From an uncultured Methylophaga sp. (GTDB lineage: Bacteria > Pseudomonadota > Gammaproteobacteria > Nitrosococcales > Methylophagaceae), in NCBI RefSeq assembly GCF_947259025.1, contig NZ_CAMYKO010000004.1, forward strand, positions 310,001-374,000: a stretch of 64,000 bases of DNA, given 5' to 3'. Shown one piece after another: positions 1-64,000 of the stretch (the stretch's first letter is position 1; each line of letters begins with the position of its first letter). Position numbers and translations under genes: made by a program. Below the pieces are notes generated by a model. It had not been told where the DNA came from. It made no database searches and was given only the letters and a program-made list of their open reading frames with translations.

Positions 1-296
1 TGCTGCTCTTCCTCCTTGATACCGGCCTGTTCTCGCAATTGCTGCAGGGACGCGTTTTTCTCATTGATTTGCTGTTGCAGTGCGCGCAGTTCACGGTTGA
101 GTTCGGAGACTTTGCGGCTCTGGGCTTTCAGCCGCGCGTACATCTCTTCGCGGCTGGCCTTTTTCTGCGACAGATCGTCACTGAGCGTATCGATTTCCTG
201 CTTTACGGATTCCAGCCGCTGTGCTGAATCTTCGTCTGCACGAACGGCAGACATCAGCAACAACAGCAAAACAAAAGCGAGACGCAGCAACATCAT
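1..296 (-). CDS. envC: Murein hydrolase activator EnvC, N-terminal part (cut by window edge)
   Basis: The minus strand is open from position 296 to the window edge, giving 98 codons with no stop. The product begins with a short signal peptide (MMLLRLAFVLLLLLMSAVRA) followed by a charged heptad-like coiled coil rich in Gln, Glu, Lys and Arg, as in EnvC. In the family this periplasmic coiled coil docks on FtsEX, and a C-terminal LytM domain, which would lie outside the window, activates the amidases AmiA and AmiB at the septum. The ATG lies 3 bases after the gpmI stop, and gpmI-envC is a known gammaproteobacterial gene order. ATG codons at 296 and 293 are both possible, and an in-frame TTG sits at 299. 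The identity rests on signal peptide, coiled coil and synteny; the LytM domain cannot be seen. Confidence 0.8.
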   Translation of the reverse strand, partial: MMLLRLAFVLLLLLMSAVRADEDSAQRLESVKQEIDTLSDDLSQKKASREEMYARLKAQSRKVSELNRELRALQQQINEKNASLQQLREQAGIKEEEQ

Positions 297-299
297 CAA

Positions 300-1835
300 T
301 CAGTTTTTGGCTTCAATCAGCAGGTGTTTGCTCATTTCAGCCGGGATAGGCAGCTCCAGCAGGCTCAGCATAGTCGGGGCGATATCCGACAGGGTGCCAT
401 GCTCATGGCAGACAGCGTCACGACCGGCGAATAACAGCGGCACCACGTTATTAGTATGGGCAGTATGCGCCTGACCGGTTTGGTGATTGACCATGCGCTC
501 GGCATTACCATGATCGGCGGTGACGATCATTTCGCCGCCCACCTGCTCTAAAGCATTCCAGACCTGGCCCAAGCAACTATCCAGGGTTTCCACGGCTTTA
601 ACAGCTGCATCAAAGTTGCCGGTGTGACCGACCATATCAGCGTTGGCGAAGTTACAGATAATGACATCGTATTTGTCAGAACGGATTGCTTCAGCCAGTT
701 TATCAGCCACTTCCGGCGCACTCATCTCGGGCTGCTGATCGTAGGTCTCGACTTTGGGTGATGGGATCAGAATGCGATCCTCGCCTTCAAACGGGGTATC
801 CAGGCCGCCATTAAAGAAAAAGGTCACATGCGCATATTTTTCGGTCTCAGCGATGCGCAATTGTTTCAGGCCCAACGAAGACAGGTAGTCGCCCAGAATG
901 TTATTCATCTTTTCGTTGGGAAAAGCAATGGGCGCGGTGTAATCCTTTTTGTACTCAGTGAGCGTCACGTAATCAGCGAGTGCAATCTCACGTGGTTTTT
1001 CAAAGCCATCAAAATCTGGCTGGATAAAGCATTCAGTCAGCTCACGGGCACGATCTGAGCGGAAGTTCATAAACACGATGCTGTCGCCATCTTCGATGCG
1101 CACCGGTTCACCGATGCTGGTGGCTTTGACGAATTCATCGGTTTCCTCACGGGCGTAGGCATTATTCAGCGCCTCGCTGGCCGAGTCAGCATGAAACGCA
1201 CCTTCGCCCTCTGCGACCAGGCGGTAGGCCGCTTCTACGCGGTTCCAGCGCTTGTCGCGATCCATGGCATAAAAACGACCGATGATGCTGGCGAAGCGGC
1301 CTTTGCCCAGTGAAGTAAAGACGGCTTCCAGCTTATCAATCCCGGCCTGGGCACTTTGTGGTGGGGTATCGCGGCCATCGAGGAAGGCATGCACAAAGAT
1401 CTTGTTTGCACCCCGCTCTGCAGCCAGCTTGACCATGGCATGGATATGTTCTTCATGACTGTGGACGCCGCCATCTGAGAGCAGGCCGAAGATATGCACG
1501 GCTTTATCGTTTTCAACCGCTTTATCTACCGCCGAAGTCAGCGTTTTATTATCAAAGAAACTGCCCTCTTCAATAGATTTACTGATGCGGGTAAATTCCT
1601 GGTAAACCACCCGGCCGGCACCGAGGTTGAGGTGGCCGACTTCGGAGTTGCCCATTTGATCGCCGGGCAGGCCTACCCCCTGGCCGGAAGCGTGAATCAG
1701 TGTATGCGGGTATTGTTGCCAGAGTTTGTCCCAGACAGGGGTGTGGGCGGCGTGAATAGCATTATTATCAGGATCGTCACTGTATCCCCAGCCGTCCATG
1801 ATAATCAGCGCCAGTGGTCGGTGTTTGAGCGTCAT
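300..1835 (-). CDS. gpmI: 2,3-bisphosphoglycerate-independent phosphoglycerate mutase
   Basis: Cytosolic glycolytic and gluconeogenic enzyme that interconverts 3- and 2-phosphoglycerate through a phosphoserine intermediate with two Mn2+ ions. At 511 residues it has the usual family length. The metal-binding DGWG motif is at residues 14-17, and the nucleophile serine is S64 within GNSEVGH. The phosphatase-domain motifs [10 protein letters not shown] and TADHGNAE are present near the C-terminus. It lies just upstream of envC on the same strand with a 3-base gap, so the two are probably co-transcribed. A TATAAT hexamer about 84 bases upstream of the ATG is a candidate promoter. No anomalies are visible. 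Confidence 0.97.
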
Positions 1836-2272
1836 TAAAAAGTCCTTAAAGCTAGTCGTGGTCGGGCTCTCTTGTCGCTGACCGGTGTCATTTATATTAA
1901 TCAGCTTATTAGCCGTGTATTATATGGGCTTTTGTGATGAAATACAGTCGCCGCTACTGGCTGAGCCTCTGGCCAATCCGGCCGTAAAGCCTCAGCCTGA
2001 CGCTCCGGCAAGGACTTTGAAAGCGGCGTGATCGCGTTGTCAGCCGGGTTTTTGCTGAGGCTGGTTTGCGACTATCGAAGTTTGTTGGCGCTGAATAAAG
2101 TGCTGCAGACGGGGCCGGTTTATCCCGGCTCGCTCAGCACGGCTGAAACGATTGGCCGCAATGCTTACCGTATTGATCACCGGGTTAAACTTAGACCCAT
2201 CCGCATTATCAACATAATGCAAAAAAGGGTGCTGCCTGCCAGCATCAGATTCTATGTATTGAGTGGAGTGAA
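1836..2272. other. Divergent intergenic region between gpmI and the rhodanese gene
   Basis: This 437-base gap separates two divergent operons. It holds the gpmI -10 candidate and an imperfect inverted repeat around 1961-1995 (CTGAGCCT...AGCCTCAG). Near 2262-2272 is the weak Shine-Dalgarno GAGTGGAG of the rhodanese gene. A 96-codon plus-strand reading frame at 2028-2318 looks non-coding, because it overlaps the rhodanese gene and its product has no recognisable character. No RNA gene was recognised. Confidence 0.4.
1919..1924 (-). promoter_or_regulatory. Candidate -10 box for gpmI-envC
   Basis: A perfect TATAAT reads on the minus strand, about 84 bases before the gpmI start. No convincing -35 hexamer lies at 16-18 bases, so this is a suggestion from the -10 match alone. 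Confidence 0.35.
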
Positions 2273-2692
2273 ATGGAAAACCTGGGTGAATTTATTGTTA
2301 ATCACTGGATCCTGGTAACCGCTTTTGTGGTCCTGGCCTGGCTGGTTTTTTCTGATTCGATTAACCGTCAATTAAGCGGTTTACGGCCTTTGGGCGCGAC
2401 CCAGGCTGTGACGCTGGTCAATCAGAACAAAGGTCAATTTGTTGATGTGCGCAGCAAGGATGAGTTTGATAAAGAGCATATCGCCGACTCCATAAACTTG
2501 CCGCTGGCAAGCCTGGGTGAGGACGCCGCTCAACTCAAGGACAAAAATCAGCCGCTGGTGATTGTCTGTGCCAGTGGTCAGCGGGCACGCAGTGCTGCCA
2601 AGCAATTGCGCCGTCAGGGTTTTGAGCAGGTTTATGTGTTAACCGGTGGCTTGCACGCCTGGAAAGAGGCGAAGCTGCCTTTATTTAGTTAA
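2273..2692 (+). CDS. Membrane-anchored rhodanese-like protein (YibN type)
   Basis: A 139-residue protein with an N-terminal transmembrane helix (about residues 9-27) followed by one rhodanese domain. The active-site loop is visible as VCASGQRARSA, with Cys as the sulfur- or thiol-carrying residue. Earlier family signatures are VDVRSKDEFDKEHIADSINLP, and TGGLHAWK lies near the end. Rhodaneses transfer sulfane sulfur or act as thiol carriers; the substrate here is unknown. It opens the order yibN-grxC-secB-gpsA, the same as in E. coli, which suggests a redox or sulfur role linked to glutaredoxin. The gap to grxC is 24 bases. Confidence 0.88.
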   Translation: MENLGEFIVNHWILVTAFVVLAWLVFSDSINRQLSGLRPLGATQAVTLVNQNKGQFVDVRSKDEFDKEHIADSINLPLASLGEDAAQLKDKNQPLVIVCASGQRARSAAKQLRRQGFEQVYVLTGGLHAWKEAKLPLFS

Positions 2693-2716
2693 TTTCGAGC
2701 ACGACAGGGTTTTATC

Positions 2717-2974
2717 GTGGCAAATGTAATCGTTTATTCTACTGCGCAATGTCCTTTCTGCGTTATGGCCAAGCAGTTGCTTGACCGTAAAGGGGTGGAC
2801 TATGAAGAGATTCGCGTCGATCTGGATCCGGCCCGACGTGAGGAAATGATGCAGAAAAGCCGGCAACGTACCGTGCCGCAGATTTTTATTAATAACAAAG
2901 CCATAGGCGGCTACACCGACCTGGTAGCGATTGATCGCGCCAAAAAGTTGGATAGTCTCCTGGCACAATCGTAG
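2717..2974 (+). CDS. grxC: Glutaredoxin 3
   Basis: An 85-residue glutathione-dependent dithiol oxidoreductase with the CPFC active site at residues 12-15. TVPQIFINNKAIGGYTDL supplies the cis-Pro and glutathione-binding loop. The length is standard for GrxC. The start is GTG: the family N-terminus (MANVIVYST) begins exactly there and no ATG fits upstream. It sits between the rhodanese gene and secB, 13 bases before the latter, so probably in one transcript. Confidence 0.95.
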   Translation: MANVIVYSTAQCPFCVMAKQLLDRKGVDYEEIRVDLDPARREEMMQKSRQRTVPQIFINNKAIGGYTDLVAIDRAKKLDSLLAQS

Positions 2975-2987
2975 AGAAGGAAGAAAG

Positions 2988-3482
2988 ATGGCTGAAGAAA
3001 ATACAGCAGCAAGCAGCGAAGAACAGCAAAAGCCGCGCTTCGTTATTCAGAAAATTTATACCAAAGATGTGTCGTTCGAGTCGCCTAATTCGCCGGAAGT
3101 TTTCCGTGACGAATGGCGTCCCAAGCTGGATCTGCAACTGGGCAATGACTACAAGCGTATTGATGACGACAACCATGAGGTGGTATTGACTGTCATGGTT
3201 ACGGCCAAAGTCGATGATAAAACCGCGTTTCTGGTTGAAGTTAAACAAGCTGGCATCTTTACCCTGACCGGCTACAGCAACGAAGAAATGGGCCCGCTGC
3301 TGGGTAGCTACTGCCCCAACACCTTGTTCCCGTTTGTACGTGAAGTTGTGGCTGATCTGGTGACTAAGGGCGGTTTCCCGCAACTGGTTCTGTCACCGGT
3401 CAACTTTGATGCCATGTACCTGCACCAGAAAGAGCAGGCCCAGAAACAGGCGCAACAAGCACAGTCAGAAGCAACCCACTGA
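2988..3482 (+). CDS. secB: Preprotein export chaperone SecB
   Basis: A 164-residue cytosolic tetrameric chaperone that keeps secretory precursors unfolded and hands them to SecA. Signature stretches are KIYTKDVSFESPN near the N-terminus and PNTLFPFVREVVADLVTKGGFP in the C-terminal half, followed by a Gln/Ala-rich tail. I place the start at ATG 2988, behind a clear Shine-Dalgarno (GAAGGAAG), rather than at an upstream in-frame codon inside grxC. It is 15 bases upstream of gpsA, the usual neighbour. Confidence 0.97.
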   Translation: MAEENTAASSEEQQKPRFVIQKIYTKDVSFESPNSPEVFRDEWRPKLDLQLGNDYKRIDDDNHEVVLTVMVTAKVDDKTAFLVEVKQAGIFTLTGYSNEEMGPLLGSYCPNTLFPFVREVVADLVTKGGFPQLVLSPVNFDAMYLHQKEQAQKQAQQAQSEATH

Positions 3483-3497
3483 TAGTCAGGACGGCAA

Positions 3498-4517
3498 GTG
3501 GCTGAAAAGCTTTTACCGACATTAGTCATCGGTGCCGGTGCCTGGGGTACGGCACTGGCGCTGGCGATTGCCAGAAAAGGCCACGATGTGTGGCTGTGGG
3601 GGCGTGATGCCGAGCAAATGCGCGCGATGGAAACAATGCGAAGCAATGCGCGTTATCTGCCTAAAATTCGCTTTCCTGAAGCGCTGAAACTGACCCCGGA
3701 CTTGGAACATGCCGTGCGACATTGCCGGCACGTATTGATTTCTGTGCCCAGCAAGTCTTTTGTTGAGACGCTGCGGAAGATCAAACCCTGGCTGGGACCG
3801 GATGTGCCGGTCAGTTGGTCGACCAAGGGGCTGACTCCGGATGAAGGTCGTTTTTTGCATGAAGCGGCACGGCAAGAGCTGGGCGAAAGTCATCCGCTGG
3901 CGGTGATTTCGGGGCCTTCTTTTGCTGCCGAAGTGGCTTCTAACCTGCCAACCGCGGTGACTGTGGCTTCACCGGATCAGGATTTTGCCGAAGCGCTGGT
4001 GAGTCTGTTGCATTCACAAACGCTGCGGATCTACACCACGCATGACATGCTGGGCGTACAGATCGGTGGCACGGTGAAAAATGTACTGGCCATTGCAGCC
4101 GGCATTTCTGATGGGCTGGGTTATGGCGCCAATGCCCGCGCTGCGCTTATTACCCGCGGAATGGCCGAGATTCGGCGGTTGGCGGCTGCGCTGGGGGCTG
4201 ATTCTGAAACCTTATTCGGCTTGGCCGGTATCGGTGACGTGATTCTCACCTGTACCGATGATCAAAGCCGAAACCGGCAACTGGGGCTGGCCATTGGTGG
4301 CGGCCTAAATGTGGATGAAGCGGTGAAACAGCTTGGCAAAACGGTGGAAGGCATGCATGCTGCCCGTGAAGTCCTGCTTCGGGCTCAACAGGCACAAGTG
4401 GAAATGCCCATCGTCGAACAGGTATGCAAAATCCTGTTTCAGGGTTACGATCCGCGCGAATCAGTTCAAGCATTGTTGTGCAGGGAACAGAAAGCAGAAA
4501 TCAAACACCCTGCCTGA
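3498..4517 (+). CDS. gpsA: NAD(P)-dependent glycerol-3-phosphate dehydrogenase
   Basis: A 339-residue cytosolic enzyme that reduces dihydroxyacetone phosphate to sn-glycerol 3-phosphate for phospholipid synthesis. The dinucleotide-binding GAGAWGTALA lies near residues 13-22. The catalytic lysine is in GGTVKNVLAIAAGI, and the substrate-binding NARAALITRGMAE follows. The start is a GTG at 3498 that gives the family N-terminus. It completes the grxC-secB-gpsA set. plsY, at 8268, encodes the enzyme that uses its product. Confidence 0.96.
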   Translation: MAEKLLPTLVIGAGAWGTALALAIARKGHDVWLWGRDAEQMRAMETMRSNARYLPKIRFPEALKLTPDLEHAVRHCRHVLISVPSKSFVETLRKIKPWLGPDVPVSWSTKGLTPDEGRFLHEAARQELGESHPLAVISGPSFAAEVASNLPTAVTVASPDQDFAEALVSLLHSQTLRIYTTHDMLGVQIGGTVKNVLAIAAGISDGLGYGANARAALITRGMAEIRRLAAALGADSETLFGLAGIGDVILTCTDDQSRNRQLGLAIGGGLNVDEAVKQLGKTVEGMHAAREVLLRAQQAQVEMPIVEQVCKILFQGYDPRESVQALLCREQKAEIKHPA

Positions 4518-4545
4518 CTGGGTTTATTAACAGAGGAATTATTTT

Positions 4546-5415
4546 ATGCAAGGCATTAAGAAGTACAGCGCGACGATCGCCGCGGTTGTCATGCTCAGCC
4601 TGGGGCTTAGCGGCTGTGGTAATCCGCTGAAAAGTGATGAGCCCGAAATTCAAGTTGAAGGTAAGACAGTCTTTGAAGCTGGCTTGCAGTACGTTCAGAT
4701 TGAAGAGCGAAAACAAAGCGGTGTTGCTAACGACCACCCGTTCCCGATTTCATCTGAAAATATGCGCACGGTGCTTGAGTCACTGTACATTTCAGATACG
4801 GTGCTTTTTAAAGAACGCCAATCGCCGCTTTTTTCAGCCTATGAGTTACAAACACTGAGTAATGCGTTGTCATCAGGCCTGGCACGAGCAGAGAGTAACG
4901 AGGACGTGACTTTTGTCACCATCGGTACCCACAAAAGCACGATAGCTAAAGAAAGAGAGACCAACACTGGTCGTGTTTTCTACAGTGGTGGCAGACTCAA
5001 CATCATCTTCGGCAAAGTCAGAGAGCTTTACCGCGAAAAAGATCCCATTACTAACCAGCCGATTGACCGCAGAACCAATCCTTTGCTGCCAGGTAACCGT
5101 GCTGTCGATTCCGAGCCTGATAGACGTGTTGCACTGGACAACGGCCAGGCCTATTACATTGATCCGGAAACCGGAGAGGAACGCTCTGACTGGATTGTAT
5201 TGGATATCCCAACCATATTGGCGACCATGGCCGAGCGCCGCTCATCCACTCAGGATGGCACGCTGAGTCCTGAACTGCGCGAAGATATCGCCCGCAACAA
5301 GCAGGAAACCAGCAACCTGCGTGACGATATGGCCAATATCAAGGAAGTGCTGTTTGAAATGAGCGATAAGCTCGACAAATTGCAAAAAGAACTGGATGAC
5401 ATGCAAGGCGAATAA
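4546..5415 (+). CDS. Putative lipoprotein with C-terminal coiled coil, function unknown
   Basis: A 289-residue product with a type II signal peptide; the lipobox LSGC places the lipidated cysteine at residue 24. The mature part is polar, with no motif I recognise, and ends in a heptad-rich coiled coil (about residues 245-289, NKQETSNLRDDMANIKEVL...). A DNGQAYYIDPETGEE segment lies before it. It follows gpsA by 28 bases with a Shine-Dalgarno (GAGGAA) and is closed by a strong terminator, so it may be the last gene of the yibN-gpsA operon. Envelope location is an inference from the lipobox; no function is assigned. Confidence 0.75.
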   Translation: MQGIKKYSATIAAVVMLSLGLSGCGNPLKSDEPEIQVEGKTVFEAGLQYVQIEERKQSGVANDHPFPISSENMRTVLESLYISDTVLFKERQSPLFSAYELQTLSNALSSGLARAESNEDVTFVTIGTHKSTIAKERETNTGRVFYSGGRLNIIFGKVRELYREKDPITNQPIDRRTNPLLPGNRAVDSEPDRRVALDNGQAYYIDPETGEERSDWIVLDIPTILATMAERRSSTQDGTLSPELREDIARNKQETSNLRDDMANIKEVLFEMSDKLDKLQKELDDMQGE

Positions 5416-5435
5416 GCCTGGCGGCACATTCACTG

Positions 5436-5464
5436 AAAAGGCGCCTGCGGGCGCCTTTTTTGTT
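5436..5464 (+). terminator. Intrinsic terminator after the lipoprotein gene
   Basis: The GC-rich hairpin GGCGCC-tgcg-GGCGCC is followed by a run of T, 20 bases after the stop. It also lies directly beyond the stop of the convergent minus-strand gene. Confidence 0.9.
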
Positions 5465-6634
5465 TCATAACTGGTAGCGGCGATCAGCGGCCTGCAACCG
5501 CGGGAATACGCCCATATCGCGGCTCAGGGTGAGAATTTTAAACTGATGGCCCATGGCGCCCGGCAACAGCAGTTGTTTTAAGTTGCTGCTGTGTTTGAGC
5601 CAGTCGAGGGTCTTCGATTGCTGTTCCAGTTCGGCGCTCAACTGGGTGATATCTCCGGCTAAAAGAAAATCAGCTTGCTCGTGAAACCCGTCGACATCCA
5701 GGCCGGCAGCATGGGCACTGTGAGCCAGTGAACTGAAATCGACATGGGCGGTGATATCCTGCAGTCCGGGAAGTAACAGCGGATTATCATGTGCCTGCTG
5801 GCGATAGTAGCAGCGCAGCGTGCCCAGTGAGCGATCAGGGCGGTAATACTCCTCAAAGGCGTAGCCGTAATCAACAATGAACACTGCGCCCTGCTGCAGC
5901 TTATCAGCCACCGTTGTCAGCCAGTCTTCGGCGGCCAGGTTGACCTCTGTCTGGTAAGGCTGTTCGCCTATACAGGCACGGATCTGGCGAGCTTTATTCT
6001 GCAGACGTGAATTTTGTAGTGGCCGTTTTTGCCAGACAAACTGATCGTTATCGACACTGACGCCCTGCTCGCTGACATCGTTTTCAGTAAAAGTCAGTAA
6101 ATGTAGCGGCATGGCATCAGCGACTTCATTGGCCAGTATCACGCCAGTAAAACGCTCTGGTATTGCAGATAGCCACGCGACCCGTGATGATAGCGAGGGG
6201 AGAGATTCTGCAATCAACTGCTGCTGACGCTGCTGCAGGTCGGCACTGGTTTCCAGTATCAAATAACGCCGGGGCAGACAATCAATTCGAGAGAGTTGCT
6301 CCAGCACCGTGACGGCCAAACGGCCGCTACCGGCGCCGAACTCCAGCACGTCAAAATCCTCGAGCTGTTTCCCGGCATCGGCAATGTGTGTCGCCAGTGC
6401 CTGGCCAAACAGGCTGCTGGTCTCGGGCGCTGTGGTAAAGTCGCCGCCCTGCCCCAGCTTGTGACTGCCGGCGCTGTAATAGCCCAGCCCGGGCTGGTAG
6501 AGACAGCGCTGCATAAAGTCGGCAAAGCTGAGCCAGCCACCCTGCTCGCTGATCAGCTCAGTAATTAGCTGTTTCAGTTTGTCACTATGCTGTTGCGCTG
6601 CCGGGTCAGCCGCAGCTAATGTTGATTTATCCAT
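5465..6634 (-). CDS. SAM-dependent methyltransferase of the MidA/DUF185 family
   Basis: A 389-residue class I methyltransferase-like protein. The SAM-binding glycine motif is VLEFGAGSGRLA, preceded by the family N-terminal block LGYYSAGSHKLGQGGDFTTAPETSSLFGQ. Later motifs are ILANEVADAMP and FIVDYGYAFEEYY. Eukaryotic relatives (NDUFAF7) methylate an arginine of complex I; the bacterial substrate is not established. I chose ATG 6634 because codons further upstream run over the divergent folM start. Only 18 bases separate the two starts, and no clear Shine-Dalgarno precedes this ATG. Confidence 0.85.
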   Translation of the reverse strand: MDKSTLAAADPAAQQHSDKLKQLITELISEQGGWLSFADFMQRCLYQPGLGYYSAGSHKLGQGGDFTTAPETSSLFGQALATHIADAGKQLEDFDVLEFGAGSGRLAVTVLEQLSRIDCLPRRYLILETSADLQQRQQQLIAESLPSLSSRVAWLSAIPERFTGVILANEVADAMPLHLLTFTENDVSEQGVSVDNDQFVWQKRPLQNSRLQNKARQIRACIGEQPYQTEVNLAAEDWLTTVADKLQQGAVFIVDYGYAFEEYYRPDRSLGTLRCYYRQQAHDNPLLLPGLQDITAHVDFSSLAHSAHAAGLDVDGFHEQADFLLAGDITQLSAELEQQSKTLDWLKHSSNLKQLLLPGAMGHQFKILTLSRDMGVFPRLQAADRRYQL

Positions 6635-6652
6635 TATCAGAAGGAAATTGTC

Positions 6653-7372
6653 TTGCAAAAAAAGGTTCTTGTTACCGGCACCAGCCGCCGGGTCGGTTTG
6701 CATCTCGCCAAGCGTCTTCATGAGGATGGCTATGCTGTTCTGGCACATTACCGCAGCCAGACCGAGGGTGTCCAAGAATTACAGAAACTGGGTATTGAGA
6801 CGATAGCAGCGGATTTTGACAGCGGTGAGCATATTCTCGACTTTGTCGCTAGGCTGCGTCGTGATTATCAGGGGTTTCGGGCCATTATTCATAATGCTTC
6901 CAGCTTTACCCCCACCGATGAGGACCTGGCGCAGGCTGCGCAGCAATACGAACAGTTTTTTTATGTGCATATGATGGCCCCCTTTCTGATTAATCAGGGC
7001 CTGCAGGATCGTTTGCAGGGTGATGATGAACAGCCCGCCGATATCATTCATATCACCGATATTAATGCCGAAAATCCAACCCCGCGCTTTGATATTTATG
7101 GCACGACCAAGGCCGGGCTGCACAATATGACGCTGGCGCTGGCGAAGAAATTCGGTCCTTCTATCAAGGTCAATGCGGTGGCGCCCGGTCCGGTCTTGTT
7201 TACTGAGTCACACACGGATGCTGTGCGGCAGGCGATGATGGCAGAAACGCCGCTGGCAAAGGAAGGCGGAGCCGAACCGGTCTATCTGGCGGTGAAAAGC
7301 CTGATGGATAATCCGTTTTTGACTGGTGTTTCAATCCCGGTAGATGGAGGTCGCCGCCTCTCCAAAGGCTGA
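6653..7372 (+). CDS. folM: Short-chain dehydrogenase, probable dihydromonapterin/dihydrofolate reductase FolM
   Basis: A 239-residue SDR enzyme. The cofactor motif is TGTSRRVG, the TGxxxRxG form typical of pteridine reductases and FolM rather than the common TGxxxGxG. HNASS follows, and the catalytic YGTTK supplies Tyr and Lys. FolM reduces dihydromonapterin to tetrahydromonapterin with NADPH and has weak dihydrofolate reductase activity. The start is TTG 6653 behind the Shine-Dalgarno AGAAGGA. Convergent folK and folB next door support a pterin substrate. The last 42 bases overlap the 3' end of folK on the other strand. Confidence 0.75.
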   Translation: MQKKVLVTGTSRRVGLHLAKRLHEDGYAVLAHYRSQTEGVQELQKLGIETIAADFDSGEHILDFVARLRRDYQGFRAIIHNASSFTPTDEDLAQAAQQYEQFFYVHMMAPFLINQGLQDRLQGDDEQPADIIHITDINAENPTPRFDIYGTTKAGLHNMTLALAKKFGPSIKVNAVAPGPVLFTESHTDAVRQAMMAETPLAKEGGAEPVYLAVKSLMDNPFLTGVSIPVDGGRRLSKG

Positions 7373-7837
7373 GCTGCCAATCCGCAAACGGGTACCGGCC
7401 TGTGCAGCGGCCATCTCATTGTTTTCGGTCAGATAAGCCTTAAGTTCATCGATCAGCGGATAGAGAAAATATTCATCGGTGATGCTGCTGGCACCACGTT
7501 GCCAGTCTGCGTCCACGTTGAAATAGGCCAGAATATCGACATCAGCCGGTCGATCCTTGTACTTGCTGTCCGGATCATCGCGGTCCCGTCCCAGCGAGGT
7601 TTCTATCTCGTTGCAGCGTTGCTTGAGTTCGCGCTCATCCATGTCGGTTTCAATAAAGGCGACCGCATTGAGGAAAGCACGATGGCTGTTCATACCCACA
7701 GGCGGAATATTCAGCACCCGGCTCAGGTGCACAGGCTCGAAGCTTTCCAGCAACAAAGCGATAATGCGGGCAAAGTTCTGATCCGGATCGATATTACTGC
7801 CCACACCGAGCAGGTAACCACGGGGAAAAGCTGACAT
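7331..7837 (-). CDS. folK: 2-amino-4-hydroxy-6-hydroxymethyldihydropteridine diphosphokinase
   Basis: Folate-pathway enzyme that transfers pyrophosphate from ATP to hydroxymethyl-dihydropterin. At 168 residues it is near family length. Visible motifs are the N-terminal LLGVGSNIDP, the FLNAV strand, and the signature DRPADVDILAYF, which carries the catalytic and Mg-binding Asp pair. The start codon follows the folB stop directly (TAAATG), so translational coupling is likely. The C-terminus runs 42 bases into the convergent folM gene. Confidence 0.93.
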   Translation of the reverse strand: MSAFPRGYLLGVGSNIDPDQNFARIIALLLESFEPVHLSRVLNIPPVGMNSHRAFLNAVAFIETDMDERELKQRCNEIETSLGRDRDDPDSKYKDRPADVDILAYFNVDADWQRGASSITDEYFLYPLIDELKAYLTENNEMAAAQAGTRLRIGSSAFGEAATSIYRD

Positions 7838-8188
7838 TTAGCGTGAGCGCTCGATAACGATGCGGGCCGTGTTTTGGCCATAGAGCGCGACGGGTTTGCT
7901 CAGGGTGAGTTTAACGCGCGGGATTGAAAACTGTTCCAGCAGCATGGCGCACAGATCTTCGGCAAGCGTCTCAATCAGCAGGTATTCACTGGCTTTAACA
8001 AAAGCCACAACCTGCTGTGCTACAGCGCCATAATCCAGGGTCTTACTGATATCGTCGCTTGCTGCGGCAGGCTTGATATCCCAGTCCATTTCCAGATCAA
8101 AGCTGAGGGTTTGCTGGGTCTGGCGTTCCCAGTCATAAATGCCGATAATTGTGTCTATCTTGAGGTCGTTAAGAAAAATTTTATCCAT
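7838..8188 (-). CDS. folB: Dihydroneopterin aldolase
   Basis: A 116-residue enzyme that cleaves 7,8-dihydroneopterin to hydroxymethyl-dihydropterin, the FolK substrate. The N-terminus MDKIFLNDLKIDTIIGIYDWER is typical, with the conserved GIYDWE. Other family features are the TLDYGAVAQ helix, the LIETLAEDLC stretch with the catalytic Glu region, and KPVALYG. I use ATG 8188; an 18-residue upstream extension is open but does not match the family. It is the first gene of folB-folK. Confidence 0.94.
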   Translation of the reverse strand: MDKIFLNDLKIDTIIGIYDWERQTQQTLSFDLEMDWDIKPAAASDDISKTLDYGAVAQQVVAFVKASEYLLIETLAEDLCAMLLEQFSIPRVKLTLSKPVALYGQNTARIVIERSR

Positions 8189-8267
8189 CTGAAAAAGCTG
8201 CTTATGCTGGTAATCCGGTTCTGGCGACCTATAATGTCGCAACAGTCATAACAGGTCGCATCATATC

Positions 8268-8861
8268 ATGCTGGAAACAATCGCCTTACCCGTCGCTTTG
8301 CTGGTCATTGCCTATCTGTTCGGTTCTCTCAACAGCGCTATTGTGCTCTGCAAGCTGGCCGGTTTGCCGGATCCGCGCAGTCAGGGTTCAGGCAATCCCG
8401 GTGCTACCAATGTATTGCGCTTTGGCGGTAAAAAGCTGGCCGCTACGGTCTTGTTTTTTGATGTGCTGAAAGGTGTGTTACCAGTGTTAATGGCGCATGC
8501 CTTGGGGCTGGAGATGGTCTGGGTGGCCGCCACTGCCCTCGCCGCTTTTGTCGGCCATCTGTTCCCACTGTTTTTCCAATTCCGCGGCGGCAAAGGTGTG
8601 GCCACCGCATTAGGCGGTTTTCTGGCTCTGTCCCCTGCCCTGGCGGCTGCCGGTCTGCTGACCTGGCTGCTGGTGTTTGCTATAAGCCGCATCTCATCTT
8701 TATCAGCACTAATGGCTGCGGCATTAACGCCGTTTTACAGTCTGTGGTTGATAGGCAGCATAGGTGCGCGCTGGCTGATCCTGGCGGTGGCGATGATGCT
8801 GATTGCACGACACCATACCAATATCCGCCGCCTGATCAGCGGTGATGAAGAAAAGTCTTAG
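8268..8861 (+). CDS. plsY: Acyl-phosphate:glycerol-3-phosphate acyltransferase PlsY
   Basis: A 197-residue multi-spanning inner-membrane enzyme that acylates glycerol 3-phosphate from acyl phosphate, the first step of phospholipid synthesis. The three family motifs are visible: [32 protein letters not shown] and, near the end, [13 protein letters not shown]. It is divergent from folB with 79 bases between the starts, and its stop overlaps the tsaD stop by 4 bases on the opposite strand. The tsaD/plsY/folB neighbourhood is common in Gammaproteobacteria. Confidence 0.96.
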
Positions 8862-9865
8862 GGCGGCGTCAACTCATTCAGTGGCCAGCGCGGCCTGACA
8901 CTGAATACCGGCCGTTCCAGCATGGTCAGCGCTTGCTGCCGGACAGCGCCGGCAAAGGCAATCATTGCGCCGTTATCGCTGCAAAACTGCTGCCTGGGGT
9001 AATACACCTCAACGCCGGGCATGGCATCCAGTTTTTCCCGCAAAGCTTTGTTGGCACTGACGCCGCCGGCGACCACCAGCCGTGAGTGGCCCGTATGCTT
9101 CAATGCCCTTTTGCATTTGATCGCCAGCGTGTCGACCACCGCAGTCTGGAAAGCCAGCGCGATATCGGCTTTGTCCTGTTCGCTTTGCTCACTATCGAGC
9201 CAGGTATTCATGGCAAAGGTTTTCAGGCCACTGAAACTGAAATCCAGACCCGGCCGGTTGGTCATTGGCCGCGGGAACTCATAGCGATCGGGCGTGCCCT
9301 GCTCGGCCTTGGCGGCAAGGTAAGGGCCACCGGGGTATGGCATGCCCAGTAATTTGGCGGTTTTATCAAAGGCTTCACCGACGGCATCATCGACCGACTC
9401 ACCCAGCACTTCGTATTCCCCTACGGCTTTCACATCAACCAGCAGCGTGTGACCGCCGGAGACCAGCAATGAAATAAAGGGAAACGCAGGCGCGGGCTCT
9501 TCCAGTAAAGGCGATAACAGGTGCCCTTCCATATGATTTACAGCCAGCGCGGGTTTATCCAGCGCCCAGGCGATACTGCGACCGATAGCCGCGCCGACCA
9601 GTAAAGCGCCGGCAAGACCTGGCCCGGCAGTGTAGGCCACCGCATCAATTTCATCGCGGGAAAGTTTGGCCTGCGCCAGCACCTCATCGATCAATGGCAG
9701 GGTTTTGCGGATATGGTCACGTGAGGCTAACTCAGGCACTACGCCGCCGTATTCCGCGTGCATTTCAATCTGGCTGAACAAGGCGTGGCTCAGCAGTCCC
9801 TTTTCGGTGTCATACAGGGCGACCCCGGTCTCATCGCAGGAGGATTCGATGCCTAAAACGCGCAT
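8858..9865 (-). CDS. tsaD: tRNA N6-threonylcarbamoyladenosine synthase subunit TsaD
   Basis: A 335-residue ASKHA-fold enzyme that transfers threonylcarbamoyl to A37 of ANN-decoding tRNAs, working with TsaB and TsaE. The start [14 protein letters not shown] is the family N-terminus, so I use ATG 9865 rather than the six-codon longer frame. Metal-binding H111 and H115 lie in [25 protein letters not shown] and GVSANKALR are further signatures. It is divergent from rpsU, the classic arrangement next to the macromolecular-synthesis operon. Confidence 0.97.
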
Positions 9866-9935
9866 TTTTTGATCCTGATTCAATTGCTTAACTGCGGTTA
9901 TTATGCCTTTTTTTGAAATAAAGTGATTTAACAGT

Positions 9936-9963
9936 TTGCTTTCTTGAACATATTTCGTACAAT
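9936..9963 (+). promoter_or_regulatory. Candidate sigma-70 promoter of rpsU
   Basis: TTGCTT (9936-9941) and TACAAT (9958-9963) are separated by 16 bases and lie about 39 bases before the rpsU start. The elements are close to consensus, but the assignment is by eye only. Confidence 0.45.
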
Positions 9964-10001
9964 TGGGGGTTTTCCAAACATGAATTGATTAGGGAATATT
10001 A

Positions 10002-10217
10002 ATGCCTTCAGTACGAGTTAAAGAAAACGAGCCATTTGACGTGGCGCTGCGTCGCTTTAAGCGTTCTTGTGAAAAAGCCGGCACCGTCGCCGAAGCCCGC
10101 GCCCGCGAAGCTTATGAAAAACCAACCACTGCTCGCAAACGCGCTGCAGCCGCTGCGGTTAAACGTCACCAGAAGAAACTGGCCCGCGAAAACGCCAGCC
10201 GCGTTCGTCTGTACTAA
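10002..10217 (+). CDS. rpsU: 30S ribosomal protein S21
   Basis: A 71-residue basic small-subunit protein that helps mRNA binding at initiation. [21 protein letters not shown] at the N-terminus and the Arg/Lys/Ala-rich tail ending in RVRLY are characteristic, and the length is exact. It is the first gene of rpsU-yqeY-dnaG-rpoD and is divergent from tsaD. Confidence 0.98.
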
Positions 10218-10244
10218 AAACGATTAGATACAGAGCTCACGACG

Positions 10245-10706
10245 ATGCCGCAAGAAGCCAGTCCGCTAAAAGTCACTATCATGGACAGCGTCAAAGACGC
10301 AATGCGCGCCAAAGAAAAAGAGCGCCTCAATGTCCTGCGTCAGATCACGGCGGCCATCAAACAGGTTGAGGTGGATAACCGCACCGATTTGTCCGACGAC
10401 GACATCGTGGCGATTCTGACCAAAATGACCAAGCAGCGTCGTGAAGCGCTGGAGCAATACGAAAAAGCCGGTCGTGATGATCTGGCCGACATCGAGAAAG
10501 CCGAGCTGGTCATTATCGAAGAATTTCTGCCGGCACAGCTGAGTGATGACGAAATCGCCGAGGCTGTTCAGGCGGCGATCAGTGAAGCCGGTGCTTCCAG
10601 CATTAAGGATATGGGCGCAGTGATGAATGTACTGCGTCCCAAACTGCAGGGCCGTGCCGACATGGGCGCGGTCAGTGGGCAAGTCAAGGCAGCGCTGAAT
10701 AAATAA
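10245..10706 (+). CDS. GatB/YqeY domain protein
   Basis: A 153-residue helical protein of the YqeY family, which is related to the tail domain of the GatB amidotransferase subunit. Visible family stretches are AMRAKEKERLNVLRQI, VDNRTDLSDDDIVAIL and the C-terminal KDMGAVMNVLRPKLQGRADM. Its molecular role is not settled. It commonly lies between rpsU and dnaG, as here (27 and 66 base gaps). The start at 10245 gives a few residues more than many homologues and has only a weak Shine-Dalgarno; ATG 10281 is an alternative. Confidence 0.9.
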   Translation: MPQEASPLKVTIMDSVKDAMRAKEKERLNVLRQITAAIKQVEVDNRTDLSDDDIVAILTKMTKQRREALEQYEKAGRDDLADIEKAELVIIEEFLPAQLSDDEIAEAVQAAISEAGASSIKDMGAVMNVLRPKLQGRADMGAVSGQVKAALNK

Positions 10707-10772
10707 CCACGCTGCCATCGTCTGTCACGACGTGGTTAATATTTCCTCCCGTTTTCAGCCATAATAGCGCTT

Positions 10773-12494
10773 ATGGCTGGTCAAATTCCTACACAATTCA
10801 TTGATGAGTTACTCGCTCGCGTCGATATCGTAGACGTTATCGACGCGCGGGTACCGCTCAAAAAAGCGGGCAAAAATCTGCATGCCTGCTGCCCCTTCCA
10901 TAACGAAAAAACGCCTTCCTTCACGGTCAGTCCTGATAAGCAGTTCTATCATTGCTTTGGTTGTGGTGCCCACGGCACGGCCATCGGCTTTCTGATGGAG
11001 TATGACCAGCTCAGCTTCCCGGAAGCGATTCAGGATCTGGCTGATATGGTAGGCATGACCGTGCCCACAACCCAGCAGGTAAACCTGACACCGGCCAAGC
11101 AGAATCTCTATGATCTGATGGATAAAGTCGGCCGCTATTACGTGCACCAGTTGCATAATCATCCCCAGCGCCAGCCCTTTCTGGATTACCTCAAGCAACG
11201 CGGTCTGTCAGCCAAGACGATTGAAACCTTTGGTCTGGGCATGGCCCCCGAAGGCTGGGATAACGTGCTCAAAACCTTCGGCAATAACCCGCAACTGACC
11301 AAGCAACTGCTTGACGGGGGCCTGCTGATTAAAAATGACAAAGGCCGGACTTACGACCGCTTTCGCAACCGGGTGATGTTTCCTATCCGTGATCGCCGGG
11401 GCAGGGTGATAGGCTTTGGCGGCCGGGTGATGGATGACTCCACGCCCAAGTACCTGAACTCGCCGGAAACGCCGATATTCCATAAGGGGACTGAGCTCTA
11501 CGGGCTGTACCAGGCCAGAAAAGCCAATCGGCGGCTGGAACGGATCCTGATCGTGGAAGGCTATATGGATGTGATCGCACTGGCCGAACATGGCGTCACC
11601 AATGCGGTGGCCACACTGGGTACCTCAACTACAGCCGATCATTTAAGACTGCTATTGAGAGCGGCACCCGAAGTGGTCTTTTGCTTTGATGGCGACCAGG
11701 CCGGCCGGGATGCGGCCTGGCGTGCGGCGGAGAATGCACTGCCCATGCTGGGCGGTAATCAGCAGCTCAAGTTTATGTTCCTGCCCGATGGCGAGGATCC
11801 GGACAGCCTGGTTCGGGGGCAGGGGCCTGAAGCCTTTAATCGGCGGGTGCAACTGGCGCAGAATTACTCCGACTTTTTCTTTGAAACCTTATCCGGCCGG
11901 GTGGACATTAATTCCATGGATGGCCGCGCGCGCCTGGTGGAAATGACCAAGCCTTATCTCAAGCATGTGCCCGCCGGCGTTTACCGCGATATGCTGGAAC
12001 AGCGGTTGGCGGAGCTGAGTAAAACCAACCTGGCAACCCTTAACCGTCATCTGGAAAAACCGGCGCAGCCCGCCAGAAAGCCCGTTAAAAAGCCAACAAT
12101 GGCGACGATGACGCCGATCCGTATGGCTATCACGATTTTGCTGCAGTATCCGATTCTGGCGCGAGAAATTGAAGATATCGCTGTCATCCGTCAGTCTCAG
12201 CAGCCAGGCGTGAATATTTTGGCGGATCTGGTTGAAACCCTGCATCAGCATCCCCATTTAACCACTGCGGCCCTGCTGGAACGCTGGCGTGATAAAGAAA
12301 ACGGGGCGCACCTTCAGAAACTCGCACTGCAACCGCTAAGCCTATCAGCGGACGCGCTCAAACATGAACTCACGGGCATAATTTCTCGCCTAAGTAGGGA
12401 AGCGAAAGAGCAAAGGCTGGAGTATTTAGACAGCAAGCCGTTGAGTGAATTGACTGATGCTGAGAAAGCGGAGTACAGGTCGTTAAGAGGTTAA
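10773..12494 (+). CDS. dnaG: DNA primase
   Basis: A 573-residue primase that makes RNA primers at replication forks. The zinc-binding CHC2 domain is at the N-terminus with C40, H43, C61 and C64. The catalytic core contains the RNA-polymerase-like basic motif (RFRNRVMFPIRD) and the TOPRIM motifs VEGYMDVIAL and FCFDGDQAGRDAA. The C-terminal helicase-binding region follows a Pro/Lys-rich linker (around residues 432-447). It is in the standard place between yqeY and rpoD. Confidence 0.97.
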   Translation: MAGQIPTQFIDELLARVDIVDVIDARVPLKKAGKNLHACCPFHNEKTPSFTVSPDKQFYHCFGCGAHGTAIGFLMEYDQLSFPEAIQDLADMVGMTVPTTQQVNLTPAKQNLYDLMDKVGRYYVHQLHNHPQRQPFLDYLKQRGLSAKTIETFGLGMAPEGWDNVLKTFGNNPQLTKQLLDGGLLIKNDKGRTYDRFRNRVMFPIRDRRGRVIGFGGRVMDDSTPKYLNSPETPIFHKGTELYGLYQARKANRRLERILIVEGYMDVIALAEHGVTNAVATLGTSTTADHLRLLLRAAPEVVFCFDGDQAGRDAAWRAAENALPMLGGNQQLKFMFLPDGEDPDSLVRGQGPEAFNRRVQLAQNYSDFFFETLSGRVDINSMDGRARLVEMTKPYLKHVPAGVYRDMLEQRLAELSKTNLATLNRHLEKPAQPARKPVKKPTMATMTPIRMAITILLQYPILAREIEDIAVIRQSQQPGVNILADLVETLHQHPHLTTAALLERWRDKENGAHLQKLALQPLSLSADALKHELTGIISRLSREAKEQRLEYLDSKPLSELTDAEKAEYRSLRG

Positions 12495-12533
12495 GTAAAT
12501 GTCAATTTTGATGCAAAGGAACAAGCACTTAGG

Positions 12534-12539
12534 TATAAT
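12534..12539 (+). promoter_or_regulatory. Candidate -10 box upstream of rpoD
   Basis: TATAAT sits 42 bases before the rpoD ATG, in the 87-base dnaG-rpoD gap. The best -35-like hexamer (TTGATG) is 20 bases away, longer than ideal. An internal promoter for rpoD inside this operon is known in E. coli, which makes a site here plausible. Confidence 0.4.
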
Positions 12540-12581
12540 GAAAGGTTCACGTCTAAAAGCGTCAGGGGTTAAAGGGGCCGC

Positions 12582-14420
12582 ATGAAAGATCAACAATCAC
12601 GCGTTAAGGAATTGATTGCCTTAGGTAAAGAACGTGGTTACCTCACTTACGGTGAGATCAACGATCACCTGCCAGAGGACCTGGTGGATGCTGATCAGGT
12701 TGAAGATATTGTCAGCATGTTCAGCGATCTGGGTATCATGGTCCACGAGGACGGCATGGATACCGACGAGATGGAACGCCTGGCTGAAGCCATCTCATCC
12801 AACGACGAAGTCTCCGATGAAGAAGCTGCCGCCGTGCTGGCCAGTTCTGACGGTGAATTCGGCCGTACCACCGACCCGGTTCGCATGTATATGCGGGAAA
12901 TGGGTTCGGTAGAACTGCTGACCCGTGAAGGCGAAATCGTCATTGCCAAACGCATCGAAGCCGGTCTGCGTGAAAGCCTGCAGATGCTCTCAACCTACCC
13001 TGCCTGTATCGCCCAGTTCCTGGCCATGTTCGACATGGTGGAAAACGGTGAAATGCGCCTCAATGAGCTGATCAAAGGCTTTGCCTCGGTCGAAGAAGAA
13101 GCCGAGCAGGAAGATGAAGAAGTCAGTGATAGCAGCAGTGATGATGCCGACGTCGATGATGATGACAACGACGACGATGATGACGATAACGATGATGTAG
13201 ATGACGACGAAGATTCCGGTGAGATTGATCCGGAAGAAGCGCGCAGCCGTGTTGAAGCACTGGCCGAAACCTACCAGCGTTATATTGATGGTCAAGGCGA
13301 TGCCGCCGAAGCCGCCCGTGAGCAGGCCAGTACCCTGTTTATGGACTTCAAACTCACGCCTAAAGCGCTGGCTATTCTCAATGCCCTGATGGCAGAAACT
13401 GTGGATGAAATCCGCAGCCAGGAAAAAACCATCATGGAAATCGTGGTTGAACAGGCGCGGATGAATCGTCGTGACTTTATCGATTCGTTCCAGGGTAATG
13501 AAAGTAACACCGAATGGGCGGATAAACATATCCGTGCCAAGAAACATTATTCATCCACCATCAAAAAGCATCACGACGATATTGTCGCCGCACAGAGCAA
13601 ACTGGCAGAAATCGCCGAAACCCGTGGTATTTCCATTGCTGAAATCAAGGAAATCTCACGTCAGATGTCGATTGCCGAAGCCAAGGCCCGTCGTGCCAAG
13701 AAAGAAATGGTGGAAGCCAATCTGCGTCTGGTTATCTCGATTGCCAAGAAATACACCAACCGCGGTTTGCAGTTCCTGGATTTGATTCAGGAAGGTAATA
13801 TCGGCCTGATGAAAGCGGTCGACAAGTTCGAATACCAGCGTGGTTACAAGTTCTCCACCTACGCCACCTGGTGGATTCGTCAGGCGATTACCCGTTCTAT
13901 TGCTGACCAGGCCCGCACCATCCGTATTCCGGTGCATATGATTGAAACCATCAACAAACTCAATCGTGTCGCCCGTCAGATGCTGCAGGAAATGGGCCGT
14001 GAACCGACACCGGATGAGCTGGCAGAACGCGTCGAAATGCCGGAAGACAAAGTCCGTAAAGTGCTCAAAATCTCCAAAGAACCGATTTCCATGGAAACCC
14101 CGATCGGTGATGATGAAGACTCGCATCTGGGTGACTTTGTCGAAGACGTCAACGTGGTATCACCGTCAGACTCGGCCATTATTGAAGGTCTGCGTGAAGC
14201 GACCCAGGGCGTGCTTAACGGCCTTACCGAAAGAGAAGCCAAAGTGCTGCGTATGCGCTTCGGTATCGATATGAATACCGACCACACGCTGGAAGAAGTC
14301 GGTAAACAATTTGACGTGACCCGTGAACGTATTCGTCAGATAGAAGCCAAAGCGCTGCGTAAACTGCGCCATCCAACCCGTTCCGATCAACTGAGAAGCT
14401 TCCTCGATTCAGAGAGCTAA
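12582..14420 (+). CDS. rpoD: RNA polymerase primary sigma factor (sigma-70)
   Basis: A 612-residue housekeeping sigma factor. Region 1.1 is at the N-terminus ([18 protein letters not shown]), followed by region 1.2 ([11 protein letters not shown]). A long non-conserved region contains a strongly acidic Asp/Ser run at about residues 172-214. Region 2 follows ([20 protein letters not shown] and [13 protein letters not shown]), then region 3 and region 4, whose helix-turn-helix includes [20 protein letters not shown]. The stop is 10 bases before a tRNA gene with no terminator between, so the tRNA may be carried on the rpoD transcript. Confidence 0.98.
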
Positions 14421-14430
14421 TCCCGATCCC

Positions 14431-14507
<77 letters not shown>

Positions 14508-14513
14508 AACACC

Positions 14514-14549
14514 AAAGCCCCGCGATTAATCCCGCGGGGCTTTTTTGTT
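14514..14549 (+). terminator. Intrinsic terminator after the tRNA
   Basis: The hairpin GCCCCGCG-attaatcc-CGCGGGGC is followed by six T, starting 10 bases after the tRNA CCA. It would end the rpsU-rpoD-tRNA transcript. Confidence 0.93.
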
Positions 14550-14706
14550 TGTCCCTTTTTTATCTTCACGCGCTAAAGTCAGTCTTCAAGCCGCTTGGCG
14601 GCATCTCCGGCTAGAAAATAAGCAGCTGTTTTTGTTAGCTATTTTGGACATTTCTAATTTGAGGCGATAGTGTGGTTGTGCACAATCAAAATAAAAAGGG
14701 AGTGAT

Positions 14707-16155
14707 ATGAGTCAGATAGCTGCTTTTTGGAATCAGTATGAAAGCTCGGTGCTACTGTTTGTAGTCGCCGTTTTATATCTAATCGGCTTTTACATTGTCG
14801 CGCGCATTGTCAAAAGCATCTTTCATCGTATTTTAGTTAAAACCGAGATCGATAACCGCTTTACCAAAACTGTGGGGTTAAGTGATAGTTTCCCCATAGA
14901 AAAAGTGATCTCGGTGACCGCATTCTGGATCATCATGGTGTTCGGCCTGTTGACCTTCTTCGACAAGCTGGACTTAAAGACGGTGACCCAGCCACTGAAT
15001 GCGTTACTTACCGAAATCTTTACCTATTTGCCTAAACTGGGGGCGGCTGCAGGTTTATTGATATTGGCCTGGATCTTGGCCTCATTGCTGGAAAAGGGGA
15101 TTACTAAAGCTTCTTCTGTGGCCAGACTGGATGAGCGCCTGAATAACCTGGATGAGGATCAGGAAGAACAGTTGTCTGTCAGCAAGTCCTTTGCGCGTGC
15201 CGGTTACTGGCTGGTATTCCTGCTGTTTCTGCCGATGGTGCTGGGCGTGCTGCAGATGGAGAGCCTGGTAACACCACTGCAGGATATGTTTGCCAAGCTG
15301 TTCAGCTACCTGCCTAATATCATATCGGCTGCTTTGATCTTTGCTGTCGGTTATTTTGTGGCCAGACTGGTCAAGCAGGTGGTCTCAAGCCTGTCGGCGG
15401 CGGCCGGTATAGATAACTTCAGTAACCGGGTGGGGATAGAGAGCAAGTTTTCTACCCTGCTGGGCACGGTGGTTTATACCTTTATTCTGCTGTTGGTCAT
15501 TGTTCAATCGCTGGATGCCCTCAAAATTGCGGCGATCTCCGCACCGGCACAGAATATGATCCAGATGATCTTCGCGGCGATCCCCGGCATTCTGGCGGCG
15601 GCGCTGGTGATCGGCATTTCTTATTACATCGGTAAGCTGGTCGCGCAATTAGTGACTGATCTGCTTACTGCCGCTGGATTTAATAAGATGGTCACCAATC
15701 TGGGTTTTGAAATGGGCTCAGAACGCACCCCAAGTCAGTATGCCGGTAGCCTGGTGTTACTGGGCGTGATTTTGTTTGCCATTCTCGGTGCCACCGAGCT
15801 ACTCAGCTTTGAGCCGCTGAGCGCGATTGTCACGGCGATGATCGAGTTTGCTGTTCAGGTGATACTGGCTGCGCTGATACTGGCAGTGGGTATTTATCTG
15901 GCCAGAAAAGTGAAATCACTGGTGGCTGAGGCCGGCATGCCCAATGCGGCGGCCAGCCTGGCCAGTGTGGCTATCCTGTTCCTGACTATTGCCATGGCGC
16001 TGCGTCAACTGGGACTGGCGCAGGATATTATCAATATTGCCTTTGGCCTGATGCTGGGCGCTGTAGCCGTTGGTGCAGCGATTGCGATCGGTCTGGGCAG
16101 TAAGGAGATCGCCGGACAGGAAGTGCAGGCAATGCTGGAGAAATTCAGAAAATAA
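14707..16155 (+). CDS. Multi-spanning membrane protein with MscS-like conserved TM-helix repeats
   Basis: A 482-residue, very hydrophobic protein with at least ten membrane segments in repeated units. Each unit has a helix pair around phrases such as LPKLGAAAGLLILAWILASLL, LPNIISAALIFAVGYFVARLV and IPGILAAALVIGISYYIGKLV. These match the conserved TM-helix family found in mechanosensitive-channel-like proteins. The C-terminus (GLGSKEIAGQEVQ) resembles the GLGS-AG segment after the pore helix of MscS. No soluble MscS beta domain follows, so channel activity is uncertain. It is monocistronic between terminators. Confidence 0.75.
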   Translation: MSQIAAFWNQYESSVLLFVVAVLYLIGFYIVARIVKSIFHRILVKTEIDNRFTKTVGLSDSFPIEKVISVTAFWIIMVFGLLTFFDKLDLKTVTQPLNALLTEIFTYLPKLGAAAGLLILAWILASLLEKGITKASSVARLDERLNNLDEDQEEQLSVSKSFARAGYWLVFLLFLPMVLGVLQMESLVTPLQDMFAKLFSYLPNIISAALIFAVGYFVARLVKQVVSSLSAAAGIDNFSNRVGIESKFSTLLGTVVYTFILLLVIVQSLDALKIAAISAPAQNMIQMIFAAIPGILAAALVIGISYYIGKLVAQLVTDLLTAAGFNKMVTNLGFEMGSERTPSQYAGSLVLLGVILFAILGATELLSFEPLSAIVTAMIEFAVQVILAALILAVGIYLARKVKSLVAEAGMPNAAASLASVAILFLTIAMALRQLGLAQDIINIAFGLMLGAVAVGAAIAIGLGSKEIAGQEVQAMLEKFRK

Positions 16156-16166
16156 AACCTATAACC

Positions 16167-16194
16167 CTGAGCCCCGCCATCTGGTGGGGCTCAG
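16167..16194. terminator. Hairpin between convergent genes, possible bidirectional terminator
   Basis: A 12-base-pair stem (CTGAGCCCCGCC, loop ATCT, GGTGGGGCTCAG, with one G-T pair) lies between the channel-like gene and the convergent Trp-rich gene. T-rich stretches follow on either side but are interrupted, so strength is uncertain. Confidence 0.55.
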
Positions 16195-16236
16195 TCTTAT
16201 CTGTTCACTGTTAAACAACCCTCGCGGCCGGGAAAT

Positions 16237-16452
16237 CTACTTCCAGCCGGCTTTCCACTTGTTGTCGTCTTTGAGGCTGTGCCAGTCAATGCGGTATGTG
16301 CGTCCGCTGATGACGGCCTCAAGTTCACAGTTTGTGGCAATGCCTTTTTCATCGAACGTTACTTGCGTGACGATAAAGTGCTTTTCTTTGTTGGCAGGGG
16401 TGACAGCAGTCCATTTGCTGCCTTGTAACTTGGTCGGATTTATACGATTCAT
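16237..16452 (-). CDS. Small tryptophan-rich protein (TIGR02450-like)
   Basis: A 71-residue protein with the pattern of the small Trp-rich family: NPTKLQGSKWTAVTPANKEKHF at the N-terminus, an internal VTFDEKG, and DWHSLKDDNKWKAGWK at the end. The function is unknown in the family. It is convergent with the channel-like gene and divergent from pdxH, with 97 bases between the starts. Confidence 0.8.
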   Translation of the reverse strand: MNRINPTKLQGSKWTAVTPANKEKHFIVTQVTFDEKGIATNCELEAVISGRTYRIDWHSLKDDNKWKAGWK

Positions 16453-16549
16453 AGCTTGCCTTGCTTAAAAACTGTCACAGATTATTCACGATCCGAGTGA
16501 GTAAACTGTGAACATCAAAACACGCGCTTCGAAGAGGGCAAGATAAGCG

Positions 16550-17200
16550 ATGACAAGCGATAATGCTTCACTACAGGCGCTCAGAAAGACCTACCAGAAA
16601 GGTTGTCTTGATGAAGCACAGGCGTTTAGCGATCCGTTTCAGCAATTCCAGCATTGGTTTGAGCAGGCCCTGAAACACGGACTATTTGAGCCCAACGCAA
16701 TGACATTATCGACCGTGGATGAGCGGGGCAGACCGTCAAGCCGACCAGTGTTGATCAAGGAATATGATGACGCGGGCCTGATTTGGTATTCAAACTATCA
16801 GAGCCGGAAAGGGCAGGCACTGGAACATAACCCTTTTGCGTCGTTGCAGTTTTATTGGGCCGAGCTTGAGCGTGTCATTAGAATTGAGGGGCAGGTAGAA
16901 AAAATCCCGCCTTCACAATCTGACGCTTATTTTCATTCACGGCCCCTGGGCAGCCGAATCAGTGCCTGGGCATCCCCACAAAGCCGGGTTATTGTTAATC
17001 GTGACCAAATACTTGGGTGGGCCGATGAGTATCAGGCGCTATACGGGGATGCGCCGCCACGACCTCCTCACTGGGGAGGCTATCGATTAAAACCTGATTA
17101 CTGGGAGTTTTGGCAGGGCAGGCCTTCAAGGCTGCATGATCGCATTGCCTATCGCTTGACTGATACAGGGCAGTGGCTTCAGCAACGCCTCGCCCCGTGA
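16550..17200 (+). CDS. pdxH: Pyridoxamine/pyridoxine 5'-phosphate oxidase
   Basis: A 216-residue FMN enzyme that makes pyridoxal 5'-phosphate. Visible family blocks are [59 protein letters not shown], and the C-terminal [11 protein letters not shown] with [13 protein letters not shown]. All FMN- and phosphate-binding signatures are present and the length is standard. It stands alone on the plus strand. Confidence 0.96.
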
Positions 17201-17211
17201 AACTTGAGCAT

Positions 17212-17244
17212 TAAATAGAAACAGGCCCACGTGCAGTGGGCCTG
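17212..17244 (-). terminator. Terminator for the minus-strand entericidin-like gene
   Basis: The stem CAGGCCCAC/GTGGGCCTG is followed by TTTCTATTT when read on the minus strand. It lies 19 bases beyond the small lipoprotein stop. Confidence 0.6.
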
Positions 17245-17262
17245 AAAAAGTAGTGATGGGAT

Positions 17263-17403
17263 CTAGTAGTTTTTGTTCTCGTCGGCACTGTCTTCAATGG
17301 CATCGCCAGCCGCTTCCACGTCTTTGCCGACGCCTTCAACGGTATTACAGGCAGTGAGACTGAGGCTGAATGCCAAGGTCAGTAAAAGCGTTAAAAATTT
17401 CAT
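17263..17403 (-). CDS. Entericidin-like small lipoprotein (copy 1)
   Basis: A 46-residue product with a type II signal peptide ending in LTAC, then NTVEGVGKDVEAAGDAIEDSA, the hallmark of the EcnA/EcnB family. The upstream Shine-Dalgarno is AAGGAG, which decides ATG 17403 over an upstream in-frame codon. Entericidins are small outer-membrane lipoproteins linked to envelope stress or an antidote/toxin pair. It lies directly downstream of a Crp/Fnr-type regulator on the same strand. A close relative is at 19601-19741. Confidence 0.85.
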   Translation of the reverse strand: MKFLTLLLTLAFSLSLTACNTVEGVGKDVEAAGDAIEDSADENKNY

Positions 17404-17435
17404 CAGTTTCTCCTTGTTTGGCGCTAAGTAAAAAT

Positions 17436-18176
17436 TTACAACCTGGTCCATTCAGGACTGGTGTCCAGATAGGCTCTGTCAAAGCCAGACAATTCGATCA
17501 GACCTTCCAGGTCAAGAATGTGCAAATTGCCGTTTTGATGATCAAGCAAGCCCAACGTTTTGAGTTGTTTGAAAGTGCGGCTGATATGCACCGATGACAA
17601 GCCCAGTGTGTCGCCGAGCATGCTTTGATTAATCGGTAGTTCAAAAGGCATATTGCGCAAGGTCAGTCTGACCTTGATTTCAACGATAAAGTGCGCCAGC
17701 CGTTCCAGTGCATTACGCCGACCAATATTGGTGACCCGCTCTATCAGCATTGATTGTTCCCGGGCCATGGCCAGAAAAAATAAATCGGTCAGTTTAGGAG
17801 ACTGCTCAAAAATCTCCGTCAGACGCTGCTTTGGAAAAGGGCAGGCCAAGGCATCGGTCATCGCGTAAAACTCGGTCAGGCTATGCCGCATGCCCATCTC
17901 GCGTAAGCCCAGGATCTGGCCAGGCAAGAAAATATCCAGAACCTGCCGCTGACCATCAGCGAGAATGCGTGTCGCACAGGCCCAGCCCGACTTGAGCATA
18001 AACAGTCGGTCACTGAACTCACCTTCCGCCGTCAAGGTAGCGTTCACCGGGTAATGGCGGGCATCCTGCTCCAGCGCTTGCAGCAAGGTCATTTCCCTGT
18101 CTGAGAGTGTTGAAATGTTCTCAAACTGAGGAATCAGAAGGCTCCTGTTGTCCGGTGCTTTGACAGTCGAATCCAT
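17436..18176 (-). CDS. Crp/Fnr-family transcriptional regulator
   Basis: A 246-residue protein with an N-terminal cyclic-nucleotide-binding-like beta-barrel (FMLKSGWACATRILADGQRQVLDIFLPGQILG). A dimerisation helix follows, then a C-terminal Crp-type winged helix with LGDTLGLSSVHISRTFKQLK as the recognition region. There are no FNR-type N-terminal cysteines, so an oxygen-sensing Fe-S cluster is unlikely and the ligand is unknown. It sits 32 bases upstream of an entericidin-like gene. An inverted repeat TTAAC-N4-GTTAA at 18495-18508, with Crp/Fnr-like spacing, is a possible target. Confidence 0.88.
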   Translation of the reverse strand: MDSTVKAPDNRSLLIPQFENISTLSDREMTLLQALEQDARHYPVNATLTAEGEFSDRLFMLKSGWACATRILADGQRQVLDIFLPGQILGLREMGMRHSLTEFYAMTDALACPFPKQRLTEIFEQSPKLTDLFFLAMAREQSMLIERVTNIGRRNALERLAHFIVEIKVRLTLRNMPFELPINQSMLGDTLGLSSVHISRTFKQLKTLGLLDHQNGNLHILDLEGLIELSGFDRAYLDTSPEWTRL

Positions 18177-18262
18177 GAATGCTCACTTGTATGAAACAGC
18201 GCGACATGAGCCAATGAGCATTCATTGAATTCAGTGTCTGCCTTGCCGGCGACCATCACTGC

Positions 18263-18430
18263 TTATTCAAGCGGTGGGCGGCGACCAGTAATAAAGAAAA
18301 TGACGGCCAGGATCAGGCCAATCACGAATAAAATCCAGGCAATATTAGTGGCGGTACCGGCGATGCCACTCAGTCCCAGTGCCCCGGCAATGATGCCGAT
18401 AATCAGAAATGTTAAAGCCCAACTCAACAT
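18263..18430 (-). CDS. Small DUF1328 (YtjA-type) membrane protein
   Basis: A 55-residue, two-helix membrane protein. The N-terminus [19 protein letters not shown] and the following [19 protein letters not shown] match the DUF1328/YtjA family closely. The Shine-Dalgarno AGGAG precedes ATG 18430. The function is unknown; such genes are often stress-induced next to ElaB/YqjD and small lipoproteins, which fits this neighbourhood. It is divergent from the acidic lipoprotein at 18585. Confidence 0.85.
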
Positions 18431-18494
18431 AGTTCATCTCCTCGTTTGTAAACAATTGACCATGTCACAATAATCAAGCTTTCACAAAGCGTCT

Positions 18495-18508
18495 TTAACC
18501 TATGTTAA
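18495..18508. promoter_or_regulatory. Inverted repeat TTAAC-N4-GTTAA, candidate regulator site
   Basis: A perfect 5-4-5 palindrome in the 154-base gap between the divergent DUF1328 and small lipoprotein genes. The spacing equals that of Crp/Fnr-family boxes (TTGAT-N4-ATCAA for FNR), and a Crp/Fnr-type regulator is encoded about 320 bases away. The link is inference. Confidence 0.4.
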
Positions 18509-18584
18509 GGCAAGACGGGAGTCATGGCATTTATGCTGTTTTGCGAGTACATTCATTAGACACTATTTTCCTGAAGGAGGAAAT

Positions 18585-18788
18585 ATGAAAACTTCAGTTA
18601 CTCAATCACCATCATGGTTTATTCGCACATTAGTTATGTTCCTGGCTTTGTCTGGTGCTGCTGTGCTGACTGCCTGTGAAGAGCAGGGCCCTGCTGAAGA
18701 AATGGGCGAAAACATCGATGAAAGCGTTGAAGAAGCCGGTGACGCCATGGAAGACGCTGCTGATGATGCTGAAGAGGCAATGGAATAA
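18585..18788 (+). CDS. Small acidic lipoprotein, entericidin-related
   Basis: A 67-residue product with a strong Shine-Dalgarno (GAAGGAGG) and a lipoprotein signal peptide ending in LTAC (Cys31). The short mature part is almost only Glu, Asp and Ala (NIDESVEEAGDAMEDAADDA). The EAGDAMEDAAD pattern is like the EAAGDAIEDSAD end of the entericidin-like copies, so I infer common origin. It begins a plus-strand set with the DUF883 and YqjE-like genes, 52 bases upstream of the former. Confidence 0.75.
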   Translation: MKTSVTQSPSWFIRTLVMFLALSGAAVLTACEEQGPAEEMGENIDESVEEAGDAMEDAADDAEEAME

Positions 18789-18840
18789 ACCGCTACGGTA
18801 TTTCTTGTTTTAAAGATTGATTCACACAGGAGGTTAAATC

Positions 18841-19110
18841 ATGGCAACACAGAACAATAATCAGGATTTACAGGCTCAGCTTGATACCCTGCGAGAAGAT
18901 TTCAGTGAACTCACTAAGACAATGAAAACAATGAGCACTGACTATGCCAAGCAGGGTCAGCAAAAAGTCCGCGATGGTGCCCAGCAAGCCAAAGCCCAGG
19001 CAGCACAGAGCCTGGATCAAGCCAAACAGGAAGTTGAAGCGCGCCCATACACCAGCATGGCTGTGGCTTTTGGTGTTGGCCTGGTGGTAGGCAAACTGCT
19101 GGACAGATAA
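18841..19110 (+). CDS. ElaB/YqjD-family (DUF883) membrane-anchored protein
   Basis: An 89-residue protein made of a long charged amphipathic helix (residues 8-70) and a C-terminal transmembrane segment with RPYTSMAVAFGVGLVVGKLLDR, the family signature. In E. coli, YqjD and ElaB are tail-anchored inner-membrane proteins that bind ribosomes in stationary phase. The Shine-Dalgarno AGGAGG lies 6-7 bases before the ATG. It is followed after 29 bases by a YqjE-like gene, as in the E. coli yqjD-yqjE order. Confidence 0.85.
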   Translation: MATQNNNQDLQAQLDTLREDFSELTKTMKTMSTDYAKQGQQKVRDGAQQAKAQAAQSLDQAKQEVEARPYTSMAVAFGVGLVVGKLLDR

Positions 19111-19139
19111 GTGGCAATGGCGATGACAGGAGTTAAGTC

Positions 19140-19586
19140 ATGAGATGGCGCGCGAAGTTACAAGTGAATACCGTTGCTACGCTGCTGGCAAGCTTGCTGG
19201 GGGTGCTGGCGACGGGCTTTGCCGCCGTCGGGCTGTATCTGTTTCTGGAGAAACAGGTGCAGCCTGACTTAGCCGCTTTTTACACAGCCTGCGCGCTATT
19301 GCTGCTGGCCATTTTTATCCTGCTGCTGGCGCGGTTTGTCACCAGTCCTCCCTCGACACCTCCGGCCAGGCAAAATGAAGACCCAACACAGGGTGTTCAA
19401 CAGATCCTGGATCAGATATCTGACACGGGGGTGACCGCATTGGTGGAAAAGTATCCAGGCAGGGCGGTCGCGGCGACCCTGGCAGCTGGCTTAGTGCTGG
19501 GCTACAGCGCTGAAGCCAGAACTGCTGTAAAAGCAGCCTGCCGGGAATGGCTCAATGAGGAGTCGAATCAAAAAAAGCCCCAGTGA
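19140..19586 (+). CDS. YqjE-like/holin-superfamily membrane protein
   Basis: A 148-residue protein with two transmembrane helices at about residues 14-34 and 45-65. After a Pro-rich linker comes a third hydrophobic stretch near residues 111-125 (YPGRAVAATLAAGLVLGYS). That stretch resembles the DUF883 membrane end of the preceding gene. The position after the ElaB/YqjD-like gene suggests YqjE. The function is unknown. Confidence 0.6.
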   Translation: MRWRAKLQVNTVATLLASLLGVLATGFAAVGLYLFLEKQVQPDLAAFYTACALLLLAIFILLLARFVTSPPSTPPARQNEDPTQGVQQILDQISDTGVTALVEKYPGRAVAATLAAGLVLGYSAEARTAVKAACREWLNEESNQKKPQ

Positions 19587-19600
19587 ACGGGGCTTTTTTA
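19571..19600. terminator. Bidirectional intrinsic terminator
   Basis: The hairpin AAGCCCC-agtgaac-GGGGCTT is flanked by A-runs on the left and T-runs on the right. It serves both the YqjE-like gene, whose stop lies inside its left arm, and the convergent entericidin-like gene, whose stop is the next base. Confidence 0.9.
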
Positions 19601-19741
19601 TCAGTAGTTCTTGTTTTCGCTGGCTTTTTTTTCAATGGCATCACCCGCGGCCTCTACGTCTTTACCCATACCTTCGATGGTATTGCAGCCTGTCACCACG
19701 CAGGTGAGACAAAAAGCTATCAACAATGAAATAATTTTCAC
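19601..19741 (-). CDS. Entericidin-like small lipoprotein (copy 2)
   Basis: A 46-residue product starting at GTG 19741 behind GGAGAAG. The signal peptide ends in the lipobox VTGC (Cys19), then NTIEGMGKDVEAAGDAIEKKA. It is clearly a paralogue of the gene at 17263: both have 46 residues, the same motif and the same SENKNY/DENKNY ending. This copy has Lys where the other has acidic residues near the end, so the net charge differs. Confidence 0.85.
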   Translation of the reverse strand: MKIISLLIAFCLTCVVTGCNTIEGMGKDVEAAGDAIEKKASENKNY

Positions 19742-20052
19742 AGACTTCTCCAGATTGATGAGGTAGAAAAATTATTGCGTTAAAATAGCCTGATCGTTCA
19801 GGCAAATCAAAAAATTATCTTGCCCCTTCCATTTGCTTGAACGTCTCTCCCTGCAAGTCATGTCGGTGGGTGCTACGTTCTGGCCTGACTTTACAGGTCA
19901 CAACTGACAGGTGCATCAACATGGTGCTGTTTGAGAGGTAAAGGTCAGACAGGGTGAGCCGACGCTCGTCGGGACATCGAACGTTTTTCTTCAGCGCCAG
20001 ATAATATAGGCTTTTCACCGACAGTTGTTTAGAAACACGCTTCAGGTAGGAC
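19742..20052. other. Intergenic region upstream of the EAL gene
   Basis: 311 bases between the divergent entericidin-like gene and the EAL gene. A 79-codon minus-strand frame at 19815-20054 has no recognisable product and overlaps the EAL start, so I do not call it. No RNA gene was recognised. Confidence 0.35.
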
Positions 20053-20817
20053 ATGTCAAAATTCTCATCATTACCCTCCGGTTGTCATCATTGCCTAGAT
20101 AAGAATGGCGCGGAAATAGACTTTTCAATGGCATTTCAGCCTATCGTTAATGCCGAAAGTAAAACCATCTTTGGTTATGAAGCGCTGGTCAGAGGAGTCA
20201 ATAACGAACCTGCGGGGTTTGTGCTGGATAAGTTAAATGATGAGAATCGTTACTTTTTTGACCAGTCCATCCGAGTCAAGGCGATCAGTACTGCAGTCGA
20301 CTTGGGGCTTGAGTCCTTGTTGTCGATTAACTTCTTTCCTAACGCGGTCTATCGCCCTGAAACCTGCATCAGAACCACATTGAATGCCTGTGAAGAGTAT
20401 GGATTTCCCATCAACAGGGTAATGTTCGAGGTGACCGAGTCAGAAAAGATTGAAGACCGTGAACACCTGAAAAATATTTTCAGCTATTACAACGAAAAGG
20501 GCTTCATCACGGCCATTGATGATTTCGGTGCCGGGTTTTCCGGTCTCAACCTGATATCAGACTGGCAGCCCAATATCGTTAAACTGGATATGAACCTGAT
20601 CCGCAATATCGATCAGGATGTGACACGGCAGCATCTGGTGGAATCGGTCATTGGGTTTGCTCACAAGGTCGGTATCGATATCATTTGTGAGGGTGTGGAA
20701 ACCAAAGCGGAACTCGAGACACTGATGGCAATGGATGTGAGGTTGTTTCAGGGTTTCTTATTTGCCAAGCCGCAGTTTGAGGCATTACCGGAAGTGGATT
20801 TTGATACCATTCTCTAA
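20053..20817 (+). CDS. Stand-alone EAL-domain c-di-GMP phosphodiesterase
   Basis: A 254-residue protein made almost entirely of one EAL domain, which hydrolyses cyclic di-GMP to pGpG. The catalytic set appears complete: E43 in YEALVRG, N93, E126, D156-D157 in the DDFGAGFSGL loop, K177, E213 in EGVET and Q233. The short N-terminus carries a Cys-His-His-Cys motif (residues 11-14) that could bind a metal or be redox-active. There is no sensor domain. It converges on a BLUF photoreceptor gene with only 3 bases between the stops, which suggests the BLUF protein may control it in trans. Confidence 0.93.
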   Translation: MSKFSSLPSGCHHCLDKNGAEIDFSMAFQPIVNAESKTIFGYEALVRGVNNEPAGFVLDKLNDENRYFFDQSIRVKAISTAVDLGLESLLSINFFPNAVYRPETCIRTTLNACEEYGFPINRVMFEVTESEKIEDREHLKNIFSYYNEKGFITAIDDFGAGFSGLNLISDWQPNIVKLDMNLIRNIDQDVTRQHLVESVIGFAHKVGIDIICEGVETKAELETLMAMDVRLFQGFLFAKPQFEALPEVDFDTIL

Positions 20818-20820
20818 GGC

Positions 20821-21279
20821 TCAAGCAAGGCCCATATTGCCGCCGCGAAGCTGACAGGCATCAAGAAAGGCTTCAAAAAATACCCGCGCTTGTCGAGTCA
20901 GTTTATCGACACTCCTGGTCTCCATCATATCCTCAAATAAATCGTAAACTGTTTGATAGTGATGTAATGCGTCTTGCGGAATATGGCGCAAGGCCATGGT
21001 CCAGTCTCGAAAAGCCCGGGACTCAATCATTTCATGGCAAAGCAACTGAACATCCTGGTGGCGATGGTCATCGGCAATGGACGGGTAAATGAAGTCCAGA
21101 GACGTTTTGGGTCCTTCAAGGTATTGAATGATGCTGCCTTGGTGATAAATGAGGCAGCCGGTAACGCCGAAATGTGCATTTTTCCTGCGTGCTGAGTACA
21201 TCAACTGGTCCAATTCCTCACCACTGAACAATTCCACAGCGGTGCTGGTGTACATAATTTTGTGGAGCGGGCTCGCCAT
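20821..21279 (-). CDS. BLUF-domain blue-light photoreceptor
   Basis: A 152-residue protein with an N-terminal BLUF domain (about residues 5-97) and a helical C-terminal extension. The flavin hydrogen-bond network of AppA (Y21, N45, Q63, W104, M106) is matched with identical spacing by Y10, N34, Q52, W93 and M95, so photoactivity is likely. No output domain is present, as in PixD-type short BLUF proteins. The start at 21279 follows AAGGTGA; an upstream extension of 13 codons is open but unsupported. It faces the EAL gene. Confidence 0.93.
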   Translation of the reverse strand: MASPLHKIMYTSTAVELFSGEELDQLMYSARRKNAHFGVTGCLIYHQGSIIQYLEGPKTSLDFIYPSIADDHRHQDVQLLCHEMIESRAFRDWTMALRHIPQDALHHYQTVYDLFEDMMETRSVDKLTRQARVFFEAFLDACQLRGGNMGLA

Positions 21280-21432
21280 AGCATCACCTTTGAAGCTGTT
21301 TACCGTCGAGCCTATCAAAAGATTAGATAAAAAGACATTTCTGTAAATCGAGGGGTAGCGACATCATCACAAATTTTTGATGACTGTATCAGCATCCTCA
21401 AAATTCACTTTTTATAAGCAGAGGAATCAGCC

Positions 21433-21963
21433 ATGCGAAATGCCATTGTGTCAGCCCTGTTATTCATTCCGTCCGTTGCGCTGTCGGCCCAATGTCCGGC
21501 TTTTCTTAATTATGATTTACCCCGCCTGCACTCAGATGAAACTGTCAACATCTGTCAACAGGCCAGTGGTAAGCCCTTACTTATCGTTAATACTGCCAGT
21601 CACTGTGGCTTTACCAAACAATTTGAGGGACTGGAAGATATCCACCAGACTTATAAAGATCGCGACTTGATGGTGGTGGGCTTTGCCAGTAACGACTTCA
21701 ACCAGGAAGCGAAAACGGAAGAAGAGGCTGCGAAAGTGTGCCGTGAGAACTTTGGTGTGACTTTTACCATGGTGGCGCCCAGCTATGTGAAAGGCCAGCG
21801 GGCCAATCCGGTTTTCAGGGAAATCAACCGGCAAAGTGAGGAGCCAAGCTGGAATTTCAATAAGTACCTGATCAATGCCAATGGCGAAGTTGTGAAGCAT
21901 TTTGGTAGCCGGGTCGCTCCCGATGATGCGTCTCTGCACGAAGCGATTGAATCCATGCTCTAG
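21433..21963 (+). CDS. Exported glutathione-peroxidase-family protein
   Basis: A 176-residue protein with a cleavable signal peptide (about residues 1-19, ending in ALSA) and a thioredoxin-fold GPx domain. The peroxidatic cysteine is C58 in NTASHCGFT, in place of selenocysteine. The Trp/Asn block is SWNFNKYL, while the usual Gln motif (CNQFGGQEP) is altered to SNDFNQE. Periplasmic location is inferred. The electron donor is unknown; many bacterial Cys-GPx enzymes use thioredoxin. It stands alone. Confidence 0.88.
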   Translation: MRNAIVSALLFIPSVALSAQCPAFLNYDLPRLHSDETVNICQQASGKPLLIVNTASHCGFTKQFEGLEDIHQTYKDRDLMVVGFASNDFNQEAKTEEEAAKVCRENFGVTFTMVAPSYVKGQRANPVFREINRQSEEPSWNFNKYLINANGEVVKHFGSRVAPDDASLHEAIESML

Positions 21964-22356
21964 ACTAGGCTGATTGCCTTGGCATAAAATGTGATAGAGT
22001 TAACATTTTTGGTCAGTGGCACCAAGCAGACTGAGGCTGGGCGCATCGGTCATAAAGTTATCGGGACAATTTTGCTGATAAATCAGCCGGCTGTTTGGAT
22101 AATATGGCCCGCTCAGCGATGTTGGCTGTGTTGACTTGCTTTTAATTAGCATTGATACTTCACTGACACAGAGATTTCACGCAAGTTTGTCGGCATTTCA
22201 GGGAGATAACAATGAAGCAGGATGTGTTGCAGCAACAGGCATCATTGCCGACTTTTCCCCCCGACTGTGGCAGCATGGCCGTCAAGCTCATGCAACGCAG
22301 TGTCCGGCCTTGTTTCTTGGCTAATACGCATATAGTACATTTTAAGAGGCATCAGG
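21964..22356. other. Long intergenic region before the OmpA/TolC pair
   Basis: 393 bases, probably the leader and promoter region of the OmpA-TolC operon. A 50-codon frame (22212-22364) begins after GGGAGATAAC and overlaps the OmpA-like start by 8 bases. Its product is not recognisable; translational coupling is possible but unproven. No riboswitch pattern was recognised. Confidence 0.35.
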
Positions 22357-22902
22357 ATGATTGATTTACGCCGTTTGTGTCTGCCATTGATGGTCACGCT
22401 GGTGGCGACAGGCTGTAGTCCAATACACGGCACCTTAGGGCCGGACAAGCAGCAGTCGGATTTGCGCGAGTCGGTTGAAGCACCGTTTCAATTAAGCGAA
22501 GGCGAATCGCCTTTCTGTAACGTGCCACCCATGCAGATACCCGAGGTGCCGGAGTTAGCCAGAGCGCCGGATATCTTCAGCTACAAACTGTTCTTCCTGC
22601 TGGATCAGACAACATTCACAGAAGAATCCAGGCGTGAGTCTGAAGAGATTTATCAGGAAATCCTGGATCGAGATTTCAGTGAAATCACCATCAGCGGCCA
22701 TACTGATACCTCGGCTTCCAATGCCTATAATGAAGCCTTGTCACTGCGTCGCTCCAAGAAAGTACGTCAGCAGTTGATTGAGTATGGTGTGCCGGCAGAT
22801 ACCATCAGCATTTCTGCTGAAGGTGAGTATCGTCTGCTGGTCACAACCCCTGATGATACGGTTGAAGTAAGAAATCGTCGCGTCGAAATTACCGCACGCT
22901 GA
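22357..22902 (+). CDS. OmpA-family lipoprotein
   Basis: A 181-residue product with a lipoprotein signal (VATGC, Cys20) and a C-terminal OmpA-like peptidoglycan-binding domain (ISGHTDTSASNAYNEALSLRRSKKV ... RNRRVEI). The Asp and Arg that bind diaminopimelate are both visible, in HTDTS and NRRVEI. It is 17 bases upstream of a TolC-family gene. This pair is familiar from type I secretion loci for large RTX adhesins, but no ABC transporter or membrane-fusion gene lies nearby. Confidence 0.87.
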   Translation: MIDLRRLCLPLMVTLVATGCSPIHGTLGPDKQQSDLRESVEAPFQLSEGESPFCNVPPMQIPEVPELARAPDIFSYKLFFLLDQTTFTEESRRESEEIYQEILDRDFSEITISGHTDTSASNAYNEALSLRRSKKVRQQLIEYGVPADTISISAEGEYRLLVTTPDDTVEVRNRRVEITAR

Positions 22903-22919
22903 TTGACGGAGATTAAGCA

Positions 22920-24263
22920 ATGCTACACAAATTCAAGCTGGTGACTTTAACGGCTTCCGTGCTGAGCGCAAGTTTGCTGATGTCGCAGTCGGCTTCAGCG
23001 CAGTCACTGACCGAAGCGGTTGATAAAACCATTCAAAGTAACCCCAACGTTCTGGCTGAAGGCTACTATCGTCGCAGTGTCGATAAAACCATCGACCAAG
23101 CACGTGCCGGCTACTATCCGCAGGTTGATCTGAACCTCGGTATCGGGCGTGAACGGGCTGAAAATAATTCCACAGCACCGGGCCATAGCCACCTGACTCG
23201 CGGTGAAGCCGGTCTCAGTGCATCACAAATGTTGTATGACGGATTTGCCACCAAAAGTGCGATTGAACAAAGCCAGTCAATGGCTGAGTCAGCCGGTTAC
23301 AGTGTGTTTGATACTGCCGAGACTACCTCACTCAGAGCGGTTCAGGTTTACCTGGATGTACTGCGCCGGCAGGATCTGCTCAAGCTGACTGAGGACAACA
23401 TGGAAAGCCATGAGCGCATTTTCTCGCAGATAGAGCAACGCAGTGAGAGCGGGGTCGGAAACAGTGCTGATTTGGAACAGACCCGTGGTCGTCTCGCCCT
23501 GTCTGAAGCCAATCTGACATCCAACCAAGGCAACCTGGAAGACGCCCTCAGTAGTTATAACCGAGTCGTGGGCAATATGCCGGAATCACCGGCCGATCCG
23601 GGGCTGGATTGCTGTGATAAAGCGCCTGCCACGCTGGAAGATGCGATGACAATCGCTTACAACCAGCATCCGGCTTTGCGCTCTGCCATGGCTCAGCATG
23701 AAGCTGCGCTGGCCCAGGAGCAGGGCGCAGAAGCGCCGTTCCATCCACAGGTGAATTTTGAACTCAGCACTAGAGCTGATAATGATCTGGATGGCCAGAA
23801 AGGGCATGAAAAAGAAGTACTGGCCATGCTCAGACTTCGCTATAACCTGCTTAATGGTGGTGCTGATAAGGCGCGGCTGGAAGAAACTGCCTTCCTCAGC
23901 CAGCAGGCGCGGGAAGAAGCCAATATCGCCGTACGCGACATCGAGCGCGATGTGCGTCTGGCCTGGAATTCTCTGGATAATCTCTCGCACCAGTTGCCGG
24001 TTCTCAAGCAGCGTATGGAGTCTGCCAAACAGACCCGCGAAGCCTATCAGCAGCAATTTAATCTGGGACAGCGCACGCTGTTAGACTTGCTGGACACCGA
24101 AAATGAAGTGCTGACAGCCAGCTCCGAGTACACCAATGCCTATTATGATCATCTCTATGCCTGCTATTGGCTGGCAGAGACTATGGGCAAACTGCTGGAG
24201 CACCTGGAACTGGAAGCACCGGAAGAAGCCATTACTGTGGCCAGTCCCGAGCCGGTCGAATAA
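22920..24263 (+). CDS. TolC-family outer-membrane channel protein
   Basis: A 447-residue protein with a signal peptide ending in ASA and two OEP repeats. SLTEAVDKTIQSNPNVLAEGYYRRSVDKTIDQARAGYYPQ begins the first, and TLEDAMTIAYNQHPALRSAMAQHEAALAQEQGA the second. The phrase QFNLGQRTLLDLLDTENEVLTA near the C-terminus is typical of type I secretion channels of the LapE/AggA class. It forms an operon with the preceding OmpA-like lipoprotein and ends at a terminator. Partners LapB and LapC are not in the window. Confidence 0.9.
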   Translation: MLHKFKLVTLTASVLSASLLMSQSASAQSLTEAVDKTIQSNPNVLAEGYYRRSVDKTIDQARAGYYPQVDLNLGIGRERAENNSTAPGHSHLTRGEAGLSASQMLYDGFATKSAIEQSQSMAESAGYSVFDTAETTSLRAVQVYLDVLRRQDLLKLTEDNMESHERIFSQIEQRSESGVGNSADLEQTRGRLALSEANLTSNQGNLEDALSSYNRVVGNMPESPADPGLDCCDKAPATLEDAMTIAYNQHPALRSAMAQHEAALAQEQGAEAPFHPQVNFELSTRADNDLDGQKGHEKEVLAMLRLRYNLLNGGADKARLEETAFLSQQAREEANIAVRDIERDVRLAWNSLDNLSHQLPVLKQRMESAKQTREAYQQQFNLGQRTLLDLLDTENEVLTASSEYTNAYYDHLYACYWLAETMGKLLEHLELEAPEEAITVASPEPVE

Positions 24264-24279
24264 ATCATTCTGCTGAAAC

Positions 24280-24309
24280 AAAAAGCCCCGTTCATCGGGG
24301 CTTTTTTTT
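24280..24309 (+). terminator. Intrinsic terminator after the TolC-family gene
   Basis: The hairpin AAGCCCCG-ttcat-CGGGGCTT ends in a run of eight T, 17 bases after the stop. Confidence 0.92.
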
Positions 24310-24436
24310 GCTATCTCGCTCGCTATACCAAAGGGAATGCGTGATAACAGCGACTGGCCGGCATATCAGGAAGATCCTCCCTTTAATCGCCCGGGCAACT
24401 GAGCGATAGTAAAACAGTGATGTTCAGGGATAACAA

Positions 24437-24856
24437 ATGATCGAACGCGATGAAGATACCTTTGCAGCGCTCAGGGAGATGGCAGAGGACATTCACCTGG
24501 TTTCGCGCAACCACAACGATGAACTGATAGGCATCGAGTATTACAACAATCTGCAAGTGCTCAGCACAGAAGAGCTGGATGAACTGGTCACCTTGTGGCA
24601 GCGAAAGAAAATCACCTGTCGTAAGGAAAAGCTTGCCTCTCAGTGGCTGGTGTTGCAGGTACTGATGCTGATTGCTTTCGCTATCTATATTGGCTGGTTA
24701 TCCGGCGGCATAACTGGCACGATTTCCAGTCTGATCGGTGTTATAGCCATGATCAAGATGATCGAAGATAAACGGGTGCGGATCGCCAGGCGTAACCTTG
24801 CTGATGCCAGCCGTGTTTATCAGCATCTGGCAGACTTCCAGCAGTCCCAGCGCTGA
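24437..24856 (+). CDS. Hypothetical two-TM membrane protein
   Basis: A 139-residue protein with an acidic N-terminal half and two adjacent transmembrane helices (about residues 71-89 and 92-108). A basic amphipathic C-terminus follows (KMIEDKRVRIARRNLADASRVYQ). No family recognised. It is followed by tpx after 88 bases, with its own Shine-Dalgarno there, so co-transcription is possible but not required. Confidence 0.65.
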   Translation: MIERDEDTFAALREMAEDIHLVSRNHNDELIGIEYYNNLQVLSTEELDELVTLWQRKKITCRKEKLASQWLVLQVLMLIAFAIYIGWLSGGITGTISSLIGVIAMIKMIEDKRVRIARRNLADASRVYQHLADFQQSQR

Positions 24857-24944
24857 ACATATCACGCTGCTGGTTGACATCAAATCATCAGGATGTAAGG
24901 CTCATGCAGCCACAATAAACATCAATACTCAGGAGGAAATTTTT

Positions 24945-25439
24945 ATGGCAACAGTCACATTAAAAGGTAATCCATTTAAAACTGCCGGCGAACTGCCTGC
25001 GGTTGGCAGCAAAGCACCAGCTTTTACCCTGACCAAGCAGGATCTGTCAGATCTGAATCTGTCTGACATTTCGGGCCGTGTTGTACTGAATATCTTCCCT
25101 TCAGTTGATACCCCAACCTGTGCAACATCAGTACGTGAATTCAACAAAAAGGCCGCTTCGCTCGATAGCACCACCGTTGTCTGTGTTTCCAAGGATCTGC
25201 CGTTTGCACTGGCGCGTTTCTGTGGTGCGGAAGGCATTGAAGACGTGGAAGCAGCCTCAGCTTTCCGCTCCAGCTTTGCCGATGACTATGGCCTGACCAT
25301 GAAAGAAGGTCCTCTGGCTGAACTATGCTCCCGCGCCGTTGTGGTAATTGGTGAGGATGGCAATGTGCTCTACACCGAGCAGGTCGCCGAAATTGCCGAC
25401 GAACCTGATTACGACAAAGCCCTGGCTGCCTTGTCCTAA
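24945..25439 (+). CDS. tpx: Thiol peroxidase
   Basis: A 164-residue atypical 2-Cys peroxiredoxin that reduces lipid and alkyl hydroperoxides with thioredoxin. The peroxidatic cysteine is C59 in PSVDTPTCATS, the resolving cysteine is C93 in ARFCGAEG, and an additional C80 is present. The N-terminus VTLKGNPFKTAGELPAVGSKAPAF is typical. I use ATG 24945 behind a perfect AGGAGG rather than an upstream in-frame codon. A terminator follows. Confidence 0.96.
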   Translation: MATVTLKGNPFKTAGELPAVGSKAPAFTLTKQDLSDLNLSDISGRVVLNIFPSVDTPTCATSVREFNKKAASLDSTTVVCVSKDLPFALARFCGAEGIEDVEAASAFRSSFADDYGLTMKEGPLAELCSRAVVVIGEDGNVLYTEQVAEIADEPDYDKALAALS

Positions 25440-25452
25440 TCGCTGTGAAGAT

Positions 25453-25484
25453 ACCCCGGCTGCTCGCGTGGCCGGGGTTTTTTT
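25453..25484 (+). terminator. Intrinsic terminator after tpx
   Basis: The hairpin ACCCCGGC-tgctcgcgtg-GCCGGGGT is followed by seven T, 13 bases after the tpx stop. Confidence 0.9.
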
Positions 25485-25650
25485 ATGTCTGAAAAACGCA
25501 GCCGTGTTGAAAAAATAAGCCAACCCACTAAAGCGTCATTTCATCGCTTTTATAAAAGCGATACTTAATCCTCAATAAGCGTTCGCGTGAAACTCAAAAA
25601 AACGGCTTCTGTCATTGAATTAAGGGCCGGGTTTAGGATTAAATTGAGTT

Positions 25651-26298
25651 ATGAACGAATCTGCGGGCATGTTTTCTTCGGTGGCGGTGCTGGCCGAATT
25701 TCATCCTCAGGCTAAAGCACTGCGCTTCTGGCGTGATGAACAGCAGGAAATGCTACACGCCAAGGTTGAGCTTTATGATGCGCCGCTCGAGGCGCTACAG
25801 GAGCTTGAAGCCGATATTGCGCTGGTCTCCAGCTCGCTGAGCGATGCTGCATTGCCGGACTTTCACGCTTTTTGTACCGATATTGAGAGTATCTTCCGTG
25901 GCGCACAGCCCAGTGGTCCGGTGACACAATTGTCAGCAGTGGACTGGGCCCGTTTTCGTCGGATATCAGCCTATGCCCAGTACTGGCAGGATCGCAACCC
26001 ATGCGAAGTCAGTAAGCTGCTGACCTTTATGATGGGTATTCCGCTTTTCAGCCAGTTGCTGGGCAGTTTTATCACCCGCCGCCATGGCGAGACCGAGCAG
26101 GCTATTATGCAGCAGACAGCAGAGCCCGGCGGGATTTATATCATGGGGGTGAACCGCTTTCATCAGCTGTTCAGTGATGAGATCGATACCGCCTTCAATG
26201 AAGCCAAGCTACTGGTCTCTACCTTTCGTGGCACGCGCGATGATAATGCGGCACGCATTATCAACGGCATGGTCAAGTCGACTTTTTTCCATTCATAA
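25651..26298 (+). CDS. Hypothetical protein, function unknown
   Basis: A 215-residue soluble-looking protein with no signal peptide or clear membrane helix. It has an acidic N-terminal half and a C-terminal half with FMMGIPLFSQLLGSFITRRHGE and IYIMGVNRFHQLF. No family recognised. It lies alone between the tpx terminator and the hairpin that precedes the MscS gene. Coding status is supported by length, a plausible start and an uninterrupted frame with normal composition. Confidence 0.65.
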   Translation: MNESAGMFSSVAVLAEFHPQAKALRFWRDEQQEMLHAKVELYDAPLEALQELEADIALVSSSLSDAALPDFHAFCTDIESIFRGAQPSGPVTQLSAVDWARFRRISAYAQYWQDRNPCEVSKLLTFMMGIPLFSQLLGSFITRRHGETEQAIMQQTAEPGGIYIMGVNRFHQLFSDEIDTAFNEAKLLVSTFRGTRDDNAARIINGMVKSTFFHS

Positions 26299-26432
26299 GT
26301 TTTAAAAAACCAAGTTATCACCGCCGGGTCGGGAACCAACTGATCCGCTATCTGTCGGAGATTTCATGGCGCACAGTCTGTCGCCATCGGCAAAGCTGCC
26401 AACCTTTTGACTTCTATTGTTTTGAGTTTACC

Positions 26433-26462
26433 CGCCCCTGTTTTGCAGGGGCGAGGTTTTTT
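26433..26462 (+). terminator. Intrinsic terminator or attenuator upstream of the MscS-type gene
   Basis: The hairpin CGCCCCTG-ttttg-CAGGGGCG is followed by a short AGG and six T. It lies about 135 bases after the hypothetical gene and only 19 bases before the MscS ATG. It supports the later start codon for MscS, and could act as an attenuator if the gene is read from upstream. Confidence 0.75.
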
Positions 26463-26481
26463 GTCTGAAAAGGGGCTGGCC

Positions 26482-27402
26482 ATGGATGCATTCAATGACT
26501 TTGTCGATACCATCAGCTGGAGCCTGCTGATTGGCACTACCGTTCGAATCCTGTTAATTCTGATGATTGCCTGGGCCGCGGCGCGGCTGCTCAGAACAGG
26601 GCTAGTGCGGTTTGAAAATAACCTGGTGCAGCGCAGCCTGTCTCGTGGCGAGTCCTCCACCGAATCCAAAAAGCGCATTGAAACCCTGATTCGCCTGCTC
26701 AGACAAGCCGGCATGATGGCAATTTGGATCACATTATTGTTGGTACTGCTGCGAGAAATCGGGGTGGAAATCGGTCCGGTCATTGCCAGTGCTGGTATTG
26801 TGGGGCTGGCGATTGGTTTTGGGGCTCAGAACCTGGTGCGTGATGTTATTTCCGGCTTTTTTATGATTCTGGAAAATCAGATCCGGGTCGGCGATGTGGC
26901 GATTATTAACGGCACCGGCGGGCTGGTGGAAGCGATTAACTTTCGAACAACCGTGCTACGCGACCTGGCCGGCATCGTGCATTACTTTCCCAACGGTACG
27001 GTGACCACACTGAGTAATATGACCACAGACTGGTCAGCCTACGTGTTCGATATCGGGGTGGCCTATAAGGAAAACACCGACCAGGTTTGCCAGATCATCC
27101 AGCAGGTCATTGATGAGATGCTGGCCGAAGAGGAATATGCTGAGTTAATTGTTGAGGCGCCGGAAATCTTCGGGGTGGATAAGCTGGATGATTCAGCAGT
27201 GGTCATCAAAGGCCGTATAAAAACCCGGCCCATCATGCAGTGGAAAGTGGGGCGGGAATTTCTGCGCCGCATCAAATTAGCCTTTGATACCCATAATATT
27301 GAGATCCCGTTCCCGCACAGTACGGTCTATTTCGGCGAAGCCAGCCCGCCATTCGATGTGCAAATGCTGGAAACCGCCGTGACTCAATCACGGGCGATGT
27401 AA
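26482..27402 (+). CDS. MscS-family mechanosensitive ion channel
   Basis: A 306-residue small-conductance-type channel with two N-terminal TM helices (about residues 12-33 and 72-90). The pore helix is rich in Gly and Ala (GPVIASAGIVGLAIGFGAQNLVRDVISG). The beta domain follows (ENQIRVGDVAIINGTGGLVEAINFRTTVLRD...YFPNG), then the alpha/beta C-terminal domain. The motifs are those of MscS, which releases solutes on osmotic downshock. I use ATG 26482; the longer frame would run through a terminator hairpin. Its last 19 bases overlap the convergent WG-repeat gene. Confidence 0.92.
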   Translation: MDAFNDFVDTISWSLLIGTTVRILLILMIAWAAARLLRTGLVRFENNLVQRSLSRGESSTESKKRIETLIRLLRQAGMMAIWITLLLVLLREIGVEIGPVIASAGIVGLAIGFGAQNLVRDVISGFFMILENQIRVGDVAIINGTGGLVEAINFRTTVLRDLAGIVHYFPNGTVTTLSNMTTDWSAYVFDIGVAYKENTDQVCQIIQQVIDEMLAEEEYAELIVEAPEIFGVDKLDDSAVVIKGRIKTRPIMQWKVGREFLRRIKLAFDTHNIEIPFPHSTVYFGEASPPFDVQMLETAVTQSRAM

Positions 27403-28490
27403 CCCCACTTGCCCTGCAGTTTGACCCGGGCCAGGCCTTCGTGGAAAGACTGGGCATCGTCATAGTCAGCAGCGATTATCATCTCACCCTGTTGGTTGAT
27501 AAAGCCGTATTTCCAGTAATCCAGCGTGACCGCTGCCAGCCCCTGCTTAAAGGAATGCCCCCATTTGAATTGGGGCGGGATCACCATCTCACCCTGCGGG
27601 TTGAGGTAGCCGACTTGGGCATCGACTTCGATCCGGCCCAGCCCTTCGCTAAATGACCAGGCATTATCCAGCGTGGGTTTAACCACTTCTTCGCCGTCGC
27701 GATTGATATAGCCATAAAGCCCATCCCGCATCACCACGGCCATTTGCTGTCGAAAAGGTTTCACCCGCTGATAGCGTTTGTCGCTCAAAGCTGAGCCGTC
27801 AGGGCGGATAAACCACCACTGATTACCCTTGCTCACCACGGCCCGTTGATTATCAAATGCCTGTGCCTGACTGAACTGAGGCGCGATAACGGTTTCACCC
27901 TGGGGATTGATATAACCCCAGCCGTCAGCGGTTTCAACCGGAGCTAGCCCTTCTTTGAACAACAAGGCATTTTTAAACTGCGCGGCAAGCTGCCAGTTGC
28001 CATTATTATTGATAAAGCCCCACAAGCCATCCTGCTTAACAGCCGCCAGCTTCTGACTGAATGACCTTGCCGCTTCAAATTGTGGCTTTATCTGCCACTG
28101 CCCTTGGTTGTTGATAAATCCCCAGTGGCCTTCTTTGAGCACCGCGGCCAGGCCTTGTTGAAACGGCAGTACCTTCTGGAATTGCGGAGCAATCACCGTC
28201 TCGCCCTGCTGGTTGATAAAGCCCCAGCGGGTGTCTTGCATGATCGGTGCAAGTTGTTCATTGAATGCCTGCACTTTCTGGTTTTTAGCCGGTGTTAGCA
28301 GCGTATCGCCATTTTTGCCGATGAGTCCCATTTGTGGCCGGCCCTGTTCGACCATAACCACGGCGGCAACGCCATCTTCAAAGTTGCCGGCAGCATCAAA
28401 CTGAAAGTTAATCTGCAGATCACCGGGGTCGGCTTGCAGCGTGCTGAGCCAGAGGGATAAAGGCACTATTAATAGGTTGCGCGGCAACAT
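27384..28490 (-). CDS. WG-repeat protein with signal peptide
   Basis: A 368-residue protein that is exported by its signal peptide (MLPRNLLIVPLSLWLSTLQA). The mature part consists of eight or more tandem WG (KWG) repeats of about 35-45 residues. Each has a G(L/W)WGFIN--G---I-PQF core with FxxGLAxV between copies. These repeats form beta structures of unknown, probably protein-binding, function. ATG 28490 is chosen for its GGAGAT Shine-Dalgarno. It overlaps the MscS gene 3' to 3' by 19 bases. Confidence 0.88.
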   Translation of the reverse strand: MLPRNLLIVPLSLWLSTLQADPGDLQINFQFDAAGNFEDGVAAVVMVEQGRPQMGLIGKNGDTLLTPAKNQKVQAFNEQLAPIMQDTRWGFINQQGETVIAPQFQKVLPFQQGLAAVLKEGHWGFINNQGQWQIKPQFEAARSFSQKLAAVKQDGLWGFINNNGNWQLAAQFKNALLFKEGLAPVETADGWGYINPQGETVIAPQFSQAQAFDNQRAVVSKGNQWWFIRPDGSALSDKRYQRVKPFRQQMAVVMRDGLYGYINRDGEEVVKPTLDNAWSFSEGLGRIEVDAQVGYLNPQGEMVIPPQFKWGHSFKQGLAAVTLDYWKYGFINQQGEMIIAADYDDAQSFHEGLARVKLQGKWGYIARD

Positions 28491-28602
28491 AGGAATCTCC
28501 ATCTGCAGCAAATAAGTGGAGCCTGTCGCGGTTTACGTGAATTTCACGTCAACAGCACAACACTGTTTTAGTTATGACTCCCCGCGAAGAGGCCGGCGAC
28601 AA

Positions 28603-29469
28603 TTGAAAGCAAAATTAAGCAAACCGTTGCTGCATGGCATGATTGCCAGTGGCCTGGTGTGGCTGACCAGTGCCTGTTCACCGGTGACGGTGCTCAATGC
28701 CGTGATACCGGAGCAGGGCTATCAGCGAATCGATGATATTGCTTATGGCAAGGCACCACGCCAGACACTGGATATCTACCTGAGTCAGCAACCTCAGCCA
28801 AAGCGCAGTACAGTGGTATTCTTTTACGGCGGCAGCTGGGAGTCGGGCGATAAAAAGCAGTACAAGTTTGTTGCCGAAGCACTGACCTCAGCGGGTTTTG
28901 ATGTGGTGATACCCGATTACCGCGTCTATCCCGAGGTGCTGTTTCCGGCCTTTGTTGAGGATGGCGCCGCAGCATTGAGCTGGGTCAAAAACAATATAAG
29001 CCAGTATGGCGGCAATGCCGACCGGCTGTTTGTCGCCGGTCATTCAGCCGGGGCTCATATCGCCGCCTTGCTGGTGTTGGATGAGCAATACCTCAAGCGC
29101 CATGAGCTACAGGCAAGTGATCTCAATGGCATGATTGGCATGGCCGGGCCCTATGACTTTCTGCCGCTGAAAAGCCGTACCTTGAAAACGATTTTCGGTC
29201 CGGAAGCCTCGCACTGGCGCAGTCAGCCTATTCACTATGCGGATGGCAATAATCCACCGATGCTATTGCTGGTGGGGAATAACGATTTGACCGTCTGGCC
29301 GAAGAACAGCCGTAATCTTGCCGCTAAAATACGTGAAAACAACGGTAACGTGAAGCTGGTCGAGTTCGACGATTACGGTCATGTGGCGATGGTGGCCAAG
29401 CTTGCCAGGCCGCTGCGGGGCGATGGCCGTTTACTGGACACGATCACCACATTTATCCGCCGCCATTGA
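28603..29469 (+). CDS. Alpha/beta hydrolase, probable lipoprotein carboxylesterase
   Basis: About 288 residues of the BD-FAE/HSL-like esterase group. The oxyanion motif FFYGGSWESGD replaces the common HGGGW. The nucleophile elbow is GHSAGAH, the acid is probably in VGNNDLTVWP, and the catalytic histidine is in DDYGHVAM. The N-terminus carries a hydrophobic segment ending in LTSAC, a tolerable lipobox. The start is uncertain: TTG 28603, with a weak AGAGG upstream, gives a proper signal peptide, while the frame is open back to 28516. The substrate is unknown. Confidence 0.8.
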   Translation: MKAKLSKPLLHGMIASGLVWLTSACSPVTVLNAVIPEQGYQRIDDIAYGKAPRQTLDIYLSQQPQPKRSTVVFFYGGSWESGDKKQYKFVAEALTSAGFDVVIPDYRVYPEVLFPAFVEDGAAALSWVKNNISQYGGNADRLFVAGHSAGAHIAALLVLDEQYLKRHELQASDLNGMIGMAGPYDFLPLKSRTLKTIFGPEASHWRSQPIHYADGNNPPMLLLVGNNDLTVWPKNSRNLAAKIRENNGNVKLVEFDDYGHVAMVAKLARPLRGDGRLLDTITTFIRRH

Positions 29470-29475
29470 GGGCAA

Positions 29476-29494
29476 ACCCCGGCTTGGCCGGGGT
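29476..29494. terminator. Hairpin between convergent esterase and aldehyde dehydrogenase genes
   Basis: A perfect 8-bp stem (ACCCCGGC-ttg-GCCGGGGT) in the 37-base gap. Neither flank has a full T-run, so it is a weak terminator at best. Confidence 0.4.
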
Positions 29495-29506
29495 AGCAAT
29501 GAGTGG

Positions 29507-30958
29507 CTAGCTGATGCCCTTGGAAGTGACCACGATCATTTTTTCTACCTGCATATCTTCCATGCTGTAGGGAATGCCGCCTGTGCCCAGGCCCGAATGC
29601 TTAAGGCCGGCAAACGGCATCCAGTCGACCCGGAACGCGGTCTGCTCGTTAATCATCACCGCCGAGGCATCGAGTCTGTCGGCGGCAGCCATGGCAGTAT
29701 CAATATTCTGGCTGTAGATCGCGGCCTGGAAAGCAAACTCCAGACTGTTGGCCTTAACAATGCCTTGATCCACACTGTCCACCGGGTAAATACAGACTAC
29801 CGGGCCGAAAATTTCTTCCTGGGTCACTTTGGCGTTTGCCGGTGGATCAAACAAAACGGTGGGGGCATAACTGTTATGGGGCAGGGTCTGGCCACCGCAG
29901 AGCATTTCCGCGCCTTTATCCACCGCCTCCTGTACCCAGGAGGCAATGCGGTTAAGTTCGCCTTTACGGATAATCGGGCCCACCTCGGTTTTATCCGACA
30001 AGGGATCGCCCACCACCATTTTCTCGGCTGCAGCTGCGAGTTTTTCAGCCAGTTCACGGGCAATGCTGCGCTCAGCATAGATCCGCTGCACTGAGACACA
30101 TACCTGGCCAGCATGGTAGAAGCTGCCCTTGGCCAGTCCCGGCACCGCCTTGTCGATATCGGCATCTTCGGCCACCACCACCGGTGCCACACCGCCATGT
30201 TCCAGGGCACAACGTGCGCCGGGGGCCAGCTTGGAACGCAGATACCAGCCGACTTTGGCACTGCCTATAAAGCTGAGAAAGCCGACCCGTGAATCCGTGG
30301 CCAGTTTTTCGGCAACATCATGATTTTCTGTCAGCAGCGCCTGACACCATTCTGCCGGCAGGCCGGCGCGGTGGAAAATCTCTACCAGACGAAAGCAGGA
30401 CAGCGGCGTGTTTTCCGCCGGTTTGACGATCACCGGACAACCGCTAGCAATGGCGGGTCCCACTTGGTGAGCAATCAGGTTAAGCGGGTGGTTAAAGGCA
30501 CTCACTGCCACCACCACCCCAATCGGCTCCTTGCGCATCATCGTCAGACGGTGCTGGGAGGCGGGGTTAATGCCCATCGGAATGGTGTGAGGGGCATCGT
30601 TTCTGAGGCCGTCGATGCAGGCACGGATACTGTCGATACAACGCACCATCTCGACTTTGGAGTCGAGCAAAGGTTTGCCACCTTCCTCGGCTGCCCCGGC
30701 CGCCAGTGTATCAGCCTGATCTTTCATCATGGCGACTGCTTTTTCCAAGATATTGATGCGCTCTACGGTTGACAGCCACTGGCTGCGATCCCGAAACAAG
30801 GCATGCGCTGTTGTCAGCGCCTGATCAACATCGGCGTGATCCGCCTGATCCACCGTGCCAATCAACTGATCGTTATAGGGCGAATAGACTTCAGTGTGTT
30901 TGGCCTGTGATTTGTTGATGCCAGCAATCATCAAAGGAAAGTGGGGAATGCTGCTCAT
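29507..30958 (-). CDS. NAD(P)-dependent aldehyde dehydrogenase
   Basis: A 483-residue ALDH-superfamily enzyme. The Rossmann and catalytic motifs are present: FNHPLNLIAHQVGPAIASGCPVIVKP, FIGSAKVG, ALEHGG with the general-base Glu near residue 252, and HAGQVCVSVQRI with the catalytic Cys near residue 286. EEIFGPVVCI is further on. The LEHGG form, in place of LELGG, occurs in lactaldehyde/glyceraldehyde-type subfamilies. It is 10 bases downstream of an acetolactate-synthase-like gene, so the pair is one operon. The aldehyde substrate is unknown and may be the product of the neighbour. Confidence 0.88.
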   Translation of the reverse strand: MSSIPHFPLMIAGINKSQAKHTEVYSPYNDQLIGTVDQADHADVDQALTTAHALFRDRSQWLSTVERINILEKAVAMMKDQADTLAAGAAEEGGKPLLDSKVEMVRCIDSIRACIDGLRNDAPHTIPMGINPASQHRLTMMRKEPIGVVVAVSAFNHPLNLIAHQVGPAIASGCPVIVKPAENTPLSCFRLVEIFHRAGLPAEWCQALLTENHDVAEKLATDSRVGFLSFIGSAKVGWYLRSKLAPGARCALEHGGVAPVVVAEDADIDKAVPGLAKGSFYHAGQVCVSVQRIYAERSIARELAEKLAAAAEKMVVGDPLSDKTEVGPIIRKGELNRIASWVQEAVDKGAEMLCGGQTLPHNSYAPTVLFDPPANAKVTQEEIFGPVVCIYPVDSVDQGIVKANSLEFAFQAAIYSQNIDTAMAAADRLDASAVMINEQTAFRVDWMPFAGLKHSGLGTGGIPYSMEDMQVEKMIVVTSKGIS

Positions 30959-30968
30959 AGCGGGCTCC

Positions 30969-32609
30969 TTACAAAATGCAGATTTTCTGTTTCAGTCCTT
31001 CGCTTAAGATCGAATGGTTCAGCGAATAATCCACAGCCAAATCGATCAAATGCACGCCCTTGCCGTTAAGGGCGGCCTCAAGCACTTTAGTAAATTCAGC
31101 ATGACTGGCCGGACGATGGCCGGTAGCACCATAACTTTCGGCGTATTTAACGAAGTCCGGATTGTCGAAGCTGAGACCATAATCCTTGAAGCCCATACCC
31201 TCCTGCTTCCAGCGCACCATGCCGTAGGCATTGTCATTGAGGATCAGTACCACCAGGTCCAGCCCCATGCGCACGGCAGTTTCCAGCTCCTGTGAATTCA
31301 TCATAAAGCCGCCGTCACCGCAGACCGCCATCACCCGCTGTTCCGGATGCATCAGTTTGGCCGTCATGGCGGTGGGCAGGCCGGCCCCCATGGTCGCCAG
31401 CGCGTTATCCAGCAGGATCGAGTTGTAGTAGTAGCTGGGGTAATTACGGGCGAACCAGATTTTATATACACCATTATCCAGCGCCAGGATATCTTCCTCG
31501 CCCATCAGCTCACGGATAATGCGTACCGCCGACTGTGGCAATACAGGGAAGCGTTCATCGTCGCTGTATTTAGACAGGCGCTCGTTCACCTCCTGCTTGA
31601 CCCGGTAAAAATAGGAAAAGTCCCAATGCGGCTGCGGACTGAGACCGGCGCGCAGACGGTTGATCGAGGTGGCGATATCACCCACCACATCGAGCTGCGG
31701 GAAATACACCGGGTCGATCTCGGCAGCGTGGAAATTGATGTGTATCACCTCGGCGCCGCCGTCTTTCATGAAGAAGGGCGGTTTTTCCACTTCGTCATGG
31801 CCGATATTGATAATCAGATCGGCGCGGTCAATCGCACAGTGCAGAAAGTCTGATTCCGACAGTGCCGCTGTGCCCAGGTAACTGTCATGGCGTTCATCGA
31901 TCACGCCCTTGCCCAACTGAGTGTTGAAAAACGGAATGCCGGTATGTTCGACAAACTTGGTCAGCGCCACGCTGGCACGTTTACGGTTGGCACCGGCCCC
32001 GATCAGCAGCAGCGGCATGGTCGCTTCTTCGATCATTTTCAGCGCATGCTGAATGGTGCGGTTATCGGCATCGGGCCGGCGGATAGTTTCCACCGTGTAG
32101 ATGCGCTCATTGGCTTCCTCGGCGGCAATATCCTCGGGCAGTTCGATGTGGACGGCTCCCGGCCGTTCTTCAACAGCCACGCGGAATGCCTCGCGGACGA
32201 TAGCGGCGACAGTATTGCCGTGCACCACCTGCTTGGTGAATTTAGTAATCGGCCGCATCATATTGACGACATCGACAATCTGAAACAAAGCCTGCTTGCT
32301 GGCTTTGATGGGTTTCTGACCGGTAATAATCAGCATCGGCATGCCACCAAGCTGGGCATAGGCAGCTGGCGTGACCATGTTGGTGGCACCGGGCCCCAGG
32401 GTCGAGAGACAAACACCGGGTTTGCCGGTGAGCCGACCGTAGTTGGCAGCCATAAAGCCCGCTCCCTGCTCGTGGCGGGTAATGATCAGCTTAATCGAGG
32501 AATGCTGCAGAGAGTCGATAAAGTCCAGGTTTTCCTCACCCGGAATACCAAAAATATATTCGACCCCTTCATTTTCCAGTGCTTTGACGAGCAGGTCAGA
32601 TGTTTTCAT
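30969..32609 (-). CDS. Acetolactate-synthase-like ThDP-dependent enzyme
   Basis: A 546-residue enzyme with the three-domain layout of acetohydroxyacid synthase large subunits. The ThDP-activating glutamate is E47 in TRHEQGAGFMA, and the Mg-ThDP motif is GDGGFMMNSQELETAVRMG ending in LNDNAYGMV. No small regulatory subunit lies next to it. Its pairing with an aldehyde dehydrogenase argues for a catabolic or specialised role (2-oxoacid decarboxylation or carboligation) rather than branched-chain amino acid synthesis. Annotation as ilvB would overstate what can be seen. Confidence 0.85.
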   Translation of the reverse strand: MKTSDLLVKALENEGVEYIFGIPGEENLDFIDSLQHSSIKLIITRHEQGAGFMAANYGRLTGKPGVCLSTLGPGATNMVTPAAYAQLGGMPMLIITGQKPIKASKQALFQIVDVVNMMRPITKFTKQVVHGNTVAAIVREAFRVAVEERPGAVHIELPEDIAAEEANERIYTVETIRRPDADNRTIQHALKMIEEATMPLLLIGAGANRKRASVALTKFVEHTGIPFFNTQLGKGVIDERHDSYLGTAALSESDFLHCAIDRADLIINIGHDEVEKPPFFMKDGGAEVIHINFHAAEIDPVYFPQLDVVGDIATSINRLRAGLSPQPHWDFSYFYRVKQEVNERLSKYSDDERFPVLPQSAVRIIRELMGEEDILALDNGVYKIWFARNYPSYYYNSILLDNALATMGAGLPTAMTAKLMHPEQRVMAVCGDGGFMMNSQELETAVRMGLDLVVLILNDNAYGMVRWKQEGMGFKDYGLSFDNPDFVKYAESYGATGHRPASHAEFTKVLEAALNGKGVHLIDLAVDYSLNHSILSEGLKQKICIL

Positions 32610-32673
32610 GCTGTGTCCTTATGGTTGGGTGACAAGGTTCTCATCGAAGCCATTTTTTTGGATTATATCGCCA

Positions 32674-33501
32674 TCATTCCGGCTGCGACCATGGCTTGAT
32701 AATGCCGATTTCTACCCGCCGGTTTACCGCCCTTCCCGCTGCGCTGTCATTGGGCTTCAGCGGCTGGGTGTCAGCGTAGGCCTCAATTCTGAACTGATCG
32801 GCATTCAGGCCCGGATGCTGCAGCAGGGCATGCACCACTGAGGTGGCGCGGGCGCCGGATAAATCCCAGTTGGATCGGTAAAGACCAGCCCGTAACGGGA
32901 CGTCGTCGGTATGACCTGCGACCACAAATTGGGCGTTGATATCCGCCAGGGCATTGGCAATGCGATCGAGTACCGGCACAAAGCCGGGTTTGAGACTGGC
33001 GCCGGCCGAGGCAAAAGAAGCCTGTTCATTGATGCGGATCAATACTCTATCCTGCCTGGTTTCCAGGGAGATCAAGTTGTCATTGAGGGCGCTGGATAAA
33101 ACCTGCGTCAGTTCCTGTCGCAGGCTATTCATCTGTGCAGCCTGATAAACTGCGGCATCCTCGGTCTTAAGTACATCCTTGTCGGATTGTCCGGCCTGGA
33201 GAACCTCATCAATGGGGGTAGGTTGATCCGGGTTGGGAGAGAAACGCTGTTGAATAACGCTGGTGCCTTTGACGATCTCGTCTTTCGGTTTGGGCCGCTC
33301 AACACCGAAGGCGTCTTCCATGGTGCGCACCACCATTTTGAATTTGAGCGCATCAATTTCCGCCATGGCTACCAGCAATACAAAAAAACACAGAAGCAAA
33401 GTCATCAGATCGGCAAAAGTGCCCATGTATCGCGGGATCACAATGTCCTTCGCTGCGGTGCGAGGCTCAGGACGTTTTGGCTCCGGTTCTGATTGACTCA
33501 T
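32674..33501 (-). CDS. Orphan MotB/PomB-like stator protein with OmpA domain
   Basis: A 275-residue protein with one N-terminal TM helix carrying the ion-binding aspartate D31 (GTFADLMTLLLCFFVLLVAMAEID). A plug/linker region and a C-terminal OmpA-like domain follow (VAGHTDDVPL ... NWDLSGARATSVV ... NRRVEIGI). The helix and the following LKFKMVV resemble Na+-type PomB. A MotA/PomA partner would normally lie directly upstream, but the 569 bases there hold no such gene. It could work with a MotA elsewhere. Confidence 0.85.
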   Translation of the reverse strand: MSQSEPEPKRPEPRTAAKDIVIPRYMGTFADLMTLLLCFFVLLVAMAEIDALKFKMVVRTMEDAFGVERPKPKDEIVKGTSVIQQRFSPNPDQPTPIDEVLQAGQSDKDVLKTEDAAVYQAAQMNSLRQELTQVLSSALNDNLISLETRQDRVLIRINEQASFASAGASLKPGFVPVLDRIANALADINAQFVVAGHTDDVPLRAGLYRSNWDLSGARATSVVHALLQHPGLNADQFRIEAYADTQPLKPNDSAAGRAVNRRVEIGIIKPWSQPE

Positions 33502-34070
33502 TGCTGGCTATCGATAGTAGTTTGTATCAGGCTAGCGCGTTTAAGGTATTAAGCCAAATACTGCTATTCAGCCAATCTGGTTTATGACTGAGTGACTGCC
33601 CGGCTGTGAGAAACAGGTTAATGAGTTGACTGTCAGGTTGGTGTTTATGGAAAGCAATTTATATTTCATAAGTTGATGATAATAAATCATTATTTTGATT
33701 GCATTGATGTTGTCATCACCCGCCCGGCAGCGCATATGCTCATTGCCAATTAAATGAAGACTATCGCGCTGAGCAGGCCAAAATCTTGTCTGGGATTGGC
33801 GGTATACGCGGCAATAAAGTCTTGTTTATCACTGCAATGTTCTCTCTGTATGCGCTACTTCAGAGTAGGCTGGAGGGCGATTTTTCACCGGCAATGTCAG
33901 AAAATAGAGACTGTCCGAAGAGCCGCGTAGGGACGGTCAAAGTAGTGCTGATCAATGAGTCATACAGCCACTCGCACAAAACCCTGAGCCCTGCGTATAA
34001 TCAAACGCAGATCAGAAATCTAGCCACAACTTTTTTGCGCCACAACAATAACTGAGCCGACCGCCAGCTG
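33502..34070. other. Long intergenic region between motB-like and GGDEF/EAL genes
   Basis: 569 bases between divergent genes, AT-rich around 33650-33700. A perfect TATAAT at 33996-34001 may serve the GGDEF-EAL gene. An 89-codon frame (33786-34055, TTG start) has no recognisable product and no Shine-Dalgarno. No RNA gene was recognised. Confidence 0.35.
33996..34001 (+). promoter_or_regulatory. Candidate -10 box for the GGDEF-EAL/HDOD operon
   Basis: TATAAT lies 70 bases before the start codon; the hexamer 17 bases upstream (CGCACA) matches the -35 consensus in only three positions. Confidence 0.35.
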
Positions 34071-37000
34071 ATGCAAGCAAATATCTCTACGAAACTGGCT
34101 TTTTACAGCATGCTGACGGTGCTTGCTGTGCTGTTGTTCGGTGCCGCAGCGTATCTCAATCACAGCCTGGTACAACAACATCAGGCGCAGCTTCACAGTG
34201 AAACCCAGAAGCATCTCACCTTTTATCACAATCGCCTCTACAGCAACCTGCAAAACCATATTCAAATCGTTCGGGGCTTGCCGGGTCTGTTTGCCGTCAA
34301 TCCGGAACTGACTCAGGATCAATTTGCTCGAGCAGTCAGCCATCTGGTCAAGGGGGATTCAGAAATCCGCAATATTGCTGCCGCACCGGATATGGTCATC
34401 AGGTACATGTATCCGATAGAAGGCAATGAAGCGGCAATCGGGCTTGATTACAGAAAAACGCCACAACAAGCTGAAGCTGCCGACAGAGCGCGACGCACAC
34501 GTAATCTTGTTCTCGCCGGCCCCCTGCAACTGAAACAGGGTGGTGTTGGTTTGATCACGCGCATCCCCGTCTTTCTGCAAGAGCCCATTAGTGGTGAAGA
34601 ATATTACTGGGGGTTGATATCAGCCGTTATCGACGTCAATCGCTTTTTTGAAAAAAGCGGGCTACTGGATGACGACTTACCTATAGATTTAGCGATCAGG
34701 GGCGCTGACAGTCTTGGCAGAACCGGCGATGTGTTTTTTGGTGATCCGGCCTTGTTCAATGATGACAGTCTAATTCATACGCTCAACCTGCCGGAAGGCG
34801 AGTGGTTGCTGGCCGCTGCACCGAGGAGAGGCTGGTCAGCGCTGCCATCCGATTTCTGGCAAAAGCGCATCTTGATTTACGGCATTGCTGCTGCTTTGTT
34901 TCTGCTTATGGCGCTGTTTATTCGCTTTATCTTTGCCGCTTCACTGGCTAATCACAAGTTCCGTAATCTGATCGAGAGTTCACCAGTGCCATATATGTTG
35001 TTGGGTGCGGGAAACAAAATTATCTCTATCAATCAGGCTTTCATCGAGACCTATGGCTATCGGCTGGATGAGATTAAGTCTCTCAGCAGTTGGTGGGAGA
35101 TCACTGCCGAGCCTCAGCGTTACCGGCATGATTTCCAGAGCTATCTGGGGCTGCAACGCCTTAACAGCAGTGGCAGGCAAACCCACACCACGCCGATGGA
35201 AATTGAACTGCGTACCAAGTCAGGCACCCGAAAAGTGGCATTGCTGAGCACTTCTTTGCTGCAGGATACCTTCGAAGATGAAAAGCTGCTGGTGGTCTAT
35301 GACATCACCGTGCGCAAGGAAGCGGAAGAGCAACTGCGATTCTCGTCGCGGGTATTCAATCAGGCGCAGGAAGGCATCATCATCACTGATACTGTCGGCA
35401 CCATCACCGATGTCAACCCGGCGTTTTGTGAAATTACCGGTTACAGTCGTGAGGAAGTGATTGGCAAAGGACCGCAGCTGCTGAACTCAGGTAAGCACAG
35501 CACTGAGTTTTTCAGCAAAATGTGGCAGTCCATTACCGAGCATGGTTACTGGCAGGGAGAGGTCTGGAACCGTCGCAAGAACGGCGAGCTCTATGCTGAA
35601 CTGCTGACGATTTCGGCGTTGACCGATGATGATGGTCAGAGCCGGCATTTTGTCGGTCTGTTTTCCGATATTACCCAGACCAAACAACAGCAGGAAACGC
35701 TGGAGTTGATGGCGCATTACGATGTGCTGACCAAGCTGCCTAATCGTGTCCTGTTCGCCGACCGCTTCTCCCAGGCGGTGGCGCACAGTAAGCGCACTGA
35801 AACCCTGCTGGCGATTTGTTTCCTGGACCTGGATAACTTCAAACCGGTAAACGACAGCTACGGCCATGAGGTCGGCGACCAGTTGCTGATCGAGGTCGCG
35901 ATGCGACTACGCGCCAATGTGCGTGATGAAGATACCATTTCCCGGTTCGGTGGCGATGAGTTTGCGATTATGTTCCGCGATATCGAAACGCATGAGGAAT
36001 GTGAGTACTTACTCAAGCGTATACATGACTCACTGTCCCAGCCTTACGACGTTAGCGATTTGCGGCTGGAAATCAGTGCATCCAGTGGTGTGACTTTTTA
36101 TCCCAGTGATAATGCCGATCTTGATACCCTGCTGCGGCATGCCGATCAGACCATGTATCAGGCCAAGTTATCAGGGCGTAATACCTTCAAGCTGTTCAAT
36201 CCGGCGCACAACCGTCAGACCATGGAAAAACAGCAGTGGCAGCAGGAAATTCGCGAAGCCTTGAAGGCCGGCCAGTTTTGCCTGTTTTACCAGCCCAAGG
36301 TCAATATGCGCACAGCGAAAGTCTATGGCGCTGAGGCTCTGATTCGCTGGCAGCATCCTGAGCAGGGCCTGTTATCACCGGCCGCATTTTTACCCTTGAT
36401 CAGTGACAGCGATCTGGAAATCGAGATGGGTAACTGGGTGATGCAAACAGCGCTGGCTCAGGCCAGTGCCTGGCATCAGGCCGGGTATCCGCTGGAAGTC
36501 AGTGTCAATGTCGCTTCCTCGCACCTGCAGTCAGCACGCTTCATTGATGATGTAGAAGCGGCGCTGGCCACCTGCCCTGATCTGGACTCACGCTACCTGC
36601 AGCTGGAAATTGTGGAAACCAGTGCTTTAGGTGATATTGCCTCGATTTCGAGGGTGATCAAGCTGTGTCGGGATGTACTGGGTGTGTCTGTGGCGCTGGA
36701 TGATTTCGGTACCGGCTACTCATCATTAACTCATCTGCGCCACTTGACCGCCAGCACCATTAAAATTGATCAGACTTTTGTTCGCGATATGCTCGATGAT
36801 CCCCAGGATTACACGATAGTTGATGGCGTCAGTGGGCTGGCTGGTGCCTTTAATCGTCAGGTCATCGCCGAGGGCGTAGAAACCGTCGAGCATGGTTTGA
36901 TGCTGCTGATGATTGGCTGTGAACATGCTCAGGGTTACGGCATCGCCAGACCCATGCCGGCAAGGGAGTTACAGCCTTGGCTGGAGCAATACCGGCCTGA

Positions 37001-37451
37001 TCAGCAGTGGCTTGACTGCGCCGCCTTGCCTTTGACGCCCAAGCAGCAGGCGCTACGCTTGTTTGAGCTGACCAGCCAGCGCTGGTATCGACTGTTTGTG
37101 CAGAACCTGGAGCAGGATAAGGACGAAGTGGAGCACTGGCCGATCATGGATCAACGAAAATGCCATTGTGGTAGCTGGATTCAGCGCGTCAAATCACAAG
37201 GCCTGTTTGATGCTGAGTGGCTGGAGAGGGTTGACCACGCCCACACCGAGTGGCACCACCTTGCGCGTCAGATGCGGGACATGCTGCTTGCTGGCGAAGC
37301 TGCCGCATGCCGGGCCCGGATTGATGATTACCAGCGTCGTTATGCGGCGATGGCCACATTGGTTGATGAAGCCATTTTTCCGGCAACAGTGCTTGCCAGA
37401 AATAGTTCGATGACCAATAATTCACAGACAAATAACAGGGTTATGGAATAG
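34071..37451 (+). CDS. CHASE-PAS-PAS-GGDEF-EAL c-di-GMP protein with CZB-like tail
   Basis: A 1126-residue inner-membrane signalling protein. A TM helix (about 8-28), a periplasmic CHASE domain (40-250) and a second TM helix (about 267-290) come first. Two PAS domains (300-420 and 425-550) and a GGDEF domain with an intact RFGGDEF near residue 626 follow. An RxxD inhibitory site lies five residues before GGDEF. The EAL domain has an intact GAEALIRW near 753 and DDFGTGYSSL. The last 120 residues hold KCHCGSWI and HTEWHHLA, a pattern like chemoreceptor zinc-binding (CZB) domains. Both synthase and phosphodiesterase activities appear possible. An HDOD gene follows after 2 bases. Confidence 0.92.
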   Translation: MQANISTKLAFYSMLTVLAVLLFGAAAYLNHSLVQQHQAQLHSETQKHLTFYHNRLYSNLQNHIQIVRGLPGLFAVNPELTQDQFARAVSHLVKGDSEIRNIAAAPDMVIRYMYPIEGNEAAIGLDYRKTPQQAEAADRARRTRNLVLAGPLQLKQGGVGLITRIPVFLQEPISGEEYYWGLISAVIDVNRFFEKSGLLDDDLPIDLAIRGADSLGRTGDVFFGDPALFNDDSLIHTLNLPEGEWLLAAAPRRGWSALPSDFWQKRILIYGIAAALFLLMALFIRFIFAASLANHKFRNLIESSPVPYMLLGAGNKIISINQAFIETYGYRLDEIKSLSSWWEITAEPQRYRHDFQSYLGLQRLNSSGRQTHTTPMEIELRTKSGTRKVALLSTSLLQDTFEDEKLLVVYDITVRKEAEEQLRFSSRVFNQAQEGIIITDTVGTITDVNPAFCEITGYSREEVIGKGPQLLNSGKHSTEFFSKMWQSITEHGYWQGEVWNRRKNGELYAELLTISALTDDDGQSRHFVGLFSDITQTKQQQETLELMAHYDVLTKLPNRVLFADRFSQAVAHSKRTETLLAICFLDLDNFKPVNDSYGHEVGDQLLIEVAMRLRANVRDEDTISRFGGDEFAIMFRDIETHEECEYLLKRIHDSLSQPYDVSDLRLEISASSGVTFYPSDNADLDTLLRHADQTMYQAKLSGRNTFKLFNPAHNRQTMEKQQWQQEIREALKAGQFCLFYQPKVNMRTAKVYGAEALIRWQHPEQGLLSPAAFLPLISDSDLEIEMGNWVMQTALAQASAWHQAGYPLEVSVNVASSHLQSARFIDDVEAALATCPDLDSRYLQLEIVETSALGDIASISRVIKLCRDVLGVSVALDDFGTGYSSLTHLRHLTASTIKIDQTFVRDMLDDPQDYTIVDGVSGLAGAFNRQVIAEGVETVEHGLMLLMIGCEHAQGYGIARPMPARELQPWLEQYRPDQQWLDCAALPLTPKQQALRLFELTSQRWYRLFVQNLEQDKDEVEHWPIMDQRKCHCGSWIQRVKSQGLFDAEWLERVDHAHTEWHHLARQMRDMLLAGEAAACRARIDDYQRRYAAMATLVDEAIFPATVLARNSSMTNNSQTNNRVME

Positions 37452-37453
37452 GT

Positions 37454-38317
37454 ATGGATATCAGTGACATAAAGGCGCAGGAAATCATCAGCAAATTCAA
37501 TATCCCGCCTAAGCCGGAAGTGTTGGTAGCGCTGCAGCAGGAGCTGGATAAGTCCGAACCCGATCCCATTGATTATGCGGATATCATCAGCCGTGATGTG
37601 GCGCTCGCAGCAGTCGTTTTGAAAACCATCAACTCACCGATGTTTTCTCTGAAACGGGAAATCGCTGACATTCGTCAGGCGGTAATGATGCTGGGCACCG
37701 ACAAGCTGGAGCCGCTGGTTAACTACTTTGCACTGCGTTCATCGATGAAAGGCAAAGCGGTTATCTCGCTGGAAAAATTTTGGGATAACACCATGGAAGT
37801 GGCGACCATGTCGAAGTTGGTGCTGAGTTACCTTAATGACCGCTGTGATGTGGATGATGACCAGTTGTATGCATTGGGGCTGTTTCGTGACTGTGGCATT
37901 CCGCTGATGGCGATGAAGTTTGATAACTACCGGGATGTCCTGTTTGAAGCCAATCATTCACCGCATCACAGCTTTACCGAAATTGAAGAAGGTCACTACC
38001 AGACTAATCACGCCATCGTTGGCTATTTTGTCGCGTCTTCCTGGCATTTGCCTAAATCCCTATGTGAGCTCATCCTGCGTCACCACGATCCTCACTTTCT
38101 CAATGATCGCCGTGTCAGCGAACAACAAAAAGATCTGTATGGGCTGATCAAAATTGCTTCAATGGCGGCAACCCGTTACAAATACGGCAAAACTGACAGT
38201 GAATGGCCAATGACCAGTGAGTTAGTGCTGACGCATTTCAAAATGAGCGATCTCGACTATAAGGAAATGCTGGCTGATTTGCTGGATGAATATGAATCCC
38301 AGTACGGCGAATTTTAG
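37454..38317 (+). CDS. HDOD-domain signalling protein
   Basis: A 287-residue protein consisting of one HDOD domain (FNIPPKPEVLVALQQEL ... ISRDVALAAVVLKTINSPMFSLKREIADIRQAVMMLG). In the second half are GLFRDCGIPLM and HAIVGYFVASSWHLP. HDOD proteins are HD-fold relatives that act as protein-interaction or regulatory modules without metal hydrolysis. Its start lies 2 bases after the GGDEF-EAL stop, so the two are surely co-translated and probably work together in c-di-GMP signalling. Confidence 0.9.
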   Translation: MDISDIKAQEIISKFNIPPKPEVLVALQQELDKSEPDPIDYADIISRDVALAAVVLKTINSPMFSLKREIADIRQAVMMLGTDKLEPLVNYFALRSSMKGKAVISLEKFWDNTMEVATMSKLVLSYLNDRCDVDDDQLYALGLFRDCGIPLMAMKFDNYRDVLFEANHSPHHSFTEIEEGHYQTNHAIVGYFVASSWHLPKSLCELILRHHDPHFLNDRRVSEQQKDLYGLIKIASMAATRYKYGKTDSEWPMTSELVLTHFKMSDLDYKEMLADLLDEYESQYGEF

Positions 38318-38432
38318 TGTGTCTTGCCGTTGTTTTCAGCCTCAAAAGTCAATGAACCACAAGGGAAACTCTGCGACCCCGGCAACAGTCATAGTTTGAG
38401 ATTACATACTTGGCAGACAACGCCTGGGAGTC

Positions 38433-38981
38433 ATGATGAAAGCTTTAGTATCTTTGTGCCTGCTGTTTCTGGTCGGCTGTAGTAATGTGCCGGTGGCCAT
38501 CAAAACAGCACCTCAGCCTGATTTGCAATTGAGTCAGGTGACCGGCAAAGCGGCCAGCCATCAGGATGATACAGTCCGCTGGGGTGGACAAATCGTCAAA
38601 GTAGAGAACAACGACAGCGGCTCATTACTGCACATTGCTCAGTTCCCGGTCAACAGCTACGGCCGTCCTGATGAAACCGCTGACAGCCAGGGACGTTTTC
38701 TGGCACGGACCACAGACTTCGTTGATCCTTATATCTACAAGTCAGGCACGCTGGTGACTGTGGCAGGCAGAATAGCAGAAGAACAAACCGTTACCGTCGA
38801 CAAGAAAAACATGACGATTCCGGTGATCGAGATTGGTCAAATCTATCGCTGGACACCACGCCAGTACGTGCATGATCCCTACTGGTATGACTCGCCCTTT
38901 TATTACGACCGCTTTGGCTACGGCTTCAGTCACCCGCGCTGGAGAACACGCGGGTACTATAGCTATGGCCCTTACTGGTAG
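38433..38981 (+). CDS. Slp-family outer-membrane lipoprotein
   Basis: A 182-residue product with the lipobox LVGC (Cys16) and the Slp-family core (VRWGGQIVKVEN ... YGRPDETADSQGRFLARTTDFVDPYIYKSGTLVTVAG ... YRW). Slp is a starvation- or acid-inducible outer-membrane lipoprotein in E. coli. The tail (about residues 146-182) is unusually rich in Tyr, Trp, Phe, Arg and Gly. ATG codons at 38433 and 38436 are adjacent alternatives. It converges on pyruvate carboxylase subunit B with a 4-base gap. Confidence 0.88.
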   Translation: MMKALVSLCLLFLVGCSNVPVAIKTAPQPDLQLSQVTGKAASHQDDTVRWGGQIVKVENNDSGSLLHIAQFPVNSYGRPDETADSQGRFLARTTDFVDPYIYKSGTLVTVAGRIAEEQTVTVDKKNMTIPVIEIGQIYRWTPRQYVHDPYWYDSPFYYDRFGYGFSHPRWRTRGYYSYGPYW

Positions 38982-38985
38982 CCGA

Positions 38986-40782
38986 TCAGCCGATCTCAAT
39001 TAGCGTTTCGCCCGGCGTGACCCGATCACCTTTGCTGACGTGGACAGCTTTGACGGTGCCGGCGACATTGGCCATCAGCTCGGTTTCCATCTTCATCGCT
39101 TCCATGACCAGCAGGGCCTGGCCGGCCTCAACCTCATCGCCTTCTGCGACCAGCACCTCGACTACATTACCCGGCAGTGGCGCGGTGGCATCGCCCGGGC
39201 TGGAGGCTTTCTTGCGACCGCCTCCGCCTTCTTTGATGTATTCGTTCAGCGCCTCAAAGGTGACCTCTTCCGGCATGCCATCTATGGAAATATAGAACTT
39301 ACGCTTACCGCCGCCGACGTCACCGACGCCGGTAATCGCGATATCGTAGCTCTCGCCATGCACATCCACCTTAAACTCGGTGGCAATCGGTTCATTGTCG
39401 TTGTTGCTGGCATCACTGGCAGGCAGCAGGGGTTCAGGTTTGAGCTCCCCATCCTGGCGTTGCTGCAGAAATTCACGGCCTAAATCGGGGAACATGGCAT
39501 AGGTCAGCACATCTTCTTCTGATTGCGCCAGTTCGCCGATGTCGTTACGCAGCTTATCCAGTTCGGGTTTAAGTGCATCAGCCGGTCTGGACTCAATGAT
39601 CTCTTCATTACCCACGGCTTTTTTCTGCAGATCGGCATTGACCGCAGCCGGTGCCTGACCGTAACCGCCCTGCAGATAACGTTTAACTTCATTGGTAATG
39701 GTCTTGTAGCGCTCGCCGGCAAGGACGTTATAAACCGCCTGGGTGCCGACAATTTGTGAGGTTGGGGTTACCAGCGGTGGATAACCCAGATCTTCCCGCA
39801 CCCTGGGAATTTCAGCAAACACGTCACGGATCCGATCCAGCGCGTTCTGCTCTTTGAGCTGGTTGGCCAGGTTCGACATCATGCCGCCCGGCACCTGATT
39901 GATCTGAACTGACACATCTTCACGAGTAAATTCGCTCTCAAACTGGTGGTATTTCTTACGAACTTCGCGGAAATAGTCGGCAATTTCCGATAACAGGTTT
40001 AAATCAAGGCCGGTATCGAATTCGGTATTTTTCAGCGCCGCCACTTGTGACTCAGTGGCCGGGTGGCTGGTGCCCCAGGCAAAGGCGGAGATGGCGGTGT
40101 CAATGCGATCGGCACCGGCCTCAATCGCTTTCAACTGACACTGTGCAGCCAGACCCGAGGTGGCGTGGCTGTGAATCACCAGCGGCAGATCCACCTCGCT
40201 TTTAATAGCTTTAACCAACTCATAGGTCGGGTAAGGAGCGAGCAGACCGGCCATATCTTTAATCGCAATGGAATCGGCGCCCATGTTCTGCAGGTCTTTG
40301 GCCTGTTTTACATAAAGCTCGGGCGAATGTACCGGGCTGGTGGTATAAGCGATGGTGCCCTGGGCATGTTTACCGGCCTGTTTGACCGCAGCCATGGCAG
40401 TTTCAAGGTTACGCAGATCATTGAGCGCATCGAAAATGCGGAACACATCAATACCGTTTTCGGCAGCGCGGCTGACAAAAGCTTTCACCACATCATCGGC
40501 ATAATGCCGGTAGCCCAGCAGGTTCTGGCCACGCAGCAGCATTTGCAGGCGGGTGTTAGGCAGGGCCTCTTTTAACTGGCGCAGTCTGTCCCAGGGATCT
40601 TCCTTGAGAAAGCGCACGCAGGCATCAAAGGTGGCGCCGCCCCAGACTTCCAGTGACCAGAAGCCTGCCTGATCCAGCTTGTCGCAAATTGGCAGCATGT
40701 CATCGGTGCGCATGCGGGTGGCAATCAGAGACTGGTGGGCATCGCGCAGAATGACATCGGTAACTTCAATTTTTTTCATCAT
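38986..40782 (-). CDS. pycB: Pyruvate carboxylase subunit B / oxaloacetate decarboxylase alpha-type
   Basis: A 598-residue protein with an N-terminal HMGL-like carboxyltransferase TIM barrel (VILRDAHQSLIATRMRT ... RIFDALNDLRN ... IHSHATSGLAA). A conserved PYC-OADA middle domain follows, then a C-terminal biotinyl domain with the biotin lysine in MEAMKMETEL near residue 563. It forms an operon with the biotin carboxylase subunit 23 bases upstream. That pairing, with no OadB/OadG sodium-pump genes, favours anaplerotic pyruvate carboxylase over oxaloacetate decarboxylase. Confidence 0.88.
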   Translation of the reverse strand: MMKKIEVTDVILRDAHQSLIATRMRTDDMLPICDKLDQAGFWSLEVWGGATFDACVRFLKEDPWDRLRQLKEALPNTRLQMLLRGQNLLGYRHYADDVVKAFVSRAAENGIDVFRIFDALNDLRNLETAMAAVKQAGKHAQGTIAYTTSPVHSPELYVKQAKDLQNMGADSIAIKDMAGLLAPYPTYELVKAIKSEVDLPLVIHSHATSGLAAQCQLKAIEAGADRIDTAISAFAWGTSHPATESQVAALKNTEFDTGLDLNLLSEIADYFREVRKKYHQFESEFTREDVSVQINQVPGGMMSNLANQLKEQNALDRIRDVFAEIPRVREDLGYPPLVTPTSQIVGTQAVYNVLAGERYKTITNEVKRYLQGGYGQAPAAVNADLQKKAVGNEEIIESRPADALKPELDKLRNDIGELAQSEEDVLTYAMFPDLGREFLQQRQDGELKPEPLLPASDASNNDNEPIATEFKVDVHGESYDIAITGVGDVGGGKRKFYISIDGMPEEVTFEALNEYIKEGGGGRKKASSPGDATAPLPGNVVEVLVAEGDEVEAGQALLVMEAMKMETELMANVAGTVKAVHVSKGDRVTPGETLIEIG

Positions 40783-40805
40783 TAATTCTCCAGCTTTAGG
40801 GCGGC

Positions 40806-42221
40806 TTACCAGCCGGCATGGGCTGCAATTGCAGTGGCCAAAGCCAGCGCGACCGCGCTGGGACGTTGTTTATCGGAATATTTCAGCAGTTCCGGGTGGG
40901 CCGGGACAAAACCGGTATCAAAATGGCCGCTGCGGAAGTCTGCGTGGTTGAGGATCTGCTTGTAGTAATTGGCCGTGGTTTTGATGCCATGCAGGCGCAT
41001 ATCATCCAGCGCCCGCTGACCGCGGTTAATGGCATCATCCCAGTCCAGCGCCCAGACCACCAGCTTCAGGCACATTGAGTCGAAATAGGGCGGAATGTCG
41101 TAACCGGTATAAATCGCGGTATCCACCCGCACACCGGGACCGCCGGGCGCATAGTAGTGGGTAATACGGCCGAAACTGGGTAGAAAGTCGTTTTTGGGAT
41201 CTTCCGCATTGATACGGAACTGCAGGGCAAAACCGCGATAGCTGATGTCCTGCTGGCGGTAGCTGAGCGGCTTGCCTGCGGCAATCCTGAGCTGTTCACG
41301 CACAATATCGACACCGGTAATTTGCTCGGTGATGGTATGTTCGACCTGCACCCGGGTGTTCATTTCCATGAAATAAACTTCATTGCCGGTGAACAGAAAC
41401 TCCACCGTGCCGGCATTTTCATAGCCCACGGCTTCCGCGGCGCGCACTGCCAGATCACCCACATAGTCGCGCTGCTCCGGGGTCAGTTGCGGACTGGGGG
41501 CAATCTCGATCAGCTTCTGGTTGCGCCTTTGTATCGAGCAGTCACGTTCATAGAGGTGAATCACATTACCTTGGCTGTCAGCGAGGATCTGCACCTCAAT
41601 ATGGCGCGGATCGACAATACATTTCTCCAGAAACACCTCGGCACTGCCAAAGGCCTTGGTGGCTTCCGATATCACCCGCGGGTATTGCTGACGTAGTTCA
41701 TCGGCGTTGTCGCAGCGGCGAATCCCCCTGCCACCGCCACCCGAGGTGGCTTTGATCATCACCGGATAACCGACTTCGTCTGCCAGAGACAGGGCTTCAT
41801 CCAGGCTGTCCAGATTGCCGTCCGATCCCGGCGTTATCGGCACCCCGGCTTCACGCATGCTGTCACGGGCCGCGGTTTTATCACCCATTTTCTCGATCAC
41901 ACTGGATTTGGGGCCGATAAAGGTGATCTGGTGTTTTTCGCAGAGGCGGGCGAATTCGGCGTTTTCAGAGAGGAAACCATAGCCGGGATGAATCGCATCA
42001 CAACCCGTTTCTACTGCCAGGTTCACAATGCGCAGCGGATCCAGATAGCCGGATAAGGGGTCTTCGCCCAGAGAATAAGACTCGTCCGCACGTTTCACAT
42101 GCAAAGCATAGCGGTCGGGTTCGGTGTAGATCGCTACCGAGCGTATGCCCATTTCGGCACAGGCCCTGACGATACGAACCGCAATTTCGCCGCGATTGGC
42201 GATCAAGACTTTTTTCAGCAT
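40806..42221 (-). CDS. pycA: Pyruvate carboxylase subunit A (biotin carboxylase)
   Basis: A 471-residue biotin carboxylase that carboxylates the biotin of subunit B with ATP and bicarbonate. KVLIANRGEIAVRIVRA starts the protein, KATSGGGGRGI is the ATP-grasp glycine loop, and EMNTRVQVEHTITEQ holds catalytic and metal residues. I use ATG 42221 behind AGGAG rather than the nine-codon extension. The C-terminus is slightly longer than AccC. It is the first gene of pycA-pycB and is divergent from a LysR regulator. Confidence 0.9.
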   Translation of the reverse strand: MLKKVLIANRGEIAVRIVRACAEMGIRSVAIYTEPDRYALHVKRADESYSLGEDPLSGYLDPLRIVNLAVETGCDAIHPGYGFLSENAEFARLCEKHQITFIGPKSSVIEKMGDKTAARDSMREAGVPITPGSDGNLDSLDEALSLADEVGYPVMIKATSGGGGRGIRRCDNADELRQQYPRVISEATKAFGSAEVFLEKCIVDPRHIEVQILADSQGNVIHLYERDCSIQRRNQKLIEIAPSPQLTPEQRDYVGDLAVRAAEAVGYENAGTVEFLFTGNEVYFMEMNTRVQVEHTITEQITGVDIVREQLRIAAGKPLSYRQQDISYRGFALQFRINAEDPKNDFLPSFGRITHYYAPGGPGVRVDTAIYTGYDIPPYFDSMCLKLVVWALDWDDAINRGQRALDDMRLHGIKTTANYYKQILNHADFRSGHFDTGFVPAHPELLKYSDKQRPSAVALALATAIAAHAGW

Positions 42222-42291
42222 GCAGCAGACTCCTGGATCAGATGCCAATAATGTAAAGAAACGGCCTCATAATGAAAAATTGATATAATTT

Positions 42292-42316
42292 TTATCTGCG
42301 ATAAGCAATAACTTAT
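42292..42316. promoter_or_regulatory. Two overlapping inverted repeats in the pycA/lysR gap, candidate LysR site
   Basis: TTATC-TGC-GATAA (42292-42304) is a perfect palindrome with T-N11-A ends. It runs into ATAAG-N6-CTTAT (42301-42316). Both lie in the 116-base gap between pycA and the LysR gene, where an autoregulating LysR protein would bind. Confidence 0.5.
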
Positions 42317-42337
42317 GGATGGAGAGGAAGTGGCTTT

Positions 42338-43288
42338 ATGCCAATGACATTAAAGCAGTTATTAAGTCGTTTGTCGTTCAGGCAGATGCAAGTGTTTCAG
42401 GCGGTTTATGAGTTGCAGGGCTATGGTCGGGCAGCAGAAGCCCTGGGCCTGACCCAGCCTGCTGTCAGCTCACAAATCCGCAAGCTGGAGCAGGCACTGG
42501 ATCAGCCCTTATTTGAATATGTCGGCAGGCAACTTTATTGCACCCGCGCTGGTGAAATGGTGGCACAGCGCATTAATGCGGTGTTTGAGCAGGTTGCTTC
42601 ATTGCAGGCTGATTTGCATAGTTTGAGGGGACAGTTGTCAGGGGAGCTGAACCTGTGTGCGGTGAGTACAGCGCAATATGCCGTGCCCCACCTGCTGCAG
42701 CCCTTTCTGGACCGCTACCCGACAGTTAACGTCAATCTCAGGGTCATGAACCGGGCCAGCGCCATTGAGCAACTCAACAATAACAGTGACGAACTGGTAG
42801 TGATGGGACTGGTGCCCAGCGATCGCTCATTGGCGACCCTGCCATTTTTAGATAATGAGCTGATTCCGGTCATGGCAGCTGATCACCCGCTGGCAAGGCA
42901 AAAAGCCTTAACGCCCCAGCAGTTTCTGGATGCGGGTTTATTATTGCGTGAAGCCGGCTCCGGTAATCGCCTGGCTTTGGAGCAGCATTGCCAGCAACAA
43001 CGTTTGTCACTGCGCTCATTGATGGAGATGACTTCTAATGACGCTATCAAGCATGGGGTATTGGCAGGACTCGGCGTGGCCGTTTTACCCAAGCTCAGCG
43101 TGCTGGCGGAATTACGGCAAGGGCAGTTGCTCAGTCCTGAGCTGAAAGGTTTTCCCTTACGTCGCAGCTGGTGTCTGGTCTATCCTAAAGGCAAACACCT
43201 GACACCGGTGATGCAGGCTTTTCTGGAATACACGCAGGCCAATCTTAAGCAGATAAACCAGTATTTTGCCAAATTGATGGCTGCCTGA
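42338..43288 (+). CDS. LysR-family regulator, probable regulator of pycAB
   Basis: A 316-residue LysR protein with an N-terminal winged helix-turn-helix (LSFRQMQVFQAVYELQGYGRAAEALGLTQPAVSSQIRKLEQALDQPLFE). A CbbR-like effector-binding domain follows (SGELNLCAVSTAQYAVPHLLQPFLDRYPTVNVNLRVMNR). Divergent orientation to pycA with palindromes in between suggests control of pyruvate carboxylase. The effector is unknown. Confidence 0.9.
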   Translation: MPMTLKQLLSRLSFRQMQVFQAVYELQGYGRAAEALGLTQPAVSSQIRKLEQALDQPLFEYVGRQLYCTRAGEMVAQRINAVFEQVASLQADLHSLRGQLSGELNLCAVSTAQYAVPHLLQPFLDRYPTVNVNLRVMNRASAIEQLNNNSDELVVMGLVPSDRSLATLPFLDNELIPVMAADHPLARQKALTPQQFLDAGLLLREAGSGNRLALEQHCQQQRLSLRSLMEMTSNDAIKHGVLAGLGVAVLPKLSVLAELRQGQLLSPELKGFPLRRSWCLVYPKGKHLTPVMQAFLEYTQANLKQINQYFAKLMAA

Positions 43289-43489
43289 TCAGGGCTTGAT
43301 AAAGCGGGTTTCAACGTGCAGCGAGTCTTTCTGCTTTTCCCGTTTCAGCTGCCAGCCTTGTTCAAGGATGAAGTCCAGCGCCTGCTCATAGCTGTCAAAA
43401 GCCTGCTCGACCTCTAAAGTCTGGTCATTTTCCTCGTAGCTGACATGGAACACAGATTCTGACTGGGTAATGGTAGCTTGTGGTTTCAT
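43289..43489 (-). CDS. Small hypothetical protein
   Basis: A 66-residue acidic protein with alternating strand- and helix-forming stretches (VFHVSYEENDQTLEVEQAFDSYEQALDFILEQGWQLKRE). No family recognised. The stop abuts the LysR stop with no gap. The Shine-Dalgarno GAGGAG lies about 5 bases before the ATG, which supports translation. Confidence 0.65.
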   Translation of the reverse strand: MKPQATITQSESVFHVSYEENDQTLEVEQAFDSYEQALDFILEQGWQLKREKQKDSLHVETRFIKP

Positions 43490-43668
43490 GAGAACTCCTC
43501 AACTGATTCATGCTTGATCGTTAACTAAATCCGTGGGCGGGTAAAGCGGTCATTTGCTGAATCAGTAAAATCCTGAGTGTTCTCAAGAAAATCACTGTAT
43601 TGCCTGCTGACCCAGCTTAGTAACATTTGAACCGCAGTCGAAGTAAACCAAACCAAGAGGTGATTATC

Positions 43669-43740
43669 ATGTGGACTAAACCAGAATACTCAGACATGCG
43701 TTTCGGTTTTGAAGTGACCATGTATATCTGCAACAGATAA
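43669..43740 (+). CDS. pqqA: PQQ precursor peptide PqqA
   Basis: This 23-residue peptide begins MWTKPEY and has the essential glutamate and tyrosine in EVTMY (E15, Y19), the pair that is cross-linked to build pyrroloquinoline quinone. It ends in the family-like YICNR. Length, the start MW-KP, the GFEVTMY core and the basic end all match PqqA. AGAGGTG precedes the ATG by 6 bases and a strong terminator follows, so it is its own transcription unit. The processing genes pqqBCDE are not in the window. PQQ is the cofactor of methanol and other quinoprotein dehydrogenases. Confidence 0.93.
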
Positions 43741-43756
43741 TACAAGTATCGAACGT

Positions 43757-43787
43757 AAAAAAGCCCCGCTCAGCGGGGCTTTTTTTT
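43757..43787 (+). terminator. Intrinsic terminator after pqqA
   Basis: The hairpin AGCCCCGC-tca-GCGGGGCT is flanked by A-runs and a run of eight T, 21 bases after the pqqA stop. Confidence 0.92.
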
Positions 43788-43824
43788 GCCTGTCGTTGAT
43801 ACCGCCTCTGCGGTAATGCTTGAA

Positions 43825-44034
43825 CTAGACTTTAACGTTGATATTGTTACCGATGCTGGCTGAAGGCTGACTTGGTGTTGCCGCGCCCACTGCCGCCTGG
43901 ATCAGTTGCACACTGGCCTGACCTTGAGCCTTGGCAGCATCATTACTGAGTTTGAGTGCTGCCACTTCCTGCTGGGCGGCGATACGCTCTGCAGACAGTA
44001 TGGGTGAAACGTTTTGCGTTCTTTCAATATCCAT
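43825..44034 (-). CDS. YjfB-like putative motility peptide
   Basis: A 69-residue helical protein. MDIERTQNVSP starts it, QEVAALKLSNDAAKAQGQASVQLIQAA forms the core helix, and the end GNNINVKV resembles the YjfB family, which is annotated as putative motility protein in flagellated bacteria. ATG 44034 is chosen for its AAGAGGTG Shine-Dalgarno. No flagellar gene lies next to it. The family assignment is moderate. Confidence 0.6.
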   Translation of the reverse strand: MDIERTQNVSPILSAERIAAQQEVAALKLSNDAAKAQGQASVQLIQAAVGAATPSQPSASIGNNINVKV

Positions 44035-44235
44035 AAGCACACCTCTTAATTTGTCACCAGCATAATACAAACTGGCGCCGATGTGAAGCTAATCTATTGT
44101 CACGATTAGCATTTTTGTCTGAGTTTGCCTGATGCGGCTGGTGTTTTGAATAAAAGCATTAGAGAATGAAACTATACGGTAGCCATTCCGTCGTAAATTA
44201 CAGAGGCTTTAATCACTCCGCAGGGAATAGAAACC

Positions 44236-44568
44236 ATGGTCAAAACAGTTGATGAGCGTCATCAAGAGGCCCGCCTTGATCCCGGCACTTTGCCGCCATG
44301 CGAGAATGAGGCTGAATGCCGCAAAGCAGCACAGAGTGGAGAACCGCATGCACTGCTGGCGCTGGCACAGGCTTTGATTGACGACAGCATTGAGCATCAG
44401 GATCCGGACGAAGCACTCAAGCTGCTGGAGCGGGCGCGAAAGGCAGCCGGCAGCGATGCTGAGACGATCAATGAATGGGTCACGATTATCGAGGCCCGGG
44501 TTCATAAAAAGAAACATGAACTGGGGGAAGCCCAGCAACTGGAAATGATGCATAACGAAGATGCCTGA
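44236..44568 (+). CDS. Hypothetical helical protein
   Basis: A 110-residue acidic, all-helical protein. The stretch SGEPHALLALAQALIDDSIEHQDPDEALKLLERARKAAG looks like a single Sel1/TPR-type repeat. No signal peptide. It converges on the GMC/hydrolase gene with a 16-base gap. Function unknown. Confidence 0.6.
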   Translation: MVKTVDERHQEARLDPGTLPPCENEAECRKAAQSGEPHALLALAQALIDDSIEHQDPDEALKLLERARKAAGSDAETINEWVTIIEARVHKKKHELGEAQQLEMMHNEDA

Positions 44569-44584
44569 GCATCGCTGACTGACC

Positions 44585-47500
44585 TCAGGCCGTCTGCAAC
44601 AGATGCGCCAGTATCAACGGGTAGACATCGATATCGGCCTTATCACCGAAAATACAGTCTATGTGGGCATAAGCCGGAATCACATGCCGCTGGTACTGGC
44701 TGTTGCCAAAACGCTGGCACAAGCGGTTATAAGTTCGCTTGGTGCTCTCCGGCAGATAACATTCATTGTCTTCACCGGAAATAAACAGGATCGGCAGATT
44801 CAGCCTTTCCAGATGCGGCAGGTAGCTATCGTTGCCATCGCTATCGACCAGCTTGCCGGCCCGGCACATGGTAGCGAGATGGGCCAGGGTTTCGATATTG
44901 GCTTCAGCAAATAACTCATCCAGGTTGCTGTGCAACAGATGATTGAGTTGATCATGACGATACAGTGAGGCATACATAAAAGTGATGCGGTGACAGCTAT
45001 CGTTATGGCACTGGCCCTGGGCATTGGCCAAGGCATTGATATCCAGCGCTTTATGATAGAGGTCTGTTAGTAAAGAGCCCCCGTCATCAGGAGGATCGGC
45101 AGTGAGTGAGTCTACACCCAGCCGCTCCAGGAAAGAGGGTAAATGTAAGCCGGTTTTCAACGCTGTGGTGGTCGGCACCACGATATCGGTGGCAATTTGC
45201 GAACAGACAATACTGCGCACCCCTTCCAAACCTGCCAGCATCGACATAATGAAGGTGGTGGCCCCGTAGCAATGCACCAGCGCCTGTACAGTGTCGGCCC
45301 CAGTGATGAGTTTAATCTTGCTGATCGCCGCCGGGTAATCAAAGCGGGCCACCTGGTCGCCGTTGGATTGATGGGCTGCTGCCGGCAGCAGAATGCTGAC
45401 CCGATAATCCAGCAGCCAGACATCAAAGCCATTGGCCACCAGATACTCCACCAGATTTGTATCGATCATATCGGTTGAGAAGATACTGGAAGCCACCCCC
45501 AGCCCGTGAACCAGCATTACCGGGCCTTTCTGACCGCCCTGATAGCGGGTCAGTTTCAGCTCAACCCCGTCCTCGGTCAGCAGAGGATACACTTCCGGTG
45601 CCGGTGCCCGCAATGGCCTTTTCTTTCTGGGCAAAGTGGGAGTGTCGCTGTCGGGATTAAAAAACACCCCGCCATAGGTCTGGTAAAGCGTCCCGGCAAA
45701 GAAACGGCCGAAATCGGCGGTGGCCCTGAGCCGCTGCTCCCAGTTGTCGGCGCGGATGACTTCCAGCGTACTCATCTGCCGCAGTAAATCCACGGGTGCA
45801 ATGTGCAGCACGGCTTTGCCGACCAGAGAGCCGCTGTCGTCGGTGCCCCGGTAGAGGGTCACAAACAGCGTGGTGGTATCGGTCCAGACTTCGCTGATCC
45901 CCGGATCATTTTTGATCAGTTTGAAGCCATCAAAAAAATAGGCTTCACCGCTTTCTGCATGTAGCAGCATGCGGTAACGCATCTGACGGCTGTCGGGCGG
46001 TGAGTCGATGGACTGGAACAGGTTGAAATGACCGGCACTGACGGTCAAAGCCTTGTCTGACAGCGCCGGGCAATGAACACTGCCATTAATCCGGGCGGCA
46101 TGGGCCGGATCGTTGAGCATGTTTTGCAGATCATCACTGACAATGGTCAGGGTGAACTCCATCGGGTTATCGTCGGCCTGTCCGGCCAGCTCTGCCTGGT
46201 AGAAGCTTTGCAAATCATCCTGGTTATCGCTCAGCTTGGCAAAATGACCACGCATGGTCTCGGTAAAACGTAAGCCCATGGTCTGAGGGGGATGCGGTCG
46301 ATTTGGGGCAGAAGGCAGACTGTAATCAATAACCCAGCCGTTATCCCTGGCCATCAGCGCGCAGCAGCGCTCGGTCAGGGCGCTGATAGTGAACAAAGGG
46401 TTGACCGCAATCGAGGTGGGGATCACCGAGCCATCCGATACGTACAGATCGGAATAGACCGTATCATCCTGGCCCGTGAAGACCTGGCCCTTGTGATTGA
46501 CGACGCCCTCACTGGCATCGGCGGACATCGCACAGCCACCCAGCGGATGAACGGTGACCAGGCTGTTGTGAAACAGCGGTGACCATAGGGGATTTTCGAC
46601 ATAGCTGCCGCCCAGAGCCGTGGTGGCTTCGGTAAGCCGCTGGTGGGCATGAGCAAAGTTAGCCTGTGCGCCCAGATCGGGCCAGTCGATATTGACCCGG
46701 TCATGTTCCAGCGTGATGACGCCCTGTGCATCATCATGGCTCATCACCAGAAAGGTCTGGGTTTGATTGACAGCGCCGTGATAAGGGCCGCGCAAAATGC
46801 TCTGCCAGACATTGCCCTGTTCATCCAGGGCATCGTCATTATCCGTATCATCACCCAGCCATCCGGCAGCGCTGGCCAGTGCCGAAGGCAATGCCTGACC
46901 CAGCGCACCGGGTAAAGCGCCTTCCTCAATCACCATGCGCTGATGCTTGTCGGGGTGATGGCGCAGATCAATCAAGCCGGTAATGCAGGGGCCGACCGGG
47001 TTGAGCTCGCCCGGCGGCCGAGTGCCGAAGCCGACGCCATTGATCAGATCATCGCAGTTATAAGCAAAGCCCAGCATATCGCCGTTGCCGGTAAAGCCAT
47101 GACCCAGTTTGTCGGATAACGCCAAACCCTGTTCACGACTGCGCAGCAGAATCTCATTACTGCCCAGGGTGCCTGCCGCCAGCACCACTTTGCGGGCATC
47201 GACAAACATCAGCGGTGCATCAAAACGCTCACGGCCCATTTCCACAGGCTGGTAATACACCCGCCAGCCATCGGCTTTCTGCTGCAGATGATGCACGCTG
47301 GCCTGGCAAAAAATCTCGGCCCCATGATTCCAGGCATCGGGCAGGTAGTTCATCTGTGTGGTGTTTTTGGCGCCATAATTACAGCCGCTGACGCAGTCCC
47401 CGCAGTTGTTGCAGGGCAGTTGTTCGACACCGACATGGTTGACGCCGGCGGCAAAGCTGTCGAAATTGACATTGATGGGGGGCCGGGAAAAGTCGGCGCC

Positions 47501-48010
47501 CATGGCCTGTGCCGATTGGCGATGCGCTTTGAGTTTATTCAGTGGCGGATAGTCATCCGGATAAGGCGTCGGCTTGAGCATGTCGGCAGCCAACTCAAAG
47601 CCCTGCTGCAACAGGCCATCCTCATCATCGCGGATTTGCTGTGGCCAGGCCGGGTCGCTCAGGACTTCCGCTGTAGGCGGCAGCGACACATTGGCATTGA
47701 TTAGAGAGGTGCCGCCCAACCCACAACCGACCACCACATTCTGTTGTGCCTGAACATGAATATCATAGAGGCCGGTTTCATCACCCAGATGTTTGCCGGG
47801 CAGGTGAAACTGCATTTCCCTGAGCGCCTCGGCTTCGGTATCGGGAAACTCGCCCAGCAGAAATTCGCGGCCGCGTTCCAGCAGGCAGACGGTCTGACCG
47901 GCTCGCGCCAGTCTGGAAGCGGCAATGGCCCCGCCGTAGCCGGAGCCGATAACGATCACATCATAAGGATCAGATTGGATGTCTGAGAGATCGGAGGACA
48001 GGCGTTTCAT
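44585..48010 (-). CDS. GMC oxidoreductase/alpha-beta hydrolase fusion protein
   Basis: A 1141-residue multidomain protein. The N-terminal FAD-binding GMC/cholesterol-oxidase-like part (about 1-560) starts VIVIGSGYGGAIAASRLARAG and ends with HPLGGCAMSAD and SDGSVIPTSIAVNPLFTISAL. Near residues 200-212 it carries a ferredoxin-like cysteine cluster (CNNCGDCVSGC). A beta-rich middle part (about 570-800) resembles the accessory domain of such fusions. The C-terminal alpha/beta hydrolase (about 835-1141) has the oxyanion stretch VHGLG, an acid in SGEDNE and His in YAHIDC. The nucleophile elbow VHCYGA has Cys near residue 913 in place of Ser. The substrate is unknown. It lies 15 bases downstream of a PhoD-like phosphatase gene. 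Confidence 0.85.
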   Translation of the reverse strand: MKRLSSDLSDIQSDPYDVIVIGSGYGGAIAASRLARAGQTVCLLERGREFLLGEFPDTEAEALREMQFHLPGKHLGDETGLYDIHVQAQQNVVVGCGLGGTSLINANVSLPPTAEVLSDPAWPQQIRDDEDGLLQQGFELAADMLKPTPYPDDYPPLNKLKAHRQSAQAMGADFSRPPINVNFDSFAAGVNHVGVEQLPCNNCGDCVSGCNYGAKNTTQMNYLPDAWNHGAEIFCQASVHHLQQKADGWRVYYQPVEMGRERFDAPLMFVDARKVVLAAGTLGSNEILLRSREQGLALSDKLGHGFTGNGDMLGFAYNCDDLINGVGFGTRPPGELNPVGPCITGLIDLRHHPDKHQRMVIEEGALPGALGQALPSALASAAGWLGDDTDNDDALDEQGNVWQSILRGPYHGAVNQTQTFLVMSHDDAQGVITLEHDRVNIDWPDLGAQANFAHAHQRLTEATTALGGSYVENPLWSPLFHNSLVTVHPLGGCAMSADASEGVVNHKGQVFTGQDDTVYSDLYVSDGSVIPTSIAVNPLFTISALTERCCALMARDNGWVIDYSLPSAPNRPHPPQTMGLRFTETMRGHFAKLSDNQDDLQSFYQAELAGQADDNPMEFTLTIVSDDLQNMLNDPAHAARINGSVHCPALSDKALTVSAGHFNLFQSIDSPPDSRQMRYRMLLHAESGEAYFFDGFKLIKNDPGISEVWTDTTTLFVTLYRGTDDSGSLVGKAVLHIAPVDLLRQMSTLEVIRADNWEQRLRATADFGRFFAGTLYQTYGGVFFNPDSDTPTLPRKKRPLRAPAPEVYPLLTEDGVELKLTRYQGGQKGPVMLVHGLGVASSIFSTDMIDTNLVEYLVANGFDVWLLDYRVSILLPAAAHQSNGDQVARFDYPAAISKIKLITGADTVQALVHCYGATTFIMSMLAGLEGVRSIVCSQIATDIVVPTTTALKTGLHLPSFLERLGVDSLTADPPDDGGSLLTDLYHKALDINALANAQGQCHNDSCHRITFMYASLYRHDQLNHLLHSNLDELFAEANIETLAHLATMCRAGKLVDSDGNDSYLPHLERLNLPILFISGEDNECYLPESTKRTYNRLCQRFGNSQYQRHVIPAYAHIDCIFGDKADIDVYPLILAHLLQTA

Positions 48011-48025
48011 CGTGTCTCCCTTGCC

Positions 48026-49714
48026 TTACCAGGCTGCGAGTTTGAGCTGGGATTGTATCGGTCTGCCGGGCAGGCCGAACCAGCCGCCAGCTTCCAGGAT
48101 CTGACCTTTATTACTGAAAGTGGTGACCTGGATATGGTGACTCGCCGGATCAACATCAATCCGGCAGAAGTTATCTTCCTGGGTGAAGTTCCAGGCCCGG
48201 TAATCCATCTTGCAGACTTTGCCATCGGCGCTGAACTCGAAACTGTCTTCCTGACCTTCCGCCTTTGAGTCATGCACATAAGCTGACGGCTCGCCATCAG
48301 CAAAGGGAAAAGGCCAGTAGAGCGCGGAAGAGACAATGGAAAAGGCCCGGATTTTTTCGGCATCGGCAAAGCCGCTGAATGCTATTTCCGCCACATTGCT
48401 GCAGTGAATATCGCCGGACAGGAACACCACGTTCTGGATTTGATGCTCAATCAGTGTGCGCAAAATGGCCTCGCGGGTGTTGGGAAAAGCCGGCCAGGAA
48501 TCGCTGTCCTCTTTCCACTCAATCTTCTGTTTATCAGTCCCTTCGCGGCCAGTTCGGGCATCAATAGGACTGGGTGCAAACACGCTGGCGCTGACAATAA
48601 ACTTGGGCGCATTGCCGAATTTTTGCTGACTTTGTTTCAGCCAGAACAGCAGTAAATCCAGTTGGCTGGGTTCTTCTTCGGACAAGCTGGGCCGGCCCAG
48701 TAAATGGTTATCCCTGAGACTGTCACCCAGATCGCCCATATGTCGCTGAGTACGGGTATCCAGCACAAACAGCGGATAGCCACTACAGGCAAAATCATAA
48801 AACAGCCGGTCACCATAACAGGTCGGCCCATGGACCCACTGATAACTGCGATAGGCATTGATGGCCAGGTTGAATACACGGCGGCTGTCGGCACGGCGGA
48901 TCCGGTCCTGATGCCAGTTGTCCTCGATCTCATGATCATCGAGAATCATATAAGTCGGCACCTGCCGCAGCAGCTTACGCATATGCCGTGAACCGAAAGC
49001 CGAGTGATAGCGTTCCTGAAATTCCTCAAAAGTATCCGCCAGCCCCAGCGGTATATGGCGGTTGAGCATATCGGCATAAATCTGGTCACCGACCATCAGC
49101 AGCATATTCACCGGTGGCCGGCCGTCGCGGCCCTGCGCTTCAGCGAGCAGGGGCTCAAAGATGGCATCGGAATGACGGGTTTTCCACAATAAGCCTGGGT
49201 AACGGCAGGAGCCCAGCAAAAGACTGAGCGGCCGTTGCTCGTTGCCGACAGCAGGGAAGGTGGTGAAGCTGGCCTCGGAAAGCTCGGGGTCGAGCCGTTC
49301 CAGATCATTAAACCAGACCATGGCATCCGGCAGGCGCTCGGCCAGTGCATCATGCGGCATGCTGTCCAGTTCGGGGCTGGGATCATCAATATGCAAAGTG
49401 CCGACACGCACCGTGTAGTGGGTGTTGGGTTTTAGAGGAACAGGGCGGTTATCAGCAGGCTTGAGCCCCACTTCCTCGCCCAGCGTGAAAGTGCCGGTGC
49501 GGTCATATTCGCGTCGCAGCCGGAAGTAATAGACACGTTTTTTTCTGGGGCGGCGGTCGTTTTCATGGGTGATGGCAATCACCCCCACTGTGCGCCGGTG
49601 CGCATTGACATCTGCGCCTTCATCACCTGCCGCGCCACGAATCCAGATCCGTGACGTGGTATCGGTGGTATGACCCACAATCGGCCCCAATTGAGCCGGA
49701 CGAAGACTGCTCAT
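48026..49714 (-). CDS. PhoD-like metallophosphatase (alkaline phosphatase D family)
   Basis: A 562-residue protein with a PhoD N-terminal beta domain (GPIVGHTTDTTSRIWIRG) and a metallophosphoesterase core. The metal-binding motifs are MVGDQIYAD, LDDHEIEDNW and LSGDIHCSN. There is no obvious Tat or Sec signal peptide at the chosen start, unlike classical secreted PhoD, so it may be cytosolic. It forms an operon with the GMC/hydrolase fusion, suggesting joint work on a lipid or phosphoester substrate, which is inference. Confidence 0.87.
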   Translation of the reverse strand: MSSLRPAQLGPIVGHTTDTTSRIWIRGAAGDEGADVNAHRRTVGVIAITHENDRRPRKKRVYYFRLRREYDRTGTFTLGEEVGLKPADNRPVPLKPNTHYTVRVGTLHIDDPSPELDSMPHDALAERLPDAMVWFNDLERLDPELSEASFTTFPAVGNEQRPLSLLLGSCRYPGLLWKTRHSDAIFEPLLAEAQGRDGRPPVNMLLMVGDQIYADMLNRHIPLGLADTFEEFQERYHSAFGSRHMRKLLRQVPTYMILDDHEIEDNWHQDRIRRADSRRVFNLAINAYRSYQWVHGPTCYGDRLFYDFACSGYPLFVLDTRTQRHMGDLGDSLRDNHLLGRPSLSEEEPSQLDLLLFWLKQSQQKFGNAPKFIVSASVFAPSPIDARTGREGTDKQKIEWKEDSDSWPAFPNTREAILRTLIEHQIQNVVFLSGDIHCSNVAEIAFSGFADAEKIRAFSIVSSALYWPFPFADGEPSAYVHDSKAEGQEDSFEFSADGKVCKMDYRAWNFTQEDNFCRIDVDPASHHIQVTTFSNKGQILEAGGWFGLPGRPIQSQLKLAAW

Positions 49715-50091
49715 AACCCCTCCTTTCCCTGGCGACTGCCTGAGCTTGTCGTGACTAGCCTTAACTATGATCTATTTCAGTTTGGGGATCAATAAGATAC
49801 CTGAGTCATTATCAGCCAGCACTGAGCGCTTTTACCTTGGACCCGTTCGCAAAAGCCAGAAGCGAGCATGACGCAAGAGCGGGCGGCGGCGAACAGAGAG
49901 AGGGGACAAAAAGAAGCCAGGTAAAAACCTGACTTAATTTAACAATAGAAGGCGAGGTATGACCCTATGAAGCTGGATGCCTCAGTTATGTTATCGGTCT
50001 TTTTTTAAAAAACTGCAAGCCTTTTTTGAACCATGGCGATTTTTTGTGAAACGCATCGCAATCGGGCATCAAGCTACGATGCCGAATAAAT
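49715..50091. other. Intergenic region
   Basis: 377 bases between the PhoD-like gene start and the stop of a small secreted-protein gene. It should contain the promoter of the phoD-GMC operon. A GAAGGCGAGG stretch near 49949 is followed only by a three-codon frame. No RNA gene or clear terminator was recognised. Confidence 0.3.
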
Positions 50092-50388
50092 TCACTCTTG
50101 TTGCTGGCGGGAAGCCCGGCATTCCTCGTATACGGTTTCACTGAACTGCTTGGCAGCGAAGAACTGGGATTCATAGTCCTCTGCGATAGGCTCGGCATAG
50201 GCCCTCAGTAATAAACCACGCGAGAGGTTGCCGGGCGTGTCCTTGACCGCTTCGCTGATGGGCATGCCCTGCTGTCGCCAGCTCATAAATTGACTCGCTT
50301 TATTTTTCCAGCCATCGCAGTCCAGCGTTTGTTCAGCATGAGCCGCGGCAGAAAAAGAGACTAAAATCAGCATCAGTAAAAAGCGCAT
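50092..50388 (-). CDS. Small secreted hypothetical protein
   Basis: A 98-residue product with a clear signal peptide (MRFLLMLILVSFSAAAHA) and a mature part of about 80 residues. The mature part has two cysteines (in LDCDGW and YEECRAS) that could form a disulfide. No family recognised. Monocistronic on the minus strand. Confidence 0.7.
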   Translation of the reverse strand: MRFLLMLILVSFSAAAHAEQTLDCDGWKNKASQFMSWRQQGMPISEAVKDTPGNLSRGLLLRAYAEPIAEDYESQFFAAKQFSETVYEECRASRQQQE

Positions 50389-50781
50389 CGTTCTACCTCA
50401 ATTTATGTTTGATGTGTGAGTATTTCTCTGTCCGGGTGAAGAGTCTGTGAACCTGGCTTGGGGCTGTTTGACCAGAGCGACGGAGACGGACTTTTGCCGC
50501 TGTGAATTGGGTGAGCCCCCACCTCTGCGGTAAAGGCAACTGCGAGCCAAGCCTGTACTCGCATGCCTTTGGAACTATTGTCCGCGTATTTTTTCAAAAT
50601 TACGCTTGCTACACTTACTTATACAAAAGCTCTTTAAGCTGATGGCTGATAGGTTTATGAGCGACCGCTGAGCAGGCGAAATTTATGTTACTTTCATTTC
50701 AACATTGCCTGGCGGGCCGAAGTGAATGGAATATTCAAACATGATGGGTGAGATTGACGCAGAAAAAGAGGACATGCAGTC
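50389..50781. other. Intergenic region upstream of the eight-gene envelope cluster
   Basis: 393 bases between divergent genes, probably holding the promoter of the cluster. A 14-codon frame (50741-50785, MMGEIDAEKEDMQS) ends by ATGA overlap on the first gene of the cluster and might couple translation. A minus-strand frame at 50403-50597 has no recognisable product. Nothing else was seen. Confidence 0.35.
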
Positions 50782-51354
50782 ATGAAAACTGTTGTCTACC
50801 GCTGTAGATATGCGCTGAGTCTGGCACTGTTTATCGCCGGCTCCGTGCTTGCTGACGAGCCTTCATCAGATAAAACCACTGATGACTGCGAAGTCGTGGG
50901 CATCAACTACCAGGACAATCCGGAGCTGACCCGCGCAGAGAAACTGGCTCTGATGGAACAGGCCTTCTACGAATCACTAAAAAAATTCGAAGACTGTAAT
51001 TTGTCCATCAACGACAGTTCATCAGCAAACGGCAACGCCGCATCAGCCGCAGGCAGTGCGGGCGGTGAGTCTGCTGCCAGTGAGGCTATGCAGGGTACTG
51101 AGGCTGAAACTGAACAGGAAGCGGTCGCCGCCAGCGACGCCAGTTCAGCGGTGAGCAGTGAAGACAACAGCGAACAAGTGCTCAGTGGCCCGGCAGACAA
51201 TGGCAAGATCCCCGATGATATTCCGCCGGCTGAAAATGATGATGCCATTGCCGCCCAAATCCGCATTGCAGCTGAAGCCGAAACCGACCCCGAAGTCCGC
51301 AAAAAATTGTGGAATGAATACCGTAAATACAAAGGAATGAACGTTGAACATTGA
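50782..51354 (+). CDS. Secreted acidic low-complexity protein, first gene of the cluster
   Basis: A 190-residue product with a signal peptide (cleavage near VLA-DEPSSD) and a short conserved-looking block (DCEVVGINYQDNPELTRAEKLALMEQAFYESLKKFEDC) with two cysteines. A Ser/Ala/Glu-rich low-complexity stretch (about residues 78-140) follows, then a helical end. The low-complexity part suggests a flexible periplasmic linker. It starts a plus-strand run of eight genes, and its stop overlaps the next gene by 11 bases. Function unknown. Confidence 0.72.
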   Translation: MKTVVYRCRYALSLALFIAGSVLADEPSSDKTTDDCEVVGINYQDNPELTRAEKLALMEQAFYESLKKFEDCNLSINDSSSANGNAASAAGSAGGESAASEAMQGTEAETEQEAVAASDASSAVSSEDNSEQVLSGPADNGKIPDDIPPAENDDAIAAQIRIAAEAETDPEVRKKLWNEYRKYKGMNVEH

Positions 51355-52579
51355 TCGTTTCAGACAACCCTCCAAACTGCTGGTCTACCTGCTGATCATG
51401 ATGCATGCGCTGACCGCCTGCGTCGGTGGTCAGAGCAAGCCTTCAGCGACCGGGCCGCAGCTGGCTTCAAGCTTCGAAGAAGACAGTAGCGAAGTGGCCT
51501 ACACTGGCCCCAGGCTGGATGTCATTATTCCGGCCTTTTCCCCCGGCCTGTCGGAAGATGAAGCCAATTATGAAGAAGAAGGTATCTGGCCCGAACTGCG
51601 CCGCGCCGAAGCCAACCGCTTTGCCTATAAGCTGAAACAGGCACTGGAAAAAACCGGCAAGTTTGGCGCTGTGCGGGTCACGCCGGATAACACCGCTTCC
51701 GGCGATTTGTATGTGCTGGGAGAAATTATCGAATCCAATGGCATGGATCTGGAATTCGATATGGAAGTCGTGGATATCAGTGGCAAGCAGTGGCTGGATG
51801 AAAACATCGCACATGAAGTCACGGAAGGCTTTTACAAAAATCCCAGAAACGAGGGAGTCGACGCCTACGACCCGGCCTTTGAGGACGCCGCCAATCGGAT
51901 TGTGGCCGCCCTGCTGGAACAACAGCAGCGCCGTCTCGCCGAACTTAAACAGATTGCCGATCTGCGTTTCGGCGCCAGCTTTAATGAACAGGCTTTCCTG
52001 CCTTACCTCAACACGGATGCGCAGCCGATGACGCTTAATGCCATGCCCAGCGATGCCGACCCGCTGTTCCAGCGCGTGAAATCGGTGCGGGTTCGCGAGC
52101 AGTTGTTTATCGATAATCTGCAGCAGGATTACAGTGGTTTCAGTCAGCAGATGGAAGACAGCTATCTGGTCTGGCAAAAAGCCAGTTTTACTGAAATGCA
52201 GCTCAGAAAAGAAGCCAACACCAAAAGCTGGATGAAGATTGCCGGCGGTGTGCTGCTGGTCGCGGCCGCTATTGCGGCTGCCGCCTCCGGTGAGCCATAC
52301 GATAATAATATCGGTGCTGATATTGCCGCGGTGGCTGCCGGTGTTGGTGGCGCGGTGCTCATTAACAGCGGCTTCACCTCACGTGAGGAAGCCAAGATGC
52401 ATCAGGATGCCATTAATGAACTTGGGGAGTCGGTCAACCTGGAAATGTCGCCGCAGGTCATCAGCTTTGAGGAAAAAACGGTTGAACTTACCGGTGATGT
52501 CGAGGAACAGTTCCAGCAGTGGCGCGCCTTTATGTCACAAATGTATGAGCTCGAGGCCACCCCTGAAACCCAGCTGTAG
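51344..52579 (+). CDS. Lipoprotein with glycine-zipper-like hydrophobic segment
   Basis: A 411-residue product starting at TTG 51344, behind AAAGGA, with a lipoprotein signal ending in LTAC (Cys26). Residues 40-190 form an alpha/beta region with RFAYKLKQALEKTGKFGAVRVTP, reminiscent of CsgG/LpoB-like folds. A helical part follows, and near residues 300-350 are two Ala/Gly-rich hydrophobic stretches (GGVLLVAAAIAAAASG, AAVAAGVGGAVLINSG) that may insert in a membrane. It overlaps the preceding gene and sits 8 bases before the next. An outer-membrane component is the likely role, by inference. Confidence 0.7.
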   Translation: MNIDRFRQPSKLLVYLLIMMHALTACVGGQSKPSATGPQLASSFEEDSSEVAYTGPRLDVIIPAFSPGLSEDEANYEEEGIWPELRRAEANRFAYKLKQALEKTGKFGAVRVTPDNTASGDLYVLGEIIESNGMDLEFDMEVVDISGKQWLDENIAHEVTEGFYKNPRNEGVDAYDPAFEDAANRIVAALLEQQQRRLAELKQIADLRFGASFNEQAFLPYLNTDAQPMTLNAMPSDADPLFQRVKSVRVREQLFIDNLQQDYSGFSQQMEDSYLVWQKASFTEMQLRKEANTKSWMKIAGGVLLVAAAIAAAASGEPYDNNIGADIAAVAAGVGGAVLINSGFTSREEAKMHQDAINELGESVNLEMSPQVISFEEKTVELTGDVEEQFQQWRAFMSQMYELEATPETQL

Positions 52580-52587
52580 GTCAGCCC

Positions 52588-54033
52588 ATGCTTAATGAGA
52601 AAATCGCCCGGGCCAGACAGGCAAAACGACAGAATTTTTTGCGTCTTATTGCCTTCGGCAGCGCCGCGCTGTTGTTGCTGGCGCTGGTGTTTTTTTTCAG
52701 CAGCTATTCCCCCTCTGACCCTGAACAACCGGTTGCGACCGAGCAACCGGAAACAGCGGCTCCACCTCAGCCGTCAGACTCGACAGCGACGCCGGTAGGC
52801 GACAGCGAGGTAAGAGAAAGCTATCTTGAAGCCTACGCGCATTATCAGAATGTCTTGAGACCGCAACTCGATGAGATAGATATTAAAAGTTGGGATAAAG
52901 CGCTGGCCGAGCGCCTTCAACAGGGGGAAGCTGATGCCATTGAGGCCTTTTCAGCCGGTGACTATGGCAAAGCCAACAGCGCAATGAAAGCGCTCAATAC
53001 GCTGGCCGAAACCACGCTTGAAAACAGTCGTCAGGCATTCAATGAAGCGATGAAAAATGCTGAACAAGCTTACGATGCGCTGGATTACAACCGTGCACGC
53101 CTTGAAGCTGACAAGGTGCTGATGCATAAGGCCGAAGATGAGGACGCTCAGCAGCTGTCGGCCAAAATAGAACAGATCCCGCAGCTGGCCTCACTGGAAA
53201 AAGCGATTAACGTGGCCCGAGCAGAAAACAATCCGGCCAAAGAGCTGGCGCTTATCAATGATCTGCTGCAAATCGATAGCGAGCAGGAGGCCATGAAACA
53301 GCGCGCCGCCTCACTGCGAAGTCAGCTCGCCGCCAATCGTTATGATCAGCATATTGCCCGGGGCTACCGTGCTGTTGATGCAGCCGATCTTTCAGCGGCA
53401 AAAACAGCGCTTAATCAGGCCAGACAGCTTTATGCCGAGCGCGCGGAAAATCAGCAACTGGCCGCAGCGATTACTGAACTTGAGTCCCGTCTTGTTTATG
53501 AATCGAGTGTCGCCGCTGCGCAAGCGGCGCAACAGGCGGATAACTGGCAAAGCGCAGTCAAAGAATGGAAACAGGCACTGCAGCAACGCCCTGCTGATAA
53601 AACAATCAGCGATAATTTGACCCGCGCCGAGCGCATTGTCTCGCTGCAGCAGCAAATGCAGGCCTTGCAGGCCAATCCTCAACGCTTGTCCAACGAACTG
53701 GTGAAGTCCAAAGCAGAGATTGCATTGATTCAGGCAGAACCGCTGCGCGGGGCCAGTCCTTCACTCAATGCCGCCGCCAACAAACTGCGTGACAGCATGA
53801 ATGCGGCGAACAAACCCGTCACCGTGGAAGTCATTTCCGATGGTGAAACCGCCATCTCAGTGCGCGGTGTGGGTGTAGTGGGTACCACCCGCGCCAAGAC
53901 CATCGAGTTGAAACCCGGCACTTATCAGTTCGAGGGCAAACGTCAGGGCTATAAGTCCAAAATCGTTGAAGTCACCATTCCCCCCGATACAGCGTCTTAC
54001 CAAGTGAGCATTGTCGCCGATGAGCGAATTTAA
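52588..54033 (+). CDS. Membrane-anchored repeat protein with C-terminal PEGA-like domain
   Basis: A 481-residue protein with an N-terminal TM helix (about residues 20-38) after a basic start, a Pro/Thr-rich linker and a long helical repeat region (about 75-390). Phrases there, such as FSAGDYGKANSAMKAL and AYDALDYNRARLEADKVL, look like TPR units. A C-terminal PEGA-like beta domain (about 410-481, TIELKPGTYQFEGKRQGYKSKIVEVTIPP) follows. The topology places the repeats in the periplasm. It overlaps the next gene by 14 bases. Confidence 0.75.
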   Translation: MLNEKIARARQAKRQNFLRLIAFGSAALLLLALVFFFSSYSPSDPEQPVATEQPETAAPPQPSDSTATPVGDSEVRESYLEAYAHYQNVLRPQLDEIDIKSWDKALAERLQQGEADAIEAFSAGDYGKANSAMKALNTLAETTLENSRQAFNEAMKNAEQAYDALDYNRARLEADKVLMHKAEDEDAQQLSAKIEQIPQLASLEKAINVARAENNPAKELALINDLLQIDSEQEAMKQRAASLRSQLAANRYDQHIARGYRAVDAADLSAAKTALNQARQLYAERAENQQLAAAITELESRLVYESSVAAAQAAQQADNWQSAVKEWKQALQQRPADKTISDNLTRAERIVSLQQQMQALQANPQRLSNELVKSKAEIALIQAEPLRGASPSLNAAANKLRDSMNAANKPVTVEVISDGETAISVRGVGVVGTTRAKTIELKPGTYQFEGKRQGYKSKIVEVTIPPDTASYQVSIVADERI

Positions 54034-56041
54034 ACAGGCCGTTTTTGAAGCCAAACAAAAAAGCCGGCGCCGGCGTCTGCTATGGAGCGCCGGCAGCATG
54101 CTGGCAGTGCTGTTTGTTATCAGTCTGCTGATCATCGCCAAGGCCAGCCGTATTGAAGTATTGCCTCAGGAAATCAGTAAGCAGGCCGAAGTCTCGGCCA
54201 TTTCCGGGCTGGCTTTTGTGATCGACAATCATCTTTACAGCCTGACCTCAAAGGCAGAGATTGAAGCCACTGCAACGGGCTATAGACCACAGACACGCAC
54301 GATTGCCAACCAGGATTTCGGCAAGGTCATTCAACTGGTGCTGGAACCGTTGCCGGCCTGCCTGCTGATGAGTTCGCCCATTAGAGACAATCAAACCCGC
54401 TGGTCCATCAACGGTTCGATGATTGCGGTGGCTGACACACTCGAACAGCAGTTGGAGCCGGGAGACTATCAGGTTGAAATCAGCCATCCCTATTACCAGC
54501 CGCAAACCCTCAATCTGACGCTCAAACCCGGCGAAGTGATGGAACAGACCCCCAGCCTGTCGCCACTTCAGGGTGAGCTTGCCATCAGCAGCATCCCTGA
54601 GGGCGCCTCGGTGAGCATTAATGGCGAAACACAGGGTCAGACCCCGCTCACATTGGCACTGGTCGGTGGTGAGTATCAGGTCGAGGTCGCGAAAGCCGGT
54701 TTTGACCCCAGCCGCGAGCAGCTTGAGATCAGTCAAAGCGACCCCAACCCCAGCCGCGAGTACCGACTCGCAGCCAAAAGCGCCGGCGTGACGGTGTCAC
54801 TGGATCCGGCAGGCGGCACGCTGACACTGAACGGCATTAATGTGAATCCACAGGGTAAAATTCGCCTCAAGGCTGGGCAGGAAAACACACTCCGCTACCA
54901 GAAACCTGGCTACTTCAGCCAAACACGGACGCTAACGCTGACTGCTGAGGAAAGTCGTCACCTTGATTTCAGCCTGGAACAGGAAATGGGGGCGCTCAAA
55001 GTCACTGCCAGCAAAACGGCCGAGGTCTTTATCAATGGCAAAAAAGCCGGTGACACGCCTTTTGAAACCCGGCTGATGGCGATTCCGCATCAGATCGAGG
55101 TCCGTGCGCCTGGCTACAGGACAATCAAGCAGACTGTGACGCCGAAAGCCAGTGCCACAGCGACGGTGCACGCTGTCATGGTGTTGGAAGCCGAAGCACG
55201 GCTTGCCGATGCCCCGCCGGTTTATAAAACCAAAGCCGGGGGCGAGATGGTGCTGTTTAAACCCAGCGACCAGATCAGGATGGGGGCAGCCCGCGGAGAG
55301 CCCGGCCAGCGCGCCAATGAATTTATTAAAACCGTACACATTAACCGGCCGTTTTATGCCGGACGTCATGAAGTCACCAATGCCGCTTATACGCAGTTTG
55401 ATAAGGCCCATGGCGGCCAAGCACAACTGCCAACCACCGGTGTCAGCTGGGTTGAAGCGGCCCAATATGCCAACTGGCTGAGCCGGAAAGAGAACCTGCA
55501 GCCGGTGTATCAGTTCAGTGGTAACACTCTCACGGCTATCAATTCCAGCGCCGATGGCTATCGCTTATTGACTGAGGCCGAATGGGAATGGCTTGCCAGA
55601 AAAGCCGGCAGAGCACAGCAAAGCCGGTTTGTCTGGGGGAACAGCCAGACCATCCCTAAAAATGCCGTCAATATCGCCGATGTCTCGGCCAAAGGCAGTG
55701 TCACGGTTTATGTGCCGCGCTATGATGATGGTTATGCCGGGATGGCACCAGTGATGTCGATGCAACGGGAACAGTCAGGGCTGTTTGATATGGGCGGCAA
55801 TGTCAGTGAGTGGACCCATGATGCCTATACACTGATACCACCAACGGCAACTGCGGCAGAGCCGCATCAACTCGACACCAACCTCACTGCCAGCCGTGTC
55901 ATCAAAGGCGCGAACTGGCGTTCTGGCTCCTTAACCGAGCTGCGCGCTTCCTACCGCGATGGCAAGACCGAGGGGGCCGAAACACTGGGTTTCAGGCTGG
56001 GCCGATTTGTTTACGGAGGGCATGACAATGTCACGCATTAA
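54020..56041 (+). CDS. PEGA-repeat protein with formylglycine-generating-enzyme-like domain
   Basis: About 673 residues: an N-terminal TM helix (about 24-43), then three or more PEGA repeats between residues 180 and 370 (for example ISSIPEGASVSINGETQGQTPL and GALKVTASKTAEVFINGKKAGDTPF). A C-terminal FGE/SUMF1-type domain (about 407-670) has FYAGRHEVTNAAYTQF, GVSWVEAAQYANWLS, YRLLTEAEWEWLAR, DMGGNVSEWTHD and GFRLGR. The cysteine pair that binds copper in true FGE is absent (VIKGANWRSGSLTELRASYR), so catalysis is unlikely. I prefer ATG 54020 to TTG 54011. Confidence 0.82.
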   Translation: MSEFKQAVFEAKQKSRRRRLLWSAGSMLAVLFVISLLIIAKASRIEVLPQEISKQAEVSAISGLAFVIDNHLYSLTSKAEIEATATGYRPQTRTIANQDFGKVIQLVLEPLPACLLMSSPIRDNQTRWSINGSMIAVADTLEQQLEPGDYQVEISHPYYQPQTLNLTLKPGEVMEQTPSLSPLQGELAISSIPEGASVSINGETQGQTPLTLALVGGEYQVEVAKAGFDPSREQLEISQSDPNPSREYRLAAKSAGVTVSLDPAGGTLTLNGINVNPQGKIRLKAGQENTLRYQKPGYFSQTRTLTLTAEESRHLDFSLEQEMGALKVTASKTAEVFINGKKAGDTPFETRLMAIPHQIEVRAPGYRTIKQTVTPKASATATVHAVMVLEAEARLADAPPVYKTKAGGEMVLFKPSDQIRMGAARGEPGQRANEFIKTVHINRPFYAGRHEVTNAAYTQFDKAHGGQAQLPTTGVSWVEAAQYANWLSRKENLQPVYQFSGNTLTAINSSADGYRLLTEAEWEWLARKAGRAQQSRFVWGNSQTIPKNAVNIADVSAKGSVTVYVPRYDDGYAGMAPVMSMQREQSGLFDMGGNVSEWTHDAYTLIPPTATAAEPHQLDTNLTASRVIKGANWRSGSLTELRASYRDGKTEGAETLGFRLGRFVYGGHDNVTH

Positions 56042-56168
56042 AAAATTGGGGGCGCTGCTGGGCGCTGTCCTGCTGCTGTTCGTCATTGGCTTTACCGCGC
56101 ACAAGGTTTATGCCGGTAAACCGGTCATCAGTCTTAACTCGCCCGTTTCTTTTCCGGTGGATATCTGA
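56028..56168 (+). CDS. 46-residue membrane peptide of the envelope cluster
   Basis: A short product with a basic start (MSRIKKLG), one hydrophobic helix (about residues 8-28) and a polar tail (KPVISLNSPVSFPVDI). GGAGG lies 8 bases before ATG 56028, which favours this start over ATG 56022. It overlaps the FGE-domain gene by 14 bases and is 2 bases before the channel-like gene, so it is embedded in the operon. The helix could be an uncleaved anchor or a signal peptide (cleavage near VYA-GK). Function unknown. Confidence 0.72.
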   Translation: MSRIKKLGALLGAVLLLFVIGFTAHKVYAGKPVISLNSPVSFPVDI

Positions 56169-56170
56169 AC

Positions 56171-56953
56171 ATGAACGAAACGTTGAAAAATTTCGCTGCG
56201 CTGGTGGTGTCGGTGATTGTGGTACATATGCTGTTTATCGCCTACGTCAGGCCGGAAGCGGCACAGTTAATGGCAGAGGCCGCGGCACAGGGACAGTCTG
56301 CACCGCGCGATATCGTGGTGCTGATCAAGGACTATGAACAGCAGATCTGCTTCATTCTGCTGCTTTGGGGCTGTTTTCTGATTAGCAGTGCTTATCGCCA
56401 GATTCTCAAAACCAAGTATCTCTACAATGTGGATCTGATTGAAGATGTGCGCATTGAAAACAGCGAAGAGACCAATGCCCGACACGATCTCGACGTCAAC
56501 GGCATCATTCAGCGCCTCGATCATGATATTCCGGAAGACTGCCGCCAATCCCCGCTGGTGCAGACGTTGCGCTCAGCATTATGGCGTTACAGCTCCACCG
56601 ATAATGTGCAGAATCTGTCCGATGCTATCGAGAGCAACCTGGAAGCCATCGCGGTCAAGCAGGATTCCGAGAACACCATGATCCGCTATCTTATCTGGGC
56701 GATTCCCTCGATAGGCTTTATCGGCACTGTGCGCGGTATCGGTCAGGCGCTGTCTCAAGCCGATGAAGCGCTGGCCGGTGATATTGCCGGGATGACCGAC
56801 AGTCTCGGTATCGCCTTTAACTCCACCCTGGTTGCCCTGCTTATCAGTATCTTTCTGATGTTTCTGTTCCACCAGCTTCAACGCCTGCAGGACAGTCAGA
56901 TTGTCGATACGCAGGACTATTGCGACAGGTTCCTGCTGCGCCGCATCAGGTAA
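56171..56953 (+). CDS. MotA/TolQ/ExbB-like proton-channel subunit
   Basis: A 260-residue inner-membrane protein. TM helices are at about residues 8-25, 58-78, 170-193 and 213-236. The family core is LIWAIPSIGFIGTVRGIGQALSQADEALAG, then AGMTDSLGIAFNSTLVALLISIFLMFL. The GTVRGI turn and the small-residue-rich last helix match TolQ, ExbB and MotA. A cytoplasmic loop of about 90 residues lies between TM2 and TM3. Its partners are probably the two VWA proteins encoded directly downstream, which carry ExbD/MotB-like single helices. Confidence 0.88.
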   Translation: MNETLKNFAALVVSVIVVHMLFIAYVRPEAAQLMAEAAAQGQSAPRDIVVLIKDYEQQICFILLLWGCFLISSAYRQILKTKYLYNVDLIEDVRIENSEETNARHDLDVNGIIQRLDHDIPEDCRQSPLVQTLRSALWRYSSTDNVQNLSDAIESNLEAIAVKQDSENTMIRYLIWAIPSIGFIGTVRGIGQALSQADEALAGDIAGMTDSLGIAFNSTLVALLISIFLMFLFHQLQRLQDSQIVDTQDYCDRFLLRRIR

Positions 56954-56959
56954 GTTGCT

Positions 56960-58021
56960 TTGGCACATAAACCCCGCCGCGCTGAAGGATCGAGTCTCGC
57001 CTTTCTGGACATTATGTCCTGCGGGCTGGGCGCGGTGATCCTGGTCTTTATGCTGGTCAAGCAGAGCGTGGATGAAGCCCCGGCCGAAATTGAAAATCTC
57101 AAAAACGATATCAGCCAGCTGGAGCAGGCCAGAGATGAGTCACAGCAGCGGCTGAATGACATCCGTCAGCAGCTGCAACAGGAAAACATCGATATCGCCA
57201 GCCTGCGACAGAGCCTGTCATCTCAGCGGGCTGATCTGCAGGCCAAAAATGAGGCACTGTCGGCCGCCACTTCCACGCTGGACGAGCTCAAGCAAAGCAT
57301 CACCAGCATCAAGGTGCCGGAAAAACAGGATCTGGTCGAAACCCAACAGGTGAACGAAGAACAGTATCTGATGGGGCTCAGGGTGGAGGGCAGCAAGATC
57401 GCCATTTTGCTCGATGCCAGTGCCTCCATGACCAATGAAAAACTGATTGATATCATCAAAACCAAGAGCGGCAGCGATCAGAACAAAATCAACGCCCCCA
57501 AGTGGCAGCGAACGCAACGGGTACTGAGCTGGATGCTGGCCAGACTGCCACAAAACAGTGAGGTGCTGGTGATGGCCTACAATGAACAAGCAAAACAACT
57601 GGGTGGCAAGGGCTGGATTAATGCCAGCAGTGAGTCAGCCAATCGTATCATCCGCGAAGCCAGCAGCCTGGTGCCAACCGGGGCAACCAATCTGCAGAAA
57701 GGTCTGAACGCCATCAAAAGCTTTTCACCCAGCAATGTCTATGTGATTACCGATGGCCTGCCGACCCAGGGCGAGTCGCGCTTTAAAAGCCTGAATCCCT
57801 TTTCAGATTGCAGTTCACTCACCGGTGGCGGTAAAACCATCAGTGGTGAGTGCCGCAAACGACTGTTCCAGCAGACCATCAAGGAGAGCGGCAATATGGG
57901 TGCCCAGCTCGATGTCATCCTGTTACCTATTGAAGGCGACCCGGAAGCGGCTTATCAATACTGGCTGTGGGCGGCCAGTCAGCGCGGTATGGTGATCAGC
58001 CCGGCGAAGAACTGGCCATGA
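56960..58021 (+). CDS. VWA-domain protein with ExbD/MotB-like N-terminal helix (first)
   Basis: A 353-residue protein starting at TTG 56960. A single N-terminal TM helix contains D17 in FLDIMSCGLGAVILVF, placed as the ion-binding Asp of ExbD/TolR/MotB. A coiled coil (about residues 42-115) follows. The periplasmic von Willebrand factor A domain has MIDAS residues D152, S154 and S156 (LLDASASM), the Thr in VPTGATNL and the Asp in ITDGLPT. Two cysteines (in FSDCSS and SGECRK) could pair. It overlaps the next gene by ATGA. Confidence 0.85.
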   Translation: MAHKPRRAEGSSLAFLDIMSCGLGAVILVFMLVKQSVDEAPAEIENLKNDISQLEQARDESQQRLNDIRQQLQQENIDIASLRQSLSSQRADLQAKNEALSAATSTLDELKQSITSIKVPEKQDLVETQQVNEEQYLMGLRVEGSKIAILLDASASMTNEKLIDIIKTKSGSDQNKINAPKWQRTQRVLSWMLARLPQNSEVLVMAYNEQAKQLGGKGWINASSESANRIIREASSLVPTGATNLQKGLNAIKSFSPSNVYVITDGLPTQGESRFKSLNPFSDCSSLTGGGKTISGECRKRLFQQTIKESGNMGAQLDVILLPIEGDPEAAYQYWLWAASQRGMVISPAKNWP

Positions 58022-58968
58022 AGCGACGCAGCAGAAGTCTCGATATTTTCAGCCTGTCCTTTCTGGATGTGATTTCCTGCGGCTTCGGCGCAGTAGTCAT
58101 GCTGATCCTGATTTCCAAAACCGATATCGACCAAAGTCAGGCTGGTGCCGATGAAGTCAGCGCGCTGCTGGCTTCGCTATTGTCGTTGCAGAATTCGGTC
58201 ACGGAGATTGAAAAAACCATGCGCGAGGATTTGGCTGCGCTGGAGTCGTTATCCGATCAAAAGTCCTCCATTCAACAGGCCTCAAGTTCTTTGCAGCAGG
58301 AACTCAGCACGCTGGATAAACAATCCGAAGCGATGGCCGAATCGGTGGAAGGCTTGAGTCTGGTAGAACAAAGGCTGAAACAGGCCTCGCTCAGCACACC
58401 CCGGCCACCGGTCAGCGAGCGTGATGATGAGGTCGGCGGCATCCCGGTCGACAGCGATTACGTGGTATTTATTGTTGATACCTCGGGCAGTATGAAAAGC
58501 ATCTGGGGCAGAGTGTCCAGCGAAATTATCAACGTGCTCAATATTCATCCTGAAGTAAAAGGCTTTCAGGTACTGAATGATATGGGAAAACCGCTGATCT
58601 CGGGCTACGACGGCCGCTGGATTCCCGATACCCAGAGCCGGCGCAAAAATGCCATTTCGCTATTCTCTAAATGGAATGCTGTGTCCAATTCCAGTCCGGT
58701 GGAGGGGCTCAGCGTGGCGCTGAGAAAATATGCCAAACCCAATATCACCACCTCTATTTACGTGTTTGGGGATGAATATTCCGGCGGCAATTATGATGCG
58801 GTGATCAAAACGGTGACCGAACAGAATAGGGTCTTAAGCTCCGGCCGGCGCCTGGCCAGAATTCACGCGGTCGGTTTTATTTCGGCGGGCACCACTGACC
58901 GCTTCAGTGTGTTGATGCGGGAAATGACCCGCCTGAATGACGGCACTTTTATCGCCTTGCCCAACTAG
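58018..58968 (+). CDS. VWA-domain protein with ExbD/MotB-like N-terminal helix (second)
   Basis: A 316-residue paralogue in design of the preceding protein. A TM helix contains D17 in FLDVISCGFGAVVMLI, followed by a coiled coil (about residues 45-122). The VWA domain has the MIDAS D154-S156-S158 (IVDTSGSM). It starts at ATG 58018, overlapping the previous stop in ATGA, so the two are translationally coupled and probably made in equal amounts. I infer that they form a heterodimer standing in the pore of the MotA/TolQ/ExbB-like channel. Confidence 0.85.
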   Translation: MKRRSRSLDIFSLSFLDVISCGFGAVVMLILISKTDIDQSQAGADEVSALLASLLSLQNSVTEIEKTMREDLAALESLSDQKSSIQQASSSLQQELSTLDKQSEAMAESVEGLSLVEQRLKQASLSTPRPPVSERDDEVGGIPVDSDYVVFIVDTSGSMKSIWGRVSSEIINVLNIHPEVKGFQVLNDMGKPLISGYDGRWIPDTQSRRKNAISLFSKWNAVSNSSPVEGLSVALRKYAKPNITTSIYVFGDEYSGGNYDAVIKTVTEQNRVLSSGRRLARIHAVGFISAGTTDRFSVLMREMTRLNDGTFIALPN

Positions 58969-58985
58969 GCTCTTTGTCAGAAAGT

Positions 58986-59001
58986 GAGCGAGCGCTCACA
59001 T
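58986..59001. repeat. Short perfect palindrome at the end of the envelope cluster
   Basis: GTGAGCG-AG-CGCTCAC is a 7-bp inverted repeat in the 37-base gap between convergent genes. No T-run follows, so it is not a standard terminator. Confidence 0.45.
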
Positions 59002-59005
59002 CGAA

Positions 59006-59611
59006 TTACCCTCGACGTACAAACTTAAACAGATAAAATCCGATGACAGCCAGCAAGGCGCCGGCAAAGTTGAATACCATATCCAGCATCAGGTTGAAGT
59101 AACCACCAACGCCGTTATCAGGCACGGTCAGCACGGCGATAAACTCAATCATTTCATTGACCCCGCTCACACCCAAAGCCGCCATCACTGCGATAAAGCC
59201 GACCAGAAGCTGACTGTGCTGATTGCCAAAATATTGCCGAAGTAAATGCAGAAACAAGAGACCAACAACGGCATACAGGTAGCCATGCACCACCTGATCA
59301 AATTTGAGAATAAAAAACTCACCACCGCCGTCATAAAACGGATAAATCCGCCAGGCATAGAGCACGCCATCAGCCGTCTGAACACTGCCGCCCATCATAT
59401 GCATCAAGCCCCACAAAGACAGGCCTGCCAAGATATAAGTGGGGATACGGGTTTTATCGAGCGTGGCGTAAAGCAGGGTGAAAATAAACACGATCACGCC
59501 GACATAGCCGATAAATTCCATATTCAACTGGCCAATGTAGAACACGGCAAACACAATGGTATAAAGCGCGGTAAAGATCAGAATGGCGAATTGTGATTTT
59601 GAAAAGGTCAT
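59006..59611 (-). CDS. Multi-spanning membrane protein (DUF2238/YjdF-like)
   Basis: A 201-residue protein with six or so TM helices. The pattern YPFYDGGGEFFILKFDQVVHGYLYAVVGLLFLHLL and GVSGVNEMIEFIAVLT ... NLMLDMVFNFAGALLAV fits the DUF2238/YjdF group, in which conserved Asp/His/Glu/Asn residues lie at the membrane surface. Function unknown. GGGAG precedes ATG 59611. It converges on the envelope cluster. Confidence 0.72.
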   Translation of the reverse strand: MTFSKSQFAILIFTALYTIVFAVFYIGQLNMEFIGYVGVIVFIFTLLYATLDKTRIPTYILAGLSLWGLMHMMGGSVQTADGVLYAWRIYPFYDGGGEFFILKFDQVVHGYLYAVVGLLFLHLLRQYFGNQHSQLLVGFIAVMAALGVSGVNEMIEFIAVLTVPDNGVGGYFNLMLDMVFNFAGALLAVIGFYLFKFVRRG

Positions 59612-59760
59612 CAAGCACTCCCTGGCTATCATGAATAAGCTAAACACTTTTAGCGACGATAGCAGAATTTATAAGGAGTTGTTTGCAATCTTTGTTAAGA
59701 TGGCGGGGTTGGTGAAGAGCTCGGTCTCACCGGTATTGAGATGAAGTAAGGATGATTGAG

Positions 59761-59937
59761 ATGGATAAAACGACAATTACAGTTATTGCTGTGGTGGCGC
59801 TGCTTGTTATTGCTCTGGTGTTTAAAAAACTGATCAAGCACGAAGAAAAGAAAAATGACCCCAATCTGGCTGAGCCACGCGACTCAAACAGCGCGCCCGG
59901 CAATCAGGGCGTCAAAAACCGGGGCGACGACAAATAA
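59761..59937 (+). CDS. Small single-TM protein
   Basis: A 58-residue product with one N-terminal TM helix (about residues 6-22) and a polar Lys/Asn/Asp-rich tail. TAAGGA lies 9 bases before ATG 59761; an ATG three codons earlier is possible. It is followed by a good terminator. No family recognised. Confidence 0.6.
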   Translation: MDKTTITVIAVVALLVIALVFKKLIKHEEKKNDPNLAEPRDSNSAPGNQGVKNRGDDK

Positions 59938-59959
59938 TTTTTGTCGCCCAGCCCTGAAG

Positions 59960-59994
59960 AAAAGCCCCGGCATCACAGATGTCGGGGCTTTTTT
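59960..59994. terminator. Bidirectional terminator
   Basis: The hairpin AGCCCCGGCAT-caca-GATGTCGGGGCT (one G-T pair) has A-rich left and T-rich right flanks. It lies between the small single-TM gene and the convergent cytochrome b561 gene. Confidence 0.85.
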
Positions 59995-59997
59995 GGT

Positions 59998-60522
59998 TTA
60001 GACCATGCGTTTCAGGGTGTCATCACGGCGAATGAAGTGATGGAACAGGGCACCGGCAAAGTGCGCCAGTACCAATCCAACCAGCACTAATGCCAATACG
60101 GCATGCATATCGCCGATAGTGATCATCCACTGCGTTTCACCGGCCGGTTTATCCAGCATCGTCATACCAAACAGTTTGACCGGGTAGCCTTTGCCGTAGA
60201 TGTAGAGCACACCCAGTGGCGGCATTACCAGCAGACAGAAATACATGATGCGGTGACTGCTGCGGGCGATGGTACCGATAAGCCCCGGGGTTTTGGGGCG
60301 CTGAGGCTTTTGTTTGCGGGTCCACAGCAGGCGGGCAATGGTGAGCAACATGATCAGTGCCCCAATCGAGGTGTGGTAGGGGCCGAAAGTGTCGCCCAGC
60401 CAGTGTTCGCCGTCATTAATATAATCAGCGAATTTAAAGAATTGCTGGATTACCAGCACAGCCATGAACCAGTGGAAAAAACGGGTAATCAGGCCATAGC
60501 GTTGTTGTGAGTCATGCAGCAT
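59998..60522 (-). CDS. Cytochrome b561 family protein
   Basis: A 174-residue four-helix inner-membrane dihaem cytochrome b of the CybB type. Likely haem-ligand histidines are in RFFHWFMAV, FGPYHTSIG, SSHRIMYF and GDMHAVLAL. The family moves electrons from quinol to acceptors such as superoxide; the partner here is unknown. It is divergent from a LysR gene (145 bases between starts) that may regulate it. Confidence 0.9.
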   Translation of the reverse strand: MLHDSQQRYGLITRFFHWFMAVLVIQQFFKFADYINDGEHWLGDTFGPYHTSIGALIMLLTIARLLWTRKQKPQRPKTPGLIGTIARSSHRIMYFCLLVMPPLGVLYIYGKGYPVKLFGMTMLDKPAGETQWMITIGDMHAVLALVLVGLVLAHFAGALFHHFIRRDDTLKRMV

Positions 60523-60667
60523 GGCTCTCTCCTGAAATCTTAAACGAGTGGTTCTTTTTGTCGCGCAGTCCGGCGCAACAAGAAAAACAGTCAGACTTTA
60601 ACTTAATGTTATAAGTAGGAGAACATGGCATTATGCATAAAGAGCTTTAACTGAGAGTAAGAAATAA

Positions 60668-61564
60668 ATGCTGGATCGCTTTTTGAGCATGCGCGTGTTC
60701 AGCCAAGCCGCCGCATTGGGCAGCTTGTCTGCGGCGGGCCGCTCGCTGCATATGTCGCCAGCGATGGCGACCAAGCACCTTGATGCACTAGAGGCGCGGC
60801 TGGGTATTAAGTTATTGCGCCGCACCACCCGCCAACTGACGCTGACCGATGCGGGCAGCCAGTATCTCGAATCCTGCCGACGTATTTTACAGGAAGTCGA
60901 TGAAGCAGAATCCGAAGTGCTGGCCCAGCGTAATGAAGCCGTCGGGCAGTTGCGGATGAATGTGCCGCTGTCATTCGGGGTGCGCTTTATTGCACCGCTG
61001 CTGCCCGAGTTCAATCGTCTTTATCCGCATGTTGAAGTTGAACTGGGGCTCAGTGATGCAAAACAGGACTTGCTCCGCGAAGGCTGGGATCTGGCCATCC
61101 GCATTGGCCATCTGGCTGACAGTTCGCTCAAGGCTCGACGGCTGGGCGATTGTGAACTGCTGGTATGCGGTTCACCGGATTATCTGAGCCGCTATGGCAG
61201 ACCGCGCCGCGCAGCAGAAATCAGCGATCATCACTGCCTGAGTTATACCCTGTCGCCGATGCAGGGTGAGGGTTACTGGTGTTTCGGTCGTCAGGGCGAG
61301 GTCCGGGTAGCGGTAAAAAGCAGCCTTAAAGCTAACAACGGTGACGCGCTGCTGGCAGCAGCCCTGGGCGGTCAGGGTCTGATTTATCAGCCCGACTTTA
61401 TTGTGGGGCAGGCGCTGGCTGACGGTACGCTGGAGGCGATAACGCTGGACATCCCAACAGTCGATGTGGGCGGCCTGCATGTGTTATCACCGCCGGACCG
61501 GCGGCCACCGGCCAAGGTCCGCGCGATGATCGACTTCCTGCAGCAGGCACTGAAGGATCGCTAA
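60668..61564 (+). CDS. LysR-family transcriptional regulator
   Basis: A 298-residue LysR protein. The helix-turn-helix spans FLSMRVFSQAAALGSLSAAGRSLHMSPAMATKHLDALEARLG. The effector domain begins near GQLRMNVPLSFGVRFIAPLLPEF, typical of the DsdC/AaeR-like subgroup that is often divergent from small redox genes. The target is probably the divergent cytochrome b561 gene and itself. Its stop overlaps the convergent permease gene by 4 bases. Confidence 0.9.
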   Translation: MLDRFLSMRVFSQAAALGSLSAAGRSLHMSPAMATKHLDALEARLGIKLLRRTTRQLTLTDAGSQYLESCRRILQEVDEAESEVLAQRNEAVGQLRMNVPLSFGVRFIAPLLPEFNRLYPHVEVELGLSDAKQDLLREGWDLAIRIGHLADSSLKARRLGDCELLVCGSPDYLSRYGRPRRAAEISDHHCLSYTLSPMQGEGYWCFGRQGEVRVAVKSSLKANNGDALLAAALGGQGLIYQPDFIVGQALADGTLEAITLDIPTVDVGGLHVLSPPDRRPPAKVRAMIDFLQQALKDR

Positions 61565-64000
61565 AACTCACGTAGCAGATGCATCGGTGGCACCCTGACC
61601 ACGGTTCTGCTGGCGCTGATGCCGATTGCACAAATAATGCCCATGCCAATCAGCGGACCCAACCCCCACAACAGCGGATGCCAGCTGGCCTGACCGTTGA
61701 ATACAAACACCTGCAAACCAAACAGACAGGCTTCCGCCCCGGCAGCGGCAATCAAACCGGAAAACAGGCCCAGCGCGCCAAACTCAACAAACAAAGACTG
61801 CTGTACCAGCGCCTTTCTGGCGCCTAAAACACGCAATAAAGCGCCTTCTTCCAGCCTCTCTTCCAGCGTCGCGCGCACACTGGCCAGCAACACCAGCCCA
61901 CCGGCACTGAGGATACAGATAAGTACCAGTTGAATCGCCTGAGACAACTGGCCGATGACGGTCTGGATCTGCTTTAACAGTTCACCGACATTGAGCATCG
62001 AGACAGTGGGGAACTGTGCCATTTCACGATAAAAAGCCTGGGCATTATCGTTACTGACAAAAGCACTGCTGACAAAGTTGGCGGTGTAGTCCTCCAGTGC
62101 TGTTTTGGGCAGGATCAGGTAAAAGTTGGGCTGCATCGATCCCCAGTCCACCTTGCGAATTGAGGTGATAGGCAGCGTGACCCGTTTGCCGCCGATATTG
62201 ATTTCCAGTTCATCACCGAGTTGGAGATTGGCTTCCTGAGCAGCACTCTGTTCAACCGAGAGGCCATTTGCTGCAAAGTCACCGGCGACCAGCTCATTGC
62301 CCTTGCCAATGCTGTCGGCCCAGGTCAGGTTGAGTTCACGCTCATATAACTCGGGTTCGCCCCTGCCCTCGGGGTAGAGCGACTGAATACTGGTGCCTTT
62401 GGCGGTCACCACCCGGCCGCGCACCATGGGATACCAGTCAGAACGGGGGATAGCGAGCGCATCAGTAACTTGGTTGATGCTGTCAATCTGGCCGCTTTGA
62501 ACGTTAAACAGATAATGATTGGGGGCATCGGCCGGCAGTTGCTGCTGCCAGTCCGAGACCAGGCTGGTTTTTATCCCCACCAGGATCAGCCCCAGCATGA
62601 TAATCAGCGTGAACACCAGCAGCTGAAACAGGTTGGGCACCAGTCGCCGGTATAAAGACGCCAGCCCGATCTGCCAGCCGCTGGTGGCGCCCGAAGTCAA
62701 TGATCGGCCCAGACGGAATACAGCAAAGCCGATGACCGACACCAGCAGACCGATACCCAGCATTGCCAGCGTCATAATGCTGGGTAATAAAAAGCCCTCT
62801 GTGTAAAGGCACATCAGACCGTACATGCCGATAAAGCCAAGCCCGTAAATGATGAGGGTGTTGTGTTCCAGTTTTAACGCCGGTTGCAAAACCGACATCG
62901 GCGAGATTTGAATCAGCCTTTGCATCATCGGCAGGCAGAACGCCAGCATCGATACCAGACCGGTCGCCACGCCCAGCCATAAGCGACTGACAGAAGGTGC
63001 CGGTAAGGCCGTGGACATCAGACCCGATAACAGCGAGGAAATCAGTCCCTGTATCAGCCAACCAGCAACAAGCCCGATAGCCACACCGCCGATAAACAAA
63101 AGCGAGAACTGGATCAGGAAGGTTTTCACCAGTGACCTGGGCGTGGCCCCCAGGGTTTTTAATACCGCGACCTGCATCAAATGCCGTTTGGCAAAGCGCG
63201 CTGATGCCAGTGCAATGGCGACACCGGACAGGATCACCGCCAGCGTGCCGGCCAGCAGTAAAAATGACTGGGCTTTGCCAATGGTGTCACCGATGCGCTC
63301 GCCTTTTTGTATGGGTGTTCGCCAGCGCTGGCCTTCATTGAGCTTTGGTGTCACCCAGTCTTGATAGGCCTGCAGCGCTTGCCTTTCTCCGGCCAGCAAC
63401 AGACTGTAACGAACACGGCTGCCGGGAATAATCACGCCGGTGGCTTCCAGATCAGCGTGGTTCATCACTGCCCGGGGAGATACCGCAAAGGCAGAACTGC
63501 TGGAGCCGGGATCCCTGACCAGGTAGCCGCTCACCGTTAAGCTGGTTTCACCGACTTCTACTGCATCACCGATCTCGGCATTAAGCAGGCTGGCCAGACG
63601 CGATGACAGCCAAATTTCGCCCTGCTTTGGCGAATGACTCGTGCTGGTGCCAGCACCGAACAGCGTGTTATCGACCAGATAAGCCCCTCTTAGAGGGTAG
63701 CTGTCAGTGACAGCACTGACCCAACTCAACTGCAGGGCATCGCCGGCAAAGATCATGGTCCTGAATGACGTTCTTTCCGCCTGCTCAAGCGACAAATCAC
63801 GGGCTTTTTGCCGCCAGCTTTCAGCAATTACGTCATCGCTGCGGATCTGGCGATCGGCGGCCATCAGGCTGGCTGACTCTTTCTCAAAAGACAGTTGCAA
63901 GCGGTCGATAAATAAACTGATGGCGGTGACGGTGCTGACCGAAATAATCAACGCAACGATCAAGGTCAGGATATCGCCACTTTTCAGATCACGAAGCAGT
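61561..64000 (-). CDS. FtsX/YbbP-family ABC transporter permease, 5' end cut by window
   Basis: At least 812 codons; the frame is open to the window edge (LLRDLKSGDILTLIVALIISVST), so the true start lies beyond 64000. The layout is that of large YbbP/LolE-like permeases: an N-terminal TM helix, a MacB-type periplasmic domain, a first FtsX block (LLAGTLAVILSGVAIALASARFAKRHLMQVAVLKTLGAT), and a second periplasmic domain. The final FtsX block is ILSAGGLVLLASVRATLEERLEEGALLRVLGA. Such proteins act with a YbbA-type ATPase, which would lie upstream outside the window. The substrate is unknown. Confidence 0.88.
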   Translation of the reverse strand, partial: LLRDLKSGDILTLIVALIISVSTVTAISLFIDRLQLSFEKESASLMAADRQIRSDDVIAESWRQKARDLSLEQAERTSFRTMIFAGDALQLSWVSAVTDSYPLRGAYLVDNTLFGAGTSTSHSPKQGEIWLSSRLASLLNAEIGDAVEVGETSLTVSGYLVRDPGSSSSAFAVSPRAVMNHADLEATGVIIPGSRVRYSLLLAGERQALQAYQDWVTPKLNEGQRWRTPIQKGERIGDTIGKAQSFLLLAGTLAVILSGVAIALASARFAKRHLMQVAVLKTLGATPRSLVKTFLIQFSLLFIGGVAIGLVAGWLIQGLISSLLSGLMSTALPAPSVSRLWLGVATGLVSMLAFCLPMMQRLIQISPMSVLQPALKLEHNTLIIYGLGFIGMYGLMCLYTEGFLLPSIMTLAMLGIGLLVSVIGFAVFRLGRSLTSGATSGWQIGLASLYRRLVPNLFQLLVFTLIIMLGLILVGIKTSLVSDWQQQLPADAPNHYLFNVQSGQIDSINQVTDALAIPRSDWYPMVRGRVVTAKGTSIQSLYPEGRGEPELYERELNLTWADSIGKGNELVAGDFAANGLSVEQSAAQEANLQLGDELEINIGGKRVTLPITSIRKVDWGSMQPNFYLILPKTALEDYTANFVSSAFVSNDNAQAFYREMAQFPTVSMLNVGELLKQIQTVIGQLSQAIQLVLICILSAGGLVLLASVRATLEERLEEGALLRVLGARKALVQQSLFVEFGALGLFSGLIAAAGAEACLFGLQVFVFNGQASWHPLLWGLGPLIGMGIICAIGISASRTVVRVPPMHLLREF

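Follow-up and report, generated by a model that had tools for sequence, protein, structure and literature searches.

Organization and conservation of the operon

The analysed DNA, referred to below as the window, is a 64,000-nucleotide stretch from an uncultured Methylophaga sp. Eight ORFs, all on the plus strand and all found at 50782-58968 in the ORF check of the window, constitute the locus:

A, 50782..51354, plus strand: acidic exported protein of 190 aa with a signal peptide, a low-complexity middle and a conserved C-terminal helix motif
B, 51344..52579, plus strand: lipoprotein of 411 aa with a TTG start, a predicted N-terminal PelC/FlgT/CsgG/TolB-N-like domain and a Gly-rich hydrophobic stretch (297-345)
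C, 52588..54033, plus strand: 481-aa protein with one TM helix, TPR-like repeats and a PEGA-like C-terminal domain
D, 54020..56041, plus strand: 673-aa protein with one TM helix, four PEGA stretches and an FGE-fold domain without cysteine
E, 56028..56168, plus strand: exported mini-peptide of 46 aa, a predicted signal peptide followed by GKPVISLNSPVSFPVDI, with a near-invariant C-terminus
F, 56171..56953, plus strand: MotA/TolQ/ExbB-like channel subunit of 260 aa
G, 56960..58021, plus strand: 353-aa protein with a TM helix carrying Asp17, a coiled coil, a VWA domain with MIDAS residues and the C-terminus WP
H, 58018..58968, plus strand: 316-aa protein with a TM helix carrying Asp17, a coiled coil and a VWA-like domain with MIDAS residues

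Genes A and B overlap by 11 nt, C and D by 14, D and E by 14, and G and H by 4, and gaps of 8, 2 and 6 nt separate B from C, E from F and F from G. The start of D was set at the ATG at 54020 (an alternative TTG at 54011 is possible) and that of H at the ATG at 58018. The ORFs and their junctions bear out the description of eight overlapping or closely spaced plus-strand genes given in an earlier note on this DNA.

Related loci keep the gene order. All seven large genes are present in 63 of the 87 loci, so the gene set is conserved together elsewhere, a check that the earlier note had proposed; contig ends interrupt 21 of the remaining 24. In a set of 398 Pseudomonadota genomes, the same 16 possessed the channel, the lipoprotein and the VWA proteins; 13 of the 16 came from a single family, so that few independent events are counted. 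Within the family the presence is patchy, B being found in 22 of 57 genomes. Since the gene order is conserved and separate parts have an identical pattern of presence and absence, a chance origin of the gene set is excluded. The locus is also carried by the named strains Methylophaga aminisulfidivorans and Magnetovibrio blakemorei (loci L039 and L051, respectively).

The channel and its VWA partners

Motors of the 5:2 type power flagella, the Ton and Tol systems, gliding and the T9SS, and Zorya. Protein F was assigned to MotA_ExbB (Pfam, 1.9e-13) and aligns with TolQ without gaps, its T186 and T219 corresponding to TolQ T145 and T178; these threonines are kept in 88/88 and 87/88 alignment rows, respectively. 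The score of F with the NCBIfam TolQ model was 12.7 bits versus a cut-off of 221. In a profile search against solved structures MotA and TolQ were matched weakly (E 0.2-0.5), and a narrower alignment gave no match in this search.

Protein G was matched by the VWA_2 family of Pfam (2.6e-7). The match of H of the window to VWA_2 was weak (E 0.06), the model recognized 8 of 26 members of the H family at E <= 0.01, and the profile of H could be aligned to that of G at 8e-29. MIDAS residues are kept in the VWA domains of both proteins in the alignment rows. The TM helix residue Asp17 is present in all 72 G rows with letters at this position and in 74/74 H rows, and was equated with the ExbD/TolR position by eye, from the sequences. 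In the profile search against PDB the best match of G was 8s05, annotated as 'Conserved protein' (2.4e-4), and the matches listed for H were of the coiled-coil type, with 8qox (0.0028) as the best one, aligned in the coiled coil.

The operon thus contains the sequence features of a 5:2 motor: a MotA_ExbB channel with its threonines and single-TM partners with an Asp. With the metal sites also intact, the motor reading of F, G and H holds at the sequence level, and the proposed MotA/TolQ/ExbB-like protein and two TM-coiled-coil-VWA proteins are confirmed.

The channel and VWA core is already published as a prediction. A TolQ-like channel with paired TPH-vWA proteins was presented with an AlphaFold3 model (Mol Biol Evol 2025, msaf138, PMC12204202), and the module modelled there as a pentamer appears to be the motor module of F/G/H. 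As described in the main text of that paper, its system resembles F/G/H in having a tolQ-like gene beside two different TM-vWA genes, a conserved TM Asp and a threonine ring, and no tolR/exbD partner gene. The operon has the same gene content, a tolQ-like gene and two different TM-vWA genes in a cluster without tolR/exbD, the comparison with that paper, which used Idiomarina proteins, being one of gene content. The claim that no described system has this composition is therefore not borne out as stated. Genes A-E, the peptide tag and the clade with gene J (see below) are not mentioned in the main text of PMC12204202, nor did the literature searched yield a description of A-E.

The envelope proteins A to D

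In A, the C-terminal residues Q159-Y183 show conservation in roughly 60 to 66 of the 66 rows. The lipobox Cys of B is present in 68 of 71 rows, with Asp at +2 in none of the 68, which supports the proposed outer-membrane-type lipoprotein. Residues 55-197 of the AF2 model of B gave VIA-align Z of 8.7-11.1 to proteins of the PelC/FlgT/CsgG/TolB-N fold; with Foldseek alone the model had no match at E <= 0.001, and the B sequence had no meaningful match in PDB. Judged by the model, the N-terminal domain of B is an alpha/beta domain of this fold, an assignment that is new here.

For C the TM helix and the repeats claimed earlier were found, the latter being TPR-like (TPR_2 of Pfam in 12 of 24 C proteins). 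The PEGA assignment was not confirmed by Pfam (0/24 at E <= 0.01), and the domain is called PEGA-like on the sole support of a pairwise profile comparison of the C-terminal domain with the PEGA repeats of D (E 1e-6 to 7e-5).

Protein D agrees with its earlier description as a TM-PEGA-FGE protein, with four PEGA stretches (Pfam, 2.3e-34) and an FGE-sulfatase domain (6.4e-32). The best NCBIfam match of the latter was GldK/PorK, at 81.9 bits far under the cut-off of 350, and the FGE domain model of D from the related locus L043 had an FGE Z of about 25 and a fold near PorK. The catalytic cysteine pair of the formylglycine-generating enzyme was not found in the FGE domain: the sole Cys of D in the window is residue 114, outside this domain, and in the alignment of 78 rows column 483 alone has Cys in over 30 %. 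Lacking the cysteine, the FGE domain of D is a catalytically dead scaffold like PorK/GldK, which is also new here.

A putative force transducer of the cell envelope

We consider it probable that the eight genes specify an ion-driven force transducer of the 5:2 kind that acts across the envelope, with VWA heads working on a scaffold of C, D and B. The proposal is based on the composition, order and co-inheritance of the genes, the conserved motor, MIDAS and tag residues and the predicted folds of D and part of B. F would form the channel ring, and one G with one H would make a heterodimeric axle bearing the ion-binding aspartates. The coiled coils of G and H would extend into the periplasm and display two metal-binding VWA heads, expected to act against the inner-membrane-anchored C and D and the outer-membrane lipoprotein B. 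To this scaffold C would contribute its TPR-like and PEGA-like parts, D four PEGA stretches and the dead FGE fold, and B the TolB-N/PelC/FlgT-like domain. From these data we infer the stoichiometry, ion flux, topology and contacts between the parts, and the machine may be complete. Its task, at a guess, is most likely outer-membrane assembly remodelling or loading, Tol-like or T9SS-core-like, rather than swimming or defence.

The operon resembles Tol-Pal in its TolQ-like channel, its single-TM partners with Asp and the TolB N-terminal fold of B, and differs from it in the VWA heterodimer serving as the axle; TolR, TolA, Pal and the TolB propeller were absent from the Pfam and NCBIfam matches listed for the seven proteins scanned. 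The machine proposed in the earlier note retains its conserved unit, channel, VWA partners, lipoprotein and FGE protein, and loses the claim of having no described counterpart, E as a simple TM peptide and C as a PEGA protein by Pfam. The locus would add to the 5:2 motors a lineage, known in named strains, whose parts list is defined and co-inherited and whose axle is built from two dissimilar proteins with VWA heads. The core as published in the main text of PMC12204202 lacked envelope partners, and the eight-gene list opens the way to complex prediction, reconstitution and deletion tests.

The sister clade and alternative functions

Homologues of a further gene, J, were found with the J profile in 43 of the 87 loci. 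This sister clade, new here, gains the FHA-linked J, often with TPR-TonB_C and two lipoproteins and sometimes with kinases and a phosphatase. FHA was matched by Pfam in one of seven J proteins (that of L078), further FHA matches being weak; a first impression that J is actin- or Hsp70-like was without support, which was found only for the FHA part. Another variation is seen in L062, devoid of a J homologue, whose F-G gap (1032) contains a reversed H gene.

The operon might alternatively act as an envelope sensor or relay, in which the PEGA/FGE/VWA parts would sense the cell wall or outer membrane and their state would be passed inward, by F together with the axle helices, to kinases and FHA proteins. 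In 2 of the 24 relatives C carries a fused N-terminal protein kinase domain, and in L078, the locus with FHA in J, kinase and PP2C genes adjoin the operon. We nevertheless regard a sensor as unlikely, since the J profile detected no homologue in the window operon or in the 41 loci where F lies next to G, and since a passive relay would have no need for the threonines of the channel and the two aspartates, all of which are kept everywhere.

Speaking against the force-transducer reading as such, F matches solved MotA/TolQ weakly, and the kinase, phosphatase and FHA genes of the sister clade suit signalling too.

Another candidate is a machine for surface motility or adhesion, comparable to AglRQS-Glt or to gliding by GldLM, in which adhesins would be driven by the VWA heads. 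It would fit the MIDAS-bearing heads and GldK as the nearest NCBIfam model to the FGE domain. GldKLMN/PorKLMN of the T9SS and gliding likewise combines a 5:2-type motor with an FGE-fold scaffold protein (GldK/PorK), but D is membrane-anchored, carries PEGA repeats and falls far short of the GldK cut-off, the axle of the operon ends in VWA domains and the phylum differs. GldL, GldM and GldN gave no match at E <= 1 among the NCBIfam matches listed for seven operon proteins. Adhesin or secretion genes were rejected as constant neighbours: the flank clusters are lineage-bound, none being general, with no adhesin, secretion or gliding gene constant. A motility or adhesion role thus appears very unlikely.

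Zorya (ZorAB) similarly has a MotA-type channel and a partner with a long extra-membrane part, and a weak profile similarity exists (F-ZorA 1.6e-4, G-ZorB 1.3e-4); the operon differs in its VWA heads, two different axle subunits and lack of the ZorC/D/E effectors, no match to which was obtained in the seven operon proteins or 8 neighbours. Despite this similarity and the patchy presence, Zorya-type anti-phage defence can practically be dismissed, as the unit is without effector or nuclease, the predicted heads and scaffold are oriented to the periplasm and outer membrane, and none of the 8 neighbouring proteins matched PADLOC at E <= 0.001, by which a surrounding defence island was also rejected.

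The mini-peptide E

The C-terminus of E, FPx[DN]I, is nearly invariant (88/88 sources). The earlier note had the size of 46 residues right; its TM reading is replaced here by a new one, as E is better read from its sequence as a signal peptide with a short exported tail, and it could also be an uncleaved membrane anchor. In the force transducer the FPxDI tag would dock on a part of the machine as an assembly signal, ligand or plug. We tentatively raise the possibility of a peptide-controlled motor, in which E would be cleaved to about 17 residues and would use its C-terminal carboxylate and tag to dock in a motor or scaffold pocket, perhaps by way of the MIDAS metal in one of the VWA heads. 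Docking would then lock, load or license the machine. The literature searched yielded no 5:2 motor gated by a peptide. The tag of this tiny, easily missed gene provides a handle for finding the binding pocket.

The FGE domain of D and E of L043 were modelled as one chain by reading through the D stop codon. The FGE part was confident, and the tail blocks of E (pLDDT 56-60) made no confident contact with this domain in the single-chain model. The sulfatase motif is [CS]xPxR, and a likeness of SFPVD in E to it was dropped because S precedes F in only 47 of 87 cases and the counted tags carry D or N where the motif ends.

Organization of the gene block

The block is formed by eight genes, A to H, whose junctions either overlap or are gapped by 8 bases at most:

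50782-58968, plus strand: A, acidic exported protein; B, lipoprotein; C, TM/TPR-like protein; D, TM-PEGA-FGE protein; E, 46-aa peptide; F, MotA/TolQ/ExbB-like channel subunit; G and H, TM-coiled-coil-VWA proteins

The host genome has a size of 2.7 Mb and the nearest named relatives of the window by the F protein are Methylophaga. The domains proposed earlier were recovered by Pfam in D (four PEGA stretches and an FGE-sulfatase domain), F (MotA_ExbB) and G (VWA_2), but not the PEGA assigned to C, which was found by Pfam in none of the 24 members scanned. The repeats of C were TPR-like in 12 of these 24 (Pfam), and its C-terminal domain resembled the PEGA repeats of D, as seen by profile comparison only. 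The VWA match of H in the window fell under the Pfam threshold; VWA_2 was detected at E ≤ 0.01 in 8 of 26 family members, and the H profile aligned with that of G across most of its length (E 8e-29).

Two other long genes of the window were recorded:

44585-49714, minus strand: 1141-aa ORF in which GMC oxidoreductase domains are combined with an alpha/beta-hydrolase stretch, adjoining a PhoD-like phosphatase
34071-37451, plus strand: CHASE-PAS-GGDEF-EAL protein of 1126 aa

Conservation and co-inheritance

The scan of GTDB genomes with the F alignment yielded at least 594 stretches, at least 578 of them confirmed relatives, and the best 80 of the latter together with seven further loci made up the set of 87 loci. 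The order A-B-C-D-E-F-G-H was recurrent among them. All seven large genes were present in 63 loci, and 21 of the 24 incomplete ones had a contig end on the side of the missing gene. No A was detectable in L066 and L074; L065 was devoid of A and B and contained only a C-like piece of 61 aa, reversed, at the contig end; in L062 the gene set was split into two opposed blocks, D-E-F and A-B-C-G-H. In Magnetovibrio blakemorei (L051:7846-9850) D was present as two overlapping ORFs of 284 and 412 aa, which may reflect a frameshift or a sequencing error.

Of 398 Pseudomonadota genomes, an identical set of 16 was positive for F, for B and for H, and all others were negative for each, the independent cases being fewer than 16 since one family supplies 13 of them and all 16 fall within 6 of 213 genera. 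Among the 57 genomes of the window's family F was present in 21, all of which also carried B; the one additional B-positive genome was a 350-contig assembly (G033). Since the presence and absence of F, B and H agree and all F-positive family members carry B, acquisition and loss seem to affect the block as a whole. The eight-gene plus-strand unit of the earlier note was thus borne out by the gene order across loci and by joint presence and absence.

By name, most of the kept loci are from alpha- or gammaproteobacteria. Loci L045, L046, L047 and L071, from MAGs labelled Thermodesulfobacteriota, were nested in a proteobacterial branch of the F tree, and hence transfer or misbinning is possible. 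The operon was also found in an Acidimicrobiaceae MAG with an Actinomycetota label (L067), whose F was placed next to that of a proteobacterial MAG in the tree and which is probably misbinned.

Probable motor core

The F and TolQ/ExbB profiles aligned over 110 ungapped columns (pairwise E 2e-6, probability 89). Since solved MotA/TolQ structures were matched at E 0.2-0.5 at best, the kinship of F with them, judged by sequence, is clear but distant. In the profile alignment the ion-path threonines of TolQ, T145 and T178, corresponded to T186 and T219 of F; T186 was kept in 88 of 88 rows and T219 in 87, the remaining row having a gap. The threonine ring described for a TolQ-like motor in PMC12204202 agrees with this role.

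At the N-termini of G and H a few basic residues precede a TM helix that contains FLD(I/V)xSCG(L/F)GA. The Asp of this motif was present in each of the 72 G rows, out of 77, that cover this column and in 74/74 H rows, and in a by-eye comparison it sits at the position of the ExbD/TolR Asp. Of the MIDAS residues, DxSxS and Asp were kept in 77/77 G rows, with Thr in 71 and Ser in 6, and all five positions were kept in 74/74 H rows. The retention of TolQ-type threonines, TM Asp and MIDAS residues supports, at the sequence level, the ion-driven motor proposed before.

The claim that no such system had been described has to be reduced. In a 2025 paper (PMC12204202, Mol Biol Evol, msaf138) vWA proteins tethered by a TM helix are reported to accompany tolQ homologues where tolR/exbD is absent; they mostly form heterologous pairs, have a conserved Asp and are surrounded by the pentamer in AF3 models. 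As described, this arrangement has the architecture of the F-G-H module. The words 'sulfatase', 'PEGA', 'formylglycine' and 'GldK' are absent from the main text of that paper, and the literature searched yielded no description of the machine with all eight genes, of the tag on E, of the fold of B or of the regulated sister version.

The C-terminal tag of peptide E

The sources examined for E were the 87 loci plus the window. An ORF upstream of F ending with [FMYIL]P-x-[DN]-[IM] was identified by script in 87 of these 88, and the addition of L091 gave 88/88; the ending was FPVDI in 60/87. Among 37,859 other ORF ends of the same DNA the pattern occurred in two, one being L091's own E. A hydrophobic stretch followed by a signal-peptidase-like site (loose rule) was present in 85/87 E peptides; no site was counted in L077 and L082, both incomplete at that end. 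In the window the predicted site lies between VYA and GKPVISLNSPVSFPVDI, leaving a tail of 17 residues, and it is also possible that E acts as an uncleaved anchor. Sister-clade tails have greater length and contain an acidic linker; the tag is often preceded by SEEISED. The fixed position of the tag at the very C-terminus suggests that it may dock via its free carboxylate.

Two other C-termini were conserved: that of G (window 58013-58021 and relatives; WP in 74/77 rows) and that of C (VxVxCxExI in most relatives).

Envelope components B and D

The lipobox Cys of B was present in 68 of 71 rows and Asp at +2 in none of the 68, so sorting of B to the outer membrane would be expected. In the AF2 model of B (mean pLDDT 77) the N-terminal domain (residues 55-197) resembled FlgT (Z 11.1, 2.9 Å, 125 residues), an LPHT ring chain (Z 10.8), PelC (10.7), CsgG (9.7) and TolB (8.7), several of which form rings or act at the outer membrane. 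Foldseek alone gave no match for the model at E ≤ 0.001.

The FGE domain of D, modelled in the relative L043, has the full FGE fold (Z 29 to TvpA, 27 to PvdO, 26 to FGE and 25 to PorK). The sole cysteine of the window D is residue 114, beyond this domain, and in the alignment of 78 rows Cys exceeded 30% in column 483 only. Formylglycine chemistry is thus very unlikely, and by analogy to PorK/GldK D is likely to be a scaffold.

A sister clade with an additional gene

The F tree contained a branch of 43 rows with support 100/100. The J profile detected a homologue of J, the extra sister-clade gene, directly after F in 43/87 loci and none in the 41 loci with F and G adjacent. One of seven J proteins scanned, that of L078, had an FHA domain (3.2e-11). 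In many J-clade loci a TPR protein precedes A; eleven of these were scanned, and a TonB C-terminal domain was detected in 10 (E ≤ 0.01), six exceeding the Pfam cut-off. H is often followed by two further lipoproteins in this clade, and the two scanned matched no Pfam family. Examples are as follows:

L110:2132-3529: TPR-TonB C-terminal protein before A (ten similar elsewhere)
L110:14158-15680: lipoprotein pair after H
L078:1-1942: Ser/Thr kinase and PP2C phosphatase genes near the operon (Pkinase 3e-27)
L089:16589-18885: Ser/Thr kinase and PP2C phosphatase genes near the operon (Pkinase 1e-30)

In L078 the kinase and phosphatase genes lie directly upstream of the operon, and in 2 of the 24 C proteins scanned a kinase domain was part of C itself. 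These features fit a regulated trans-envelope machine; they are also the best argument for the rival explanation, that the system serves signalling.
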